From positions 2,046,001-2,110,000 of the forward strand of contig NZ_CP060711.1 of the NCBI RefSeq assembly GCF_014395425.1: a DNA stretch of 64,000 bases, read 5' to 3'. A program made the position numbers and the translations under genes. The notes under the pieces are model-generated. The model was not told the origin of the DNA. It searched no databases and worked only from the letters and a program-made list of their open reading frames with translations. This document shows positions 1 to 64,000 of this stretch, one piece after another. This DNA comes from Thermomonas brevis (GTDB lineage: Bacteria > Pseudomonadota > Gammaproteobacteria > Xanthomonadales > Xanthomonadaceae). How positions within the stretch are numbered: position 1 is the first letter of the stretch; each line of letters begins with the position of its first letter.

Positions 1-1
1 C

Positions 2-1699
2 ACGCTGTGGCGGCAGTCGGTGAAGAACGACTGGCTGCGCCTGAAGCTGGCCGGCAAGCAGCCGGACGAGATCCGCAAGACCCTCGACAAGCGCTACGCC
101 AACCTGCTGACCAGCGTGCAGCAGCTGAAGGGCGACGAGGTGTTCCAGAGCTTCATGAACGCCTACGCGGGCAGCATCGATCCGCACACCGACTACATGA
201 CCCCGCGCAGCGCGGAGAACTTCAACGTCTCGATGTCCAACTCGCTGGAAGGCATCGGCGCGGTGCTGTTCCGCCAGGACGACGTGGTGGTGATCCGCGA
301 GATGGTGGCCGGCGGGCCGGCGGCGCGTAGCGGCAAGCTCAAGCCGGGCGACCGCATCGTCGGCGTCGGCCAGGGCACGTCCGGCGAGATCAAGGACGTG
401 ATCGGCTGGCGCATCGACGACGTGGTCTCGCAGATCCGCGGCGCCGCCGACACCCAGGTGCGGCTGGACGTGGTGCCGGCGGAAGCGCCGCTCGACAGCA
501 AGCCGCAGCTGGTCCAGCTGACCCGCGCCAAGGTGCGGCTGGAGGACCAGCGCGCCAAGGCCGAGACCATCGTGGTGCCGGCGTCGGGCGATGCGCCCGC
601 GCGGCGCATCGGCGTGGTCAAGCTGCCCGGCTTCTACCAGGACTTCGAGGCGCGCCGCCGCAACGACGCCAGCTACGCTTCGGCCACCCGCGACGTGGCG
701 AAGATGCTGGCCGACTTCCGTACGCAGAAGGTCGACGGCGTGGTGCTGGACCTGCGCGGCAACGGCGGCGGCTCGCTGACCGAGGCCGTCGAACTCACCG
801 GGCTGTTCATCGACAAGGGCCCGGTGGTGCAGGTGCGCGAATCCGGCGGCAAGGTCAGCGTGCAGTACGACCAGGACGCGGGCGTGGCCTGGGACGGGCC
901 GCTGGCGGTGCTGGTCAACCGCGGCTCGGCCTCGGCCTCGGAAATCGTGGCCGGCGCGATCAAGGACTACGGGCGCGGGCTGGTGATCGGCGAGACCACC
1001 TTCGGCAAGGGCACCGTGCAGACGATGGTGGACCTGGACCGCTGGCCGGCCAACGAGAAGCCGCGCTTCGGCGAGGTCAAGCTGACCGTCGCGCAGTTCT
1101 TCCGCCCGGACGGCAGCAGCACCCAGAACAAGGGCGTGACCCCGGACGTGGCGTTCCCGGCCAGCGTGGATTCCAGCGAGTTCGGCGAGAGCACCTATCC
1201 CAACGCGCTGCCGTGGACGCGCATCGCCTCCGCGCCGCACCTGCGCTACGGCAACTTCGCGCCGCTGCTGGGCGCGCTGGGCGCGCGCCACCAGGCGCGT
1301 TCGGCCAAGGACGTGGAATACCAGTGGTGGGTCGAGGACGTGCGCCGCTTCCGCGAGGAACAGGCGAAGAAGTCGATCTCGCTCAACGAGGCCGAGCGCC
1401 GCGCCGAGCGCGACCGCTTCGACGCGCAGCGCAAGCAGCGCGCCGAGGAGCGCAAGCGGCTCGGCATCGAGCAGGATCCGCTGCTGGAGTCGCGCGCCGA
1501 CGACGGCCTGACCGCCGACGAGCGCAACGTCGCCGACTCGGTGGCGCGCGAGGCGGCGGCGAAGAAGGCCACCGATCCGCTGCTGCGCGAATCCGCGGCG
1601 ATCCTGGCCGACGCCATCGGCCTGCTCGGCAAGGATGCGAACTTGGCGGCGCAGGTGCTGCCGGCGACGCGCAACGCCGCCGGCCACTGGGCCGACTGA
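2..1699 (+). CDS. prc: Carboxy-terminal processing (tail-specific) protease, 5' truncated by window edge
   Basis: Periplasmic S41 serine protease of the Prc/Tsp family, which degrades proteins from their C-terminus and trims envelope proteins such as murein hydrolases. The reading frame is open from base 2, so the true start lies outside the window. Visible domains are a PDZ domain (roughly residues 80-170 of the visible part), the S41 core with the nucleophile serine in NRGSASASEIV and the general-base lysine in TFGKGTVQ, and a long charged C-terminal region typical of the DUF3340 tail. The frame ends at a TGA followed by a strong hairpin. Family assignment is secure; the N-terminus cannot be judged. 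Confidence 0.93.
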   Translation, partial: TLWRQSVKNDWLRLKLAGKQPDEIRKTLDKRYANLLTSVQQLKGDEVFQSFMNAYAGSIDPHTDYMTPRSAENFNVSMSNSLEGIGAVLFRQDDVVVIREMVAGGPAARSGKLKPGDRIVGVGQGTSGEIKDVIGWRIDDVVSQIRGAADTQVRLDVVPAEAPLDSKPQLVQLTRAKVRLEDQRAKAETIVVPASGDAPARRIGVVKLPGFYQDFEARRRNDASYASATRDVAKMLADFRTQKVDGVVLDLRGNGGGSLTEAVELTGLFIDKGPVVQVRESGGKVSVQYDQDAGVAWDGPLAVLVNRGSASASEIVAGAIKDYGRGLVIGETTFGKGTVQTMVDLDRWPANEKPRFGEVKLTVAQFFRPDGSSTQNKGVTPDVAFPASVDSSEFGESTYPNALPWTRIASAPHLRYGNFAPLLGALGARHQARSAKDVEYQWWVEDVRRFREEQAKKSISLNEAERRAERDRFDAQRKQRAEERKRLGIEQDPLLESRADDGLTADERNVADSVAREAAAKKATDPLLRESAAILADAIGLLGKDANLAAQVLPATRNAAGHWAD

Positions 1700-1733
1700 T
1701 CGCGCCGCCGCTTCCGTTTTCCATGGTGTACCG

Positions 1734-1757
1734 GGCGGGCGTCTTCGGACGCCCGCC
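1734..1757 (+). terminator. Hairpin between prc and yedA
   Basis: A perfect 10-bp stem (GGCGGGCGTC/GACGCCCGCC) is closed by a stable TTCG tetraloop. No T-run follows, so this is either a weak intrinsic terminator or an mRNA 3'-end stabiliser for prc. Confidence 0.5.
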
Positions 1758-1775
1758 GCTGTTCGGGGAATTGCA

Positions 1776-2669
1776 ATGCCGTCTTCCTCACCGCCCGCCG
1801 CCCGCGTCGCGCTGGCGCTGGCCGCCGTCTACGTCATCTGGGGCTCCACCTACCTCGCGATCCGCTTCGCGCTGGAGGGCGGGTTCCCGCCGTTCCTGCT
1901 CGGCGGCATCCGCTTTCTCGTCGCCGGCTCGCTGATGCTGGCGTTCCTGCGCTCGCGCGGCGTGCCGCTGCCGACCCGCGCGCAGTGGCGCAACGCGGCG
2001 GTGATGGGCGGGCTGATGCTGCTGCTCGGCAACGGCATGGTGAACCTGGCGGAGACGCAGGTATCGTCCGGGCTGGCCGCCGTCACCGTGGCGTCCGCGC
2101 CGCTGTGGATGGCGGTGTTCGCGGCGATGCGCGGCGACAGGCCGACGAAGCTGGAAGCGCTGGGCCTGGGCATCGGCTTCGTCGGCGTGGTCTGGCTCAG
2201 CACCGGCGGCAGCCTGACCGGCGCGCCGATGGGGCTGGTGGCGCTGCTGGTGGCGTCGGTCGCGTGGTCGTTCGGGTCGATCTGGAGCCGCGGCCGCGAC
2301 CTGCCGTCGCCCTTCATGTCCTCGGCGGCGCAGATGCTGTGCGGCGGAATCATGATGCTGGTCGTCGGGCTCGCGATGGGCGAGCGCCTGCACGGCCTGC
2401 CCAGCGCGCACGCCATCGGCGCGTTCTGGTACCTGGTGGTGATGGGCTCGCTGGCCGGCTTCTCCGCCTACATCTGGCTGCTGCACCACGTGCGCCCGGC
2501 GCTGGCCGGCAGCTACGCCTACGTCAATCCGGCGATCGCCGTCGCGCTGGGCGCGTGGCTGGCGCACGAGCGCTTCGGCCTGCGCGAACTGGTGGCGATG
2601 GGCGTGATCCTGTCCGGCGTCGTCGCAATCACGCTGGCCAAGGCGCGCAAGCCGAAGGCGGCGTCGTGA
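1776..2669 (+). CDS. yedA: EamA-family drug/metabolite exporter (YedA type)
   Basis: Inner-membrane transporter of the drug/metabolite transporter superfamily, with two EamA repeats and about ten hydrophobic helices over 297 residues. The N-terminal motif VIWGSTYLAIRFALEGG and the internal NGMVNLAETQVSSG are characteristic of the YedA group. The substrate is unknown. The ATG at 1776 was chosen because the hydrophobic family N-terminus begins there; the frame is open further upstream but codes for unrelated sequence over the prc tail. Its stop overlaps the GTG start of the next gene, which encodes a second EamA transporter, so the two are probably co-transcribed. Confidence 0.85.
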   Translation: MPSSSPPAARVALALAAVYVIWGSTYLAIRFALEGGFPPFLLGGIRFLVAGSLMLAFLRSRGVPLPTRAQWRNAAVMGGLMLLLGNGMVNLAETQVSSGLAAVTVASAPLWMAVFAAMRGDRPTKLEALGLGIGFVGVVWLSTGGSLTGAPMGLVALLVASVAWSFGSIWSRGRDLPSPFMSSAAQMLCGGIMMLVVGLAMGERLHGLPSAHAIGAFWYLVVMGSLAGFSAYIWLLHHVRPALAGSYAYVNPAIAVALGAWLAHERFGLRELVAMGVILSGVVAITLAKARKPKAAS

Positions 2670-3589
2670 GCGCGGGCGAGCTGGATCGCCGCGGCGTCTG
2701 GATCGCGGTCGGCGCCTACGTCGCCTGGGGGCTGATGCCGCTGTACTGGCACCTGCTGAAGGTGGTGCCGTCGATGCAGATCATCGCCCACCGCGTGGTC
2801 TGGAGCGCGCTGCTGGTCTGCAGCTGGCTGGGCTTCAAGTACGGCCGCGGCTGGCTGCGCGAGACGCTGGCCCGGCCGCGCGCGGCTTCGATGCTCGCGC
2901 TCAGCGGCGTGCTGATCGCGTTCAACTGGGGCCTGTACATCTGGGCGGTGAACGCCGGCCACGTGGTGGAATCCGCGCTCGGCTACTTCATCAACCCGCT
3001 GCTCAACGTGGTGCTGGGCGTGGCGGTGCTGCACGAGCGGCTCAACCGCGTGCAGTGGCTGTCGGTGGCGATCGCCGCCGTCGGCGTGCTGTGGCTGACC
3101 TTCAACTACGGCAGCTTCCCGTGGATCGCGCTGGCGCTGGCCGCTTCGTTCGGCGCCTACGGGCTGGTGCGCAAACTGCTGGGCGCGCCGCCGGTGCGCG
3201 GGCTGGGCGTGGAGAGCCTGTACCTGCTGCTGCCGGCGCTGGCCTTCCTGGTCTGGACCGAAGCCAGCGGTCGCGCCCATCTGCTGGCGCATGCCGACGC
3301 GCCAAGTTGGGGCGCAGGCGTCGTCGGGTTGCTGGTGTTCGGTGGCGTGCTCACCGCGCTGCCGCTGATCGGCTTCGCCGCGGCGGTGCAGCGCATCCCG
3401 TATTCGCTGGTCGGCCTGCTGCAGTACATCTCGCCGACGCTGCAGCTGCTGGCCGGCGTGCTGATCCTGCACGAACCCTTCGGCCGCGACCGCGCCGTCG
3501 GCTTCGCCTTCATCTGGGTCGCGCTGGCGCTGTACGCCGCCGACGGACTCTGGCGCTCGCGCAGGCGCGCGGCGGTTCCCGCACCGTAG
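2666..3589 (+). CDS. rarD: RarD-type EamA transporter
   Basis: Second EamA-family permease (307 residues, about ten membrane helices). The family-specific N-terminus GVWIAVGAYVAWGLMPLYW and the later ALGYFINPLLNVVLGV match the RarD group, annotated in other bacteria as chloramphenicol-sensitive protein; the physiological substrate is unknown. Translation very likely starts at the GTG at 2666, which overlaps the stop codon of yedA by four bases (GTGA). The much longer open frame upstream is a shadow of yedA. Translational coupling with yedA is inferred from this overlap. Confidence 0.88.
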   Translation: MSAGELDRRGVWIAVGAYVAWGLMPLYWHLLKVVPSMQIIAHRVVWSALLVCSWLGFKYGRGWLRETLARPRAASMLALSGVLIAFNWGLYIWAVNAGHVVESALGYFINPLLNVVLGVAVLHERLNRVQWLSVAIAAVGVLWLTFNYGSFPWIALALAASFGAYGLVRKLLGAPPVRGLGVESLYLLLPALAFLVWTEASGRAHLLAHADAPSWGAGVVGLLVFGGVLTALPLIGFAAAVQRIPYSLVGLLQYISPTLQLLAGVLILHEPFGRDRAVGFAFIWVALALYAADGLWRSRRRAAVPAP

Positions 3590-3593
3590 CGCG

Positions 3594-4592
3594 CTAAAGA
3601 ATCTTCGCCGCGATCCAGAGCACCACCAGGATCACCGTCACGGCCAGCGCCAGCCTGCTCTGGTTGCGCTGCTTGATCGCGCGGTCGTGCATGTCCTGGG
3701 TCAGCCGCTGCATGTCCGGCGCCAGCGCCTCCATCCGCGAGGAAAGCGCCGCCAGCGCCGCTTCGGCCGCAGGCCCGGAGGCGTCCTGCAACGCCGCCAT
3801 CTCGCGGTTGATCTGCTCCAGCCGGGTGACGGTGTCGAGATCGCGCGCGCTCATGCCCGCATGCCAGAGCGGCGATGCGTCGGGGTTGTGCCGCTTCAGC
3901 ATCGTCTGTGCGGCGGCGAGGATGGCCTCGGGCGGCTGGTCGAGATTGTTCAGGGGAATCTCGATCTCGCCCGTCGCCGGCTGGCCGGGCCGCCAGCCGC
4001 GGTAGCGCCAGCGCGCGAACAGCGGCAACTGGCCCACGAAGCGGTGCGGCTGGCGCACGCCGACGAGCAGCGAGCTGATCGTCCGGCCCTTGACGGTGAC
4101 CTGCTTCAGCGCGATTCCCACGACGTCCTGCCACGGCATCGCGCCGTACTGGACATGACGCAGGCCGCGCATATCGAGCGAGAACGCGGGCCCCGGCTCC
4201 ATCGACAGGCGCAGGGCGTGCCAGCCGATGTAGCCGAACAGCAAGGCCATGCCGATGCCGCCCAGCACGAGCGCGTATTCCTGCTTGTCGGCGCCCGCAT
4301 AGATGCAGATCAGGGACATGGCCACGAGGAAGCCGGACACCAGCAACAGCTCGCGCTGCCGGATGTTCGCTTCGAATCGGCCCGCGGTTTCCGCCGCGCG
4401 GATGGTTGCTTGCAGGCGTTCCTTCTCGGCTTGCACGCGCCCGCGATCCAGCCAGAAGGCGAAACCGCCCAAGGCAAGGCCGGGAATCAGGAAGGGCAGG
4501 CCACGCACCGGCGAGGTGCCCAGGAGAATCACGCCGATAAGAACCAGCAGGATCGCCACGATCAGCAGCAGGAGGGCGAACAGACGTTTCAT
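3594..4592 (-). CDS. Membrane protein of unknown function (STM3941-like)
   Basis: 332-residue protein with two membrane helices at the N-terminus (residues about 1-50), a pair near residues 83-125, a soluble central part (about 130-300) with a PH-like beta-rich stretch, an alpha-helical segment, and a final C-terminal membrane helix. The central region resembles small bacterial membrane proteins annotated STM3941, but I cannot assign a function. It converges on rarD with only a few bases between the two stops. No clear Shine-Dalgarno site precedes the ATG. Confidence 0.65.
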   Translation of the reverse strand: MKRLFALLLLIVAILLVLIGVILLGTSPVRGLPFLIPGLALGGFAFWLDRGRVQAEKERLQATIRAAETAGRFEANIRQRELLLVSGFLVAMSLICIYAGADKQEYALVLGGIGMALLFGYIGWHALRLSMEPGPAFSLDMRGLRHVQYGAMPWQDVVGIALKQVTVKGRTISSLLVGVRQPHRFVGQLPLFARWRYRGWRPGQPATGEIEIPLNNLDQPPEAILAAAQTMLKRHNPDASPLWHAGMSARDLDTVTRLEQINREMAALQDASGPAAEAALAALSSRMEALAPDMQRLTQDMHDRAIKQRNQSRLALAVTVILVVLWIAAKIL

Positions 4593-4748
4593 GGCGGCCC
4601 GGGCAAAGCCGCGATCTTAGTACGCCAGACAAAAAGACGCCGGCCATCGAGGGTCGGCGTCGGTGCTTCGATCGGAACGAACAGCTGGCGGTGAAGGCCG
4701 CGTGCGCGTGACGCAGCTCGCTATCCAGCGAGCTGCGTCGCACTCATG

Positions 4749-6056
4749 TCACGCGCTGCGCAACGCCTCCGTCACCGGCAGCCTTGCCGCCCGCAGCGCG
4801 GGGAACAGGCCGCCGACCAGGCCGATGCCTAGCGCCCACTTCAGGCCGGTCCACGCCAGCTCGGGGCTGACCTTGAACTGGAACACCACCTGGCTGAAGT
4901 TGTTGCCCAGCGTGCTGACCGTGTAGCCGTTGAACACGATCCAGGCGATGGCCGCGCCGAGCAGGCCGCCCAGCAGCGCCAGCAGCATCGTCTCCAGCAT
5001 CACCGCGGTGACCACCGGCAGGCCGCGGAAGCCGAGCGCGCGCAGGGTGGCGATCTCGCGGGCGCGGCCGGCGACCGCGGCGTACATGCTGTTGAGCGCG
5101 CCGAACACCGCGCCGATCGCCATGATCGCGCCGATCACGGTGCCGAGGATCTTGATCAGCTTGGTCAGGCCCTCGGACTGCTTGCCGTAGTAGTTGCGGG
5201 TGGTGTCGACGTCGAGCTTCAGGCGCGGGTCGCCGGCCAGCGCGGCCTTGAGCTGCTTGAAGCCGGACTTGCCCGCCAGCTTCACCGTCACCGACTGGAA
5301 GGCGTTGCGCTGGTAGGCCGGGCCGAGCACGTCGGCGTCGGTCCACAGTTCGGAGTCGTGCGAATCCTTCGCTTCGAACACGCCCACCACCGTCCACATC
5401 TGGTTGGCGAGCTTCAGCTGCTGGCCGACCTCCAGCCCGCGGAACTGCCGCTGCGCACCCTTGCCGATCACGATTTCGCGCAGGCCCGGGTTGAACCTGC
5501 GGCCCTCGACGATCTTCAGCTGCGGGCGGATCGCCCAGCCCGCCGGGCCCACGCCGCGGAACTGCACGTTGGCGTCGGTGCCGTCGGCCTTGGTCGGCAG
5601 GTTCACCACCTGTGACAGCTCCGGCGAGGCCAGCGCCTTGCCGTCCGCGCCGCGGGCGATGCCGGGCAGGGACGAGATCAGCGGCGACTGATCGCGGGTG
5701 ATGACCGAATTGGTTTCCGCCTGCGAACCGGCGCGCAAAATAATCGCGGTGCTGTCGTCGCCGGTCCGGTCGAGCGTGGCCTTGAAGCCTTCGCCCATCG
5801 CCAGCATCGCCACCAGCACGCCGACCACGCCGGCGATGCCGATCACGATGACGCTGGACGCGCCCCAGCGCTGCGGCAGCCCGGCGATGCCGATCTTGGT
5901 CGCCTCGCGCGCCAGCCGGCCGCCGCGGGTGGCGAACAGCCACAGTGCGATGGCGACGACCACGGCGAGCACGGCGAACCAGGGCAGCAGGATCCAGGCG
6001 GCCAGCAGCACGACGAGCATGAGCACGGTCAGCAGGCCAGAGAAGAATCGTTTCAT
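4749..6056 (-). CDS. ABC transporter permease, FtsX/MacB type (second subunit)
   Basis: 435-residue permease with N-terminal membrane helices, a large periplasmic MacB-like domain (roughly 100-280) and three C-terminal helices forming the FtsX domain. The ending LPVTEALRS is typical of MacB-type permeases, and the motif IATLRALGFRGLPV lies in the coupling region. It is the last gene of a four-gene minus-strand operon (adaptor, ATPase, permease, permease) with 12-60 bp gaps. Together they would form an inner-membrane mechanotransmission exporter coupled to an outer-membrane channel; the substrate is unknown. Confidence 0.88.
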   Translation of the reverse strand: MKRFFSGLLTVLMLVVLLAAWILLPWFAVLAVVVAIALWLFATRGGRLAREATKIGIAGLPQRWGASSVIVIGIAGVVGVLVAMLAMGEGFKATLDRTGDDSTAIILRAGSQAETNSVITRDQSPLISSLPGIARGADGKALASPELSQVVNLPTKADGTDANVQFRGVGPAGWAIRPQLKIVEGRRFNPGLREIVIGKGAQRQFRGLEVGQQLKLANQMWTVVGVFEAKDSHDSELWTDADVLGPAYQRNAFQSVTVKLAGKSGFKQLKAALAGDPRLKLDVDTTRNYYGKQSEGLTKLIKILGTVIGAIMAIGAVFGALNSMYAAVAGRAREIATLRALGFRGLPVVTAVMLETMLLALLGGLLGAAIAWIVFNGYTVSTLGNNFSQVVFQFKVSPELAWTGLKWALGIGLVGGLFPALRAARLPVTEALRSA

Positions 6057-6068
6057 GTGGTGTTCTCC

Positions 6069-7226
6069 TTATCGGCCAGCCAGCGCATCGACGATGTTCA
6101 ACCGCATCCCGCGGATCGCCGGCAGCAGCCCGACCAGCAGGCCGATGCCGACCATCAGCGCCAGCCCCATGCCCCAGGTCTGCCCCAGCAGGCCCGGCAG
6201 CTGCACCAGCCCGCCGCTGGCGGCGCTGACCGCCGGCACGATGGCCGCGGCGATCGCCAGGCCCAGCAGGCCGCCCAGCACCACCAGCAGCACCGACTCG
6301 GCCAGCACCAGGCCCAGCACGCTGCGGTCGCTGAAGCCGATGGTCTTGAGCACCGCCAGCTCGGGAATGCGCTCGCGCACCGCTTGCGCCATGGTGTTGC
6401 CGGTCAGCAGCAGCAGGGTGAAGAACACCGCGCCCATGATCGCGGAGACGATCAGGCCGATGTCGGCGAACTGCTTGGCGAAGCTCTGGTTGAACGCGGC
6501 CTCGCTCTGGGTCTTGGTTTCGTGGTCGGAGTTTTCGCTGAGCTTGTCGATGGCCTTGGCCACGCGGTCGGCGGCGTCGCCGCTGGTCGGTTCGACGATG
6601 AACCAGCCCACCCGGCCCTTCACGTAGTCGTTGGCCTCGTCGAAGTACTTCCAGTGGAAGAACAGCACGCGTTCCTGCGCCTTCTGCTTGGGATCGTCGA
6701 CGCGGTAGATGCCGCGCAGGGTGAACTGCCAGTCGTTGCTGCCGTGGGTGGGGAAGATGGTGGCCTGCATCGGGATGGTGTCGCCGACCTTCCAGCCGAA
6801 CTGCTTGGCCAGCGCCTCGCCGACGATGGCGCCGCGCTGGTCGGCCAGCCACGCCTTCTTCTGCGCGTCCGGCAGCTTGAATTCCGGATACAGGTCGAGG
6901 TAGTCGGGGCTGACGCTGAAGTTGGCGAAGAAGTTCTTCGGGTCGCGGTAGATGCCGCCGAACCACGCCGCGAAGGCGGCCTTCTTCACGCCCGGCACCG
7001 CGCGCACCTGCGCGTCCAGGCTGTACGGCAGCATCTGCGTGATCGACAGCCGCGACATCGTCACCATGCGGTTGGCGCCGGCCACGCTGCCGCCGGAATT
7101 GAAGGCGACGCGCACCGAATCCAGCATCCCGAACAGCAGGAACGCCGCCACCACCGACAGCAGGGTGAGCAGGGTGCGGGTCTTGCTGCGCGAGAGCGCG
7201 GCCCAGACGAGATGGAAGTACTTCAT
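6069..7226 (-). CDS. ABC transporter permease, FtsX/MacB type (first subunit)
   Basis: 385-residue permease homologous in layout to its downstream partner: one N-terminal helix (LLTLLSVVAAFLLFG), a periplasmic domain, then three helices in the C-terminal FtsX region, ending MRLNIVDALAGR. The permease pair would form a heterodimer energised by the ATPase encoded 13 bp upstream. The start ATG follows an AGGCC stretch, not a perfect ribosome site. Function as half of a MacB-like exporter is inferred from family and neighbours. Confidence 0.87.
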   Translation of the reverse strand: MKYFHLVWAALSRSKTRTLLTLLSVVAAFLLFGMLDSVRVAFNSGGSVAGANRMVTMSRLSITQMLPYSLDAQVRAVPGVKKAAFAAWFGGIYRDPKNFFANFSVSPDYLDLYPEFKLPDAQKKAWLADQRGAIVGEALAKQFGWKVGDTIPMQATIFPTHGSNDWQFTLRGIYRVDDPKQKAQERVLFFHWKYFDEANDYVKGRVGWFIVEPTSGDAADRVAKAIDKLSENSDHETKTQSEAAFNQSFAKQFADIGLIVSAIMGAVFFTLLLLTGNTMAQAVRERIPELAVLKTIGFSDRSVLGLVLAESVLLVVLGGLLGLAIAAAIVPAVSAASGGLVQLPGLLGQTWGMGLALMVGIGLLVGLLPAIRGMRLNIVDALAGR

Positions 7227-7239
7227 GGTGGCCTCCGGC

Positions 7240-7929
<690 letters not shown>

Positions 7930-7988
7930 GGATCGGATCTCCTGATGTTCGTTTCGTCGTTCGTTGTTAGAGGGAACGACAGTGATCG

Positions 7989-9251
7989 TCATTCGTTGTT
8001 CGCGTCGGCGGCCGAATCCTCACGCGCCACCGTCACGCGCGCGCCGTCGGCCAGCGTGTCCGGCGGGTCGAGCACGACCTGCTCGCCGCCGTTCAATCCT
8101 TCCAGCACCTCGCGGTCGTCGCCCAGCGTGCGGCCCAGCTTCAGCGCGCGCTGCGCGACCTTGTCGCCGGCCACCACGAAGGCCACGTCCTTGTCGCCGC
8201 GCTGCGCGATCGCCGCGCCCGGCGCCAATACGCCAGGCTTCACGTCGGCCTGCGCGGGCTTGGTTTCCTCCAGGAAGCCGACGCGCGCGCCCATGTCGGG
8301 CACGATGCGGGCGTCGCCCTTCGCGTCCAGTCCCACCCGCACACGCACCGTGGCCTTGCCGCGGTCGGCGGCGGGGATGATGGCGATGACCTTGCCCGGG
8401 ATCTTCCATTCCTGGTAGGCGTTGAGCACGGTCTCGGTGGGCATGCCGGGCTTCACCCGGCCGATGTAGGCCTCGCCCACTTCCACCTCGACCTCAAGGC
8501 TGTTCATGTCGACAATCGTGCCGATGCCGGTGCGGGTGTAGCCGCCGCCGGCCGACAGCGGCGAGACGATCTCGCCCGGCTGCGCCGCCTTCGCGATGAC
8601 CACGCCGGCGAACGGCGCGCGCACGATGGTGTTGTCCACGCCATTGTCGGCGATGCGCAATCCGTCGCTGGCGACCTGCGCGTTGCGCTGCGCGGTGGCG
8701 AGCTGGGCGCGCAGGGCGTCGCGCGAGGCCACCGCCTGGTCGTACTGCGCGCGCGACACCAGCTTCTGCCCGACCAGCGCGGACAGGCGCGCGGCGTTGG
8801 CTTCGGCTTCCTTCAGCTGCGCCTGCACGCTGGCGATCTGGCTGCGCGCCGCCTCCAGCTGCGAGGCCGACAGCGTGCGCTGCGCGTCGGCGTCGACCGG
8901 GTCCAGCCGCGCCAGCACCTGGCCTTCCTCGACGTGCTGGCCTTCCTCGATCAGGATCTCGCGCACCTTGCCGGTGACCTTGGCCGAGACCGTGGCCATC
9001 CGCCGCGCTACCACGTAGCCGGTCGCGTCCAGCACCGATGCGCTGGCCGTGCCGCCGTTGCCGATCGCCACGACCTCGGCGGTGCGCACCTCGACGCCCT
9101 TGCCGCCGCGCAGCGCGAAGAACGCGCCCGCCGCCAGCACCGCCACGCCGGCCACCGCCAGCCCGATCCACAGCCCCTTGCGCGAAGGCGGGGGCGGCGG
9201 CGCGGCGCGGTCGATCTTCAGGGAATTGAGCAGGTCGGCGGATGTGTTCAT
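7989..9251 (-). CDS. Periplasmic adaptor (HlyD/MacA-type membrane fusion protein)
   Basis: 420-residue adaptor. Residues about 26-46 form one membrane helix after a proline-rich cytoplasmic tip, followed by a lipoyl half-motif, a coiled-coil hairpin (about 130-215), a second lipoyl half (APFAGVVIAKAAQPGEIVSP) and beta-barrel and membrane-proximal domains. It is the first gene of the exporter operon and would link the MacB-like permeases to an outer-membrane factor encoded elsewhere. About 290 bp with no recognisable gene separates it from a divergent ABC operon; shared promoters may lie there. Confidence 0.88.
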   Translation of the reverse strand: MNTSADLLNSLKIDRAAPPPPPSRKGLWIGLAVAGVAVLAAGAFFALRGGKGVEVRTAEVVAIGNGGTASASVLDATGYVVARRMATVSAKVTGKVREILIEEGQHVEEGQVLARLDPVDADAQRTLSASQLEAARSQIASVQAQLKEAEANAARLSALVGQKLVSRAQYDQAVASRDALRAQLATAQRNAQVASDGLRIADNGVDNTIVRAPFAGVVIAKAAQPGEIVSPLSAGGGYTRTGIGTIVDMNSLEVEVEVGEAYIGRVKPGMPTETVLNAYQEWKIPGKVIAIIPAADRGKATVRVRVGLDAKGDARIVPDMGARVGFLEETKPAQADVKPGVLAPGAAIAQRGDKDVAFVVAGDKVAQRALKLGRTLGDDREVLEGLNGGEQVVLDPPDTLADGARVTVAREDSAADANNE

Positions 9252-9539
9252 GGGCTGCGCGAGAGGGAAACGGGGAAGGCGGGCGGGCGCGACGGAAGCC
9301 GCCGCGCGGCGTGACGGCCACCTTCCTGCATGCGAACCGCCATGTCAAGCGTCCTTTACATGCCGGAGCCGGTGGCCGGATGCGGCGTCGCGCCTCCCTT
9401 GCCTGTCCTGTGCGAACAAGGCTAACGGCGCCGCCCGCGCCGGTCAGGTGACGGTTGTCAGGTGATTCGGCTGACGGCGGCGAATGTCACGACCGCCGCC
9501 CGCGGCCGAGCATGGCGCCCTCATCCAGGGAGAACATCC

Positions 9540-10463
9540 ATGCAGGCCGAACGAGCGGTGATGGCGAGGTTGCGGGGCGCGCGCAAGCGCTACGGGGCGG
9601 TCGAGGCGCTGCGCGGCATCGACCTGGAGCTGCGCGGCGGCGAACTGCTGGCCCTGCTCGGGCCGAACGGCGCCGGCAAGACCACGGCGATCGGCCTGCT
9701 GTTGGGATTGATCCGCGCCGATGCCGGCACGGTCGAACTGTTCGGGCGCGACCCGCAGGACATCGACGCGCGCCGCAACATCGGCGTGATGCTGCAGGAC
9801 GCTTCGCTGCCGCCGACGCTGAAGGTCGGCGAGCTGCTGCGGCTCACCGCCAGCTACTACCCGGCGCCGCGCGGCGTGGCCGAGGCCGCCGCGCTGGCCG
9901 GCGTGGCCGACCTGCTGGCGCGGCCCTACGCCAAGCTGTCGGGCGGCCAGCAGCGGCGCGTGCAGTTCGCGGTCGCGCTGTGCGGCCGGCCGCGCCTGCT
10001 GTTCCTCGACGAGCCGACCGTGGGCATGGACATCCAGGCCCGGCAGAAGCTGTGGGCGGCGATCCGCGCGCTGGTCGCCGAGGGCTGCGGCGTGGTGCTG
10101 ACCACGCACTACCTGGAGGAAGCCGAGGCGCTGGCGGATCGCGTCTGCGTGCTGGCGCACGGCCGCATCGTCAGCGAGGGCAGCGTCGACGCGCTGCGCG
10201 CGCGGGTCGCGCGCAAGCGCGTGTGGTGCGCGACCGCGCTGCCGCTGGAGCGCATCAAGACGTGGCCGGAAGTAGTGGAGGCCGCGCGCGACGGCGACCG
10301 CCTGTGCCTCGCCACCGAGTTCCCCGAGCTGCTGGTGCGCCGCCTGCTGGCCGAAGACCTGTCGCTGTCCGCGCTCGAAGTGCGCACCGCCGACCTGGCC
10401 GAAGCCTTCACCCAACTCACCGACGCGGCCGATGCGGCCGCCAGCCAACCCGAGGCCGCCTGA
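9540..10463 (+). CDS. ABC-2 type exporter ATP-binding protein
   Basis: 307-residue ATPase with Walker A GPNGAGKTTAI, signature KLSGGQQRRVQ, Walker B LLFLDEPTVGMD and switch histidine LTTHYLEEAEAL, plus a C-terminal accessory domain found in CcmA/DrrA-like ATPases. The ATG at 9540 follows CAGGGAGAA. Its stop overlaps the ATG of the permease gene (TGATG), indicating coupled translation. The next two genes are a DesK-like kinase and a DesR-like regulator, a common arrangement in which the two-component pair controls the exporter. The substrate is unknown. Confidence 0.92.
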   Translation: MQAERAVMARLRGARKRYGAVEALRGIDLELRGGELLALLGPNGAGKTTAIGLLLGLIRADAGTVELFGRDPQDIDARRNIGVMLQDASLPPTLKVGELLRLTASYYPAPRGVAEAAALAGVADLLARPYAKLSGGQQRRVQFAVALCGRPRLLFLDEPTVGMDIQARQKLWAAIRALVAEGCGVVLTTHYLEEAEALADRVCVLAHGRIVSEGSVDALRARVARKRVWCATALPLERIKTWPEVVEAARDGDRLCLATEFPELLVRRLLAEDLSLSALEVRTADLAEAFTQLTDAADAAASQPEAA

Positions 10464-11239
10464 TGGACGCCAACGCCAACCCCGTTTCCGCCTCGATGCC
10501 GCCGTCGCGCACGTTCGGCGCCTACGTCGAGGAAGCGCGCTGCGAAGTGCTGCGCTACCTGCGCAACCCCGGCTTCCTGCTGCCGATCATCCTGTTCCCG
10601 AACGTGTTCTACGTGATGTTCGGGATCGTGTTGAACCACGGCAATGGCGAGGCCGCGCGCTACATGCTGGCCAGCTACAGCACGTTCGGGGTGATGGCGC
10701 CGGGCCTGTTCGGCTTCGGCGTGTCGCTGGCGCTGGAGCGCGACAGCGGCCTGCTCACCCTCAAGCGCGCGCTGCCGATGCCGCCGGGCGCCTACCTGCT
10801 CGGCAAGATGCTGATGGCGGTGCTGGTGGCGCTGGTGGTCGGCGCGCTGCTGCTGGCGCTCGCGCTGGGCGTGTCGCACGCGCCGCTGGCGCCTTCGCAG
10901 ATGGCCGCGCTGCTGGCCGTGGATGCGCTCGGCGTGCTGCCGTTCTGCGCGCTCGGCCTGCTGGTCGGCACCTGGCTGAAGGGGCAGGGCGCGCCCGGCC
11001 TGCTGAACATGATCTACCTGCCGATGGCGTTCCTGTCCGGGCTGTGGTTCCCGCTGCACATGATGCCAGCGGTGCTGCGCCAGTTCGCGCCGGTCTGGCC
11101 GAGCTACCACCTCAACGCGCTGGCGCTGTCGGCGGTCGGCTTCGACAGCGGCGCGCGCTGGCCGCACGTGCTGGTGCTGGCCGGCTTCACCGTGGCGTTC
11201 CTGCTGCTGGCCGCGCGCCGTCTGCGCCGCCACGGTTGA
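10463..11239 (+). CDS. ABC-2 type permease
   Basis: 258-residue integral membrane protein with about six helices, ending in a short basic tail (AARRLRRHG). Motifs such as YLRNPGFLLPIILFPNVFYVMFG and PMAFLSGLWFPLHMMP are typical of ABC-2 permeases of the YadH/NodJ/DrrB kind. Translation starts at an ATG that overlaps the stop codon of the ATPase gene, so subunits are made in step. The 5' part of the long open frame in this phase is a shadow of the ATPase. Confidence 0.88.
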   Translation: MDANANPVSASMPPSRTFGAYVEEARCEVLRYLRNPGFLLPIILFPNVFYVMFGIVLNHGNGEAARYMLASYSTFGVMAPGLFGFGVSLALERDSGLLTLKRALPMPPGAYLLGKMLMAVLVALVVGALLLALALGVSHAPLAPSQMAALLAVDALGVLPFCALGLLVGTWLKGQGAPGLLNMIYLPMAFLSGLWFPLHMMPAVLRQFAPVWPSYHLNALALSAVGFDSGARWPHVLVLAGFTVAFLLLAARRLRRHG

Positions 11240-11258
11240 AGTAGCATCTGCGCGGGCG

Positions 11259-12476
11259 ATGGCGGACGCGATGGGCGGGAACGGGATGGTGGCGATGCGG
11301 CACGGATGGCGCGACCGCGCGCGGCGCGCGCTGGGCAGGGCGTTCGCGTCCGCGCCGGATTCCTCGGCCGCGCGCGCGCGGATCCGCGGCAAGTCGCCGT
11401 GGACCGATACGGTGCACCTGCTGTGGTCGGTGTGGATCTTCATCACCCCGCTGTTCGGCGGCGGTTACGACCTGCGCTGGTGCCTGCTGACGCTGGCGTC
11501 CTACCCGCTGTTCCTGTGGCTGTACGCCAAGGTCCTGCTGGCGCCGCGCCGCATCGCGCCGCGCTACGCGTTGGGCATGGTGGCGCTGAGCTTCGCCCTG
11601 CTGCCGTGGTATCCGTCCGGGCTCAGCTATTTCGTGTTCGGTTGCGTGATGCTGGGAACCGGCTACCGCGGCCGGATCGTCCGCTACCTGCTGTGCATCC
11701 TGCTGTTGAACGGCTTGCTCTACCTGTACGCGCTTCGGCTCGGATATCCGTGGCAATCGCTGGTCTCGATGCTGCCGATCACGGTGGTCATCGGCGTGAT
11801 CGTCGGCGTCGAATCGGCGGCCAGCGAAAAGGACCTGGCGCTGCAGCTCTCGCACGACGAGGTGCGGCGGCTGGCCGCGACCGCCGAACGCGAGCGCATC
11901 GGCCGCGACCTGCACGACCTGCTCGGGCACACGCTGTCGCTGATCACGCTGAAGCTGGAACTGTCGCGCAAGCTGATCGACCGCGACACCGCGCGCGCGC
12001 GCATGGAGATCGCCGACGCCGAGCAGGTCGCCCGACACGCGCTGGCCGAAGTGCGCGCGGCGGTGACTGGCTTCCGCGCCGCCGACCTGGCTGCGGAGCT
12101 GGCGTCGGCGCGGCTGCTGCTGGAATCCTCGGCGGTGACGCTGGACTACGACGCGCCGCCGCCGCTGTCGCCGGACATCGAACGCCCGCTCGCGCTGGTG
12201 CTGCGCGAGGCGGCGACCAACATCGCCCGCCACGCGCACGCCTCGCGCGCCGAGGTGCGGTTCGCGCGCGAGGGCGGCCAGCTGCGCATGCGCATCGCCG
12301 ACGACGGCCGCGGCAGCGACGGCGCCGAGGGCAACGGCATCGTCGGCATGCGCGAACGCGTGCACCAGCTCGGGGGAAACTTCGCGTTCGCATCCAAGCG
12401 CAGCGGCACCACCTTGGACGTGGTGTTGCCGCTGCCATCCGCCGACCCGGCGCTGGTCGTGGGAGCTGACGCATGA
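11259..12476 (+). CDS. Sensor histidine kinase, DesK/NarX (HisKA_3) type
   Basis: Inner-membrane sensor kinase (405 residues if the first ATG is used). About five membrane helices lie between residues 48 and 190, a coiled-coil linker leads to the dimerisation domain with the phospho-acceptor histidine in GRDLHDLLGHTLSLI, and a compact HATPase_c domain shows the N-box LREAATNIARHA and the G-box DDGRG..GNGIVGMRERV. The start is uncertain because in-frame ATGs occur at 11259, 11271, 11286 and 11295 without a clear ribosome site. Its stop overlaps the response-regulator start by four bases. Confidence 0.9.
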   Translation: MADAMGGNGMVAMRHGWRDRARRALGRAFASAPDSSAARARIRGKSPWTDTVHLLWSVWIFITPLFGGGYDLRWCLLTLASYPLFLWLYAKVLLAPRRIAPRYALGMVALSFALLPWYPSGLSYFVFGCVMLGTGYRGRIVRYLLCILLLNGLLYLYALRLGYPWQSLVSMLPITVVIGVIVGVESAASEKDLALQLSHDEVRRLAATAERERIGRDLHDLLGHTLSLITLKLELSRKLIDRDTARARMEIADAEQVARHALAEVRAAVTGFRAADLAAELASARLLLESSAVTLDYDAPPPLSPDIERPLALVLREAATNIARHAHASRAEVRFAREGGQLRMRIADDGRGSDGAEGNGIVGMRERVHQLGGNFAFASKRSGTTLDVVLPLPSADPALVVGADA

Positions 12477-13075
12477 TCCGCATCCTGCTGGCCGAAGACC
12501 AGGCCATGCTGCGCGGCGCGCTGGCCGCGCTGCTGGGCATGGAGTCTGACATCGAGGTGGTCGGCGCCGCCGCCGACGGCGAGGCCGCTTGGCGCGAGCT
12601 GCAACGGCTCAAGCCCGACCTGCTGGTCACCGACATCGAGATGCCCGGCCTGACCGGGCTGGAATTGGCGCAGCGCATCCAGCGCCACGAACTGCCGGTG
12701 AAGGTGGTGGTGGTCACCACCTTCGCCCGCGCCGGCTTCCTGCGCCGCGCGCTGGACGCAGGCGTGTGCGGCTACCTGCTCAAGGACGCGCCCGCCGAAC
12801 AGCTGGCCGAAGCGCTGCGCAAGGTGCACCGCGGCGGCCGCGCCATCGACCCGCAGCTGGCGCTGGAAGCCTGGGGCGAAGCCGATCCGCTCAACGACCG
12901 CGAGCGGCAGGCGCTGCGGCTGGCCGGCGAGGGCCTGTCCGCCGGCGAGATCGCGCAGCGGCTCAACCTCTCGCACGGTACCGTGCGCAACTACCTGTCC
13001 GAGGCCATCGGCAAGCTCGGCGTCGGCAACCGCATCGAGGCGTACAGGCTGGCGCGACAGAAGGGTTGGCTGTAG
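12473..13075 (+). CDS. LuxR/NarL-family response regulator
   Basis: 200-residue DNA-binding regulator. The receiver domain shows acidic residues AEDQ, phospho-acceptor aspartate in LLVTDIEMP and switch lysine in LLKDAPAEQ; the C-terminal LuxR-type helix-turn-helix includes GLSAGEIAQRLNLSHGTVRNYLSEA. It is the cognate partner of the overlapping DesK-like kinase and most likely controls the ABC exporter upstream. The signal is unknown; thickness or stress of the membrane is a family-based guess only. Confidence 0.93.
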   Translation: MIRILLAEDQAMLRGALAALLGMESDIEVVGAAADGEAAWRELQRLKPDLLVTDIEMPGLTGLELAQRIQRHELPVKVVVVTTFARAGFLRRALDAGVCGYLLKDAPAEQLAEALRKVHRGGRAIDPQLALEAWGEADPLNDRERQALRLAGEGLSAGEIAQRLNLSHGTVRNYLSEAIGKLGVGNRIEAYRLARQKGWL

Positions 13076-13158
13076 CGGTCAAAGAATCCGCCGTGCGCCG
13101 TGCAGCGCGCACCTCGTCGGCGTAGGCTGCCCCGATCCAATGGGGAGGAGACGCCGCG

Positions 13159-13587
13159 ATGCATCCCACGAAACGTCCGTCGTGGTTCTGGCCGGTATCG
13201 GCGCTGGCGCTGCTGTGGAACCTGGTTGGCCTGCTGATGTTCTGGAAGCAGGTCACGCTCACGCCGGAAGCAGTGGTGGCGCTGCCGCCGGAGCAACAGC
13301 AGATCCACGCGGCGATGCCGGACTGGGTCTACGTGCTGTTCGGCGTCGCCGTGATCGCCGGCGTGCTCGGCGCGCTCGGCCTGCTGCTGAAGCGGCGCTG
13401 GGCGAGGCCGCTGCTGCTGCTCTCGTTCCTGGCGGTGACCGCGCAAATGGTGTCGGCCTACGCGACCACGCCGGCATGGGCATTGACCGGCGCGGCCAGC
13501 GCGGCGTTCCCGCTGCTCCTGATCGTGGTCGCGCTGCTGCTGTGGCTGTTCGCGCGCAGGGCAAGCGCGCGCGGCTGGATCCGCTGA
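13159..13587 (+). CDS. Small four-helix membrane protein, unknown
   Basis: 142-residue protein with four predicted membrane helices (about 11-30, 55-78, 84-102 and 110-133) and a periplasmic loop after helix 1. A GGAGGAG ribosome site precedes the ATG at a good distance. I do not recognise a named family beyond small inner-membrane proteins common in the Xanthomonadaceae. It sits between the two-component pair and a convergent cytochrome b gene and may be transcribed on its own. Confidence 0.7.
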   Translation: MHPTKRPSWFWPVSALALLWNLVGLLMFWKQVTLTPEAVVALPPEQQQIHAAMPDWVYVLFGVAVIAGVLGALGLLLKRRWARPLLLLSFLAVTAQMVSAYATTPAWALTGAASAAFPLLLIVVALLLWLFARRASARGWIR

Positions 13588-13626
13588 GCGGGCGTCGCGG
13601 GCAAGGGCGCTTGCTTCCGCACGCGA

Positions 13627-14190
13627 TCACTCCAGTGGCGTTTCTTCCGTCGCAGGCCGGCGGGCGCCGCGGGCCATGCTGGGGAACACGCCATCCCGGC
13701 GCACCCAGGCATGGAGCAGCGCCGCGGACAGATGCGCCAGCACGATGGCGAACAGCGCATACGCCAGCCAGCCGTGCGCGCTGCGCAGCCCGGCGTAGAG
13801 CAGCGGATCGCGCGGCGCGATCGGCGGCAGCTGTAGCGCGGGCGTCATCTGCACCGGGAAGCCGCCGGCCGACAGCATCGCCCAGCCGAGCAGCGGCATC
13901 GCCAGCATCAGCGCGTACAGCAACCAGTGCGAGGCGTGCGCGGCCAGCGCCTGCCAGCGCGGCAGGTCGGCGGGTAGCGGCGGCGGTGCGTGGCGCAGGC
14001 GGTTGCCAAGCCGGAGCAGCGCCAGCAGCAGGATGGCGATGCCGAGAGGACGATGCAGCGCGATCAGCCATTCGCGCTGGCTGATCGAAGCCACCATCGC
14101 CACGCCGACGAACAGCATGGCGACGATCATCGCCGCCATCGTCCAGTGCAGCGTCCGCGCCAGCGGGTTGAAATGGGTCGGTGCGTTCAT
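13627..14190 (-). CDS. Cytochrome b561 (CybB family)
   Basis: 187-residue diheme membrane cytochrome with four helices. Candidate haem-ligand histidines sit in RTLHWTMAAM, ALHRPLGIAIL, AHASHWLLYALM and RSAHGWLAYALF/IVLAHLSAAL. The gene overlaps the end of the catalase-like gene by four bases, so both are one operon. In other bacteria the same pair (SrpA-like catalase with cytochrome b561) is placed under an ECF sigma factor, as seen here; a role in periplasmic peroxide or quinone redox balance is inferred. Confidence 0.88.
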   Translation of the reverse strand: MNAPTHFNPLARTLHWTMAAMIVAMLFVGVAMVASISQREWLIALHRPLGIAILLLALLRLGNRLRHAPPPLPADLPRWQALAAHASHWLLYALMLAMPLLGWAMLSAGGFPVQMTPALQLPPIAPRDPLLYAGLRSAHGWLAYALFAIVLAHLSAALLHAWVRRDGVFPSMARGARRPATEETPLE

Positions 14191-15272
14191 CGTGTGTCTC
14201 CCTGGACGGTGGCCTCCGGCGCCTGGTCGCGGGCGATTTCGCGCTCACGGCGGTTGTAGGACTGCGAATACACGCCGGCGCGCGCGGCCAGCACTGGGTC
14301 GTCGGACGGGGCGATGCCGTCGGGCAGCACGGTCGGGTCGTAATTGACGTCGCGGCAGGCGCCTCCGGCCTGCGCTTGCGTGGCGTCCAGTTCCAGCGTG
14401 CCCGCCACCACCTGCCGGCGATTCGAGGGCCAGGCTTGCGACGGATCGTCGACCGCGTCGCCCGGTTCCGCCACGGTCAGCACCAGGTCCCAGCGCAGCG
14501 GGCCGTCCGCCAGCCGCGCGCGTAGGTCGTCGGCGAGGTAATCGGCTTCGGCATCTTCGCGCAGGGACTTCTCCATCGCCGCGAACGCCAGCCGCGGGCG
14601 CATCGACCAGCGCACGGAGCGGACGTTCCCGGCCGCGTCGGTGAAGCGGAATGCGTTGACGCTGTTGAACTGCGTGTTGGCCCAGCTGTCCGGCCATGGT
14701 GCGGTTTTCGCCCACTGCTGGAACTTCGCGATTTCCGGGTGTTTGCGCAGCAATTCCGCCATCTTCGCCGGATCCGGCTTGCCGGTGGCCGGGTCGGGGC
14801 GGCTGGCCATGGCCTGGTCGTAGAAGCCCTGCGGGGTGTTGACCGCGAAGAACGGGAAATTGTTCATCGCCATCCGCCACTGCTGGCCGTCGGTGCCGGT
14901 CAGCAGCAGGGCCATGCTGCGCACGCGCGCGGTGGCGTCCGGCGCATGCGGATCGCCGCCGGCGATCGACAGACGGCCCAGCACCGGCGTGGTCGCGCCG
15001 GGCGCGAGCATGCCGGCGCGGGTCAGTGCCGCGCCATCGCCGCTGCCGGTGAAGCGGCCGGTGACGCACACGCCCTTGGCATGGGCGCGGCGGAAACCGG
15101 GATACGCCTTGCCGTTGCCGGCCTCGATGGCATCGGTGAAGCGTTGTGCGGTCAGGCGCGGGCCGCCTACCCAGCCGGCGGTCCAGGCGAACGCGCCGGC
15201 AAGCGCGGCGGCGATGGCGGCGATGGCGGCCAGCGGCCACGCGCGCCGAAGCCGGGAGTGGAATGCGGACAT
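14187..15272 (-). CDS. Catalase-family peroxidase (SrpA-like), exported
   Basis: 361-residue haem peroxidase related to catalases but shorter. An N-terminal hydrophobic helix (about 12-33) suggests export or anchoring on the periplasmic side. Family motifs seen are AKGVCVTGRFTGSG, NNFPFFAVNTPQGF and the proximal haem-tyrosine region ARAGVYSQSYNRRER. It decomposes peroxide or peroxidises small substrates. The gene is the first of a two-gene operon with cytochrome b561 and diverges from the sigma/anti-sigma pair across about 120 bp, where an ECF-dependent promoter would be expected. Confidence 0.87.
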   Translation of the reverse strand: MSAFHSRLRRAWPLAAIAAIAAALAGAFAWTAGWVGGPRLTAQRFTDAIEAGNGKAYPGFRRAHAKGVCVTGRFTGSGDGAALTRAGMLAPGATTPVLGRLSIAGGDPHAPDATARVRSMALLLTGTDGQQWRMAMNNFPFFAVNTPQGFYDQAMASRPDPATGKPDPAKMAELLRKHPEIAKFQQWAKTAPWPDSWANTQFNSVNAFRFTDAAGNVRSVRWSMRPRLAFAAMEKSLREDAEADYLADDLRARLADGPLRWDLVLTVAEPGDAVDDPSQAWPSNRRQVVAGTLELDATQAQAGGACRDVNYDPTVLPDGIAPSDDPVLAARAGVYSQSYNRREREIARDQAPEATVQGDTR

Positions 15273-15395
15273 GCGGCATCCTTCGAGGGAAGATGCAGGT
15301 AGGACGCGCCAGGGCGGCGGTTATTCCGCGGCGCTGCGATGGAATAAATCGCGGCTTCGCGCGTCACACGCAGGTAGCCATCGGAACGCGGCGGA

Positions 15396-15920
15396 ATGGA
15401 CGAACATGACGAACGCGAATTGCAGGCGCTGCTGCCGGCGCTGCGGCGCTTCGCTCGCTCGCTGTGCGCGGATGCGACCGATGCCGAAGATCTGGTGCAG
15501 GCCGCGCTGGAACGCGCGCTGTCGGGCTGGCGTGGTCGTCGCGACCGGGCGGCTCTGCAGCCATGGCTGTTCTCGATCCTGTACCGACGCTTCCTCGACG
15601 AGCGCCGCCGCGAAGCGCGCTGGAGCCGGCTGCGCGCGCTGTTCGCGGGTCGCGCCGAAGAAGAGCCCGAACTGGCACCATCGCCCGAGCGCGTGCATGC
15701 CGGGCGCGAGCAACTGGCCGCGTTCGTGCGCCTGCCGGCCGAGCAGCGCGCGGTGCTGCTGCTGGTGGCGGTGGAAGGCTTCGGTTATCGCGAGGCCGCC
15801 GAGACGCTGGGCGTGCCGGTCGGCACCGTAATGTCGCGCCTGTCGCGCGCTCGCGAACGCCTGCATGCGCTGGACGCGGGCGACCGCACCGATGCCCCCG
15901 CCTTGAGGATCCTGAAATGA
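15396..15920 (+). CDS. ECF-type RNA polymerase sigma factor
   Basis: 174-residue sigma-70 factor of the extracytoplasmic-function class. Region 2 shows ARSLCADATDAEDLVQAALERAL and QPWLFSILYRRFLDERR; region 4 shows LPAEQRAVLLLVAVEGFGYREAAETLGVPVGTVMSRLSRARERL. The stop overlaps the ATG of the anti-sigma gene. It probably drives its own operon and the divergent catalase/cytochrome pair in response to oxidative stress, based on the conserved gene neighbourhood. Confidence 0.92.
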   Translation: MDEHDERELQALLPALRRFARSLCADATDAEDLVQAALERALSGWRGRRDRAALQPWLFSILYRRFLDERRREARWSRLRALFAGRAEEEPELAPSPERVHAGREQLAAFVRLPAEQRAVLLLVAVEGFGYREAAETLGVPVGTVMSRLSRARERLHALDAGDRTDAPALRILK

Positions 15921-16660
15921 GCGAACCCGTCAGCGAAGATGATCTGCATGCCTGGCTGGACGGGCAGTTGCCGGCCGCACGCCGGGCCGAGGTGGAGGCC
16001 TGGTTGCGTGCGCATCCGCGCGATGCAGCGCGGGTGGAGGGCTGGCGTTGCGATGCCGCCGCCCTGCGTGCGGCGCTGGCCGGGCAGGCGTTGCCGGATG
16101 CGCCGGGGCTGTCGCCGCGTGCGCTGCGTCGGCGCACGGCCGCGCGCAAACGCGCGCGCGTCGGGATGGCGGCCGCGCTGGTGCTGTCGCTGGGCTGCGG
16201 TTCGCTGCTCGGCTGGCAGGCGCGCGGACGCCAGGAGGCCGCCGGGAATCCGCCGATGGCCGACGCCGTCGCCGCCTATCGCCTGTTCGCCGGGGACGGC
16301 GCGCCGCTGGCGTTCGACGGCGGCGGCCATGCGGCCATGCAGGACTGGCTGCGCGCCCATTTCGGCAAGACCGGCGCGATCCCCGACCTCACCTCGCAAG
16401 GCTATGCCCTGGCGGGTGGCCGCCTGTTGTCCACGCCCGAAGGGCCGGCGGCGATGCTGGTGTATCGGGATGCCGGGGATGCCCGCATCGCCCTGTACCT
16501 GCGCCCGCGCACGGCGCGGCTGGCGCAGCCCGGCGAGCGTCGCGACGGCCGCCTGCTGGCGCAATACTGGGTGGAAGGCAGCACCGCGTTCGCGCTGGTG
16601 GGGCCGGCGACTGATGCCGCGCTGCGGCGGCTGGCGCCTTTGCTGCGCGGCGACGCCTGA
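15917..16660 (+). CDS. Membrane anti-sigma factor
   Basis: 247-residue protein with an N-terminal cytoplasmic anti-sigma domain (LHAWLDGQLPAARRAEVEAWL, a pattern shared by FecR/RsgI-type regulators), one membrane helix near residues 86-103 and a periplasmic sensor domain of about 140 residues. The ATG at 15917 overlaps the sigma-factor stop (ATGA), giving one-to-one production. It would hold the ECF sigma factor inactive until a periplasmic signal appears. Confidence 0.88.
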   Translation: MSEPVSEDDLHAWLDGQLPAARRAEVEAWLRAHPRDAARVEGWRCDAAALRAALAGQALPDAPGLSPRALRRRTAARKRARVGMAAALVLSLGCGSLLGWQARGRQEAAGNPPMADAVAAYRLFAGDGAPLAFDGGGHAAMQDWLRAHFGKTGAIPDLTSQGYALAGGRLLSTPEGPAAMLVYRDAGDARIALYLRPRTARLAQPGERRDGRLLAQYWVEGSTAFALVGPATDAALRRLAPLLRGDA

Positions 16661-16675
16661 CCGGCGCTGCGCGTT

Positions 16676-18052
16676 TCAGCCGCCAGCGCGCGCTTTCAGC
16701 ATCGCGTAGCAGGCGCGCAGGCCCTGCGCCTCGCCACCGGCTGGCTTGCCGGGGCGGTCGCTGTCGTTCCAAGAATAGACGTCGAGGTGAGCCCAGCGCG
16801 TGCCCTCGGCGATGAAGCGCTCCAGGAACAGCGCGGCGGTGACGCTGCCGGCCATCGTCGTGTTGCTGGCGTTGGCGAGGTCGGCGATGTGGCTGGTGAG
16901 GTAGCGCAGGTACGGGCGCCACAGCGGCATCCGCCACAGCGGGTCGCGCTGCCGCATGCCGGCGTCGAGCCAGTCGCGCGCAAGCTGCTCGTCGTTGGCG
17001 TACAGCGCCGGCAGGTCGGGGCCGAGCGCCACGCGCGCCGCGCCGGTCAGGGTGGCGAAATCCAGCAGCAGGTCGGGCGACAGCTCGCAGGCGCGCGCCA
17101 GCGTGTCGCTGAGCACGATGCGACCTTCGGCGTCGGTGTTGTCGATCTCCACGCTCACGCCCTTGCGGGTGGCGATGACTTCGCCGGGGCGGAACGCGTT
17201 CGGGCCGATGGAATTCTCCACCGCGGCGATCAGCAGGGTGATCCGCAGCGGCAGCTTGCGCGCCATCACCAGCTCGGCCAGCGCCAGCGCGTGCGCCGCG
17301 CCGCCCATGTCCTTCTTCATGTTGCGCATGCCGACGCTGGTCTTGAGGTCCAGTCCGCCGGTGTCGAAGCACACGCCCTTGCCGCAGAAGGCGACATGCG
17401 GATGCGACGCGTCGCCCCAGCGCAGTTCGATCAGCCGCGGCGCGCGGTGCGAGGCGCGGCCGACCGCGTGGATCGCCGGGTAGTTCCGCGCCAGCAGCTC
17501 GTCGCCGGCGATCACCTCGATGGCCGCGCCGTGCGCCTGGGCGATGCCGCGCGCCGCCGCTTCCAGCTCATCCGGGCCCATGTCCTCGGTCGGTGTGTTG
17601 ACCAGATCGCGCACGCGCGCGCAGGCGGCCAGCAGGTCGAAGGTCTCCGCGTCGAACGCGTCCGACGCCAGCCGCGGCAGCGGGCGGTTGTTCTGCTTGT
17701 AGCGGTCGAAGCGGTAGCAGCCCAGGCCCCAGCCGAGTTGCAGCGCCTTGCGCGCGTCGTCGTCCATTTCGCTTGCGAGCCGCCAGTCGCCCACCGGCAG
17801 CGCGCGCGGCGCGTGCGCGTGGGCCAGCGGGTCGTGCGCGTCCTCGACGCCGATCACCGCGCCGGCGACACGTCCGTCGGCATCGGCCCAGCTCTGCGCG
17901 CTGCCGGCGCCGGCGTCGAAGCGCTGCGCGTCCAGCCACGCCCGCACCGGCGCTGGCTGCGCCTCGCGCCAGGCGGCGAAGCCGGACTTGCCGACGACGT
18001 GCAGCGGCAGCGCGGCGTCGGTGGAAGCGGTGAAACCGGCGGGCAGGCTCAT
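16676..18052 (-). CDS. Leucyl aminopeptidase family protein (M17)
   Basis: 458-residue cytosolic metallo-aminopeptidase. The C-terminal catalytic domain contains metal ligands in GKGVCFDTGGLDLK, the bicarbonate-binding/active-site signature NTDAEGRIVLSD and the Lys/Asp region KTSVGMRNMKKDMGG. It removes N-terminal residues from peptides. The start at 18052 (MSLPAGFTAS) was chosen because the previous stop overlaps here and family sequence begins; the open frame upstream is a shadow of the HAD gene. It is shorter than canonical PepA, matching the PepB-like subgroup of Xanthomonadaceae. Confidence 0.9.
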   Translation of the reverse strand: MSLPAGFTASTDAALPLHVVGKSGFAAWREAQPAPVRAWLDAQRFDAGAGSAQSWADADGRVAGAVIGVEDAHDPLAHAHAPRALPVGDWRLASEMDDDARKALQLGWGLGCYRFDRYKQNNRPLPRLASDAFDAETFDLLAACARVRDLVNTPTEDMGPDELEAAARGIAQAHGAAIEVIAGDELLARNYPAIHAVGRASHRAPRLIELRWGDASHPHVAFCGKGVCFDTGGLDLKTSVGMRNMKKDMGGAAHALALAELVMARKLPLRITLLIAAVENSIGPNAFRPGEVIATRKGVSVEIDNTDAEGRIVLSDTLARACELSPDLLLDFATLTGAARVALGPDLPALYANDEQLARDWLDAGMRQRDPLWRMPLWRPYLRYLTSHIADLANASNTTMAGSVTAALFLERFIAEGTRWAHLDVYSWNDSDRPGKPAGGEAQGLRACYAMLKARAGG

Positions 18053-18762
18053 GCGGCTTTCTCGAAGAGGAGGCCCGCGTCCAGCCGGTCGGCCAGCGCG
18101 GTCAGGGTGGTGACGTGCAGGTCGGCCGGCGCGACTGCGGCCGGCCAGGCGTGGTCGCCGCGGTCGATCCAGCAGCTGCGCAGGCCGGCGTTGGCGGCGC
18201 CGGCGACGTCCATGTGCGGATGGTCGCCGACGTGCAGGATTTCGCTGGGCGCGAAGCCCAGCCGGCGGCAGGCTTCGTGGAACAGGCCGGCGTCGGGTTT
18301 GGCCGCGCCGTATTCGCGTGCGCCGAGCTGGAACCGGAACAGGCCGGCGATGCCGATCGCGGCGAGGTCGGCGTTGCCGTTGGTCAGCGCGGCCACCGGC
18401 AGGTGCGCGGCGATGCGGCGCAGGCCGTCCAGCGCGTCCGGATAGAAGTCCACGCGGTTGCGCTCGCGGAAGAAGATCGCGTACGCCGCGCTGGCCAGCG
18501 CCGGATCGTCGCCGCTTTCCTTCAGCGCGCGCTCGATGGTCAGCCGCCGCAGCAGGCCGAGGTCGTGCGCGTGCTGCGGGAACTCGGCGAACACGCGTTC
18601 GCGCAGCGCGCGCATCTCGGCGATCGGGAAGCGTTCGGCGGTGCGGGGGCTGTGCTCGGCGAACCAGGCGTGCAGGGTGGTCTCGATGCGCTCGCCGATG
18701 GGCGCGAACGGCCACAGGGTGTCGTCGAGATCGAAGGTGATGGCGCGGATGGACGGATTCAC
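18049..18762 (-). CDS. HAD-family phosphatase (YigB-like)
   Basis: 237-residue haloacid-dehalogenase hydrolase. Motif I is FDLDDTLW, motif II AALTNGN, motif III the lysine in AAKPDAGLF and motif IV HVGDHPHMDVAGAANAG. YigB proteins dephosphorylate FMN and other small phosphates. A GTG start at 18762 is preferred: family sequence begins immediately after and in-frame sequence upstream belongs to the intergenic region. The 3' end overlaps the aminopeptidase start by four bases. Confidence 0.88.
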   Translation of the reverse strand: MNPSIRAITFDLDDTLWPFAPIGERIETTLHAWFAEHSPRTAERFPIAEMRALRERVFAEFPQHAHDLGLLRRLTIERALKESGDDPALASAAYAIFFRERNRVDFYPDALDGLRRIAAHLPVAALTNGNADLAAIGIAGLFRFQLGAREYGAAKPDAGLFHEACRRLGFAPSEILHVGDHPHMDVAGAANAGLRSCWIDRGDHAWPAAVAPADLHVTTLTALADRLDAGLLFEKAA

Positions 18763-18785
18763 GCCGGCATTGTAGGCCGCGCCGG

Positions 18786-19907
18786 CTACTCCAGCAGCCT
18801 GGCCCAGCCCTCCATGCCTTCCAGCCGGGCCAGCACGATCTTCACGCAGACCAGCATCGGCACCGCCAGCAGCAGCCCGACGATGCCCCACAGCCAGCCG
18901 AACACCATCAGCGCCAGGATCAGCACCAGCGGCGACAGCGCCATCCGCCGGCCAAGCACGATGGGCGTAACGATCTGCCCTTCCAGCGTGTGCAGGCCGA
19001 GGTAGATCGCGGCCGGCACCAGCGCGCGCAGGGTTTCGTCGTAGCTGGCGAAGCCCATCAGCAGCATCGCGGCGATGCCGATCAGCGGGCCGACGTAGGG
19101 CGCGAAGTTGAGCAGCATCGCCATCGTGCCCCACAGCAGCGCCTCGTCCAGCGGCACGTCGAGCAGGAAGAACAGGCAGCCGGCGAACACCAGGCCCACC
19201 ACCGCGTTGATCGCGCTGATGGTGAGCACGTAGCGGCTGACCTCGGTTTCGATGGCCTGCAGAATCTCCACCGTCAGCTTCTTCTTCTGCCGGTCCGGCA
19301 GCAGCGCGATGGCGTGGCGCTGCAGGTCCTGCCCGTAGACCATGAAGAAGAACGTCAGCAGCACCACCGCCAGCACGCCGGCGACCACGCGCGGGGTGGC
19401 GGTCAGCGACTTGTACGGATCGTTCGCTTCGGTGCGCACGATCTGCACCGGCTTCGCGGTGCTCTCGCCGCCGGCGGCGCGGGCGATGTTCTCCGCCGCC
19501 TTGTTGGCGTCCTGCACCGGCTTGGTCAGCTTCTGTAGTTTCGGCGCCAGCGTGCGCAGCTCGCGCGGGGCTTCGCGGATCCATTCGCCGGCCGGCTGCA
19601 CCAGCTGCTGGCCCAGCAGCATCGTCAGCGCGATGCCGCTGCACAGCACCGCCAGTGCGGCCAGGAAGCGCGGGATGCGGATGCGTTGCAGCAGGCGGAT
19701 GATCGGGTTGCCGATCAGCGCGAAGAACATCGCCAGCAGCACCGGCAGGATCAGGTCCTGGCTGGCCCACAGCGTGTAGGCGACCGCCAGCGTCGCCAGC
19801 ACCACCAGCGACATCGGCGCGCGCGGGCGCGGTGCGGGCGGCGCGGGTTCGCCGGTGGCGGAAGGTGTCGCGGGAACCGGCGCGGAAGCGTCGATGGGCG
19901 CGTTCAT
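18786..19907 (-). CDS. AI-2E family transporter (PerM/TqsA-like permease)
   Basis: 373-residue membrane protein with about eight helices in the PerM arrangement: two helices, a soluble insertion (about 105-165), then further helices including AINAVVGLVFAGCLFFLLD and FAPYVGPLIGIAAML. Members export autoinducer-2 or ions in different species; which applies here cannot be told. A proline-rich N-terminal tail of 30 residues precedes the first helix. It overlaps the following small gene by four bases and is probably in one operon with it. Confidence 0.86.
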   Translation of the reverse strand: MNAPIDASAPVPATPSATGEPAPPAPRPRAPMSLVVLATLAVAYTLWASQDLILPVLLAMFFALIGNPIIRLLQRIRIPRFLAALAVLCSGIALTMLLGQQLVQPAGEWIREAPRELRTLAPKLQKLTKPVQDANKAAENIARAAGGESTAKPVQIVRTEANDPYKSLTATPRVVAGVLAVVLLTFFFMVYGQDLQRHAIALLPDRQKKKLTVEILQAIETEVSRYVLTISAINAVVGLVFAGCLFFLLDVPLDEALLWGTMAMLLNFAPYVGPLIGIAAMLLMGFASYDETLRALVPAAIYLGLHTLEGQIVTPIVLGRRMALSPLVLILALMVFGWLWGIVGLLLAVPMLVCVKIVLARLEGMEGWARLLE

Positions 19908-20230
19908 GGCGAGGGCGGCGTCTCAGGCGGGTTGTTGGACGGATCGGGTTGGAGTTCCTCGGCCGCCGCCTGCGCGGCCTGCACGCCGACGAACAGCGGC
20001 GTCAGCGCGCGCAGCAGGTCGAGCACGCCGCCGCTGCCGGCCAGCCGCAGCGGCTTGGCGCGGCCGGCGGCGAAGCCGGCCGCTAGCCCGGCGACGACGA
20101 TCCGGCCCGGCGTCCAGGCCGCGCGCCAGGTCGCCTTGAACTGCGTCCACTGCCTGCGCGTGCGCTGTTCGCGCACTTCCACCGCCTGTTCGGCCTGGCG
20201 GACGCGGTTGACCAGCGCATCGAGGCTCAC
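19904..20230 (-). CDS. Small unknown protein with single hydrophobic segment
   Basis: 108-residue protein with a charged N-terminal helix (NRVRQAEQAVEVREQRTRRQW), a hydrophobic stretch near residues 42-56 (GRIVVAGLAAGFAAGR) and a proline-rich tail. No named family recognised. Four-base overlaps with the holin-like gene before it and the AI-2E gene after it place it in one minus-strand operon of envelope proteins. The pattern fits the group of short YqjD/DUF883-like stress proteins and their partners. Confidence 0.65.
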   Translation of the reverse strand: MSLDALVNRVRQAEQAVEVREQRTRRQWTQFKATWRAAWTPGRIVVAGLAAGFAAGRAKPLRLAGSGGVLDLLRALTPLFVGVQAAQAAAEELQPDPSNNPPETPPSP

Positions 20231-20784
20231 GGCTGCGGCTCCTGCGGCGGGCGCGTCGTCGCATCCGCACCGTCATCAGGTTGCGGAGGCGCAGGCGTCG
20301 CGGATTTGCGTTCGTCGTCTTCGTCGAAGCCGCGCATCAGGTCGTCCAGCGCGCTGAGCCCGAGCCGCGCGAGCTGCCGGCGGCTGGCGTGCATGCCGGT
20401 GTGTCCGAAATAGCGCACGGCGGCGAGCGCGGCGATGGCGGTCGTCGCGATGCTCAGCAGCGCGGCCAGCAGCAGCGACAACAGCCAGGACAGTCCGGTG
20501 GCCTGCAGCGCGGCGATCAGCGTCGCCATCAGCAGCAGCCAGGCCGAACCGCCGAACGCCACCGCCACGCCGGCGCAGACCAGCGCACGGGCCAAGGCGC
20601 CGCGCGCCAGCGCGAAGTCGGCGGTGACCAGGATGCGCAGCGCCTGCAAGGTGTCGCGCGCCGCGCGCAGGCCGGCGCGGCCGTCCTCGCCCAGCAGGCG
20701 CAGCGCCTCGCCGACGCCAGGCGCGGCTGCGCCGTCGTGCGCGCGATCCGCCTGCGCGTCGCCCGTCCGCTCCCCGTCGGTCAT
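20227..20784 (-). CDS. Phage-holin-superfamily membrane protein (DUF1469/YqjE-like)
   Basis: 185-residue protein with two or three hydrophobic helices (about 55-135) flanked by charged tails, matching the actinobacterial holin superfamily III/YqjE group of inner-membrane proteins. It lies between a DUF883-like gene and a small unknown gene, the same arrangement as yqjD-yqjE-yqjK in enterobacteria. A role in stationary-phase membrane association of ribosomes is known only for YqjD; for this protein no function is known. Confidence 0.78.
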   Translation of the reverse strand: MTDGERTGDAQADRAHDGAAAPGVGEALRLLGEDGRAGLRAARDTLQALRILVTADFALARGALARALVCAGVAVAFGGSAWLLLMATLIAALQATGLSWLLSLLLAALLSIATTAIAALAAVRYFGHTGMHASRRQLARLGLSALDDLMRGFDEDDERKSATPAPPQPDDGADATTRPPQEPQP

Positions 20785-20793
20785 GCCGGGCGC

Positions 20794-21150
20794 TTACTTG
20801 TCGCTGCGGCCGAGCTTGGAAATGATCCAGCCGGCGGCGAAGGCGACGCCGAAGGCGGCCAGCGGACGCTCGCGGATCAGTTCGGCGGCGCTGTCGAGCA
20901 GGTCGCGGCCCTTGTCCATCAGCGCGCTGGCCTGTTCGCTGGCCGCGCTGCCCAGGTGTTCGGCGGCGCTCAGGCCGGAGATCGCGCCGTCGGCCAGTTC
21001 CGCCTTCACCTGCGCCTTGCCTACCCGCAGTTCGTCGCCGGCCGCGCCGGCCGCGCTCTTGACCGCGCCGCCGGCGGCGGTGGCCGCCTGCTTCAGATGC
21101 GTGCCGGCCTCGCCCAGATTGCTCTTGACCGCTTCGGTGTGTTCGCTCAT
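20794..21150 (-). CDS. DUF883/YqjD-ElaB-like C-tail-anchored protein
   Basis: 118-residue protein, mostly an amphipathic Ala-rich helix with heptad character, ending in RERPLAAFGVAFAAGWIISKLGRSDK, the conserved C-tail membrane anchor of the ElaB/YqjD/DUF883 family. Such proteins attach to the inner membrane by this tail and bind ribosomes in stationary phase. It heads the small-protein operon that runs into the AI-2E permease gene. Confidence 0.82.
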   Translation of the reverse strand: MSEHTEAVKSNLGEAGTHLKQAATAAGGAVKSAAGAAGDELRVGKAQVKAELADGAISGLSAAEHLGSAASEQASALMDKGRDLLDSAAELIRERPLAAFGVAFAAGWIISKLGRSDK

Positions 21151-21211
21151 CTGCCGCGTCCTCGGTGTGGGAGTGTCGGGTCAGTGTCGCACCGTTCGGG
21201 TGAGGATCGCG

Positions 21212-22642
21212 TCAGCGCATCGGCACGTTGTAGGCGCGGCCGTTGCGCAGCACCTGCAGCACCAGCTGGTCGCTGCTGCGCGACAGGCTGGCGCGGAAGC
21301 CGGTGAGGTCGCTGAAGTCGCCGGTGCTGGCGGTGAGAATCACGTCGCCGGGCTGCAGGTAGTTCTGCTGCGCGCGGCTGCCGCGTTCCACCTTTTCCAC
21401 CAGCACGCCGGCCAGGCCCTGGCGGCGCAGCGATTCCGGCAGTTCGGCGAAGCTGGCGCCGGTCAGGCGCGCGTCGAGCTGGGCGCCATCCAATGCCTTC
21501 GGCGCTTCGCGCAGGCCGCTGGTGATCTGCAGCGGCTTGCCGTCGCGCAGCAGGTCCAGCGCCACCTTGGCGTCCGGCGCCTGCAGGCCCTGGAAGTTGC
21601 GCAGCGCCTCGGCGTTGTCGATCGCCTGGCCGTTGGCGGCCGTCACCACGTCGCCCACCTTCAGTCCGGCCGCGCCGGCGGCGGAGCCCGGATAGACGCG
21701 GGTGACCACCGCGCCGCGCGTTTCGGCCAGGCCCAGGCCCTTGGCGATGCGCGCGTCCACGTCCTGGGTGTCGATGCCCAGCGTGCCGCGCCGGACCACG
21801 CCGCCGTTCAGCAGCTGGTCCTTGATGCGGGTGGCGAGGTTGGCCGGAATCGCGAAGCCCAAGCCGATGTTGCCGGCCATCGACCCGCGCGGGTTGAAGC
21901 TGGCGGTGTTGATGCCGACCAGCTCGCCGTTGAGGTTGACCAGCGCGCCGCCGGAGTTGCCGGGATTGATGCTGGCGTCGGTCTGGATGAAGTTCTGGTA
22001 GCCGGCGCCCGGCAGGTTGTTGCGGCCGACCGCCGACACGATGCCGCTGGTCACGGTCTGGCCGACGCCGAACGGATTGCCGATGGCGACGACGAAGTCG
22101 CCGATCTGCAGCTGGTCGCTGTTCGCCACCGGAATGGCGGTCAGGTGCTGCGCCGGGATGCGCATCAGCGCGATGTCGGTGTCGGCGTCGTTGCCGACGA
22201 ACTCGGCCTTCAGCGTGCGTCCGTCGGCCAGCGTCACCTGCACCTCGTCGGCGTCCTCGACCACGTGGTTGTTGGTCAGCACCAGTCCGCGCTGCGCATC
22301 GACGATGACGCCGGAGCCCAGCGACTGCGCGATGCGTTCGGCCGGGATGCCGAAGATGCGGCGGAACACCGGGTCGTCGCCGAACGGCGTGTTCACCCGC
22401 ACCCGCTGCTTGGTGTTGACGCTGACCACCGCCGGCAGCACGCGTTTCAGCATCGGCGCCAGCGAGGGCATCGGCACCCCGTTGACCGCGGTGGGCAGGG
22501 CCGCGGCGGCCGGCACGGCGGCGGCGGGCGTCGGCGCGGCCTGCGCCGGCTGTTCCAGCATCAGGTTCAGGCCGGTGGCGGCGAAACCGCCGAACGCGGC
22601 GGCGGCGGTGAGGGCGAGCAGGGTCTTGGTGGCGGTCTTCAT
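21212..22642 (-). CDS. degQ: Do-family periplasmic serine endoprotease (DegQ/DegP/MucD type)
   Basis: 476-residue exported protease. Residues 1-36 form a signal peptide or anchor; the trypsin-like domain has His in LTNNHVVEDAD, Asp in ADTDIALMRI and Ser in INPGNSGGALVNL. Two PDZ domains follow (about 270-360 and 385-475). It degrades misfolded envelope proteins. The ATG at 22642 was chosen because the signal peptide begins there; the ORF extends further upstream without coding character. It is divergent from nrdJ across a 546-bp gap. Confidence 0.92.
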   Translation of the reverse strand: MKTATKTLLALTAAAAFGGFAATGLNLMLEQPAQAAPTPAAAVPAAAALPTAVNGVPMPSLAPMLKRVLPAVVSVNTKQRVRVNTPFGDDPVFRRIFGIPAERIAQSLGSGVIVDAQRGLVLTNNHVVEDADEVQVTLADGRTLKAEFVGNDADTDIALMRIPAQHLTAIPVANSDQLQIGDFVVAIGNPFGVGQTVTSGIVSAVGRNNLPGAGYQNFIQTDASINPGNSGGALVNLNGELVGINTASFNPRGSMAGNIGLGFAIPANLATRIKDQLLNGGVVRRGTLGIDTQDVDARIAKGLGLAETRGAVVTRVYPGSAAGAAGLKVGDVVTAANGQAIDNAEALRNFQGLQAPDAKVALDLLRDGKPLQITSGLREAPKALDGAQLDARLTGASFAELPESLRRQGLAGVLVEKVERGSRAQQNYLQPGDVILTASTGDFSDLTGFRASLSRSSDQLVLQVLRNGRAYNVPMR

Positions 22643-23188
22643 GCGGCGATTCGGCGTGAATGGCGGTGCAACGGACAAGTATTGCCGAGTCTCGCCGGGG
22701 ATCGCGCAATCGCGGCTGAAGGCGGTGGCCGGAGGCGGGATCGGCCGGCGCCGATCACGCACCGCAACATGCGCGCCGCATTCAGTTTTTGCCCCGCCGC
22801 GCGGTCGGAAAACGCGAAAGCCGCGTCGCTGGTGGATGTCAGCCCGGCCTGCCGGATTGCAAGCCGTCGCGGGCGGATTTTTGGCGTTGACTTGGGCCCG
22901 GGCGGTGGTAAGGTCTTGCCGGTTGGGCCACTAGATCTAGTGGTTCGTTTTGCAGGAAGACCCAAAGCTAGTGGCGCAGGGGGCGCCGCCGGCCAAGGGA
23001 AACGACGTCGGCGGGGGAGCGGCGCGTGACGATGCAAGCACCGGCGGCAACGCCATCCAATCAGTGACAACGGCAGGCTGCGCGGCGTCGCGGCCCGCAT
23101 CGTCGCCCCCGACGGATGCCGGGGGCGGGACATGGGCAACGGATCCACCACTGCGTGGGTCTATAACGACACAGGAGAGTCGAAGGGC
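22643..23188 (+). other. Long divergent intergenic region between degQ and nrdJ
   Basis: 546 bp without a convincing gene. It holds the putative NrdR boxes (22928-22974) and, after them, a GC-rich leader of about 214 nt before the nrdJ start, unusually long. The leader has several GC-rich inverted segments near 22980-23130 and may be a structured 5' UTR. I recall a candidate cis-regulatory RNA reported upstream of class II reductase genes, but cannot match its consensus here. Confidence 0.5.
22928..22974 (+). promoter_or_regulatory. Tandem NrdR-like boxes upstream of nrdJ
   Basis: Box 1 (22928-22943) is a perfect 16-bp palindrome, CCACTAGATCTAGTGG, close to the NrdR consensus acaCwAtATaTwGtgt. 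Box 2 (22959-22974) is degenerate on its left half but ends in the same CTAGTGG. The two start 31 bp apart, three helical turns, which is the usual spacing of paired NrdR boxes. NrdR represses ribonucleotide reductase operons according to ATP/dATP level. Confidence 0.72.
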
Positions 23189-25339
23189 ATGAGCACGGCG
23201 AGGCTGGAAGCGGTGACCACGGACGCAAATCAGGACATCCCGATGCAGCCGGCGTCGGTGGACATCTGGGACAAGAAGTACCGCCTCAAGACCAAGGCCG
23301 GGCAGGCGCTGGATGCCGACATCGACGGCACCTACAAGCGCGTCGCCAAGGCGCTGGCCGAGGCCGAGCCCACCGCCGAGCTACAGCAGTACTGGCAGGA
23401 GCGCTTCACCTGGGCGCTGCGCCGCGGCGCGATCCCGGCCGGCCGCATCACCTCCAACGCCGGCGCGCAGGAGCACAAGCCCGCCACTTCGACGATCAAC
23501 TGCACCGTCTCCGGCACCATTGAAGACTCGATGGACGGCATCCTCGACAAGGTGCACGAGGCCGGCCTGACCCTGAAGGCCGGCTGCGGCATCGGCTACG
23601 AATTCAGCACGCTGCGCCCGCGCGGCGCGTTCGTCGCCGGCGCGGGCGCGTACACCTCCGGCCCGATGTCCTTCATGGATATCTACGACAAGATGTGCTT
23701 CACCGTGTCCAGCGCCGGCGGCCGTCGCGGTGCGCAGATGGGCACGTTCGACGTCAGCCATCCGGACGTGAAGGACTTCATCCGCGCCAAGCGCGAGGAC
23801 GGCCGCCTGCGCCAGTTCAACCTGTCGCTGCTCATCACCGACGGCTTCATGCAGGCGGTGGAGAACGACGCCGACTGGCCGCTGGTGTTCCCGGTGAACA
23901 TCAAGGAAAAGGGCGAGATCGACCTGGACGACGCCGAGCAGGTGGTCTGGCGCGAGTGGCCGACCCACCGCAACTACATCGCCCGCGAAGACGGCCTGGT
24001 GGCCTGCAAGATCTACGGCCACATCCGCGCCCGCCACCTGTGGGACATGATCATGGTCTCGACGTACGACTACGCCGAGCCCGGGTTCATCCTGATCGAC
24101 AAGGTCAACGAGATGAACAACAACTGGTGGTGCGAGACCATCCGCGCCACCAACCCCTGCGGCGAGCAGCCGCTGCCGCCCTACGGCGCCTGCCTGCTGG
24201 GGTCGGTCAACCTGACCAAGTTCGTGCGCAACGCCTTCACCGACCAGGCCGAGTTCGATTGGGAGGAATACAAGGAAGTCGTGCGCGTGTTCACCCGCAT
24301 GCTGGACAACGTGGTCGAGGTCAACGGCCTTCCCCTGCAGCAGCAGCGCGACGAGATCATGCGCAAGCGCCGCCACGGCATGGGCTTCCTGGGCCTCGGC
24401 AGCACCATGACCATGCTGCGGATGAAGTACGGCAGCAAGGAGTCCTGCGAGTTCACCGAGCGCATCGCCCGCGACATGGCCGTGGCCGGCTGGGAAACCG
24501 GCCTTCAGCTTGCGAAGGAAAAGGGCGCCGCGCCGATCATGGACGAGGTGTTCACCGTCACTGCCGAAATGCTGCGCAAGCGCCCGGAAATGGTGCGCGA
24601 CGGCTGGAAGCTGGGCCAGGAAATCCAGGGCAAGACCCTGCACGCCAAGTACAGCCGCTACATGCAGAAGGTGGCCGAAGTCGCGCCGGAGCTGGTCGAG
24701 GAACTGGCCGACATCGGCGCGCGCTTCACTCACCACAGCTCCATCGCCCCGACCGGCACGATCTCCCTGTCGCTGGCCAACAACGCCAGCAACGGCATCG
24801 AGCCGTCGTTCGCCCACCACTACAGCCGCAATGTCATCCGCGAAGGCAAGAAAACCAAGGAGAAGGTGGACGTGTTCTCCTTCGAGCTGCTGGCCTACCG
24901 CGAACTGGTGAACGCCAAGGCGATGCCGTTCGCCGAGGACGCGGCGGCCAAGCTGCCCGACTACTTCATCGCCGCCGACGACATCAGCCCGAAGGAACAC
25001 GTGGACGTGCAGGCGGCGGCGCAGAAGTGGGTGGATTCGTCCATCTCCAAGACCGCCAACGTCCCCACGGACTACCCGTATGAGGACTTCAAGGACATCT
25101 ACCGCTACGCCTACCAGAGCGGCTTGAAGGGCTGCACCACCTTCCGCTTCAACCCGGCCGCCTTCCAGGGCGTGCTGGTGAAGGAAGCCGACCTCGAAAA
25201 CACCACCTACCGCTTCGAACTGGAGGACGGCCAGGTGGTGGAAGTGAAGGGCAACGAGCAGATCGAGTACGACGGCGAACTGCACACCGCGGCCAACCTC
25301 TTCGACGCCCTCAAGGAGGGGTACTACGGCAAGTTCTGA
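23189..25339 (+). CDS. nrdJ: Adenosylcobalamin-dependent (class II) ribonucleotide reductase, large part
   Basis: 716-residue catalytic part of the vitamin-B12-dependent ribonucleotide reductase, which makes deoxynucleotides in an oxygen-independent way. Conserved parts include the first redox cysteine in TINCTVSGT, active-site loop RATNPCGEQPLPPYG with the radical cysteine and glutamate, and second redox cysteine in GACLLGSVNL. The C-terminal TSCPD/cysteine-tail region is missing here and is encoded separately by nrdJb, as in the NrdJa/NrdJb split of Pseudomonas. The start at 23189 follows AGGAGAG; an in-frame ATG at 23132 would add 19 residues of no family similarity. Confidence 0.94.
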   Translation: MSTARLEAVTTDANQDIPMQPASVDIWDKKYRLKTKAGQALDADIDGTYKRVAKALAEAEPTAELQQYWQERFTWALRRGAIPAGRITSNAGAQEHKPATSTINCTVSGTIEDSMDGILDKVHEAGLTLKAGCGIGYEFSTLRPRGAFVAGAGAYTSGPMSFMDIYDKMCFTVSSAGGRRGAQMGTFDVSHPDVKDFIRAKREDGRLRQFNLSLLITDGFMQAVENDADWPLVFPVNIKEKGEIDLDDAEQVVWREWPTHRNYIAREDGLVACKIYGHIRARHLWDMIMVSTYDYAEPGFILIDKVNEMNNNWWCETIRATNPCGEQPLPPYGACLLGSVNLTKFVRNAFTDQAEFDWEEYKEVVRVFTRMLDNVVEVNGLPLQQQRDEIMRKRRHGMGFLGLGSTMTMLRMKYGSKESCEFTERIARDMAVAGWETGLQLAKEKGAAPIMDEVFTVTAEMLRKRPEMVRDGWKLGQEIQGKTLHAKYSRYMQKVAEVAPELVEELADIGARFTHHSSIAPTGTISLSLANNASNGIEPSFAHHYSRNVIREGKKTKEKVDVFSFELLAYRELVNAKAMPFAEDAAAKLPDYFIAADDISPKEHVDVQAAAQKWVDSSISKTANVPTDYPYEDFKDIYRYAYQSGLKGCTTFRFNPAAFQGVLVKEADLENTTYRFELEDGQVVEVKGNEQIEYDGELHTAANLFDALKEGYYGKF

Positions 25340-25450
25340 TCCGCCGGTGGGCGACGCGCGCGGCGGGTCGGAAACGACCGCTGCACGCGCGCTCCAGCGG
25401 GTATAGGATCGCGCTGTTGTACCCACCAACCCACGCCCTGAGGAGGGCAC

Positions 25451-25993
25451 ATGAGCAACGGAGATGGAGTGACGGCAAAGCTGTCGGATGCCGTTGAAAC
25501 TGCGAAAGAGAAGGTTGCGGAAGTGAGCGGCGCCGTCGCCAGCACCGCCAGCGCCACGGTGGCGAAGGCGAAGAAGGCGGCGAAGTCGGCGGAGAAGAAG
25601 GTCAAGACCGAAGTCGCCAAGGCCAAGAAGGCGGTCGGCAAGACCGTCGCGACGGCGAAGAAGAAGCTCGCCAGCGCCAGCGCCGATGCGAAGAAGGAAG
25701 TGGCCGCGCTGAAGAAGAAGGTGGCCGGCAAGAAGGCGGCGGCGAAGAAGACCGTCAAGAAGGATGTCGCCAAGGCGAAGAAGGCCGTCGGCGCCGCCAA
25801 GAAAGCGGTCAAGAAGGACGTCGCCAAGGTGAAGAAGGCGGTCGCCAAGAAGGCTCCGGCGAAGAAAGCCGCGGCCAAGAAGGCGGTGAAGAAGGCACCG
25901 GCCAAGAAGGCCGTCGCCAAGAAAGCGCCGGCCAAGAAGGCGCCCGCCAGGAAAGCAGTGAAGAAGGCCGTCAAGAAGGCCGCGAAGAAGTAA
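25451..25993 (+). CDS. Histone H1-like lysine/alanine-rich protein
   Basis: 180-residue, extremely basic protein. After about 40 ordinary residues the sequence becomes repeats of AKKA, KKAV and APAKKA, like the C-terminal tail of eukaryotic H1, bacterial AlgP/HctB and Bordetella BpH1. Such proteins bind DNA without sequence preference and may compact the nucleoid. GAGGAGGGC precedes the ATG. It is placed between the two halves of the class II reductase, 111 bp after nrdJ and 81 bp before nrdJb. Repeat number probably varies among strains. Confidence 0.85.
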
Positions 25994-26074
25994 GCATGTC
26001 CCTGCGCCCGCCCGGCACGCCGGGCGTGGCGCGCAACCCGCACGCAACGCACGCAGACACGCAGAGTCAGGACC

Positions 26075-26842
26075 ATGACCGTCAGGATCGAAAAGAAAAT
26101 CAAGGGCTACGCCGTCGTCACCCCGGACGACAAGGCCAAGGAAAGCGCCAAGGCCGCGGAGGCCGCGCCGGTCGCTGCCTCCGACGACAACGTGATCCAG
26201 ATGCACGAGCGCATCGAGCGCCCGGAAGTCCTGATCGGCAGCACCTACAAGATCAAGTCGCCGCTGGTGGAACACGCCATGTACGTGACCATCAACGACA
26301 TCGTGCTCAACGCCGGCACCGAGCACGAACACCGCCGCCCGTTCGAGATCTTCATCAACTCCAAGTCGATGGAGCATTTCCAGTGGATCGTGGCGCTGAC
26401 CCGCATTCTCTCGGCGGTGTTCCGCAAGGGCGGCGACGTCACCTTCCTGGTGGACGAGATGAAGGCGGTGTTCGACCCCAAGGGCGGCTACTTCAAGGCG
26501 GGCGGCGTGTACATGCCCTCGCTGGTCGCCGAACTCGGCAGCATCGTCGAGGACCACCTGAAGTCCATCGGCATGCTGCACGACCCCGAGATGAGCGACG
26601 CCCAGCGCGCGCTGATCGCCGAGAAGCGCCGCGCGTTCGAAGAACGCTCAAAAAAAAACGCTGACGCCGGCCCGGTAGGGCTGAGCAGTGCCGAGGAGCA
26701 TCCGGAAGACATCGCCGTGACCGGCGACGGGGCCAGCTTCCCGCCCAGCGCGACCATGTGCCACAAGTGTTCGACCAAGGCGCTTGTTTTGATGGACGGG
26801 TGTGCGACTTGTTTGAATTGCGGTTATTCGAAGTGTGGATGA
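26075..26842 (+). CDS. nrdJb: Class II ribonucleotide reductase C-terminal subunit (NrdJb)
   Basis: 255-residue protein matching the C-terminal part of class II reductases. Residues about 40-180 form the TSCPD-like domain (SPLVEHAMYVTINDIV, EIFINSKSMEHFQWIVALTRI). After a low-complexity linker the protein ends in a cysteine-rich tail (CHKC..., DGCATCLNCGYSKC) that relays electrons to the active site or binds zinc. A run of nine A at 26650-26658 in the linker creates the slippery heptamer A-AAA-AAC. The last 25 codons are AT-richer than the rest. A Tn7-like transposon begins 33 bp after its stop. Confidence 0.9.
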   Translation: MTVRIEKKIKGYAVVTPDDKAKESAKAAEAAPVAASDDNVIQMHERIERPEVLIGSTYKIKSPLVEHAMYVTINDIVLNAGTEHEHRRPFEIFINSKSMEHFQWIVALTRILSAVFRKGGDVTFLVDEMKAVFDPKGGYFKAGGVYMPSLVAELGSIVEDHLKSIGMLHDPEMSDAQRALIAEKRRAFEERSKKNADAGPVGLSSAEEHPEDIAVTGDGASFPPSATMCHKCSTKALVLMDGCATCLNCGYSKCG

Positions 26843-26870
26843 GGTAGCGGAGCCCGCTTGCCATGGCTTG

Positions 26871-26875
26871 GATAG
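26871..26875. repeat. Target-site duplication, left copy (GATAG)
   Basis: GATAG directly precedes the TGT terminus of the transposon and is repeated exactly after the other terminus (46210-46214). Five-base duplications are the rule for Tn7-like transposition. Confidence 0.9.
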
Positions 26876-26945
26876 TGTGCGGTACCCCATAAGGCGCTAC
26901 TTTGGCCCCCATAAAGCGCTACTGCGAGACCCATAACTCGCAACT
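26876..26945 (+). repeat. Transposon R-like end: three 22-bp-period TnsB-type sites
   Basis: Terminal TGT, then 16-mers at 26886 (CCCATAAGGCGCTACT), 26908 (CCCATAAAGCGCTACT) and 26930 (CCCATAACTCGCAACT), spaced exactly 22 bp. This abutting arrangement matches the TnsB-binding sites of the Tn7 right end. The rest of the stretch to 27100 holds no convincing gene. Confidence 0.9.
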
Positions 26946-27100
26946 AGGGGACGGCCCCTTTGTGTACCGCCCAGCAGCCTCTCAGGTGCTTGGTTGGTCA
27001 TGATTGCGCTGATCCCTGAGTTGGTCGTCGCAGTTGCCGTCGGCGAACTAATGATCATTGGCTCGCTCGGTGATGCATCACTCGGGCGCGGGCACACTGA

Positions 27101-28057
27101 CTAACCGCTAGCGAATGATTCAGAGACCCCAAGAATTTCGCTGAGAATTGCGTCGGTCGATTGATACATCAACTCTTCTTGAGCTGCTCGCGTGAGCCGG
27201 CCACCGCGCCATCCCTCTATTGTCGACCCCTCGACTATGACATCGGGATACTCGACAAAACGGCCATCCTCTTCACGCGGCCGTAGTTCGCGCCGCGGTT
27301 GATACCACGCAGCATCCCGATAGGCCTCAATTAAGCGCCAATTGACGGCAAATGCAGTCGTAACCATCGGCAGGCTATCTCGTAGGGCCTCCATCAAGAA
27401 CCGCAGATGTGGCCAGCATCGATGTGTCCAAGGCGCCTGAAGAAAACCTGGCAGGGCGCGGAAAAGGTCACGGGAGATAAGTGAAACTGCATCTACGTCG
27501 TTAGCTCTCTGAGCTGATCGCATGCAAAGCAGCAGGCCAATCAAGCCCCATGCATCTCCGCGATCTACAAGCGCACTTACTGCTTGCGGTTGAAGTGCCG
27601 GCGCGAATGGCAGCTGCGACTTGAATGGCGGTAGAAATGCCGCGGTGAAAGGGCGATCACTTAAAGGGAAGTGCCAGCCAAGTGAAGGGTCGGCGAGATA
27701 TGTCTGACGCAGTTTGCTTAGAGTCGAGTCGCTTGGAGGCGCAGGGAGCAGTAAATCGTAAAGCGGAAGGCGGAACACCCATGCCGTCCCCGGCACCTTG
27801 GTTTCGATTCGTGCGACAAGACCGGGGGATGGGTTGCGCTTGAGTGCTAGCCATTTGTAGACAGCTTTCGAGTCTTGGAAGCGATCACGGCCGTCCTCCA
27901 CATAGCGTCGACCGAATTCACCTGCCTCTAATCCGGTTAGCCAAAGAGCGTGGTCTAGCCACAGGCATGTGCGAAGCGAACTGATCTTGCTACGGATTTC
28001 GGCGGAAGAAAATGTGACGTCGAGCAAATTGTGGGGTTGTTCCGAGGCGTCTCGCAT
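27101..28057 (-). CDS. Unknown protein at transposon R end
   Basis: About 318 residues from the ATG at 28057 (MRDASEQPHNLLDV); upstream in-frame ATGs at 28093 and 28153 are possible but would run into the divergent gene. No signal peptide or membrane helix; the sequence is alternating helical and loop regions with several WL/WxxL motifs (ACLWLDHALWLTGLEAG-like start of the domain) and a proline-rich middle. I do not recognise any domain. It reads towards the transposon end, away from tnsA, and shares a 70-bp divergent promoter region with a small helix-turn-helix-like gene. A role in transposition control or target choice is possible but unsupported. Confidence 0.7.
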   Translation of the reverse strand: MRDASEQPHNLLDVTFSSAEIRSKISSLRTCLWLDHALWLTGLEAGEFGRRYVEDGRDRFQDSKAVYKWLALKRNPSPGLVARIETKVPGTAWVFRLPLYDLLLPAPPSDSTLSKLRQTYLADPSLGWHFPLSDRPFTAAFLPPFKSQLPFAPALQPQAVSALVDRGDAWGLIGLLLCMRSAQRANDVDAVSLISRDLFRALPGFLQAPWTHRCWPHLRFLMEALRDSLPMVTTAFAVNWRLIEAYRDAAWYQPRRELRPREEDGRFVEYPDVIVEGSTIEGWRGGRLTRAAQEELMYQSTDAILSEILGVSESFASG

Positions 28058-28129
28058 GCCGGAAAGTCTACCCCCCACGACGTTGGAGGACATGCAGATA
28101 CTGGAGGCGACAAAACCGGATGACGCCCC

Positions 28130-28393
28130 ATGTTTGGAAACGCTCGTGAGCAATACCTTCGCAATAAATATGGGGAGTTGCTGACCCTTGCAGATCTCGC
28201 GGAAGTCTTGAATTACACAAGCTTGCAGGCTGTGCGAAAGGCGCGGCAGCGTGGCTCTTTAGGCGTGACTGTCCAACACCTACCCGGGCGTCGTGGCTGG
28301 TTCGTGACCGCGTGTGTCGTTGCACGCTATCTAGACCAACTCGAAGAGCTGGCAAAAACTCGAGCAGAGGCCGGGAGGTGCGATATGACCTAA
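28130..28393 (+). CDS. Small DNA-binding-like protein (putative tns regulator)
   Basis: 87-residue protein. The segment LLTLADLAEVLNYTSLQAVRKARQRGSLGV looks like a winged helix-turn-helix of the MerR/excisionase kind, followed by a basic turn (LPGRRGWFV) and a helix. It lies 223 bp upstream of tnsA on the same strand and diverges from an unknown gene. Acting as a repressor of either is a reasonable guess. No good ribosome site is visible before the ATG, so the exact start is uncertain. Confidence 0.65.
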   Translation: MFGNAREQYLRNKYGELLTLADLAEVLNYTSLQAVRKARQRGSLGVTVQHLPGRRGWFVTACVVARYLDQLEELAKTRAEAGRCDMT

Positions 28394-28435
28394 CCGATCG
28401 ATCTCTTCCACCATCTGCCCGGCCAAAAACACTTA

Positions 28436-28467
28436 GGGCCCGGATCTCTGGCAGGAGATCCGGGCCC
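28436..28467. promoter_or_regulatory. Perfect 13-bp inverted repeat upstream of tnsA
   Basis: GGGCCCGGATCTC pairs fully with GAGATCCGGGCCC across a 6-nt loop (TGGCAG). No T-run follows, so it is not a classical terminator. It lies between the small HTH-like gene and tnsA and could be an operator, or an RNA hairpin that stops read-through into the tns operon. Confidence 0.6.
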
Positions 28468-28616
28468 GTAAAGCGATTAAGCAGTGCGCTTACTCGCGAT
28501 AGTGCAGGAGGCGCGTGCTTGCTGTCAAGCCATCCAGGCTTTCCGAGCGCGCCAGCCGGGATCCTCAGAAACGCCGTGGGCTGAACCCAGCCTGCGGCTC
28601 ATTGGACGATCCTACT

Positions 28617-29384
28617 ATGCGAGTTTCCTCAGTTAGTCAGTGGGCGCCGACTGCCGACGCACCGAAAGATCCATGGTTCGCCAAGTGGCTGCCGGGTCCG
28701 AATGAAGTCCAGTTCGACTGGCCCAAGCCCGGTCAAGTCCGCATGCGCCGCCTCGTGCATCGCGGAGCGCCTCGGCCCGCTTCGAAACTGGCCTCGCTCA
28801 AGCTCAAGCGAACGGTTCAGTGTGAGTCGCGACTGGAGGTCGAGGTTGCGATGCTGTTGGACGCCTCCCCGGGCGTCACTCACTTTGCGGAGCAGCCCGC
28901 GACTCTCTATTTCCTCGACAACCCCGGGCCGCGGCTCCATGTCCCTGATTTCCTGGTGCAGGCTGACGCCAGTCGCGAATTCATTGAGGTCAAGTTCGAG
29001 ACCGACATCGACGATGAGATTCGGTCGAGGACGGCACGCCTTACTACGCTGCTGAAATCGTACGGCTGGCGCTATCGGCTGGTGACGGAGTCTGACGTTC
29101 GCACGGGCTATGCGTTGGAAAGCGCCGAGAAGCTGCTGCGCCGCGGCAGGCAGCGCCCGCCCGAGCATTGGTCGCTTGCGACCTTTGAGCGGATTCGCAT
29201 GTCGGAGGCGATCACCCTCGGTGCGTTCGGCTGGGACGATCCTGGCAGCCCCGAAATCGCGTGGCTCTGCCACGAGATCCTCGCTGGCACGATCCAGGTC
29301 GACCGAACCCGCAAGCTTGGCCCCGAAAGCCAACTCTACGTGGAGCGCAATGACCTCAAAGGAGGCTTGCCATGGCTGGTGTAA
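28617..29384 (+). CDS. tnsA: TnsA-like endonuclease
   Basis: 255-residue restriction-like endonuclease that cuts the non-transferred strands at the 5' ends of Tn7-type transposons, making cut-and-paste movement possible. The catalytic core is visible: Glu in CESRLEVEVAMLL (about 70-80), Asp 111 in LHVPDFLV and Lys 126 in FIEVKFE. Length is close to TnsA of Tn7 (273 residues). The ATG at 28617 is used; a GTG at 28515 with a strong AGGAGG would add 34 residues and cannot be excluded. The 3' end overlaps tnsB by 13 bp. Confidence 0.9.
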   Translation: MRVSSVSQWAPTADAPKDPWFAKWLPGPNEVQFDWPKPGQVRMRRLVHRGAPRPASKLASLKLKRTVQCESRLEVEVAMLLDASPGVTHFAEQPATLYFLDNPGPRLHVPDFLVQADASREFIEVKFETDIDDEIRSRTARLTTLLKSYGWRYRLVTESDVRTGYALESAEKLLRRGRQRPPEHWSLATFERIRMSEAITLGAFGWDDPGSPEIAWLCHEILAGTIQVDRTRKLGPESQLYVERNDLKGGLPWLV

Positions 29385-31426
29385 TCCAAGTGGGGCAGCA
29401 TTTCTCGTTGGAGGGACATGCGTCACGGATCATGCGTGCGATTGGTACCTCGGAGTGGTTTGTGGAGAACCTCTCGAACGGGCGAATCTGGGAGACGACC
29501 ACCGACGAGTTGCTCGCCAAATGGCAAGCCGGGGAATTGCAGTTTCCCGGCGGTGCTGGGAACGCGATTCCCAGCGCCGCCGAGCAGACCGCCTTCAAGG
29601 CGGCGGCCGTCGATGCCTTCATGCAGTCGTACCCGGCACCCATCATCGAGCGGGCGAAGGCCAAGTTGGCATTCGTCAAGCGATTGAAAGATTTGCCGAT
29701 GACGGCCTGCACGATCACACCGCTCATCCAGGAAATCTGGTCAAACAAAGCCTTGTGGAAAGGCCAGTGCCTGTTTGCCAAGGTGCCCCATTTCACCACT
29801 GTGGCCAAATGGGTGTGCGCCTATCGCAATGCAGGCGACGACATTCGTGCTTTGGCTGATCGACACCACAACAAGGGCAATGGCAATGCCCGCTACAGCA
29901 ATGAAGTGTCGGATCTGGCCGACGACATCATCAACACGCTGTACCTAACGCTCGAGCGGCGCAGTATCGCCGATTGCCTAGAAACCCTGCGAGGCCGGGT
30001 CGCTAAGCTCAACCAGGCGCGGTTGCCGTCAGAGCAGTTGGCCCGGCCTCGGTACAAGTACCTGAAGCGGAAGATCAAAGCGCTGCCGGCCTACGACGTG
30101 TGCGTGGCCCGCTATGGCAAGCGTATCGCCGATATCCGGTTTCGGGCGGCGGGAAACGGAGTGTTTGCCGAAACGCCGTTGGCACGCGCCGCGATCGACC
30201 ATTGCCGGCTGGATCTGATCGTAGTCGATGACGAAACGGGTTTGCCGTTAGGACGCCCTTGGCTGACTCTGGTGCTAGACGAGTACAGCCGGTATGCCTT
30301 GGGCTACTACATTGGTTTCGAAGATCCCAGTTCAGTCAGCATTGCGCGCGCCTTACGCAACGCGATCATGCCTAAGGCCGATCTCCTCAAGCGCCATCCA
30401 AAGATCATTAGTAGCTGGGATGCATGGGGAACCGTGCATACGCTCGTCGCGGACAATGGTGTGGAATTCCATGGCACGGCCGTCGAAATGGCGATGGATG
30501 CCTTTGGCATGGTCGTACAGTTCTGCCCTCGCCGAAAGCCTTGGTACAAAGGCAAAATCGAGCGCTTTTTCGGTACGCTCAATACCGGGCTGTTGGCAGG
30601 CATCCCAGGTCGGACGTTCTTGAACGTGCTGGAGAAGGCCGACTACGAGCCGCTTAAGCATGCCGTGGTGGGTCTGGCCACGTTGCGTGAGGTCGTGCTG
30701 ACGTGGGTCGTGGACGTGTATCACCAAGCGCCACATCGGGCCTTGGGGAGGCCCCCGGGCGAGGCTTGGGCCGAGGCCATCTCGCGGACTGATCGCTGGT
30801 TGCCCAGTTCGTCCGCTGTCTTCGATTCCGCGTTCAGCCGTCGCGACGTTCGTGTGTTGAGCCATAAGGGAATCGAGTTCGACGGGCTGCTCTACAACTC
30901 GGACGACATGCGCTTGCTCCGGGAGCAGCACGGCATGACTCTCAAGGTCGAAATACGCGTAATGGACGAGGATCTCGGCTATCTGTTCGTAGTGGCCCCC
31001 GATGGGCGCACGGTGATCAAGGTGCCCGCGTTGGATCAGGCCTATGCCCAAGGGATGACGCGCTGGCAGCACAAGGTGTGCCGTCGGTACCAGCGACGCA
31101 TGCTGGACGATGAGCAGCGCGACATCTCGCTCACGGGTGCCAAGGAGCGCATCCGGCAGTTGATTCGCGACGATGCCAAACGCGGCAAGCGCACCACGCG
31201 CAAAAAGCAGTCCCGCTTCACGGAAGAGGCCGACGGGACGGTGCAGCTCGCCGCCTTTGCCTCGCCGCCGGCGACGAGTGCGCCGGATCCGGCTGCCGTC
31301 GCTCAGCAGACCGGCGTCGACATCCATGCCGAGTCTGCTCCTTATTCCCACACCCCGCCCGAGCAGGACACCGTCCCGATGCTCGCCAGTCGCCGGGTGT
31401 CTACCCCACTCGAGGTGTGCGCATGA
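29372..31426 (+). CDS. tnsB: TnsB/TniA-like DDE transposase
   Basis: 684-residue transposase that binds the end repeats and joins 3' ends to target DNA. After N-terminal helix-turn-helix domains, the RNase H-fold catalytic core shows Asp in AAIDHCRLDLIVVDDE, the conserved LGRPWLTLVLDEYSRYALGYY, Asp in LVADNGVEFHG and Glu in KGKIERFFGTLNTG. A Mu-type C-terminal beta-barrel follows (about 450-560). AAAGGAGG lies six bases before the ATG. Its stop overlaps tnsC (ATGA), indicating coupled translation. Confidence 0.95.
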   Translation: MAGVIQVGQHFSLEGHASRIMRAIGTSEWFVENLSNGRIWETTTDELLAKWQAGELQFPGGAGNAIPSAAEQTAFKAAAVDAFMQSYPAPIIERAKAKLAFVKRLKDLPMTACTITPLIQEIWSNKALWKGQCLFAKVPHFTTVAKWVCAYRNAGDDIRALADRHHNKGNGNARYSNEVSDLADDIINTLYLTLERRSIADCLETLRGRVAKLNQARLPSEQLARPRYKYLKRKIKALPAYDVCVARYGKRIADIRFRAAGNGVFAETPLARAAIDHCRLDLIVVDDETGLPLGRPWLTLVLDEYSRYALGYYIGFEDPSSVSIARALRNAIMPKADLLKRHPKIISSWDAWGTVHTLVADNGVEFHGTAVEMAMDAFGMVVQFCPRRKPWYKGKIERFFGTLNTGLLAGIPGRTFLNVLEKADYEPLKHAVVGLATLREVVLTWVVDVYHQAPHRALGRPPGEAWAEAISRTDRWLPSSSAVFDSAFSRRDVRVLSHKGIEFDGLLYNSDDMRLLREQHGMTLKVEIRVMDEDLGYLFVVAPDGRTVIKVPALDQAYAQGMTRWQHKVCRRYQRRMLDDEQRDISLTGAKERIRQLIRDDAKRGKRTTRKKQSRFTEEADGTVQLAAFASPPATSAPDPAAVAQQTGVDIHAESAPYSHTPPEQDTVPMLASRRVSTPLEVCA

Positions 31427-32511
31427 ACGTCGAAGTCAATGAACTGATGAAATACCTCAACCTGGTCAAGTCCATTCGGATCGACCATCTCGCGTACACG
31501 TCCATCCTGGATGCGCTGGAGGGGGCGCTTCTTTCGGTGGGGAAGACAGCGACACCGGAATGCGTGCATATCGCCGGCGGCTATCGCACCGGCAAATCCT
31601 GCGTGATCGATGATTTCATGTCCCGGTATCCGCCGGAACGGCTGGCCGAAGGGGTTCGGCGGTCGATTGTGCAAGCCACGATCCCCTACAACGGCACTGT
31701 CAAGGCGTTGGTCGAGGCGCTCTTGCGGGCGTTCGGCGACCCGCATTGGGCACGGGGCAGTGAGTCCAATCAGACCGCGAGGTTGCTGGATTTCCTCGAA
31801 AAAACCCGTTGCAAAATGATCATCCTGGATGAGTTCCAGCACCTGTGCGACAAGGGTCAGCAGAAACGGCTGGATCACACCACCGACTGGCTGAAAACCC
31901 TTATCGAGAAAAAGCCTTGGGCCTTGGTCGTGGCGGGCCTTCCCGAATCTTGTGCGATCATCAACCGCAATGGCCAGTTGCAAGGTCGCTTTGATCACAG
32001 TCTGGTCATGCCCTTGTTCGATTGGACAGTGGCCAGCGACCGGACCCAGTTCCGTTCGATCGTGCGCTCATTCGTGGCCGAGATGCACCCCTTTGAGTTG
32101 CCGGACTTGGGAGGCGAGGAACTCGCCTTCCGCACCTATCTTGCGACCAGCGGGCGCGTCGGCCTGTTCGCCAAACTGATGGATCGCGCGGTGCGTCACG
32201 CCATCCAGGGCAGGACTACTAAGATCCAGCTGACGGACCTGGCCGATGCCTATACCCGGGCGATCTGGTTCGCGTCGACCTTCCCACTCAAGGGCGGCCC
32301 CTTTCTATGTGACTTGCCGCAGGAGCGCAACGACTTGCTCGTTCGGGCGCTCGGCATGGCCAGCGACGCCAGTGCCTATCGGGAAGGCAATGGGCAGATC
32401 CACCTGCATGGGGTTGAGCCGAAAGCCTCTGTAGGCGCCAAGACGCCCCGTCAAACGAGTACGCGCAGCAAGGTGGCCAAGGACAAGGAAGACCTTCGGA
32501 GGACGTTCTGA
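31423..32511 (+). CDS. tnsC: TnsC/TniB-like AAA+ ATPase
   Basis: 362-residue regulator ATPase that connects target selector and transposase. Walker A is IAGGYRTGKSCV, Walker B MIILDEFQHL, and an arginine/sensor region follows in LVVAGLPESCAII. The ATG at 31423 overlapping the tnsB stop is preferred over a GTG two codons earlier. Its length lies between TniB and Tn7 TnsC (555 residues). The stop overlaps the tniQ start (TGATG). Confidence 0.92.
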   Translation: MNVEVNELMKYLNLVKSIRIDHLAYTSILDALEGALLSVGKTATPECVHIAGGYRTGKSCVIDDFMSRYPPERLAEGVRRSIVQATIPYNGTVKALVEALLRAFGDPHWARGSESNQTARLLDFLEKTRCKMIILDEFQHLCDKGQQKRLDHTTDWLKTLIEKKPWALVVAGLPESCAIINRNGQLQGRFDHSLVMPLFDWTVASDRTQFRSIVRSFVAEMHPFELPDLGGEELAFRTYLATSGRVGLFAKLMDRAVRHAIQGRTTKIQLTDLADAYTRAIWFASTFPLKGGPFLCDLPQERNDLLVRALGMASDASAYREGNGQIHLHGVEPKASVGAKTPRQTSTRSKVAKDKEDLRRTF

Positions 32512-33980
32512 TGCTGATCCTGACGCCAAAGCCGCATCCTACCGAATGCATTTCCGGCTATCTGTATCAACTTAGCAAGGCCAACCGTTATGACAGGCCG
32601 TCCTGGATCATCGAACCGTACAGGAATGGCTACCACGCCGATGATTACCGACGGATCACCCCCACCGTCATGCAGGAGATCGCCAACCTTACGGTAGATG
32701 AGGCCCGCCGCGTATGTGTGCGCCCTGATCGGGTGGGTGATCGAACCACCTTGCGGCTTGTGGGAACAGAGTTGCATGCGTCTTATGTCGACATGCGATC
32801 GTTCCGCATTTGCCCGCACTGTGTAGCGCAACAGGATCGCCATGAAGCTTTCTGGCATCTGCGTCTCGTGGAGTGGTGCCCGATTCACCAAGTTCGGCTT
32901 CTCACTCACTGTCAGGTATGCGGTCATCAGCTTCGTTGGAATAGGCCCGGAATCGGTCGCTGTAGTTGCGGTGCCGATCTGACGGTGCAAGCATCGCCAG
33001 AGCGATGCGAAAGTAGGCTTTCTGGGTTGCTACTCGTGTTCAGACGGGCGCTTTATGGCAGTGAATATGTCGATACACGTGTTCCAGATGAAATGTCTCA
33101 TCTCTTGCACATCGATTTGTATCGCTTGACGCGTATGGTCGAGGTTCTTGGCAATACCTTTTACTGGCAGCGTAGGCGCAACAAAAAGGAGATGCTGCTT
33201 TCGGTCAGCCTCGAAGAGCGAAAAGTGAAAATAGATCTTCTTGAAGTTGCCAAAATTCTGGTGCCATGGCCCATAAGCTTCCGGGAGGCTCTCCGCACGT
33301 ATTTTGACAAGCAGCTTTCTGACGCAGACGCTAGGAAAAGCTTCCGATTTGCGTTTCCATGGCTTGAATTCGCGCTTGGTAGGAATTTGCGGGAGCATGC
33401 CGAGCAATTGGCTTTTTTGCGCGAAGAGGCAGCCCGTTTTGGTGCTACGTATTGGACGCGGAATCAGTTGAAGCGAGGTGCTGGAGCACGGATCACTGGG
33501 GAGAACTATCGCTGGGGATCAGTGCCAGACGCAGCAGAAGTGATGGGGGTCGATCCAAGAACGTTGTTGAAACGAATTCGCGAGGGAGTTGTGCCTGTCA
33601 AGGAGTCAGCGATATATCGAAGAAGTCGGAACTACAAAGTGGACCTTAAGTGGGCTAAGGATCAGAAGTGTTCGGCGCATCCGGAAGTAAAAATTCGATC
33701 GGCTTCCGCAATGCTTGGCCTATCGCCTGATTTTTTCTCGATACTCCTAGCGGAGCAGTTCTATCGGCCGATGCTGTTGACTCGGAGACAAGGGCATTTT
33801 GCGATCGAAGACATCAGGAGATTCAAAGGACAGCTGGATGCCGTGGTGGCTCGCTATTCAATAGATGGTGAGCTTGGTGGGGTTATTTTTCACGGGAGAA
33901 GGTTAGACAAGATTCGCTCTTCAAAAGAGCGTGCCCGCGCGCTGCATGTGCTGGCCGCGAGTGAAGGACTTGCAACTTAA
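32511..33980 (+). CDS. tniQ: TniQ/TnsD-like target-selection protein
   Basis: 489-residue protein, near the size of Tn7 TnsD (508). Residues about 1-160 form the TniQ domain with a zinc-binding set: FRICPHCVAQQDRHEAFWHLRLVEWCPIH in two steps (CPHC and CPIH) and then CQVCG and GRCSCG. The C-terminal half (about 240-480) has several helix-turn-helix-like stretches (SVPDAAEVMGVDPRTLLKRI), as expected for a sequence-specific DNA binder. It most likely recognises the 3' end of nrdJb. The 3' third is clearly AT-richer than tnsA-C. Confidence 0.88.
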   Translation: MLILTPKPHPTECISGYLYQLSKANRYDRPSWIIEPYRNGYHADDYRRITPTVMQEIANLTVDEARRVCVRPDRVGDRTTLRLVGTELHASYVDMRSFRICPHCVAQQDRHEAFWHLRLVEWCPIHQVRLLTHCQVCGHQLRWNRPGIGRCSCGADLTVQASPERCESRLSGLLLVFRRALYGSEYVDTRVPDEMSHLLHIDLYRLTRMVEVLGNTFYWQRRRNKKEMLLSVSLEERKVKIDLLEVAKILVPWPISFREALRTYFDKQLSDADARKSFRFAFPWLEFALGRNLREHAEQLAFLREEAARFGATYWTRNQLKRGAGARITGENYRWGSVPDAAEVMGVDPRTLLKRIREGVVPVKESAIYRRSRNYKVDLKWAKDQKCSAHPEVKIRSASAMLGLSPDFFSILLAEQFYRPMLLTRRQGHFAIEDIRRFKGQLDAVVARYSIDGELGGVIFHGRRLDKIRSSKERARALHVLAASEGLAT

Positions 33981-34283
33981 ACTATAGGTCGGGATGAGTG
34001 GGAACTACCCGTAAAATCTTGTCGCCGCAGGGAGCGGCTTGCTCGCGTGCTGCCGAGATCCTTGGTGACCTAGTGACAGATCGGATTAACTCTAGACAGG
34101 CGGCATTAGGATGGCAGTACGGCTTCGTCTCATGCGATGTCATCTTCTAGTGCCTCATATCGCCGCTACGGAGTGCATATAGCAAGGATCCAAACGATCT
34201 TAGCTTCTTGGCTACAGTTGCCTCTCTTCGATTTTGTGGTACAAAGACTCCATGTCCACGTTTTCCGGCTACCGTCGAATACC
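33981..34283. other. Gene-poor AT-rich stretch after tniQ
   Basis: About 300 bp with no convincing coding frame. It separates the transposition operon from the tRNA-like gene and probably carries the promoter of the latter; I could not fix -35/-10 boxes with confidence. Confidence 0.5.
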
Positions 34284-34310
34284 GCGCTGATCGATCTCTC
34301 CGATCAGCGC
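34284..34310 (+). promoter_or_regulatory. 10-bp hairpin overlapping the tRNA 5' end
   Basis: GCGCTGATCG and CGATCAGCGC pair perfectly around a 7-nt loop. The last two bases (34309-34310) are the first two of the tRNA acceptor stem, so the hairpin and the tRNA fold compete or abut. It may be an RNase P leader signal or a transcription attenuator. Confidence 0.6.
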
Positions 34311-34411
34311 CCTCGTAGCTTACGTTGGTCAAAGCGCTGGCCTTATAAGCCAGTGAAAGCACGTGCCAGATAAGCGCGGCAACGTCGGTTCGATTCCGAC
34401 CGAGGGCACCA
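34309..34411 (+). tRNA. tRNA-Ile(UAU)-like gene with 30-nt variable region
   Basis: Acceptor stem GCCCTCG/CGAGGGC, discriminator A and encoded CCA are perfect. D arm GCTT/AAGC with GTTGG loop, anticodon arm CTGGC-CTTATAA-GCCAG (anticodon TAT at 34344-34346) and T arm GTCGG-TTCGATT-CCGAC are all canonical. Only the variable region (34354-34383, 30 nt) is abnormal: isoleucine tRNAs normally have about 5 nt here. It can form its own stem (CGTGCC with GGCAACG, one bulge). The gene is 103 nt long and lies just before the exonuclease gene. Confidence 0.75.
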
Positions 34412-34431
34412 CTCCATCAAGGATGTGTGCC

Positions 34432-34926
34432 GTGCGCCTCTATCTCGACACTGAATGGGCCGATCCAGAGGCCACGCAATTGGTGAGCCTCGCGTTGGTC
34501 GATTCGACCAATCGCTACAACTACTACTGCGAAATCGATCCGCTGCCACAGCAGCCAACCGAGTTCGTGCGCGACAGGGTCTATCCGCTGTTGCAGCGCG
34601 GCCTTTGGGCCAAAGACCAACGGAAATTCTGCTTGAGCCTGCGCAATTTCCTAGATCGGTTGAAGGGTTCGCCGCGATTGATCCTGGCCGACCATCCGAC
34701 AGATTTTTCACTGCTGCGTTTTGCGCTGGCCGGCTTCGGATCCAATGTCCCGGGGCCGGTTCCCGAGTGGACGCCGATCGAAGTCACCCAGGGCGACGTG
34801 CTTGGCCACCGAGAGCTGTATTTCGATCGTCATCCCGAGGCGCGGGCCAGACGCCACCACGCGAGCGTCGATGCTGAGGCGCTGCGCTGGGCGTTTGAGT
34901 ACGTGATCGAAGGAACAATGCGATGA
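34432..34926 (+). CDS. Rv2179c-like 3'-5' exoribonuclease
   Basis: 164-residue RNase H-fold exonuclease of the DEDD superfamily. Metal ligands are visible as LYLDTEW at the N-terminus, DHPTDFSLL in the middle and ASVDAEALRWA near the end. Members of the Rv2179c group trim 3' overhangs of RNA. A GTG at 34432 with AAGGA eight bases upstream is preferred over the ATG at 34423, whose ribosome site would touch the start codon. It lies 20 bp after the tRNA-like gene, so it may be in the same transcript, and a damaged paralogue follows. Confidence 0.8.
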   Translation: MRLYLDTEWADPEATQLVSLALVDSTNRYNYYCEIDPLPQQPTEFVRDRVYPLLQRGLWAKDQRKFCLSLRNFLDRLKGSPRLILADHPTDFSLLRFALAGFGSNVPGPVPEWTPIEVTQGDVLGHRELYFDRHPEARARRHHASVDAEALRWAFEYVIEGTMR

Positions 34927-34960
34927 GTGATGTTCGCTGCTCATCCTCAGGCAATCAGCT

Positions 34961-35463
34961 GTGACCCGCCTTTTCCTCGACTGCGAATGGGCAGGCACGC
35001 TCGATAGCGAGCTGGTGAGTCTTGCTTTGGTCGATGAAGCTGGCCGGCACCGATCCTATTCCGAAGTAAACCCGCTACCAAAGCAACCAACGGAGTGGGT
35101 TCGCGCCGTCGTTTATCCGCTGCTGGAACACGGCTATGCCGCCCACCAGAAGGTTGATTTCACCCTTGCCCTGCGCACGTTCCTGGCGCAGTTCGAGGAT
35201 CCGTTCGTGCTGTTCGACTGTCGATCAGATGGTGTCCTATTCGGCGACGCCCTATGTGGCTTCGACTTGCCTGACACGGTGCTGGCGAGGCTGCCACCGC
35301 CACCGCGAGTCAGTCAGACTTCGATCGCGCGCGATGACGTGCGGGGGGCATCGAACAGTATTTCCGCGAGCATCCCGAGCATGCTGGCCACCAGCGCCAT
35401 GCAGGCGTCGATGCTGAGGCCTTGCGATGGTCATTTGCGGCCGTGCTGAGCAAGACGCCATGA
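34961..35463 (+). pseudogene. Frameshifted paralogue of the Rv2179c-like exonuclease
   Basis: Starts MTRLFLDCEWAG and runs parallel to the preceding gene (same LPKQPTEWVR, YPLLEHG, FDCRSDGVLF spacing) to about residue 125. After a run of six G (35343-35348) the frame changes: the family C-terminus (YFREHP, GVDAEALRWSFAAVL) continues in another frame to a TGA at 35461-35463, while the original frame ends at 35449. One base gained or lost at the G-run explains this. It could be a real mutation or a sequencing error. Confidence 0.78.
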
Positions 35464-35981
35464 CCGGCAATCTCACCCTGTTCCTCGACTTCGACGGCGT
35501 ACTGCATCCGCTGTGGGAGCCGGCGCCGTATAACGACTGGACCTTGGAGCGGATCCGCGGCCCGAAGGCCTACGCCGGCCCGTTTTTCGTTCACGCGCCG
35601 ATTCTGGTTGAGCTGTTGACCGGGTATCTGTCGCACATCGACATCGTCATTTCCTCCACATGGGGCCGCAAGCGCGACCTCGCAACGCTGCAGGGGCTTT
35701 TACCGCCGCCCCTCGCCGCACGGGTCACAGATGCGGTCCACCATCGCTTGCCGCTGCTGGGAGCGATCGGCCAAGGAAAGGGCTTCATCTCACGCTGGGC
35801 CGAAATTGCCTGGTATCGCGAGCACATCCGCCCAAGCATCGGTAATCGCTGGGTGGCGATCGATGACGACGACAGCGGCTGGCCAGCCCATGCCGCGGTC
35901 CATCTGGCTCATTGCAACCGGGATCTCGGCGATCCAGTTTCGCAGCGCGTCGTCAAGGAGGCATTGGCGTGCGCTTGTTGA
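35460..35981 (+). CDS. HAD-domain protein (RNA-repair-associated type)
   Basis: 173-residue HAD-superfamily protein: motif I LFLDFDGVLHP, motif II ISSTWG, and the acidic motif IV AIDDDDSGWP. The layout resembles the HAD domain found in Swiss-Army-Knife RNA repair proteins and tRNA ligase neighbourhoods, suggesting a phosphatase acting on RNA ends; this is inference. The ATG at 35460 overlaps the stop of the frameshifted exonuclease in the repaired frame (ATGA), so the original operon was tightly packed. Confidence 0.75.
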   Translation: MTGNLTLFLDFDGVLHPLWEPAPYNDWTLERIRGPKAYAGPFFVHAPILVELLTGYLSHIDIVISSTWGRKRDLATLQGLLPPPLAARVTDAVHHRLPLLGAIGQGKGFISRWAEIAWYREHIRPSIGNRWVAIDDDDSGWPAHAAVHLAHCNRDLGDPVSQRVVKEALACAC

Positions 35982-36397
35982 TCCTTTCCGACCTGCACCG
36001 GGAGGTCTGGTATCGCTCGTAGGCCTGCTACGAGGGCATGGTGGATCCGTGCCCGCAGATCGACCTGGCCGTTTCGCAGCCGGATGTCGTAATCCTCGCC
36101 AGCGACATCGACGTGGGCGCCCGGGCCGTCGAATGGGTGGATCAAGCCTTTCCTGATTTTCCCGTTGTCTATGTGCACGGCAACCACAAAGGCTACGGCG
36201 ACAACATCGACGAAGTGCAGCAAGGGATCGCCGAGGCCTGCGCGGCGACCGGGCACGTGCACTACCTTGATCGCCGCGAGCTGGTGATCGGTGGCGTGTG
36301 CTTCCTGGGCGCCACGCTGTGGGCGGACTTCCAGCTCTACGGCAAGGGATCATCGGTGCTCGCCAAGTACGATGCTGAGCAGCTCAGATTTTCATAG
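35969..36397 (+). pseudogene. Broken metallophosphoesterase
   Basis: A GTG at 35969 with AAGGAGG upstream opens with MRLLILSDLHREVWYRS, the first metal motif (DLH) of calcineurin-like phosphoesterases, then hits an in-frame TAG at 36020. The frame continues with PDVVILASDIDVGARA (normally AGDID; one residue altered), VVYVHGNHKGYG and VCFLGATLW, then stops at 36397 where an IS3 remnant begins; the C-terminal metal motifs (GHxH) are missing. Doubly inactivated. Confidence 0.85.
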
Positions 36398-36401
36398 ACA
36401 C

Positions 36402-36482
36402 CTACGTGCCGCCTAGCGCGTAGCGCTTTTCGTACTCTACCGGTGACAGATCACCAGCGGAACCGTGGCGTCTCAGACTCAT
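36402..36482 (-). pseudogene. 3' scrap of an IS3-family transposase OrfB
   Basis: The minus strand reads MSLRRHGSAGDLSPVEYEKRY, the end of IS3-family OrfB integrase-core transposases (usual form RRHSALGDLSPVEYE), followed by a stop. Only about 27 codons remain. The scrap directly abuts the truncated phosphoesterase, so an IS3 insertion with later deletion probably removed that gene's 3' end. Confidence 0.75.
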
Positions 36483-36532
36483 GGTGCCCCGTGGGGTGTC
36501 GCCTCGACCTGGGTAGGCACCACGCTTCCCCC

Positions 36533-36561
36533 TTGATCAATTGGGCGTGGATGGTTAAATT
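36533..36561 (+). promoter_or_regulatory. Candidate sigma-70 promoter for the methyltransferase operon
   Basis: TTGATC and TAAATT are separated by 17 bp, each 4 of 6 to consensus. The predicted start point leaves a leader of about 60 nt before the ATG at 36630. It is the only plausible promoter seen between the IS3 scrap and the operon. Confidence 0.45.
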
Positions 36562-36629
36562 GCAGATGACTAAATGGCGCTCCGGCGCAAGGTAAGCTAT
36601 TGCCGGTCGAAAAGCATGAGTCGGCCAGG

Positions 36630-37829
36630 ATGAACGATGAGCGTGTCCTAATAAAACGGCAATCGAGTACCTCAATGACACGCGCGCAAAGGAAAAAGGA
36701 CAACGACAAGCGGGCCTATACGGCGGTCGATTTGTTCAGTGGCTGCGGCGGGCTGAGTGAAGGTTTGCGGAATGCAGGATTCAGAGTAAAGGCCGCGGTC
36801 GAGATCGAGCCTAAGGCGCAGCGGACGTACCGTCTTAATCACCGCTCGGTTCGGCTGTATGAGCAAGACATCAGGAAACTTCCCGCGAAACTTGTTCTCC
36901 AGGAGACTGGACTAGAACCGGGCGAATTGGATCTGCTGGCTGGCTGTCCTCCGTGTCAAGGCTTTTCGCGTTTGCGTACTCGAAACCAAAAGACCTCCGT
37001 CAATGATCCTAGGAATGACTTAGTTCACGATTTCCTGCGTTTCGTGCGGGTACTTCGGCCGAAGACGATCATGCTGGAGAACGTTCCAGCCCTGGCGGAT
37101 GACCGTAGGTTCAAGAGCCTATGCAAAAATCTGTCGAGGCTGAAGTATGAGTTCGTAGTTCATGTTCTGAATGCCGCCGACTACGGCGTTCCACAGCGCC
37201 GTAAACGGCTCATATTGCTGGGTTCTAGAGTGCATAGCCCAGCCGTTGCAGAAAAAATCGAGCGCAGAGTCACCGTGCGGGACGTGCTTGCCAGCATAGA
37301 ACGTCCATCCAAGACGAAAGACACATTGCATGCGGTTCCGGAGAGTAGAACGCCCGCCGTACGCGAAATCATCAAGCTGATTCCGCGGAATGGGGGAAGT
37401 CGCTCGGATCTCCCTCTCGTGTATCAGCTGGATTGCCATCAGCGAAACGACGGATTTCGCGACGTGTATGGACGTATGGCTTGGGATGACGTATCTCCGA
37501 CCATCACCAGCGGTTGTATCAACCCGTCAAAAGGCAGGTTCTTACATCCCTCTCAGAATCGAACAATCACATTGCGTGAGGCGGCTCTGTTACAAGGGTT
37601 TCCGCGAGATTATAGGTTTGAAGTGTCCCACGGCAAGGAGGCTATAGCGCTAATGATCGGCAATGCGCTACCTCCCCCTTTCATCAAGGCGCATGCACAA
37701 TCACTTCGTAATGGTATCCAGATGGCAGAGAGGGCCGAGAAAAAGCCCACCAGCAAGCGGCAAGCCTTAAACCTAAGCGGACACTTGGGATGTGACCACC
37801 GTCCTAACGGTAGTCGCCGAACAGCATGA
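36630..37829 (+). CDS. C5-cytosine DNA methyltransferase
   Basis: 399-residue DNA (cytosine-5) methyltransferase. Motif I VDLFSGCGGLSEGL, motif IV GCPPCQGFSRLR with the catalytic cysteine, motif VI MLENVP, motif VIII QRRKRLILLGSR, a target-recognition region of about 100 residues and motifs IX-X with MIGNALPPP are all present. No restriction endonuclease gene is adjacent. The start is uncertain: ATGs at 36630 and 36675 are both in frame and neither has a strong ribosome site. It heads a four-gene operon and overlaps the next gene by four bases; it presumably marks self DNA for that system. Confidence 0.93.
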   Translation: MNDERVLIKRQSSTSMTRAQRKKDNDKRAYTAVDLFSGCGGLSEGLRNAGFRVKAAVEIEPKAQRTYRLNHRSVRLYEQDIRKLPAKLVLQETGLEPGELDLLAGCPPCQGFSRLRTRNQKTSVNDPRNDLVHDFLRFVRVLRPKTIMLENVPALADDRRFKSLCKNLSRLKYEFVVHVLNAADYGVPQRRKRLILLGSRVHSPAVAEKIERRVTVRDVLASIERPSKTKDTLHAVPESRTPAVREIIKLIPRNGGSRSDLPLVYQLDCHQRNDGFRDVYGRMAWDDVSPTITSGCINPSKGRFLHPSQNRTITLREAALLQGFPRDYRFEVSHGKEAIALMIGNALPPPFIKAHAQSLRNGIQMAERAEKKPTSKRQALNLSGHLGCDHRPNGSRRTA

Positions 37830-39016
37830 TCGATGGTTCCGCCAGCGATAGCGACATAGTACGGTTTTTGGGCGACATCAAGAACAATTCTCCGATGGAT
37901 GCGGCAGTGGCCGCACGATTAGCCATCGCACTCGCTGATTCTGGCCAAAGGTTTCATTCGGGATCAAATAGGGTAGCGGACGTTGCCTCCACCGGCGGGC
38001 CGACGTCGTTGTCGACTTTGTTGTGCCCACTTTTTCTACGGGCCGCAGACTGCGTAGTCGTCAAGCTCGGAGTGCCGGGTAGGCCGGCAGGAGGGATCGA
38101 TTGTTTGGCGCAGCTTCCGGGGTATAGGACCGCATTGGCCACGAAGGCTTTGGAGGCAATACTACAGAGATGCGGGTATGCACACTTCCTTGCTTCGGAT
38201 CAGTATGCCCCCTTAGATGCCAGGATGTTCCGGCTTCGCCAGCAACATGGCTATCAGGAAGTCGCAACTTTAGTAGCAGCAAGCTTGCTGTCCAAGAAAC
38301 TGGCAGTTGGCGTTAGGTATGCTGGGCTGGATATCCGAGTAGCACCGCACGGCAACTTTGGTCGCACGTGGGAGGAAGCCCGCGCTAACGCAACCTTGTT
38401 CGCGAGTGCGGCAGACGCGCTTGGTATCGATGCTCGTCCGGTGTTGACCAAGGCTTCCTATCCGTATCAACCCTACATTGGCAGGAAAGAGTCGCTGGCA
38501 GCCCTCTGGCTCTTGTTCGAATCAAGAGCGGGGCTTTGGCTATCAAGCCATCTCGAACTTTGCCGTGAATTAGCCTTGGCTTGCGTTCCTATCGACAGCA
38601 GGGACGCGATCATGCATGTCGATGTGGAATCATTGCGGGACATTTTCTACGCGAACCTAGAGGCGCAAGGAGCGTCCCCAGACGATTTCGTCCGAATAAG
38701 CGAGGCAACCTTGCATGCGCACGTCGAAACGCTGTACGCCCCTTCGGACGGGTTCGTAAGTTATGCCGTAGCGGATATCAGGCGGCTCATTGTAGAGGTG
38801 CAACGCGCGGCCGCGCCCGAAGCCTTTTTCGCTGATCCGGTAGGGATGGTGCTACTACGCCAACCCGGCGAATGGGTTCGGTGCGGCGATCCAATCGCCA
38901 CTTTGCGTGTTGAGCGACCGGTCTCCGGAGAGGACGTGGTCGCGTTCCAGGCCTTTGTCACAATCCAAGCATACCCGGAGGGGCCGGGGTTCGAGGCGGT
39001 GAAACCGAATGGGTAA
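37826..39016 (+). CDS. Divergent pyrimidine-nucleoside phosphorylase (NP-II/DeoA-like)
   Basis: 396-residue homologue of thymidine/pyrimidine phosphorylases. Counterparts seen: VASTGGPTSLSTLL (52-66), GVPGRPAGGIDCLAQLPGYRT (82-102) for the SGRG...GGT.DKLE signature, FRLRQQHG (135-142), and AASLLSKKLA (151-160). Relative to E. coli thymidine phosphorylase (from memory) the base-binding Arg/Ser/Lys are conserved with identical spacing (R138, S153, K157), but phosphate-binding Lys84 is Val53 and Ser113 is Pro84. The C-terminal PYNP_C domain (YAPSDGFVSYAVADIRRL) is present. It may bind a nucleoside without phosphorolysis. Overlaps the next gene by eight bases. Confidence 0.8.
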   Translation: MIDGSASDSDIVRFLGDIKNNSPMDAAVAARLAIALADSGQRFHSGSNRVADVASTGGPTSLSTLLCPLFLRAADCVVVKLGVPGRPAGGIDCLAQLPGYRTALATKALEAILQRCGYAHFLASDQYAPLDARMFRLRQQHGYQEVATLVAASLLSKKLAVGVRYAGLDIRVAPHGNFGRTWEEARANATLFASAADALGIDARPVLTKASYPYQPYIGRKESLAALWLLFESRAGLWLSSHLELCRELALACVPIDSRDAIMHVDVESLRDIFYANLEAQGASPDDFVRISEATLHAHVETLYAPSDGFVSYAVADIRRLIVEVQRAAAPEAFFADPVGMVLLRQPGEWVRCGDPIATLRVERPVSGEDVVAFQAFVTIQAYPEGPGFEAVKPNG

Positions 39017-42000
39017 GTATTGTTGCTTCTGTTGTCCGTTGCCCGATTACGCCGACAAGCGGCTCGAGCAGCCATGCCCAGAGTGTGGACGGGAATACGG
39101 ATTCATGCTTTCCAATCCTCCCGATTTGATAAATGACTACAAGATCATAGGTGCACTCGGCCGGGGGTTCTACGGCGCGGCTTACGTGGCGGAATGGGGG
39201 CCTTTCAAGAAGAAATTCGTCCTGAAGATATCGCCTATCGCTTTCTATAACGGCCTCAAGAAAACATCGTTTGAGGATGAAACACAACTACATAATCAGT
39301 TGGCCTCTACCGCTGAACATGTTGTTGGCATCATCAATCGATTCGATGCATCGGTTATTTTCACGGACGATGTAGGGACGAGAATCGATTGCCATGTAAT
39401 GGTTCTCGATTTTATCGACGGCGACCCCTTGGATGACTATCTCGACGGGAAGGTGGAACTAGACGTAAGGACTGTATGCCAGATTGCGATAGACCTACTG
39501 CGAATGAGGTCGGAGTTTGAGGCGCATCGACTAAATCACAACGATCTACATGCAAACAATCTGATCGTCGAGCGACTCGATTCGAAATCACGACGAGTGA
39601 ATGTAATCGCCGAATCTATTCGCGTGATGGCGATCGACTTGGGCAGCATATCGGAGGACAGCAAAAGCACCGACCAGCGACACGGCGATCTATATTTCAT
39701 CGCACAGCACGTAGATACGCTGTTAAATCGATTGCTATCAGATCTATTCGGCCTGGAAGACCGGGACTATCGTGTTGCGCTCGCATTACAAGGCATAGTG
39801 AAGGGATATCTTTCGGCGCCACAGAATGCCCGCCAACCCGCCTGCGAAGATCTCGTTAAGCAGATAACCAGCGCCTACGACCGTGCGACCCAGCCGTGGC
39901 GTCCGTGGGCCACTCCTCTGCAGCTAGCAGGATTCGCTGACCACTATAACGCGCAGACGTTGGTTTCATGGGACGTGCCGCGACTGTTGGTTGATCCGGA
40001 AGGGCAATGGCTTAACGAAGTGACACGACCGGGCCCGCAGATCATTACCGGCATGCGCGGTTGCGGAAAAACGATGCTTCTACGTGGATTGGATTTCCAC
40101 GCACGAGCCGCGAAGGAGAGCGATGGCGAGCAGTCATCTGAAACTCTAGAGCGGCTCAAGAACGATGGATATATAGGGCTGTTCGTATCGGCCCAACGTT
40201 TACTAGATCTGCGAGATTCGGTATCCAAGATCGAGCATAGACTCACCAGGCTATTCGCCAATTACGCGTTACAGGCTTCAAGAGCGTTATTGCATCTGTA
40301 TGATCTTGATCCATCCGCTGTCGCCGCAAGTGCGCACCTCACGCTGGCTAATGCGGTAGCTGACTATCTTCAGGGAGCGGATGATCTCAGGGGCGTCACG
40401 TCTATTGATGAGTTGGAGCTTCGCCTCAATAAGATCGCGGTTCTGACGTCGAAGGTAGGATCAGGTTACTCGGTCGAACAGGCGCCAGCACAGGCCTTTC
40501 CACATCTAGCCGAACAGCTTCGTCTATGCTCGTCCACTTGGAGTTCTTCGCAGGTATTCTTCCTGCTCGATGACGTATCCACTCGCTATATAGAAGTGGA
40601 GCGAGTAGAGGAGCTCCTGTCGGCATTGTTGTTCCAAAATACAACTTGTGCTTTCAAGTTCACCTCGGAATGGCAGACGATTGAGTTGGGGCTTTACTCG
40701 CCTGGTCGAGTACATCCTATTCGTATTGATCGCGACGTCTCTGTGTTCGACCTTGGGCCACTAGTACATCAGACGATAAACGGTACGGGAAAGGGAAAGG
40801 GTACGGATTTCGTATCGCAAATCCTGTTGCAACGAGCACGATTCCACGTTGCCCATCCGGCGTTCTCCCCCAAAGAGCTTTTGGGCGACGTCACACTCGA
40901 ACAGGTCGCACGTGAGATTGCTTCATCGAACATAACTTCCAAAGATAGGAAGCAGGCATACAGAGGACTTTCCTGCCTGACAAATGTCTGCGTGGGCGAT
41001 ATAGGTGACGTTATTAGGCTCTATGAAGAGATCGTCAAACGTGCATCTTCGGGAAGAACGAGAATAACCGCTCCGATCGCATCCAACATGCAGTCGGAAT
41101 GTTTTCAAGAGCTTAGCTCGCAAAGGCTATATGAGCTAAATCGTCGGGCGGGCATATACAAGGATCACGCGCTCACTTTCGCCGAAGCTGCGAACGAGTT
41201 GCTCGTTCGTTCGTATCGAAAAGGCAAGAAGCGCAAAGATGGGGCGCCAGCTCGTCTCAGGCAGTATTCTTCCATCTACGTGCGCGTGACGTCGGACGAC
41301 AAGCAAAAGCTAAAGCAACAGATTGATCAGTTGCGAGATCTCATCGACGCCGGGGTCTTCGTGTATACGGGTGGATCGGCCCGGACGAAGACTAAAGATT
41401 CGAATCCGATCCAACAATTCAAGCTCAGTTACCGCAAAATTTGTGGCCTGGCTGCCTGCATCGGGCTGGCGGATCGCGACAGGTTCGAGTTGTCCGGAGC
41501 CGACCTCGAGCAATGGCTGAATAATCCGGACAAAGAGATCCTACTTAAAAACCTATCCGAGAGTGAGGAAGACGTTGCCAATGTCGATGGGGCGAACTCT
41601 GGCATGGACATTACTTTCGATGCAGGAAGCTCGGCGCTAACGAGTACTCCTTCTCAATCCGAATTGTTCGAGAAGGAGTTGGATGTCGAGTTGAGCGCCG
41701 AGGGCACTTCGGAAGCTAAGGTCTTGGCTGAGGGCATAAACATCCAGATATCCGAATTGTCGTTGGCTCAACTAGAAGAGGTTCGAGTCGGTGCCATATT
41801 GTCGGGCCTTGGGTTCGAAGAAAGAACGTTAGAGTCGAACCGAGCTTTCTCGCTTAATTCGTCGCCAGAAGTAGTGCATCTGATCAAGTACGACGAGCCA
41901 GGGTATTCACAGGAAATACTCGATATCTGGGGGTCGACGGATGCGCGAATCATCGTGCACGATTACCCCATGCTGCCAGCGCAGATTTCTAGCGTCGACG

Positions 42001-42728
42001 GACTCGTTCTGGTAGATGTATCGGGGCTATCAAAGCCGATGATATTCAATGCAGTTAGACGCGAACTGATTGAGAAGGGACGGGTGCTGATCGGGCATGT
42101 AGGTGCTGAGTTCCATTATCCGCTCGATGAAGACTTGAAGGATCTACTTGCCGCCGAGCGTGCCAACGATCCACTACGTTTGCTGGAGAGCTTGGCCGGA
42201 GTGCTGAAAGGGGAGGTGGGGCCTTATACGTCTATCAGAATGTTGGAAGAGGACGTTGATCAATCTCGAAGTAGGGCTCTGATTGCATTCGCTTCCGCAA
42301 AGCACGAGAGACTCTTTTCTCTTATGGATCGACGAGAGTTCGATCTGGTGGACGTTATGGCGCCAAACGACGATGGGGCGAGATCGAAGGTGGCGAATTA
42401 CGCCGCTCAGTTCTTGTGCAAGGACTATCAGAACGCCAATGTTGAGCGTGTAGACACCAACGACTTGGTCTCGCTTGTTGACCGATTGGATCAACGCTAT
42501 CTTGAGCTTTACGTGGATGGTGGTGCGAATGTCGAACTCGGACTAACCGGGTCGAAGGCACAAGCCGTAGCTGCGGCCGTTCTCGCCGCACATCGCAAGA
42601 TCGCGCAGGCTTGGTATCTGAAGCCGGCCAAGTTCGATGTGTCTAGATTTTCGAAAGGAGTCGGTGCGATTCGAATCTTCGATGTGAAATTAAGGCATCA
42701 GACCGAATCGATCCGGAATCCGCGCTAG
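39009..42728 (+). CDS. Zinc-ribbon/protein-kinase/P-loop ATPase fusion
   Basis: 1239-residue multidomain protein. Residues 5-26 are a zinc ribbon (CCFCC...CPEC). Residues about 44-260 are a protein-kinase domain: glycine loop GALGRGFYG (48-56), lysine K73 in FVLKIS, catalytic loop LNHNDLHANNLIV (D180, N185) and IDLGS in place of DFG. From about 345 there is an ATPase with Walker A TGMRGCGKTML and Walker B VFFLLDDVS (516-524), resembling ORC/CDC6-like ATPases; helical and winged-helix-like parts follow to about 830. An acidic low-complexity linker (about 850-915) leads to an alpha/beta domain (about 925-1130) opening with ILSGLGFEERTLES, which I cannot name. It is AT-rich with many AUA codons. 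Confidence 0.82.
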   Translation: MGKYCCFCCPLPDYADKRLEQPCPECGREYGFMLSNPPDLINDYKIIGALGRGFYGAAYVAEWGPFKKKFVLKISPIAFYNGLKKTSFEDETQLHNQLASTAEHVVGIINRFDASVIFTDDVGTRIDCHVMVLDFIDGDPLDDYLDGKVELDVRTVCQIAIDLLRMRSEFEAHRLNHNDLHANNLIVERLDSKSRRVNVIAESIRVMAIDLGSISEDSKSTDQRHGDLYFIAQHVDTLLNRLLSDLFGLEDRDYRVALALQGIVKGYLSAPQNARQPACEDLVKQITSAYDRATQPWRPWATPLQLAGFADHYNAQTLVSWDVPRLLVDPEGQWLNEVTRPGPQIITGMRGCGKTMLLRGLDFHARAAKESDGEQSSETLERLKNDGYIGLFVSAQRLLDLRDSVSKIEHRLTRLFANYALQASRALLHLYDLDPSAVAASAHLTLANAVADYLQGADDLRGVTSIDELELRLNKIAVLTSKVGSGYSVEQAPAQAFPHLAEQLRLCSSTWSSSQVFFLLDDVSTRYIEVERVEELLSALLFQNTTCAFKFTSEWQTIELGLYSPGRVHPIRIDRDVSVFDLGPLVHQTINGTGKGKGTDFVSQILLQRARFHVAHPAFSPKELLGDVTLEQVAREIASSNITSKDRKQAYRGLSCLTNVCVGDIGDVIRLYEEIVKRASSGRTRITAPIASNMQSECFQELSSQRLYELNRRAGIYKDHALTFAEAANELLVRSYRKGKKRKDGAPARLRQYSSIYVRVTSDDKQKLKQQIDQLRDLIDAGVFVYTGGSARTKTKDSNPIQQFKLSYRKICGLAACIGLADRDRFELSGADLEQWLNNPDKEILLKNLSESEEDVANVDGANSGMDITFDAGSSALTSTPSQSELFEKELDVELSAEGTSEAKVLAEGINIQISELSLAQLEEVRVGAILSGLGFEERTLESNRAFSLNSSPEVVHLIKYDEPGYSQEILDIWGSTDARIIVHDYPMLPAQISSVDGLVLVDVSGLSKPMIFNAVRRELIEKGRVLIGHVGAEFHYPLDEDLKDLLAAERANDPLRLLESLAGVLKGEVGPYTSIRMLEEDVDQSRSRALIAFASAKHERLFSLMDRREFDLVDVMAPNDDGARSKVANYAAQFLCKDYQNANVERVDTNDLVSLVDRLDQRYLELYVDGGANVELGLTGSKAQAVAAAVLAAHRKIAQAWYLKPAKFDVSRFSKGVGAIRIFDVKLRHQTESIRNPR

Positions 42729-42747
42729 CCATAAGGAGTACGTCATC

Positions 42748-45645
42748 GTGCCAGATATCAGTCCCATTCTCCGCCGCGAACTTCGGTCCCCACAGGCAGA
42801 TGCCGCGTTGGACGATCGACGTGAGGTGCTATGTATCGCGTGCGCTGGCTCGGGGAAATCGCAAACTTTAGCGTATCGGGTGGCCAGGCTCGTCGCCAGT
42901 GGCGTTGATCCGGAGTCCATCGTCGTATTTACATTTACGGAGAAAGCTGCCGAAAGCATAAAGAACAGAACAGCCCAAGTTCTGGTGACGACTGGGCAGA
43001 GCGCGAATCTGCTCGGCAAGATGTTCATCGGAACCATTCACGGCTTCTGTCAGAATGTGCTCGGAGATGCGGATGCACGCTATCGTCAATACGACGTTCT
43101 TGATGGCAACAGATTCAAGTTGTTCCTGATCTCTCGTTACCCCAGGCTCGCGATAGGTCCTTTGAGGCGGAGGAACAACGATCGGTACTTCGACACCCTC
43201 AAGTCGATCCAGTACGCATGGAATGTACTACGGGACGAGGGTGTGACGATCGAGCAGGTGGCGCAGCTGGATCCCGAGTTGGCCGAATCCTTGAGTGCGA
43301 TCGAGCAAGAGATGGAGCGCGATCAGTTCATCGATTTCGCGTCGATGATAAGGCTGGTGGTGGATAAAGCTAGGAACGATGCCCGGGTAATTGCCCGGTT
43401 AACGCGCATACGTCACCTTCTGGTCGATGAGTATCAGGACGTTTCCGGTTCTCAAGAAGACTTGATCGCGACGATACACCGACTGGGTAGTTCGATCTTT
43501 GTAGTCGGCGACGATGATCAGTCTATCTATGGCTGGCGCGGTGCCATTGTACAAAACATCTTGGAATTCGAGACGCGCTATCCCAATGCCGGCAGGCATA
43601 CGCTGGACGAGAACTTCCGAAGCACTAGGGCCATCGTCGAGACTTCGGACGCCTTCGCCAGAGCCGAGCTTGGTGCTTCTCGACTGGATAAGGCGCCACG
43701 CCATGTCCACGATCTTCTGCCGCGTCAGGTTGGCGTCATGTTCTTCGATCAACGAGGGCAGGAAGCGGATTGGGTCGCCGATCGGATACATAGATTGATG
43801 GGGACTACGTTCGCCGAACGTGACGGAACCCAGCGCGGGCTGACGCCCGCTGATTTTGCAATCCTTATGCGTTCAACAAAGACAGCTGAACAATCCGGTG
43901 TTCCTCGTCATGTAGCTTTCTCGGAAGCTCTCGCGACGCGAGGCATAAAGTACACGCTGAGCGCCGGGGGGAATGCATTTGAAAGACCGATTCCCCGTGG
44001 GCTGCGGGAGCTGTTCCGATCTTTCGAAAATGGGAATCCGACTCGTGCGGAAGCCATTGAACTGCTCCGGGTGCATCTGATCGGAAGTTTTCCGTATGCT
44101 AATGAAGCGCGGTTCCTCGAAGTTATCACTAGATGGGGGCGTGACATACATCGGCCGCACGACGCGGTGCGCGTGCGGCTGTATCCGCAGAAATTGCTCT
44201 TGGATGTGCTGGAGGCACTTGATCTTCCCGCTGCGAACCTTAGCGCCGAAGACTTGCGTGACATCGGACTCTTCAGTCGAATTCTCCAGGATGTTGAAGG
44301 TGTGTTCCTGAGTGTGGATAGCGCGGATCGTTTCCGCTCCATCGTTCGCTTCATGGAAAATGTGGCGGAAGACGGTTACGACACGTCGACGGACGACGTC
44401 GTCGCCAAGCCGGATGCGGTGACCATCAGCACCGTGCATCAAGTGAAGGGGCTAGAGTTTCCGGTAGTTTTCGTGGTGGACGTGGTGCCAGGGCGCTTTC
44501 CGGGTAAACGCTCCAGTTACGATGGCTGGATTCCGGAAGAGCTGATCGGCAATTCTGTCGGACGTGGAGCCTACATCGGAACATCTGAGGCAGAGGCTAG
44601 GCTTTTTTACACAGCCATGACGAGGGCGGAGCGCTTTTTGTATGTGACGGGGTGCGAATCACTGCCAGGAGGAAAGCGGAGAAATAGGCAGTCGGTGTTC
44701 GCCGCGAGGCTGGGACACGATGAGCTGACTAGAGATTCCGCACTAGAACCCGAGGCGCTGACTCAATCTCCTCCACGGGCAAGAGTCGATAGCAGCATGC
44801 TGCCTACGTCATATAGCGACGTTAAATATTACTTGCGCTGTCCGGCGGACTATCGATTCCGAAAGGGATATGGGTTCAGTCCACCCGTGCCAGAACTCTT
44901 CGGATATGGTCGCGTGGTTCATGTCGCAATTGAGAAGCTGCATGAAATCTACTTTGGCCATGCACCGACACGCGAGGAGGCTGCAGAGATTGCGGCTGCG
45001 AACTTCCATTTGAAGCATATCGCGCCGAGTCGCGATCCAGATACACGCCCCGGTGCCTACGAGAACGCGAAAAGTCGCGCGCAGGAGATCGCGGCTGAGT
45101 ATGTTGATAGTTATGCGAATGATTTTTCGCATAGGCGCCAAGTTGAGGTGCGCTTTGAGTTGACGGCGCAGGGGTGCTTGATAACTGGCGCGATCGATTT
45201 GCTTATGCGTTATTCGGATCATGGACAGATTCTGGAAGCTCAGGTAATCGACTTCAAGACTATGGAAGGCGGAGAAGACGTACTTGCCAACAGGGATCTG
45301 GAATGGACCGAGATGGCATTGCAGGTACAGCTCTATGCCAAGGCCGCTCGGGAGGTTCTTGGCGAGGATGCGGCAACGGGATCGATTCACCTGTTGAAAG
45401 ACAACCAACGGGTCGAAGTTCCGATCGATGAACATTCGGTTGATAACGCGATCGCCAACGTAGAGTGGGCGGTGGCCGGCATACTTGCGAATGATTTTCC
45501 AATGCGACCGGAGCGACGAAAATGCGAGGAATGCGATTTCAAGCAAATTTGTGCGCGAAGACCCCAGGATTTCAGGCCTGATATGGTTCTGCCGCCATCG
45601 ATCTCGACTCCGGCCGGCCAAATGGCGGCACAGTCGCTGCGTTAA
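42748..45645 (+). CDS. UvrD/Rep-type helicase with C-terminal Fe-S RecB-family nuclease
   Basis: 965-residue superfamily-1A helicase. Motif I CAGSGKSQTLAYR, Ia FTFTEKAA, II HLLVDEYQDV, III VVGDDDQSIYGWRGA, IV LDENFRST, V STVHQVKGLEFPVVF and VI LFYTAMTRAERFLYV are complete. Residues about 690-945 form a PD-(D/E)XK nuclease: GRVVHVAIEKLHE, Asp in ITGAIDLLMRY, the core VIDFKTMEG, and QVQLYAKAA. Four cysteines, one in YLRCPADYRF and three in KCEECDFKQIC, suit a 4Fe-4S cluster as in AddB/Cas4. A GTG start at 42748 follows AAGGAG; the gap to the kinase gene is 19 bp. The likely effector of the cassette, cutting foreign DNA. Confidence 0.93.
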   Translation: MPDISPILRRELRSPQADAALDDRREVLCIACAGSGKSQTLAYRVARLVASGVDPESIVVFTFTEKAAESIKNRTAQVLVTTGQSANLLGKMFIGTIHGFCQNVLGDADARYRQYDVLDGNRFKLFLISRYPRLAIGPLRRRNNDRYFDTLKSIQYAWNVLRDEGVTIEQVAQLDPELAESLSAIEQEMERDQFIDFASMIRLVVDKARNDARVIARLTRIRHLLVDEYQDVSGSQEDLIATIHRLGSSIFVVGDDDQSIYGWRGAIVQNILEFETRYPNAGRHTLDENFRSTRAIVETSDAFARAELGASRLDKAPRHVHDLLPRQVGVMFFDQRGQEADWVADRIHRLMGTTFAERDGTQRGLTPADFAILMRSTKTAEQSGVPRHVAFSEALATRGIKYTLSAGGNAFERPIPRGLRELFRSFENGNPTRAEAIELLRVHLIGSFPYANEARFLEVITRWGRDIHRPHDAVRVRLYPQKLLLDVLEALDLPAANLSAEDLRDIGLFSRILQDVEGVFLSVDSADRFRSIVRFMENVAEDGYDTSTDDVVAKPDAVTISTVHQVKGLEFPVVFVVDVVPGRFPGKRSSYDGWIPEELIGNSVGRGAYIGTSEAEARLFYTAMTRAERFLYVTGCESLPGGKRRNRQSVFAARLGHDELTRDSALEPEALTQSPPRARVDSSMLPTSYSDVKYYLRCPADYRFRKGYGFSPPVPELFGYGRVVHVAIEKLHEIYFGHAPTREEAAEIAAANFHLKHIAPSRDPDTRPGAYENAKSRAQEIAAEYVDSYANDFSHRRQVEVRFELTAQGCLITGAIDLLMRYSDHGQILEAQVIDFKTMEGGEDVLANRDLEWTEMALQVQLYAKAAREVLGEDAATGSIHLLKDNQRVEVPIDEHSVDNAIANVEWAVAGILANDFPMRPERRKCEECDFKQICARRPQDFRPDMVLPPSISTPAGQMAAQSLR

Positions 45646-45681
45646 GGGGGGCGCCGTGTCGAACTCGCGACGGACACTGTA

Positions 45682-45789
45682 ATGATCGAAATTCGTAGCA
45701 GAATAGTAGTGGAGGTCTGCACGCGCGACGCCAAGCCGAAGCGCCAAGCTAGTTCGTTGATGCACTGTCTGACATTTGTAGCCGAATGA
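45682..45789 (+). CDS. Possible 35-residue protein near the transposon L end
   Basis: ATG at 45682 reads MIEIRSRIVVEVCTRDAKP... to a TGA at 45787-45789 that overlaps the next ATG (ATGA). Overlapping arrangement suggests both small frames are translated, or that they are two pieces of one decayed gene. No family recognised. Confidence 0.35.
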   Translation: MIEIRSRIVVEVCTRDAKPKRQASSLMHCLTFVAE

Positions 45790-45980
45790 AAATGAAGATC
45801 CCAACGCTCAGCGAACTGGTGAAAAACGGGATTCCCGAAGACTTCATTGAGCTGGGAAACGCCGGGTTGCCTTTCACAAACCGAGTCTTCAAAAGTGAGG
45901 ATTTCGGGATGCCGCCTCGGATCACGCGAGAATCCGAAGACGTGGGCTTGAGTGGCTACAGATCATTGCCTGAGCAGTGA
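45786..45980 (+). CDS. Small unknown protein (64 residues) near the transposon L end
   Basis: 64-residue frame MKMKIPTLSELVKNGIPED..., rich in acidic and basic residues, no membrane helix. It follows the helicase gene by about 140 bp and overlaps the 35-residue frame by four bases. It is the last coding candidate before the end repeats. No domain recognised; it may be a fragment of a larger gene. Confidence 0.45.
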   Translation: MKMKIPTLSELVKNGIPEDFIELGNAGLPFTNRVFKSEDFGMPPRITRESEDVGLSGYRSLPEQ

Positions 45981-46072
45981 GCGGCTCTGGATATGTTGTG
46001 ACCCGCGTCGAAGCGCTCAATTCGATATCTATAAGCTATTGAAATATAAAAGAAAATTGCGAATTTGGCGGA

Positions 46073-46209
46073 AATAGCGCCTTTAAGGTGCTAACTCGTA
46101 AGGAAATAGCGGCTTCAGGGTGCCAACTGCTAGCACGAAAGGGTGCTAGATGATGGCAAAGCCCCTGTGCATGCTGGGTCGTAGGTAGCGCCTTCTCGGC
46201 AAACCCACA
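46073..46209 (-). repeat. Transposon L-like end with dispersed TnsB-type sites
   Basis: Read on the minus strand from 46209: terminal TGTGGGTTTG, then CCGAGAAGGCGCTACC (46199-46184), CCCTGAAGCCGCTATT (46120-46105) and CCTTAAAGGCGCTATT (46088-46073). Each keeps the core AAG(G/C)CGCTA of the other end. Dispersed sites over about 140 bp resemble Tn7L. The stretch 45981-46072 holds no gene. Confidence 0.85.
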
Positions 46210-46214
46210 GATAG
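46210..46214. repeat. Target-site duplication, right copy (GATAG)
   Basis: Exact copy of 26871-26875, directly after the ACA terminus. Downstream sequence to 46325 is presumably the original chromosome following nrdJb; it holds no obvious gene. Confidence 0.9.
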
Positions 46215-46325
46215 GGAGAGGGCCCGTCCAGCTTCGCATGGAGTTGAAGTGTCCACTAGTCGTCAGCTCGCAAATCAGGCACGTTCCGCTCTCATCTATT
46301 CGGCACCAACGAACCGAGGTTCACC

Positions 46326-46931
46326 ATGAAGAAGCTCCTTCCTGCCATCACCGCTTTCGCACTGCTGCTTGGCATGGGGCAGGCTGCGGCTATCGACGAA
46401 CCCGCGAATGAAACTCCCGCAGCTGCTCGGCCGGTTCTCGAGCTGAAGGGAATCACTCTCGGCGCAGACTGGGAAGCCGTAAAGGCGGGCCTGACCAATC
46501 CCGACTGCGATTCCTACGCTGACGGGACAGCTGAGCAATGCCTGGTGCAGCACACGACCTTCGGCGGCTATCCAGCCGAGCTGCTGGTTCGCGCACTGGA
46601 TGGCAAGGTGGTGTACGTGTCCGCGACCCGCATGACCCAGGAGGATGCCTTCAGCGCTGCCGATGCGTTGAAGATGAAGTACGGGCAGCCGGACTTCTAT
46701 AACGAGGTCAGGGTGACCATCGTCCGCCCGAAGCGTGATCGCTCCATCGTTTTCCGGCGTCCGGTCTGGAAGACGGCGGACGGCAAGCAGGCAATCCTCG
46801 TTGTGCCGGCCGCGTACACCGACAGCAGCAATTTCACCTACGCTGCGGTGCAGCTCTTCGACCAGCATCTGCACAATGACGTCTGGCAGGCGAAGAGGGA
46901 TGGCAAATCCCTCGCTACCAACGACCTCTGA
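46326..46931 (+). CDS. Secreted protein of unknown function
   Basis: 201-residue protein with a signal peptide (MKKLLPAITAFALLLGMGQAAA, cleavage near residue 22). The mature part is a compact alpha/beta domain with two cysteines (DCDSYADGTAEQC) that could form a disulphide. No named family recognised; similar small periplasmic proteins are common in the Xanthomonadaceae. A strong terminator follows. Composition is normal for the host, unlike the transposon cargo just upstream. Confidence 0.75.
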   Translation: MKKLLPAITAFALLLGMGQAAAIDEPANETPAAARPVLELKGITLGADWEAVKAGLTNPDCDSYADGTAEQCLVQHTTFGGYPAELLVRALDGKVVYVSATRMTQEDAFSAADALKMKYGQPDFYNEVRVTIVRPKRDRSIVFRRPVWKTADGKQAILVVPAAYTDSSNFTYAAVQLFDQHLHNDVWQAKRDGKSLATNDL

Positions 46932-46952
46932 TTGCTGCAGCCGTCAGATCCC

Positions 46953-46984
46953 CGAGAGGCCGGCCTTGCCGGCCTCTCGTTTGT
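46953..46984 (+). terminator. Rho-independent terminator
   Basis: 11-bp perfect stem CGAGAGGCCGG/CCGGCCTCTCG with a 5-nt loop, followed by TTTGT. Ends the secreted-protein transcript. Confidence 0.8.
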
Positions 46985-47014
46985 CTGGAAGCTACAGGGG
47001 TGCCGGCGATGAAA

Positions 47015-47077
47015 AAAAGGTGTCAGGGACAATTTCGAACAAGAAAGGTGTCGCAGAAAAGGTGTCAGGGACAATTT
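47015..47077 (+). repeat. Two copies of a GGTGTCAGGGACAATTT repeat
   Basis: AAAGGTGTCAGGGACAATTT occurs at 47016-47035 and 47058-47077, with a partial copy (GAAAGGTGTC) between. Short dispersed repeats with this wording are frequent in Xanthomonadaceae-like genomes and are often near REP-type tyrosine transposases; that link is from memory. Confidence 0.75.
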
Positions 47078-47159
47078 TTGAGATTCGGTCGTCCCAACGC
47101 AAAGGCCCCATCACGCCGCCGAGCGGCGCGCGGCGTGATCGCCTTCGGTGAACGGCGCC

Positions 47160-47855
47160 TCATGTTTTTTCAATTCTTGGCCAGCGCCGGATAACGCCCT
47201 CTTGGCTGACATCCAAGGCGGCCTCTTTCGCGCGGCCAATTACTGTCACTTCCCTAAATTTCGAATCAACTAAGTTTCTTAGCGTGTCTTCCCGCAATTG
47301 ATTTCGGTAGTCATCAAATATTTTTAACATTAAGCGGAAGTGAGGCTCTACCTCGCGCGCGATGTTCGACCCGAGTGAGACGATGCGCGGGCTGGTTGGA
47401 TCAATGCCGATCTCGAGGTAGTTTCTGGGCTCCCGATATGGCAGGCCTATCGTTACTTGTTTGCCTTCACCCAGTGCGTCGTCGTGAGCGATCATCTTGT
47501 CTCGAAGTGTGATCAGATAGTGGTGCCGGTTGAGCATCTCGCCGTCAGCATTCGAGCGCACAAATTCCTTCGCATTGAATAGTTGTCTGGCGTTGTTTGG
47601 CTTGAAGGGTTTGCTATATGAGATCACGGCACTGATCCAGAGGCTTTGCTCTAGCAGGGGGTGCGTCCGGTCTAGATCAGTCCTGCAACACTCTTCCACC
47701 ATCTCATGAGCTGTACGAAGATCGCGGGTCGCAAAAACTACTTCGTGATATTTCTGGACTGAACGCGATGTGACCTCGTAGAGGCCAGCTTCACTGATCG
47801 TATAAGTGCCAGATTCGTCAAATACGGTGCGAGGAGAGCGGGCGCGGTCAAGCAT
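47160..47855 (-). CDS. HEPN-like protein of unknown role
   Basis: 231-residue protein. The stretch [17 protein letters not shown] contains R-x5-H followed by D, the pattern of HEPN ribonucleases of the AbiU2/Cthe_2314 type, set in a mostly helical protein. HEPN proteins often act as RNA-cutting toxins or defence effectors, but no antitoxin (MNT/ nucleotidyltransferase) gene is beside it. GGAGGAACGT precedes the ATG. Lower GC than neighbours and flanked on both sides by the GGTGTCAGGGACAATTT repeat, so it is probably a recent arrival. Confidence 0.65.
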
Positions 47856-47962
47856 ACGTTCCTCCAGAGGACATCAAAGACGGGAAAGGGTTGGACCGCC
47901 CCGCATTCCACAGACAGGTAGTCAGAATACAGACCTGCCGGTTTGAAAAAAGGTGTCTGAAA

Positions 47963-47982
47963 AAAGGTGTCAGGGACAATTT
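47963..47982 (+). repeat. Third copy of the GGTGTCAGGGACAATTT repeat
   Basis: Exact 20-nt match to the copies at 47016 and 47058, preceded by a partial copy (AAAAAAGGTGTC). With the other copies it brackets the HEPN-like gene. Confidence 0.75.
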
Positions 47983-48106
47983 CGAAAGGTGGGCTAGTCC
48001 CGCCATTTCCGAAAATAGGGGTCAAAGTCGGCTTTACTCTAACGATGTGAGCAAAGTGGCGCCGCTACACTGCGAACCCGATCCTGCTTCCCACAAAGGA
48101 ACATCC

Positions 48107-48460
48107 GTGACTCTGACCACCACGCCCTCCGGCCTGCAATTCGAAGACACCACCGTCGGCTCCGGCGCCGAAGCCAAGCCCGGCCGCAACGTCACCGTGC
48201 ACTACACCGGCTGGCTGTACGAGAACGGCGAGCAGGGCGCCAAGTTCGATTCCAGCAAGGATCGCGGCGAGCCCTTCATCTTTCCGCTCGGCGCCGGCAT
48301 GGTCATCAAGGGCTGGGACGAGGGCGTGCAGGGCATGAAGGAGGGCGGCACGCGCACGCTGATCATCCCGGCCAGCCTGGGCTACGGCGCGCGCGGCGCC
48401 GGCGGCGTCATTCCGCCCAACGCGACGCTGAAGTTCGAGGTCGAACTGCTGGGGGCCTGA
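48107..48460 (+). CDS. FKBP-type peptidyl-prolyl cis-trans isomerase
   Basis: 117-residue single-domain FKBP that speeds prolyl isomerisation in protein folding. Family motifs [46 protein letters not shown] and [22 protein letters not shown] are complete. No signal peptide, so cytosolic. A GTG start at 48107 with AAAGGA is chosen; the frame upstream is non-coding. A terminator follows 32 bp after the stop. Confidence 0.93.
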
Positions 48461-48492
48461 GCCCTGAAGGTACGGCTCGGCATCGATGTTCC

Positions 48493-48526
48493 CGAAAGGC
48501 GCGGCAACGCGCCTTTCGTGTTTTTT
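48493..48526 (+). terminator. Terminator of the FKBP gene
   Basis: 11-bp stem CGAAAGGCGCG/CGCGCCTTTCG with a GCAA loop, then TGTTTTTT. Confidence 0.88.
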
Positions 48527-48534
48527 GGGAGCAC

Positions 48535-48562
48535 AAAAAACCCCGCGCGTTGCCGCACGGGG
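48535..48562 (-). terminator. Terminator of the cold-shock gene
   Basis: On the minus strand CCCCGTGCG/CGCGCGGGG with a GCAA loop, then TTTTTTGT. Placed back to back with the FKBP terminator. Confidence 0.85.
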
Positions 48563-48603
48563 TCTGGTTGCAACGATGCGGCGTCGGCCGCGTCGGGCGA
48601 GGC

Positions 48604-48813
48604 TTACTCGGCCTGCACTTCCTCGGCCTGCAGGCCCTTCTGGCCCTGCGCGACCTTGAACGAAACGCGCTGGCCTTCCTGCAGGGACTTGAAGCCGCTG
48701 CCCTGAATGGAGCGGAAGTGCACGAACAGGTCGGCGCCGCTTTCCGGGGTGATGAAGCCGAAGCCCTTGGCGTCGTTGAACCACTTCACGGTGCCGCTTT
48801 GACGATCAGACAT
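48604..48813 (-). CDS. Cold-shock-domain protein (CspA family)
   Basis: 69-residue nucleic-acid-binding protein of the CspA family. RNA-binding motifs KGFGFI (RNP1) and LFVHF (RNP2) are intact, and [17 protein letters not shown] is the standard N-terminus. It binds single-stranded RNA/DNA and melts mRNA structure. AAGGAGTAAC precedes the ATG. The 5' UTR appears long, common for cold-shock genes. Confidence 0.95.
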
Positions 48814-49166
48814 GGTGTTACTCCTTGGAACAGTTGGGGAAACCCGGACGCGCAGCGCGCCGTCGGGACTGTATCGAGCAAGGGGTAACGCGAAGCGATG
48901 AGGCGGATCGTCGGAGGGTCGCGATGGACCCGATAGCCGGTTGACCTACAGCACCGGAGTCACGATGTACCGTGATCCCGCCTTGAACAGTGCCGCCACG
49001 ATACAGCAACTTGCCCGACGAGGCGGCACTGGCGGCCCGATCCGTTCAGGAACGGAAAGCGGCGGCAGCGGGCGAGTGGGTTTCTCTCGATGGAGCGGGC
49101 ATGTCCGCTTCGTCATGTGTTGGGCATTCGGCCGGTCGAAGCGACGCGCTCCGTTCGGTCGCCGCC
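48814..49166. other. Region without recognisable gene
   Basis: 353 bp between cspA and the dioxygenase gene. Short frames exist on both strands but show no family sequence, ribosome site or coding bias. It probably holds the cspA promoter and leader. Confidence 0.6.
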
Positions 49167-49826
49167 TCAAGGATCGAATCGCCCGCTCGTATCCATCCGC
49201 ACGCCGCGCAATCCTGCGCTCCTGAGGTGCGCGGCGTATAAAGGTTCGGCGCGATAGCCGATCAAAAGCGAACGGCGGCGAGCGCCGCTGACGTTGCGGC
49301 TGGCGGCGTGCAGGAGATCGGCGTCGAAGACCAGAATGTCGCCGGCCCGGCCTTCGGGTTGCAGCGCTCGGGATTCGTCGGCGGGATCGGAAGGCGACGT
49401 CGAGCCGGCAACGGGGCGATGGGTGCCGGGGACGAACCGGGTGGCGCCGTTGCCGGGGCCGTAGTCGTCGAGAAAGACCAGCGCGTTCACCGTATCGCCG
49501 GGGCGCTCCGCCGAGAAGTCGCGATGCAAGCCTTGATGGCCGCCGCCCGGCAGCGGCTCGCGGCCTTCGACCTGCGCGAGGAAGTAGCGCTCGCCGATCA
49601 GCGCGCCGACCGCGGCCAGCAGCGCGGGCAAGCGGCAAACCGCCTGCACGGTCGGGTCGAGGTCGAGCAGCGAATGCCGCCAGTCCGGACCGCGCGGCGT
49701 GGGCCATCGGTCGGAAGGCAGAACGCCCGTGTCGAAGGCGATGCGCAGCGCTTCCAGCCAATCGGCCGGAATGGCCTGGCGGAGCAGGGCATAGCCGTCG
49801 CGATGGAGAGTGTCGCGATCGATCAT
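49167..49826 (-). CDS. Phytanoyl-CoA-dioxygenase-family (PhyH) oxygenase
   Basis: 219-residue Fe(II)/2-oxoglutarate-dependent oxygenase. Metal ligands are His and Asp in GLHRDFS and His in LLHAASRN; the 2-oxoglutarate-binding arginine lies in ARRRSLLIGYRAE. FLDDYGPGNGATRFVPGTH is the PhyH core. The substrate is unknown; members hydroxylate fatty-acyl-CoAs, ectoine and other small molecules. No ribosome site is evident before the ATG. Confidence 0.85.
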   Translation of the reverse strand: MIDRDTLHRDGYALLRQAIPADWLEALRIAFDTGVLPSDRWPTPRGPDWRHSLLDLDPTVQAVCRLPALLAAVGALIGERYFLAQVEGREPLPGGGHQGLHRDFSAERPGDTVNALVFLDDYGPGNGATRFVPGTHRPVAGSTSPSDPADESRALQPEGRAGDILVFDADLLHAASRNVSGARRRSLLIGYRAEPLYAAHLRSAGLRGVRMDTSGRFDP

Positions 49827-50031
49827 GGGGTCGATGGTCCGCGCGGATCAGACGTCGATGATCGACCAGGACGATGCCGGGGACAATCGTGGCGCGAAGC
49901 GCGCGGTTCTGCACGCTTGGCTGGGCCAGCGGCGTCCTCGTATTCCCGATGCACCTGCTCGCTGCGCAGCGGATGACTCAGGTCGTCCAGGTCGCAACTT
50001 GCGCCGTTCGCTTGCGCGGCGGCAAAACGCG

Positions 50032-50328
50032 TCAGGCTTGCGCGTGGTCTTCGGCTTCTTCATCCACGGCAGGCAACGCAGGGAATTGGCCGGTGATCCG
50101 CGCGCCCGGCATCATGCCCCAGCGGATGCCCATGCGGCGCAGGCGCGCTTCCACGCTGCCCAGCGACGCCGCCGGCGTGACCGCCAGGATGGCATCGTGG
50201 CGTTCGGCCCAAGCGGTGGCCAGCGCGAAGACGTCGCCGGCGCGCGCTTGCAGCGCCGGCATGTCCGATTCCAGCGCCGCGAGTTCGGCGTCCACCTGCG
50301 AGTCGTCGATGAAGGCGCTGTGATCCAT
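50032..50328 (-). CDS. Small unknown protein (98 residues)
   Basis: Starts MDHSAFIDDSQVDAELAALESD and continues as two helical segments with a short basic patch (EARLRRMGIRWG). The C-terminus is acidic. The ATG at 50328 follows AACCCGCCC, not a good ribosome site, but the frame shows host-like codon use. No family recognised. The 200 bp between its end and the dioxygenase gene hold no convincing gene. Confidence 0.55.
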   Translation of the reverse strand: MDHSAFIDDSQVDAELAALESDMPALQARAGDVFALATAWAERHDAILAVTPAASLGSVEARLRRMGIRWGMMPGARITGQFPALPAVDEEAEDHAQA

Positions 50329-50506
50329 GGGCGGGTTCCGTGGAACGGGTAGCGCCACGTTCCGGCAGGCGATGTGGAACCGGCGTGAGCGTCGGGCGCG
50401 ATTCGCGGCGCCAGCCTGAACGCTTCGTATCTGCGGCACGCGTGTTTCACCGACCGATCACGACGGCGCCGGTATCCGTGGCCCTCCATCCCCAAGGAGC
50501 AATGCC

Positions 50507-50878
50507 ATGCGTCAATGGATTCTCGCGGCCGGTCTTGCGCTGTGCGCGTTTGCGGCCCAAGCCGATGGCCTGGAAAACAAGTGGCGGCTGGAAGTCAGCG
50601 GCAACGCCAAGACCGCCGGCCAGATCGTGGTGCAGGTGTCGCCGGAGAAGGGCGAACCGATCCGCGCGACCGCGCAGATCCCCGCCGGCACGGCGGAGAA
50701 CGACGTGGCCCGCAACGTCAGCACGGCGCTGCAGATGGCGGCCAGCGGCCACTACAGCGTGGAGGTGGACGACGGCGAAGACGTGCTGGTGAAGAAGAAG
50801 GACGGCGAGCGCGACTTCGCGGTGACCGTGGTGGAAAACACGGTGCAGGGCGTGACCGTCAACGTGGACACGGAATAA
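50507..50878 (+). CDS. Small secreted protein of unknown function
   Basis: 123 residues with a clear signal peptide (MRQWILAAGLALCAFAAQA, cleavage near 19). The mature part alternates beta-strand-like segments (WRLEVSGNAKTAGQIVVQVS, HYSVEVDDGEDVLVKKKDG) and has no cysteine. CAAGGAGCAATGCC precedes the ATG. A strong terminator follows, so it is monocistronic. Periplasmic location is predicted; no function is known. Confidence 0.75.
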   Translation: MRQWILAAGLALCAFAAQADGLENKWRLEVSGNAKTAGQIVVQVSPEKGEPIRATAQIPAGTAENDVARNVSTALQMAASGHYSVEVDDGEDVLVKKKDGERDFAVTVVENTVQGVTVNVDTE

Positions 50879-50909
50879 GCCGGGCATCCGCGTTCGCGCG
50901 ATGCGTTCG

Positions 50910-50945
50910 GGAAGGCGGAGCCGGCGGGCTCCGCCTTCCTTTTTG
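50910..50945 (+). terminator. Rho-independent terminator
   Basis: 13-bp perfect stem GGAAGGCGGAGCC/GGCTCCGCCTTCC with a GGCG loop, followed by TTTTTGC. Confidence 0.9.
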
Positions 50946-51032
50946 CATGGGCCGCCAGCGTCTTGCCGAGATGCATGGCCCCGCCGCCCAGACGGTAGAC
51001 TCCCGGGCTGATTCCCTCAGCGAGAAGACTTC

Positions 51033-52133
51033 ATGTCGGCGTTCCGAACCCTGCGTGTCGCGATGGTGGCCACCCTGTTCGCGGCGGCGGCCGCGCATGC
51101 CGGCGAGCCGAGCCTGCCGCCCGAGCAGTCGCAGCTGCTTTCCAGCATTTCCGCCGCCGCGATGCGCGGGCACCTGTCCTTCCTGGCGTCGGATGCGCTG
51201 GAAGGGCGCGGCACGCCGTCGCGCGGGCTGGACATCGCCGCCGAATACATCGCCTCGCAGTTCCGCGCCGCGGGGCTGGAGCCGCTGGGCGACGACGGCT
51301 ACTTCCAGACCGCGGACTGGCGGAAAATCGCGCCCAAGCGCGAAATCGCCAAGTACGCCGATGCGCCGGCGCCGCTGCTGGTGCGCAACGTGGTGGGCCT
51401 GCTGCGCGGCTCCGATCCGGAACTCGCCAAGACCTACGTGCTGGTCACCGCGCACTACGACCACGTCGGCATCCGCGAGGGCAAGGGCGACGATCCGATC
51501 TACAACGGCGCCAACGACGACGGCAGCGGCACGGTGTCGGTGATCGAACTGGCCCGCGCGTTCGCGGCGCAGAAGCAGCGGCCGAAGCGCAGCATCGTGT
51601 TCATGACGGTGTTCGGCGAGGAGCACGGCCTGGTGGGGTCGCGCTACTACGGCAAGCATCCGCTGGTGCCGGTGGCCGACACCGTGGCCGACATCAACCT
51701 GGAGCAGATCGGCCGCACCGACGACAGCGAGGGGCCGCAGGTGCGCGCCGCCGCCATCACCGGCGCCGATTATTCGGAAGTGGGCGACGTGCTGCGCAAG
51801 GCCGGCGAGTCGACCGGCATCCGCATCACCAGGCATCCGGTGAACAGCGACCGCTATTTCGGCGCCAGCGACAATCAGGCGCTGGCCGACCTGGGCGTGC
51901 CCGCGCACACCATCAGCGTGGCCTACGAGTTCCCGGACTACCACGGCCCCGCCGACACCTGGGACAAGATCGACTACGACAACATGGCGGCGATCGACCG
52001 CACCGTGGCGCTGGCGATCCTGACCATCGCCAACGACCCGCAGGCGCCGCGCTGGAACGCCGCCAATCCGAAGGCCGCGAAGTACGTGGAAGCGGCGCGG
52101 GTGCTGCAGGCCGGCAAGCAGGAAGCGAAGTAG
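51033..52133 (+). CDS. M28-family metallopeptidase, exported
   Basis: 366-residue zinc aminopeptidase with a signal peptide (ALRTL..AHA, cleavage near residue 24). Zinc ligands and catalytic residues are His in TAHYDHVG, Asp in GANDDGSG, Glu pair in VFGEEHGLVGS, Asp/Glu in ADINLEQIG and His in FPDYHGPADTWDKID. It probably releases N-terminal residues from peptides in the periplasm. The gene stands alone between two hairpins. Confidence 0.9.
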   Translation: MSAFRTLRVAMVATLFAAAAAHAGEPSLPPEQSQLLSSISAAAMRGHLSFLASDALEGRGTPSRGLDIAAEYIASQFRAAGLEPLGDDGYFQTADWRKIAPKREIAKYADAPAPLLVRNVVGLLRGSDPELAKTYVLVTAHYDHVGIREGKGDDPIYNGANDDGSGTVSVIELARAFAAQKQRPKRSIVFMTVFGEEHGLVGSRYYGKHPLVPVADTVADINLEQIGRTDDSEGPQVRAAAITGADYSEVGDVLRKAGESTGIRITRHPVNSDRYFGASDNQALADLGVPAHTISVAYEFPDYHGPADTWDKIDYDNMAAIDRTVALAILTIANDPQAPRWNAANPKAAKYVEAARVLQAGKQEAK

Positions 52134-52289
52134 GCGTCACGCGATTGCATGCGCCCGCCGGATGGCGGGCTGCGATGCGGGAGGGATCGAGCGACATTGG
52201 GCGTTCGCCTGTTTTGTCGGGGATCGACCACCGCACAGGCTGCGAAAGTCGCGGATGCAGGCGAGCGCGATGCCGCAGTGCCGGAAGGT

Positions 52290-52317
52290 GCACGCGCCGT
52301 CCTTGGGCGGCGCGTGC
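52290..52317. terminator. Hairpin between convergent genes
   Basis: 10-bp perfect stem GCACGCGCCG/CGGCGCGTGC with an 8-nt loop, between the M28 peptidase and the convergent lipocalin gene. No T-run, so it may act only as an RNA 3'-end protector. Confidence 0.5.
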
Positions 52318-52359
52318 ATGTGGATAGGGCACGGCGACTAACCGCGCCTCTCTGTCAGA

Positions 52360-52869
52360 TCAGCCGCGCTGCTCGCTCTCCCGATGCACCTGCCCGCTCT
52401 GCTGCGGATGGATCAGGTCGTCGAGCTCGTAGCCTTGCGCGCGGGCGGCCTCCAGCCACATCGCCTTGACGGTGGCGTCCATCTGCGGCTGGCGATGCAG
52501 CAGCCACAGGTACTTCCGATCCGGGTCGCCGACCAGCGCGGTCTGGTAGTCGGCGTCCAGGCGCAGGATCCAGTAATCGCCCTTGGTGAACGGAATCCAG
52601 CGCAGGCCTTCCGGCAGGAAGGTCACTTCCAGCTTGCCGTGGGTGTCGTCGGTCGGCTTGGCCTGGCCCTCGGCGATTTCCACCTTGCCTTCCTCGTTGA
52701 TGCAGGCGTTGACCACGCGCACCGCGCCGGAGTCGTCCAGCGAATAGGTGGCGGTGATGTCGCGCGCGGTCTTGTCCTCGTGGCGCATCGGCTTGCGCGC
52801 GATCTCGTACCACGTACCGAGGTAGCGCTGCAGGTCGACGTGGGGAACGGTGGTGGGGGCGTGCGTCAT
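52360..52869 (-). CDS. Lipocalin-family protein (Blc-like)
   Basis: 169-residue protein with the bacterial lipocalin signature YLGTWYEIARKPMR near the N-terminus and the conserved YWILRLDADYQTALVGDPDRKYLWLLHRQP. It folds as a beta-barrel that binds fatty acids or lysophospholipids. Unlike E. coli Blc there is no lipoprotein signal peptide, so it is probably cytosolic here. The reason for this location is unclear. Confidence 0.9.
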   Translation of the reverse strand: MTHAPTTVPHVDLQRYLGTWYEIARKPMRHEDKTARDITATYSLDDSGAVRVVNACINEEGKVEIAEGQAKPTDDTHGKLEVTFLPEGLRWIPFTKGDYWILRLDADYQTALVGDPDRKYLWLLHRQPQMDATVKAMWLEAARAQGYELDDLIHPQQSGQVHRESEQRG

Positions 52870-52978
52870 CGTGGGATCCGGCGTTTGGGGGAAGCCGGAG
52901 GATGGCGGCGCGCGGGCATTCGCTGTGTGAAGGACGGCGGCGAGCGCCGCGACGGACGCATCGCCGCTCGGCGCGGAT

Positions 52979-53998
52979 TCAGCTCGCGGCGAAGAACCGC
53001 GCGAACGCGGCGATCGTGCGGTCGATGCCGGCGTCGTCCACGTCCAGATGCGTCACCAGCCGCAGCGTCGGCAGGTAGCCGATGCTGATGCGGATGCCGG
53101 CCTCGCGCAGATGCGCGTCGAGCGCGCGCAGGCGTTCGGTCGGCACGTCGATGAAGACCATGTTGGTGTGCCGGCCGAGCAGGGCGATGCCGTCGATGGT
53201 GCCCAGCCCTTCGGCGAGCCGGATCGCGCGCGCGTGGTCGTCGGCCAGCCGTTCGACGTGGTGGTCGAGCGCGTGCAGGCAGGCCGCCGCCAGCATGCCG
53301 GCCTGGCGCCAGCCGCCGCCGCAGACCTTGCGCCAGCGCCGCGCCTTGTCGATCAGTGATTGCGGGCCGACCAGCACCGAGCCGACCGGCGCGCCGAGGC
53401 CCTTCGACAGGCAGACCGAGACGGTGTCGAAATGCCGCGCGATCTCCCGCGCCGGCACGCCGCAGGCCACCGCCGCGTTGAACAGGCGCGCGCCGTCGAG
53501 ATGGAAGCCGAGCCCGTGCGCACGCGCGAATTCGCCCGCATCGCGCAGGTAGTCCAGCGGCAGCGTGCGGCCGTGCCAGGTGTTCTCCAGCGCCAGCAGC
53601 CGGGTGCGCGCGAAGTGCGGATCGTCCGGCTTGATTGCCGCGGCGACGCGCTCCAGCGGCAGCGAGCCGTCCTCGGCCTGCACGATGGGCTGCGGCTGGA
53701 TCGAGCCCAGCACCGCCGCGCCGCCGCCCTCGAACTTGTAGGTGTGCGCGTCCATGCCGACGATGTATTCGTCGCCGCGCTCGCAGTGCGCCAGCAGCGC
53801 GAGCAGGTTGGACTGGGTGCCGCTGGGCACGAACAGGCCGGCCTCGAAACCCAGGTCGTCGGCCAACCGCCGCTGCAATGCGTTGACGGTGGGGTCTTCG
53901 CCGTAGACGTCGTCGCCGACCGCCGCGTCGAGCATCGCAGCCCGCATCGCCGCGGTCGGTTGCGTCACCGTGTCGCTGCGCAGATCGACCTGCTTCAT
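52979..53998 (-). CDS. ltaE: Low-specificity L-threonine aldolase
   Basis: 339-residue PLP enzyme that splits threonine to glycine and acetaldehyde. N-terminal VDLRSDTVTQPTAAMR, the metal/PLP region FVPSGTQSNLLAL, HLDGARLFNAA and the Schiff-base lysine in SVCLSKGLGAPVGSVL are conserved. The ATG at 53998 was chosen because AGGAG lies five bases upstream; a GTG two codons earlier has no spacing for a ribosome site. It stands alone. Confidence 0.93.
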   Translation of the reverse strand: MKQVDLRSDTVTQPTAAMRAAMLDAAVGDDVYGEDPTVNALQRRLADDLGFEAGLFVPSGTQSNLLALLAHCERGDEYIVGMDAHTYKFEGGGAAVLGSIQPQPIVQAEDGSLPLERVAAAIKPDDPHFARTRLLALENTWHGRTLPLDYLRDAGEFARAHGLGFHLDGARLFNAAVACGVPAREIARHFDTVSVCLSKGLGAPVGSVLVGPQSLIDKARRWRKVCGGGWRQAGMLAAACLHALDHHVERLADDHARAIRLAEGLGTIDGIALLGRHTNMVFIDVPTERLRALDAHLREAGIRISIGYLPTLRLVTHLDVDDAGIDRTIAAFARFFAAS

Positions 53999-54262
53999 CT
54001 CCACTCCTCGCCCATGCGTCGGGAGGCAACTTTACTTCGGAAGAAGCGCGCGACGCCGTGCCTTGAGACTGCGGATGGAGCCATCGCGTGAATGCGACGC
54101 GCGATTAGCGCGGTTCGCAAATCCTGTGGTTAAGCGCGCGTCGATGTTCAGTTTCGGCGGCGGTGCACGTTCAGACCGCGCCCGTAAGGTGCGGGTTGCC
54201 GGTTGCGTAGTGCGCAGCGGCAACCGATCCGTTTTGATCCCCCGCAGAACGAGGAAACCAAC

Positions 54263-54613
54263 ATGAGCAAGATTCGCACCCCCCTGATCCTGTCCACTGC
54301 GCTGGCAGCGGCCTTCGCCGCATCCGGCGCCTTCGCCCAGGACGCCGGCGCGCAGCAGCAGACGCCGCCGCCGCAGGAAACCACCCAGACGCCGCCGCCC
54401 GCGCAGACCGGCGAACCGGCCAAGAAGAGCTGGGGCGAGCTGGACGCCGACGGCAACGGCAGCCTGAGCATCAGCGAAGCCGGCGCGCTGGACAGCCTGG
54501 CCAAGGTGTTCCCGCAGGCCGATGCCGACGGCAACGGCGAGCTGACCCAAGACGAGTACAAGGCGTGGTTGGCCAACAACGGCAGCGGCAGCAAGGACGT
54601 TCCGAAGAAGTAA
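54263..54613 (+). CDS. Secreted EF-hand protein
   Basis: 116 residues with a signal peptide (MSKIRTPLILSTALAAAFAASGAFA) and a Pro/Gln-rich linker. Two EF-hand calcium loops follow, DADGNGSLSISE and DADGNGELTQDE. Calcium binding in the periplasm is likely. GAGGAA precedes the ATG. Small EF-hand proteins of this kind are common in the Xanthomonadaceae; the partner is unknown. A terminator follows. Confidence 0.88.
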   Translation: MSKIRTPLILSTALAAAFAASGAFAQDAGAQQQTPPPQETTQTPPPAQTGEPAKKSWGELDADGNGSLSISEAGALDSLAKVFPQADADGNGELTQDEYKAWLANNGSGSKDVPKK

Positions 54614-54700
54614 TCCGGACGACGGCACGGCCTGCTGATATCTCCCCCACGAGACAACAACGGCACGCAAGGATGCGTCGAGCAGGACGCGTTGTGGCAA

Positions 54701-54729
54701 GAAGGGCGGCGCAAGCCGCCCTTCGTTTT
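54701..54729 (+). terminator. Rho-independent terminator
   Basis: 10-bp stem GAAGGGCGGC/GCCGCCCTTC with a GCAA loop, followed by GTTTTG, downstream of the EF-hand gene. Confidence 0.82.
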
Positions 54730-54873
54730 GCGCGGGAACGGCGCGCGTGATGCATCGTGCATCGGCGCGCTGATGCGCCAGCCATCATCAAGCGCATCGC
54801 GCGCCGCCTCGGGCCGATCTACGTGCCGCGCATCGTAAAATCGCGCGTCTTTCCGCGATAGAAGCCACGCACG

Positions 54874-55215
54874 ATGACCACGCTCCCGCCCTGCCCGAAG
54901 TGCAACTGCGAATACACCTACGAGGACGGCGCGCTGCTGGTCTGCCCCGAGTGCGCGCACGAGTGGTCGCCGGCCGGCGAAGCGGCGGCCGAGGACGAGG
55001 CGAAGGTGGTGAAGGACGCGGTGGGCAACCTGCTGCAGGACGGCGATACCGTCACCGTCATCAAGGACCTGAAGGTGAAGGGTTCATCGCTGGTGGTGAA
55101 GGTGGGCACCAAGGTGCGCAACATCCGCTTGGTCGACGGCGACCACGACATCGACTGCAAGATCGACGGCATCGGCCAGATGGGCCTGAAGTCGGAGTTC
55201 GTGAAGAAGGCCTGA
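54874..55215 (+). CDS. yjdM: YjdM (PhnA) zinc-ribbon protein
   Basis: 113-residue protein of the YjdM/PhnA family. The N-terminal zinc ribbon has [10 protein letters not shown] and [11 protein letters not shown]; the C-terminal SH3-like part contains [17 protein letters not shown] and [20 protein letters not shown], which are family hallmarks. Not required for phosphonate use despite the old name; function unknown. Confidence 0.93.
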
Positions 55216-55329
55216 GCCGGCTTGCCCGGATTGACCTGGATCAGCCGCGGCGGCTTTCGTCGCCCGCGTTCGTGCGTCGCGTCGGATAACCCGTACCGAA
55301 AAGGTTCTGATTAAGCGAGGCGGCACACG

Positions 55330-55740
55330 ATGGACATCCAGAGGTACTACCACGACCACGCGGCGATCTTCCGGCAGATCAACGCGCTGCGCGAACTGTC
55401 GCGCGCCGGCGTGCGCGAGAACGCGGTGCGCATCAGCGAGCTGATCACCGGCACGGCCAGCCACATCAAGTTCCACCTGGCGGCCGAGGATCGGGTGCTG
55501 TACCCCGCGCTGGTGCGTTCCGGCGATGCGCAGGTGGCGGCGATGAGCGGGCGTTACCAGGAGGAGATGCAGGGCATCGCCCGCGCGTTCGCCGGCTTCG
55601 TCGCGCGCTGGCGGGTGCCGTCGCGGCTGATGGCCGATCCGGACGGCTTCCGCCGCGACGCCAACGTCGTGCTGCGCGCGCTGTTCGAGCGGCTGCAGCG
55701 CGAGAGCGTCGAGCTGTATCCGGCCGCCGAGGCGGCCTGA
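55330..55740 (+). CDS. Hemerythrin-domain protein
   Basis: 136-residue four-helix protein. Possible di-iron ligands are His in YHDHAAIF, His-x4-His/Glu in HIKFHLAAEDRVLYP and a C-terminal Glu (RESVELYP); the second half has fewer ligands than classical hemerythrin, so metal binding may be incomplete. Such proteins sense or carry oxygen or NO. The gene is preceded by about 110 bp of non-coding sequence. Confidence 0.82.
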   Translation: MDIQRYYHDHAAIFRQINALRELSRAGVRENAVRISELITGTASHIKFHLAAEDRVLYPALVRSGDAQVAAMSGRYQEEMQGIARAFAGFVARWRVPSRLMADPDGFRRDANVVLRALFERLQRESVELYPAAEAA

Positions 55741-55821
55741 GCGAGACGAACGGCGGATTCCGGCGGCGGGCGAGATGCGGGCGCGACGCGCACGGGCGCC
55801 TCGCGTTCGTAGAATGGGCAG

Positions 55822-56565
55822 ATGGAACCCGCAAGCACGCGCGATGGCATCGCGATGGTCGGCTTCGACGCCGACGACACCCTCTGGCGCAGCCAGGACT
55901 ACTTCGACGAGGCGCAGGCGCAGTTCGAGCGCATCGTCTCCGCCTACGTGGACCTGTCCGACGTCGGCAGGCGCCTGTACGAATACGAGTCGCGCAACAT
56001 CGCCGTATTCGGCTACGGCGTGAAGGGCATGGCGCTGTCGATGGTGGAGGCGGCGGTGGAGATCACCGGCGCGCGCATCAGCGCCGGCGACATCCACCGC
56101 ATCGTCGGCATCGCCAAGGAGCTGCTGCGGCATCCGGTCGAAGTCCTCGACGGCGTGCGCGAGGCGGTGGAAGCGGTGGCCGCGGACTGGCCGGTGGTGC
56201 TGATCACCAAGGGCGACCTGTTCCATCAGGAGCAGAAGGTGCGCGACAGCGGGCTGGCCGACCTGTTCCGCCGCATCGAGATCGTCAGCGAGAAGGACCC
56301 GCCCACCTATGCGCGGCTGCTGGAGGAATTCGGCGTGCCGGCCTCGCGCTTCCTGATGGTGGGCAACTCGCTGCGCTCGGACGTCGCGCCGGTGCTGGAG
56401 CTCGGCGGCTGGGGCGTGCACGTGCCGTACCACACTACTTGGGCGCACGAGGCGGAGGCGCAGCTGCGCCACGGCGGCGAGCGGATGCGCGCGGTCGCCG
56501 CCATCGCCGAGCTGCCGCAGGCGGTGCGGGAGCTGGACGCGATCGCGTCCGGGGCGGCGCGATGA
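55822..56565 (+). CDS. HAD-family hydrolase
   Basis: 247-residue phosphatase-like protein with motif I GFDADDTLWRS, motif II LITKGDLFHQ, motif III lysine in SEKDPPTY and motif IV VGNSLRSDVAPVLELGG. A cap domain (about 30-110) lies between motifs I and II. The substrate is unknown. It resembles the HAD gene at 18049-18762 in layout but is not close. It ends before the SDR gene starts. Confidence 0.88.
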   Translation: MEPASTRDGIAMVGFDADDTLWRSQDYFDEAQAQFERIVSAYVDLSDVGRRLYEYESRNIAVFGYGVKGMALSMVEAAVEITGARISAGDIHRIVGIAKELLRHPVEVLDGVREAVEAVAADWPVVLITKGDLFHQEQKVRDSGLADLFRRIEIVSEKDPPTYARLLEEFGVPASRFLMVGNSLRSDVAPVLELGGWGVHVPYHTTWAHEAEAQLRHGGERMRAVAAIAELPQAVRELDAIASGAAR

Positions 56566-56600
56566 GCGCGGCCGACGGCACTCACGACAAGGGGAAACGG

Positions 56601-57476
56601 ATGATCGATCTGACGGGAAGGACGGCCATCGTCACTGGCGCCGGCGGCGGCTTGGGACGCGCGCATGCGTTGCTGCTCGCGCAGCGCGGGGCGAAGGTGG
56701 TGGTGAACGATCTTGGCGACGGCGCCGACGCGGTGGTCGAGGAGATCCGAGCCGCCGGCGGACAGGCGCGCGCGGCGAAGTGTTCGGTCACCGATGCCGA
56801 GGCGGTGCAGGCGATGGCGGACGCGACGCTGGCCGAGTGGGGCCGCATCGATATCCTGGTCAACAACGCCGGCATCCTGCGCGACAAGAGCTTCGCCAAG
56901 ATGGATCTGGCCGATTTCCGGCTGGTGCTGGACGTTCACGTGATGGGCGCCGCCCACTGCACCAGGGCGGTGTGGGAGGCGATGCGCGCGCAGGGTTACG
57001 GCCGCATCGTGATGACCACTTCGTGCAGCGGCCTGTTCGGCAACTTCGGCCAGGCCAACTACGCGGCGGCGAAGATGGCGCTGGTCGGGATGATGCAGAC
57101 GCTGGGCATCGAGGGCGCGAAGCACGACATCCGCGTCAACTGCCTCGCGCCGACCGGCGCGACCCGGATGATGGAAGGCATCCTGCCGCCGGAGCAGTTG
57201 TCGAAGTTCAAGCCGGAGCTGGTCAGCCCGGCGGTGCTGGCGCTGGTGTCCGAGGATGCGCCCAATCGCGCCATCCTCAGCGCCGGGGCGGGGAGCTTCG
57301 AGCTGGTGCAGCTGACGATGACGCAGGGGATCGCCTTGGGCGAAGCGGCGACGGCGGAAGCCATCCTGGCGCAGTGGCAGGCGCTGGCGGATCGCGGCGA
57401 TGCGCTGGTGCCGGAAACGGGGTTCGACCAGGCACGCCATGAATTGCACAAGGGCGGGTTTCACTTCGAGGCTTGA
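56601..57476 (+). CDS. Short-chain dehydrogenase/reductase (hydroxyacyl-CoA type)
   Basis: 291-residue NAD(P)-dependent oxidoreductase. The coenzyme loop is TGAGGGLGRAHALLLA, and the catalytic set is Asn in VNNAGIL, Ser in TTSCSGLFGNFG, and Tyr/Lys in NYAAAK. The sequence VVVNDLGD resembles the (R)-hydroxyacyl-CoA dehydrogenase part of peroxisomal multifunctional enzyme type 2, so a beta-oxidation role is likely. The start at 56601 follows AAGGGGAAACGG; an upstream ATG at 56562 overlapping the HAD stop is a possible alternative. Confidence 0.86.
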   Translation: MIDLTGRTAIVTGAGGGLGRAHALLLAQRGAKVVVNDLGDGADAVVEEIRAAGGQARAAKCSVTDAEAVQAMADATLAEWGRIDILVNNAGILRDKSFAKMDLADFRLVLDVHVMGAAHCTRAVWEAMRAQGYGRIVMTTSCSGLFGNFGQANYAAAKMALVGMMQTLGIEGAKHDIRVNCLAPTGATRMMEGILPPEQLSKFKPELVSPAVLALVSEDAPNRAILSAGAGSFELVQLTMTQGIALGEAATAEAILAQWQALADRGDALVPETGFDQARHELHKGGFHFEA

Positions 57477-57503
57477 AGCGGGCGGCTGGGGGTTGCGTCG
57501 CTT

Positions 57504-57601
57504 GCGCCAGCGGGCTTCCCCCTTGCGCGAATGTCCCCCGGCAGCGGCCTGCGCCCGCTGCCTCCTCCTTGATTTCGCACAAGGGGGAAGCCCGCTGGCG
57601 C
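57504..57601. repeat. Long inverted repeat (22-bp arms)
   Basis: Arms at 57504-57525 (GCGCCAGCGGGCTTCCCCCT...) and 57580-57601 are perfect reverse complements of each other, with a 54-nt loop that itself has short inverted parts (GCAGCGG...CCGCTGC). It lies between the SDR and convergent prpF genes. It looks like a dispersed REP/MITE-like repeat unit and may also terminate transcription. Confidence 0.75.
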
Positions 57602-57611
57602 TCCTGCTTGC

Positions 57612-58793
57612 TTAGTCCTGCGGGACTCGCACCCAGCCTTCCATCAGCACGCGCGCGCTGCGGCTCATCACGGCGCGCGTCACGGTCCATTGGCCGTCGA
57701 CCTGCTCGACCGATGCGCCCACGCGCAGCGTGCCGGATGGATGACCGAAGCGGACGGCATCGCGCGTTCCGCCGCCCGCGGCGATGTTCACCAGCGTGCC
57801 CGGCACCGCCGCCGCCGTCGCGATGGCGACCGAGGCCGTGCCCATCATCGCGTGGTGCAGCTTGCCCATCGACATCGCGCGCACGTTGAGGTCGATAGCG
57901 TCGGCGGCGATGCGCTTGCCGCTGGACGAAACGTAGTCCTTCGGCGGCGCGACGAACGCCACCTTCGGCGTGTGCTGGCGCGTCGCGGCTTCTTCCGGCG
58001 TCTTGATCAGACCCATGCGCAGCGCGCCGGCCACGCGGATCGCTTCAAGCGCAGCCAGCGCAGCCTTGTCGTCGTTGATCGCCGGCTGCAATTCCGTGCC
58101 GTCGTAGCCAATGGCGGAAGCCTCCACGAACACGGTGGGAATGCCGGCGGTGATCATGGTCGTCTTGAGCGTGCCGATGCCGGGCACGTCGAGCTCGTCG
58201 ACGAGGTTGCCGGTCGGGAACATCGAGCCACCGTCGCCCTCGTCATCCGAGGGATTGACGAACTCCAGCACGATCTCCGCTGCCGGAAACGTCACGCCGT
58301 CCAGCTCGAAGTCGCCGGTTTCCTGCACCTGTCCGCCCGTGATCGGCACGTGCACGAGGATGGTCTTGCCGATGTTGGCCTGCCACACCCGCACGGTCAC
58401 GCTGCCGTCCTGCGGAATGCGCTCGGCGGGAATGAAGCCGTTGGCGACCGCGAACGGCCCCACCGCCGTGGACAGGTTGCCGCAGTTGCCCGACCAGTCC
58501 ACGAAGGCGGTGTCGATGCTGACCTGCCCGTACAGATAGTCCACGTCGTGATCCGGCACGGAGGCCGGCGCGACGATCACCGTCTTGCTGGTGCTCGACG
58601 TCGCCCCGCCCATGCCGTCGGTGTGCTTGCCGTAGGGATCGGGCGAGCCGATCACCCGCATCAGCAGCGCGTCGCGCGCCGGGCCGGGCACGCGCGCGGC
58701 CTCGGGCAGGTCTTCGAGGCGGAAGAACACGCCCTTCGACGTGCCGCCGCGCATGTAGGTGGCGGGGATGCGGAGCTGCGGCTTGAAGTCCAT
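57612..58793 (-). CDS. prpF: 2-methylaconitate cis-trans isomerase PrpF
   Basis: 393-residue PrpF. It isomerises 2-methyl-trans-aconitate made by AcnD to the cis form in the methylcitrate cycle of propionate breakdown. IPATYMRGGTSKGVFFRLEDLP, GMGGATSSTSKTVIV and DWSGNCGNLSTAVGPFA (with the catalytic cysteine region) are conserved. It starts 1 bp downstream of the acnD stop, so the two are one operon. No prpB, prpC or prpR is next to it. Confidence 0.95.
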   Translation of the reverse strand: MDFKPQLRIPATYMRGGTSKGVFFRLEDLPEAARVPGPARDALLMRVIGSPDPYGKHTDGMGGATSSTSKTVIVAPASVPDHDVDYLYGQVSIDTAFVDWSGNCGNLSTAVGPFAVANGFIPAERIPQDGSVTVRVWQANIGKTILVHVPITGGQVQETGDFELDGVTFPAAEIVLEFVNPSDDEGDGGSMFPTGNLVDELDVPGIGTLKTTMITAGIPTVFVEASAIGYDGTELQPAINDDKAALAALEAIRVAGALRMGLIKTPEEAATRQHTPKVAFVAPPKDYVSSSGKRIAADAIDLNVRAMSMGKLHHAMMGTASVAIATAAAVPGTLVNIAAGGGTRDAVRFGHPSGTLRVGASVEQVDGQWTVTRAVMSRSARVLMEGWVRVPQD

Positions 58794-58794
58794 G

Positions 58795-61413
58795 TCAGGC
58801 GACCTCGGACGATGCGGCGATGAAGTCCTGCGCGAATCGCTGCAACACGCCGCCGGCCGAATAGATGTGCACGTCCTCGTCGGAATCGAGGCGGCAGGTG
58901 ACAGGCACTTCGACGGTTTCGCCGCTCTTGCGATGGACGACCAGCGTCAGCAGCGCGCCCGGCGTTGGCGCGCCGAGCACGTCGAAGGTCTCGCTGCCGT
59001 CGATCCCCAGCGTCTTGCGTGTGGTGCCCGGCAGGAACTGCAGCGGCAGCACGCCCATGCCGACCAGGTTGGTACGGTGGATGCGCTCGAAGCCCTCGGC
59101 GACGATGGCTTCCACGCCCGCCAGCCGCACGCCCTTGGCAGCCCAGTCGCGCGAGCTGCCCTGGCCGTAGTCCGCGCCGGCGATGATGATGAGTGGCTGC
59201 TTGCGCTGCATGTAGGTTTCGATGGCTTCCCACATGCGCACCACCTTGCCGTCCGGCTCGATGCGGGCCAGCGAGCCCTGCTTCGCTTCGCCATCGACCA
59301 CCGCCATTTCGTTGACGAGCTTGGGGTTGGCGAAGGTCGCGCGCTGCGCGGTCAGGTGGTCGCCGCGATGGGTGGCATAGGAATTGAAGTCTTCTTCCGG
59401 CAGGCCCATCTGCGCGAGGTATTCGCCGGCGGCGCTGGAACGCAGGATCGCGTTGCTCGGCGAAAGATGGTCGGTGGTGATGTTGTCGCCCAGCACCGCC
59501 AGCGCGCGCATGCCGCGCAGCGTGCGTTCGCCGGCCAGCGCGCCTTCCCAGTACGGCGGGCAGCGGATGTAGGTGCTCTGCGGACGCCAGTCGTACAGCG
59601 GCTTCGCCTGGTGGCCGCGTGCGCGCGGCGCGAACATCGGCTCGTACACCTTGCGGAATTGCTCGGGCTTCACGCTGGCCTTCACCACCGCGTCGATCTC
59701 GGCATCGCTCGGCCAGATGTCCTTCAGGCGGACCGCGTTGCCGTCGGCATCGACGCCCAGCACGTCCTTCTCGATGTCGAAGCGCACCGTGCCAGCGATG
59801 GCGTAGGCGATCACCAGCGGCGGCGAGGCGAGGAACGCCTGCTTCGCGTACGGATGGATGCGGCCGTCGAAATTGCGATTGCCGGACAGCACCGCCACCG
59901 CGTACAGGTCGCGGTCGATGATTTCCTTCTGGATCGCCGGGTCGAGCGCGCCGCTCATGCCGTTGCAGGTGGTGCAGGCGAAGCCGACGATGCCGAAGCC
60001 GAGTTGCTCCAGCTCCGGCAGCAGGTTCGCGTCCTCCAGATACAGCTGCACGGCCTTGGAGCCGGGCGCCAGCGAGGTCTTCACCCACGGCTTGCGCGTC
60101 AGCCCGCGCGCGTTGGCGTTGCGCGCCAGCAGCGCGGCGGCGATCACGTTGCGCGGGTTGGAGGTGTTGGTGCAGGAGGTGATGGCGGCGATGATGACCG
60201 CGCCATCCGGCATCAGGCCCTGCGCTTCCTCGTCGCGGGCGGCGTCGAGCTTGGCCTCGTCGGCGATGCCGCGCTCGTGCAGGTCGCTGACCGGCAGGCG
60301 GCGGTGCGGATTGCTCGGGCCGGCCATGTTGCGCACGACGGTCGAGAGGTCGAAGTGCAGGGTGCGCTCGTATTGCGCACCGGCCAGGTCGTCGGCCCAG
60401 AAGCCGGCTGTCTTGGCATAGGTTTCCACCAGCGCCACCTGCGCATCGTCGCGGCCGGTCAGGCGCAGGTAGTCCAGCGTGTTGTCGTCGATGAAGAACA
60501 TCGCCGCGGTCGCGCCGTATTCCGGCGCCATGTTGCTGATCGTGGCGCGGTCGCCGATGGTCAGCGCCGCCGCGCCTTCGCCGCGGAACTCCAGATATGC
60601 GCCGACCACTTTCTCCTTGCGCAGGAACTCGGTCAGCGCCAGCACAACGTCGGTGGCGGTGATGCCGGGGCCGGGCCTCCCGGCCAGTTCCACCGCCACG
60701 ATGTCGGGCAGGCGCATCATCGAGGCGCGGCCCAGCATCACGCTTTCCGCTTCCAGCCCGCCGACGCCCACGGCAATCACGCCTAGCGCATCCACGTGCG
60801 GCGTGTGCGAATCGGTGCCGACGCAGGTATCCGGGAATGCCACGCCATCGCGCGTGTAGATCACCGGCGACATCTTCTCCAGATTGATCTGGTGCATGAT
60901 CCCGTTGCCTGCCGGGATCACATCCACGTTGTCGAAGGCGAGCCGACACCATTCGATGAAGTCGAAGCGGTCGGCGTTGCGGCGATCCTCGATCGCGCGG
61001 TTGCGGGCGAACGCCTGCGGATCGAAGCCCGGCGCTTCCACCGCCAGCGAGTGATCGACGATCAACTGTACCGGCACCACCGGATTCACCTGCGCAGGAT
61101 CGCCGCCGGCGGCGGCGATGGCCTCGCGCAGGCCGGCCAGATCGACCAGTGCGGTCTGGCCGAGGATGTCGTGGCAGACCACCCGCGCCGGGAACCACGG
61201 GAAATCCATGTCGCGGCGGCGCTCGACCAGCTGGGTCAGATAATCGTTGATCCGCGTCGGCTCGGCCTTGCGCACGATGTTTTCGGCATGCACCCGCGCG
61301 GTGTACGGCAGCCCGGCCCAGGCGCCCGGCTGCAGCGCTTCCACCGCCTCGCGCGCGTCGAAATAGTCCAGGGCGGTGCCGGGCAGGAGTTTGCGGTAGC
61401 TGGTGTTCATCAT
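58795..61413 (-). CDS. acnD: Fe-S-dependent 2-methylisocitrate dehydratase AcnD
   Basis: 872-residue aconitase-family enzyme of the methylcitrate cycle. The Fe-S cysteine regions SCTNTSNPRNV and FACTTCNGMSGALDP, and the swivelling-domain motifs GDNITTDHLSPSN and GADYGQGSSRDWAAKG, are conserved. Association with prpF identifies it as AcnD rather than AcnA. Translation begins at one of two consecutive ATGs (61413 or 61410). The first residues MNTSYRKLLPGT are the family N-terminus. It diverges from dusA over only 80 bp. Confidence 0.95.
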   Translation of the reverse strand: MMNTSYRKLLPGTALDYFDAREAVEALQPGAWAGLPYTARVHAENIVRKAEPTRINDYLTQLVERRRDMDFPWFPARVVCHDILGQTALVDLAGLREAIAAAGGDPAQVNPVVPVQLIVDHSLAVEAPGFDPQAFARNRAIEDRRNADRFDFIEWCRLAFDNVDVIPAGNGIMHQINLEKMSPVIYTRDGVAFPDTCVGTDSHTPHVDALGVIAVGVGGLEAESVMLGRASMMRLPDIVAVELAGRPGPGITATDVVLALTEFLRKEKVVGAYLEFRGEGAAALTIGDRATISNMAPEYGATAAMFFIDDNTLDYLRLTGRDDAQVALVETYAKTAGFWADDLAGAQYERTLHFDLSTVVRNMAGPSNPHRRLPVSDLHERGIADEAKLDAARDEEAQGLMPDGAVIIAAITSCTNTSNPRNVIAAALLARNANARGLTRKPWVKTSLAPGSKAVQLYLEDANLLPELEQLGFGIVGFACTTCNGMSGALDPAIQKEIIDRDLYAVAVLSGNRNFDGRIHPYAKQAFLASPPLVIAYAIAGTVRFDIEKDVLGVDADGNAVRLKDIWPSDAEIDAVVKASVKPEQFRKVYEPMFAPRARGHQAKPLYDWRPQSTYIRCPPYWEGALAGERTLRGMRALAVLGDNITTDHLSPSNAILRSSAAGEYLAQMGLPEEDFNSYATHRGDHLTAQRATFANPKLVNEMAVVDGEAKQGSLARIEPDGKVVRMWEAIETYMQRKQPLIIIAGADYGQGSSRDWAAKGVRLAGVEAIVAEGFERIHRTNLVGMGVLPLQFLPGTTRKTLGIDGSETFDVLGAPTPGALLTLVVHRKSGETVEVPVTCRLDSDEDVHIYSAGGVLQRFAQDFIAASSEVA

Positions 61414-61493
61414 GGCGGCGGGCTGTGTCGAACGGATCGCCGTATTGTCGCGCATCGCCGCCGCGCCTGCCCCGCTCCGTACAATGCGCGGCG

Positions 61494-62503
<1,010 letters not shown>

Positions 62504-62507
<4 letters not shown>

Positions 62508-63415
62508 TCACCCGCGACATCGCCGCGTTTTCCGCATTCGCGCGCAGCGCCGCCGCCGATTTCGGCCCGGCTACTGCGCGCGCCGCCTTCCTGGTCGCGC
62601 CCGACGGCTTCCGGCTGGCCGAGCAGTCCGCGCGGGACAACGTCTACATGGCCGATGCGGCGGCGTTCGACGCGGCGCGGGCGTCGATGCAGCATCGCGA
62701 CCTGCAGCGCGCCGTTTCCGCCGTGCTGCCGACGGTCTGCTTCGCCGGCGATCCGGCCACGCCGGACGCGGTGTTCCCCAACAACGTGTTCGGCACTGCG
62801 GCGGGACGCTACGTCGTTGGCCGGATGCGCCACGAGGTGCGCCAGCGCGAAGCGGCGCGCGCCGACATCCGCGCGTTCTTCCGCGACGTGCTGGGCCGCG
62901 CCGGGATCGACCTGTCCGCGCAGCCGCATCCCTGCGAACTCACCGGCGCGCTGGTGATCGACCGCGCCCGCGGCCTCGGCTTCTGCGGCCTGTCCGAGCG
63001 CTGCGACGAGGACGGCGCCCGGCTGATGCACGAGGCCTTCGGCCTGCGCGCGACGCTGCTGTTCGACCTCGCGCTGGGCGAGTACCACACCAACGTGGTG
63101 CTGGCGGTGCTGGCCGGGCGCGCGGCGGTGGTCTGCCCGAAAGGCTTCGCCGATCCGGCGGTGGCCGCCGCCGTCGTCGCCCTGTATGCCCCGCATGCGG
63201 TGATCTGCGGCGAGGCGGAGCACGCGGCCTTCGTCGCCAACTGCATCGCGCTGTCGCCGGAGACCGTGTGGATGAGCGCGGCGGCGGGGCGGGCGCTGTC
63301 GCCCGGGCATCGCGCAGTGCTGGCGGATGCCGGCTTCCGGGTCGAAACGGTCGAGCTGGACGCCATCGAGGCGGCGGGCGGCTCGCTGCGCTGCTGCATC
63401 GGCGAACTCTACTGA
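62504..63415 (+). CDS. Arginine-deiminase-related protein (CtlX-like amidinotransferase fold)
   Basis: 303-residue guanidine-modifying enzyme. Conserved motifs are AVFPNNVFGT, Glu in CELTGALVIDR, His in GEYHTNVVLAVL and the nucleophilic cysteine in SLRCCIGELY at the extreme C-terminus. The family is annotated as citrulline or arginine utilisation (CtlX), but the substrate is not proven here. It overlaps the dusA stop by four bases. Confidence 0.85.
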
Positions 63416-63516
63416 GCGGCACGAATCTGAACGGCGCGGTATCCTGTTCAGGAAACTTCAGGGCCGATTCACCGGCTGCGCCCAGAATTGCGTCATCGAT
63501 TTCCGAGAGCCGTGCC

Positions 63517-63912
63517 ATGTCCTGCCGTCGCCTGCCCATGCCGAAGCTGCTGACCATCGCCATTCTGGCGGTGCTGCCGGCGCTGGCCGCGCATGCCGGG
63601 CCGCAGTCGCAGGACCGCGGTCGCGGCCAGCAGCAGCGCGACGACGACCGCGGCGAACGCAGTGACCTGCGCGACCGCGACGACCTGCGCCCCGTTCCGC
63701 GCGGAAGCCTGTCCGATGCGGTGCGCCGGGTCGAGCGCAACACGCGCGGCGAGGTGCTCTCGGCCGAACGCATCCAGTACGACGGCCGCGACATGCACCG
63801 GGTCAAGGTGGTGGACGACCAGGGCCGGGTGCGGGTGTTCATGCAGGACCCGCAGCGCCGTGACGGCGGCAAGCAGCCGCAGCGCCCGCAGCGCGACGAC
63901 GACGACAACTGA
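63517..63912 (+). CDS. Secreted PepSY-like small protein
   Basis: 131 residues from the ATG at 63517 (or 124 from 63538), with a signal peptide (LLTIAILAVLPALAAHA) and an Arg/Asp/Gln-rich mature region. The segment LSDAVRRVERNTRGEVLSAERIQYDGRDMHRVKVVD reads as a PepSY domain. It precedes an OmpR-type regulator gene, as in PhoP/PhoQ loci of the Xanthomonadaceae, where a PepSY gene often lies first. No strong ribosome site is seen. Confidence 0.8.
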   Translation: MSCRRLPMPKLLTIAILAVLPALAAHAGPQSQDRGRGQQQRDDDRGERSDLRDRDDLRPVPRGSLSDAVRRVERNTRGEVLSAERIQYDGRDMHRVKVVDDQGRVRVFMQDPQRRDGGKQPQRPQRDDDDN

Positions 63913-63956
63913 GCGCGCCCGCGCGCATCGCCCATCCGACCGTTTGAGGAGAGACC

Positions 63957-64000
63957 ATGCGTATCCTGCTCGTCGAAGACGAAGCCCCGCTGCGCGAAAC
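63957..64000 (+). CDS. Response regulator, OmpR/PhoP type, truncated by window edge
   Basis: Only the first 14 codons are inside the window: MRILLVEDEAPLRE, the typical receiver-domain N-terminus with its acidic pair. GAGGAGAGACC precedes the ATG. With the PepSY gene just upstream, a PhoP-like regulator is the most likely identity, with its kinase beyond the window. Confidence 0.75.
   Translation, partial: MRILLVEDEAPLRE

Follow-up and report, generated by a model that had tools for sequence, protein, structure and literature searches.

A predicted pseudo-thymidine-phosphorylase and a CARF kinase form a conserved core linked to C5 methyltransferases in a putative mobile defence cassette of Thermomonas brevis

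Results

A four-gene cassette lies in a 24-kb insertion

The 64,000-nucleotide stretch analysed here (the window) carries four adjacent genes encoding a C5-cytosine DNA methyltransferase, a DeoA-like protein, a kinase-ATPase and a UvrD helicase / PD-(D/E)XK nuclease (Table 1). As originally predicted, the genes are on one strand, with overlaps of 4 bp and 8 bp followed by a gap of 19 bp, and they are AT-richer than the host (GC of 52-57% compared with 71% in window bases 1-22000). None of the four ORFs contains an internal stop. The first listed start lies 67 bp downstream of 36533, the position at which the cassette was first proposed to begin.

Table 1. Positions of the cassette genes, their domains and neighbouring features in the window
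Feature	Position	Strand	Remarks
TnsA-like gene	28515-29384	+	PF08722 2.8e-07; upstream of cassette
TniA gene	29372-31426	+	upstream of cassette
TniB gene	31417-32511	+	upstream of cassette
TniQ gene	32511-33980	+	upstream of cassette
Neighbouring ORF pair with similar N-termini, and HAD_SAK_2 RNA-repair-type protein	34363-34926, 34961-35449, 35427-35981		HAD_SAK_2 1.1e-15; first ORF of the pair weakly RNase AS-like (E 0.015)
Metallophosphoesterase-like ORF	36038-36397		PF12850 E 0.032; ends just 5' of cassette
Stretch resembling the end of an IS3-type transposase gene	~36398-36470		judged by eye
C5-cytosine DNA methyltransferase gene	36600..37829	+	409 aa; TTG is the first listed start, inner starts possible
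DeoA-like gene (pseudo-thymidine-phosphorylase)	37826..39016	+	396 aa
DVASTGG (canonical motif DKHSTGG)	37979..37999	+	in the pseudo-phosphorylase gene
Kinase-ATPase gene	39009..42728	+	1239 aa
Protein-kinase domain	39138..39704	+	residues 44-232; PF00069 3.7e-05, 23.7 bits, below the 31.7 cut-off
ORC-CDC6-like AAA region	39936..41267	+	residues 310-753; PF24389 7.7e-24; GMRGCGKT and LLDDVSTR
Two CARF-like Rossmann domains	41784..42686	+	about residues 926-1226
UvrD helicase / PD-(D/E)XK nuclease gene	42748..45645	+	965 aa, GTG start
Direct repeats, right part of the island	47013-47077 and 47949-47986		27 bp (identical), 34 bp (91%)

The right-hand flanking gene was found in 4 of 25 genomes of the same genus (own included; E <= 1e-50). 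In the other three of these (G006, G018 and G021), it is about 0.1, 0.5 and 0.9 kb from the left-hand flanking gene, compared with 24.2 kb in the window, so that window positions 26842-51033 represent a 24-kb insertion relative to these genomes. Insertion of the region carrying the cassette is therefore supported. That the cassette is cargo of a Tn7-like transposon, as had been proposed, is plausible but not proven: genes for TnsA-like, TniA, TniB and TniQ proteins lie upstream, whereas a search for transposon ends found no convincing terminal inverted repeats. No tRNA genes were found in the 64-kb window.

The DeoA-like protein is a predicted pseudo-phosphorylase

The outer genes of the cassette encode enzymes with recognisable signatures. 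The methyltransferase matches PF00145 (3.8e-61) and has the PCQ, ENV and QRR motifs, and the helicase-nuclease matches PF00580 (6.7e-49) and PF12705 (7.7e-25), with the hallmark motifs and the Cas4/RecB-like cysteines present.

Over its whole length, the DeoA-like protein has the fold of a thymidine/pyrimidine-nucleoside phosphorylase. Its best NCBIfam model scores 98.6 bits against a curated cut-off of 269. The Lys-His pair of DKHSTGG, which we take to be catalytic and phosphate-site residues of the phosphorylase, is replaced by V/I/L/F and A/P in all 63 rows with letters at this position (64 aligned), and a working phosphorylase was rejected on this ground. An Arg, a Ser and a Lys, presumably the base-binding residues, are invariant. 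A separate phosphorylase alignment comprises the window and 26 of the best 120 of 863 hits. The host genome has a separate canonical thymidine phosphorylase in which the Lys-His pair is kept. Combined, these comparisons establish the protein as a predicted pseudo-phosphorylase that has lost the putative catalytic and phosphate-site residues and kept those for base binding. The original prediction was right in calling the protein phosphorylase-like and had missed the loss of the catalytic residues; its idea of a nucleoside-binding sensor fits this loss and may apply.

The kinase-ATPase carries a C-terminal pair of CARF-like domains

The kinase-ATPase matches the PADLOC model PDLC01925 (CARF-STK-AAA, CARF6) over residues 1-1227 with 1365.9 bits and is built of a Zn ribbon, a kinase, an ORC-CDC6-like AAA region and tandem CARF domains. 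Residues K73, E91, D179, N184 and D210 of the kinase are invariant in 32 sequences (the window and 31 of the best 120 of 757 hits). The protein had been proposed to act as an ATPase/kinase switch. The kinase and AAA motifs are indeed present; however, the CARF region had been overlooked, and the family is already catalogued in PADLOC and was described in 2014 (Makarova et al., PMC4012209, from the part of the paper available).

In the fold test, the C-terminal region was recognised as a CARF Rossmann fold. The first 27 rows of a structure search with this region consisted of 22 CARF/CRISPR-associated or ring-nuclease chains, four Cap5 (SAVED) chains and one SiRe_0806 chain with cA4, and unrelated folds appeared from row 28 on. 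The CARF signature [DN]x[ST]xxx[RK] is fitted by DVSGLSK in the first domain and is not followed letter for letter by ELGLTGSK in the second, whose sequence profile retrieved nothing from the PDB at a threshold as loose as E 10. An alignment of the CARF region comprises the window and 33 of 40 full-length loci.

CARF sensors are known chiefly for reading the cyclic oligoadenylates of type III CRISPR, and the best structural matches of the region bind cyclic oligoadenylates or cyclic dinucleotides. These matches would suit a CARF pair that reads a cyclic nucleotide from a cyclase encoded in trans, as in type III CRISPR or CBASS, and so would a GGDEF-domain protein, possibly the maker of a nucleotide signal, encoded directly 3' of the CARF kinase in one relative (L031:7707-8984). 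However, neither RAMPs (PF03787) nor a SMODS cyclase (PF18144), the two markers searched, were found in the host genome, in which the controls matched, and we regard a trans-encoded cyclase as highly improbable. From the same two results, the ligand in this host is probably not a cyclic oligoadenylate made by Cas10; dependence on type III CRISPR was rejected for this host as no RAMPs were found.

The core pair recurs with C5 methyltransferases across phyla

Relatives were collected by a pattern scan, which misses some of them, over 84,980 species, each represented by a single genome. The resulting 46 CARF-kinase loci belong to Pseudomonadota, Bacteroidota, Actinomycetota, Acidobacteriota, Thermodesulfobacteriota, Nitrospinota, Planctomycetota, Bacillota, archaea and others. 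A pseudo-phosphorylase gene adjoins the CARF kinase gene in 37 of 45 testable loci (L025 left out), directly upstream on the same strand in 36 and downstream on the other strand in L037; no phosphorylase homologue was found in the other eight (L038, L039, L044, L048, L049, L058, L059 and L066). The best 120 kinase and the best 120 phosphorylase homologues have 33 contigs of equal size in common (mean 0.39 and highest 3 with shifted sizes), an indirect sign of co-location. In two of the eight loci without a phosphorylase homologue, a putAbiC-type gene lies just 5' of the CARF kinase, in the usual place of the pseudo-phosphorylase: L038:8739-9986 and the matching gene of L039 (L038 scanned, L039 assigned by cluster). 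At L066:10142-13696, a divergent archaeal (Methanoplasma) CARF-kinase homologue, 25% identical, occurs without a phosphorylase.

With a profile built from the BLAST cluster itself, and counting the genes of L029 and L045 that the gene caller had hidden, a C5 methyltransferase was found within the fetched flanks of 36 of the 46 loci, and in 22 of the 26 loci with at least 9 kb on both sides. Among the ten loci in which none was found, six are ended by contig edges and four are not (L038, L046, L063 and L064, the last two being copies of one protein). Across 100 genomes, the base rate was 94 matches at E <= 1e-20, and 55 of the genomes had at least one; this amounts to about one C5 methyltransferase per 4 Mb, and the chance of meeting one is thus well under 1% per 24 kb. 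The order methyltransferase-phosphorylase-kinase is contiguous and co-directional in 14 loci, as in the window, and a Vsr-type nickase cluster (one member scanned) is present in 16. By a rough proxy for adenine-type methyltransferases, the NPPY-type motif, three genes were found over the 46 loci, two of them 7.9 and 8.9 kb away (L023 and L037) and one within an MzaC-like protein (L038).

At E <= 1e-40, the PADLOC kinase model matched 1 of 369 genomes of the class (own) and 2 of 398 of the phylum (own and G729), with some genomes belonging to both samples. At E <= 0.001, 39 of 99 genomes match (own included), but these matches were not counted as those listed outside the window cover only model positions 22-203, the kinase. 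One plasmid record holds a relative; 29 stretches of viral contigs fit the pattern, none of them a relative. Combined, these comparisons show that the predicted pseudo-phosphorylase and the CARF kinase form a conserved core that is tied to C5 methyltransferases and not to any one effector.

A small gene precedes the methyltransferase at L023:5522-5887, L033:349-570 and L041:4543-4764; it is weakly ribbon-helix-helix-like in L023, and tblastn found no such gene in the window. An ordinary restriction-modification system with an attached regulator, in which the core pair would adjust how the methyltransferase and nuclease are expressed or assembled, spare the host and sense the nucleotide state of the host and not the phage, could account for these low-copy controller-like genes, as well as for the tight methyltransferase link and a link to NaeI in two loci. 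We nevertheless consider it unlikely: in our judgement a kinase-AAA-CARF protein of 1239 residues would be a high price for regulation alone, and the matching CARF proteins of solved structure are readers of infection signals.

Effector partners of the core change

The genes beside the core were assigned to classes by scanning one or a few members per cluster, with the remainder placed by BLAST clustering. By these assignments, Mza genes lie beside the core in at least eight loci (L032, L034, L035, L036, L038, L043, L045 and L046), and the proteins of L035 score as MzaB, C, D and E. A MORC-type ATPase, scored as REase_II, was found in six loci and an OLD-like AAA ATPase in four. Histidine-kinase/receiver pairs are present in L028, L050, L054 and G729 (L070), with a related gene in L053; DISARM DrmA and DrmB in L040 and L055; NaeI in L059 and on a Loktanella plasmid (L068); and BrxL in L027. 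In L040 (4162-9992), TniA/B/Q-like genes (TniQ weak, 34 bits) are directly 5' of the pseudo-phosphorylase and CARF kinase, with DISARM on the 3' side.

A UvrD/PD-(D/E)XK protein accompanies the core in the window and in one of 46 other loci, L041, where members of the four families are found together and the helicase is encoded on the opposite strand; the original prediction, which would have fallen had the four families not co-occurred elsewhere, is thus not refuted. Equal-size contigs common to lists of the best 120 homologues numbered 5 for helicase and kinase (shifted mean 0.5, highest 3), 7 for helicase and phosphorylase (shifted mean 0.38, highest 4) and 3 for all three proteins, and one shared length, 534,782, belongs to Variovorax boronicumulans in both lists. 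The helicase family of the window therefore appears to recur with the core.

On a kinase tree of 44 rows, built quickly, with long branches and without short or broken kinase genes except L041, the partner labels require 20 changes, compared with a least possible 7 and a shuffled mean of 25.9, and none of 200 shuffles was as low; these label counts are rough since the 16 rows labelled as having no partner include incomplete loci and L027, L047 and L067, which have BrxL-like or histidine-kinase partners. Partners show some clustering on the tree, yet have been swapped many times. A fixed four-gene system was rejected since the partners vary, the helicase-nuclease being one choice among several.

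Change of neighbours around a kept core would also be expected of back-up abortive infection, in which the effector would be the core pair, halting growth once the neighbouring restriction fails. The intact kinase and AAA motifs and the putAbiC-type gene in the place of the phosphorylase in L038 agree with such a role. However, the family searches recognised no domain of a toxic effector in the two core proteins, and the persistent methyltransferase link would be left unexplained, which makes this alternative very unlikely.

Discussion

The proposal of a modification-based defence has held: the core recurs beside C5 methyltransferases, Mza, DISARM, NaeI and other defence genes, and a methylation-linked defence role of the cassette is well supported by these genomic associations. 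The proposal of a new four-gene system was right in that, among the matches listed, none of the named PADLOC systems covers the cassette as a whole, and wrong in that the unit is not fixed at four genes. On gene content, the unit is the predicted pseudo-phosphorylase and CARF kinase core, in most loci accompanied by a C5 methyltransferase; the helicase-nuclease belongs to a set of alternative partners.

We favour, by a narrow balance of probability, a mobile restriction system linked to 5-methylcytosine and fitted with a plug-in sensing switch. The methyltransferase would mark self DNA, as is usual for such parts, and the Zn-ribbon/AAA part would assemble on DNA. The CARF pair could then sense infection through a nucleotide cue, with the pseudo-phosphorylase assisting as a receptor for pyrimidine nucleosides or nucleotides, and the kinase/ATPase would turn binding into activation and license the partner effector, here the UvrD/PD-(D/E)XK protein, which would degrade unmarked DNA.

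Virus-induced modified nucleotides were suggested as CARF ligands in 2014 (PMC4012209, in the sections available). This suggestion, together with the tie to cytosine methylation, leads to a speculation that we rate as quite unlikely, namely that the core pair is a shared guard of 5-methylcytosine-linked restriction, which might recognise free modified or foreign pyrimidine nucleotides (5-hydroxymethyl- or uracil-type) from phages that replace C or T, and then switch on the adjoining effector. If true, CARF signalling would here act independently of CRISPR, with a metabolic enzyme that has lost its activity serving as the receptor, and would counter the main evasion route of such restriction.

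In the literature searched, we found neither the CARF-kinase family joined with a phosphorylase homologue nor the CARF kinase as a shared module of C5-methyltransferase defences, parts of which may be noted in the 2020 CARF classification, outside the search; no pairing of a CARF domain with thymidine phosphorylase was found either. The phosphorylase of DefensePredictor, in the part of that source available, is a purine phosphorylase domain and differs from the DeoA-like protein. A CARF pair that is joined to a kinase and an ORC-type ATPase and accompanied by a predicted dead nucleoside enzyme recurs across phyla as an add-on to unrelated C5-methyltransferase-linked defences, here in a host for which the type III CRISPR marker search came up empty, which suggests that some published defence systems may carry an unlisted control module. 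The ligand of a non-CRISPR CARF, and the reason for its tie to cytosine methylation, become testable questions.

Comparison with known systems reveals partial likenesses. The cassette holds both a methyltransferase and a nuclease, which in type II restriction-modification are of one specificity; specificity is not readable from sequence. The best PADLOC match of the methyltransferase is DruM2 of Druantia (3.6e-90), but the helicase is UvrD-type and not the DruE-type found beside DruM. The helicase matches GajB of Gabija (1.5e-47), but no OLD/TOPRIM family (GajA-type nuclease) is listed for the four proteins. The mad6 kinase model of MADS matches the kinase part weakly (2.9e-08); in contrast, no other mad model is among the 18 families listed for the kinase-ATPase, none is listed for the phosphorylase-like protein, and none further is among the best 25 of 62 PADLOC families for the methyltransferase or the best 25 of 67 for the helicase. 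No Hma model is among the matches listed for the cassette proteins, with the same limits for the methyltransferase and the helicase. BREX PglW has a kinase. It is likewise a multidomain defence enzyme with a STAND/ORC-Cdc6-like AAA, described in the part of the source available as inactive with degenerate Walker motifs (PMC12839542); in contrast, the cassette protein has these motifs and an added CARF pair. The kinase-ATPase shares the Zn ribbon, the kinase, a P-loop with an internal Arg and CARF with the CARF-STK-AAA family, although its model has two CARF-like domains. The words phosphorylase and methyltransferase are absent from the main text on that family (PMC4012209), and the gene neighbourhood described here does not appear in the sections available. 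Finally, the effectors of Mza, DISARM, NaeI and MORC-type restriction are absent from the cassette, which has UvrD/PD-(D/E)XK instead, whereas the genes of these systems adjoin the same core in its relatives.
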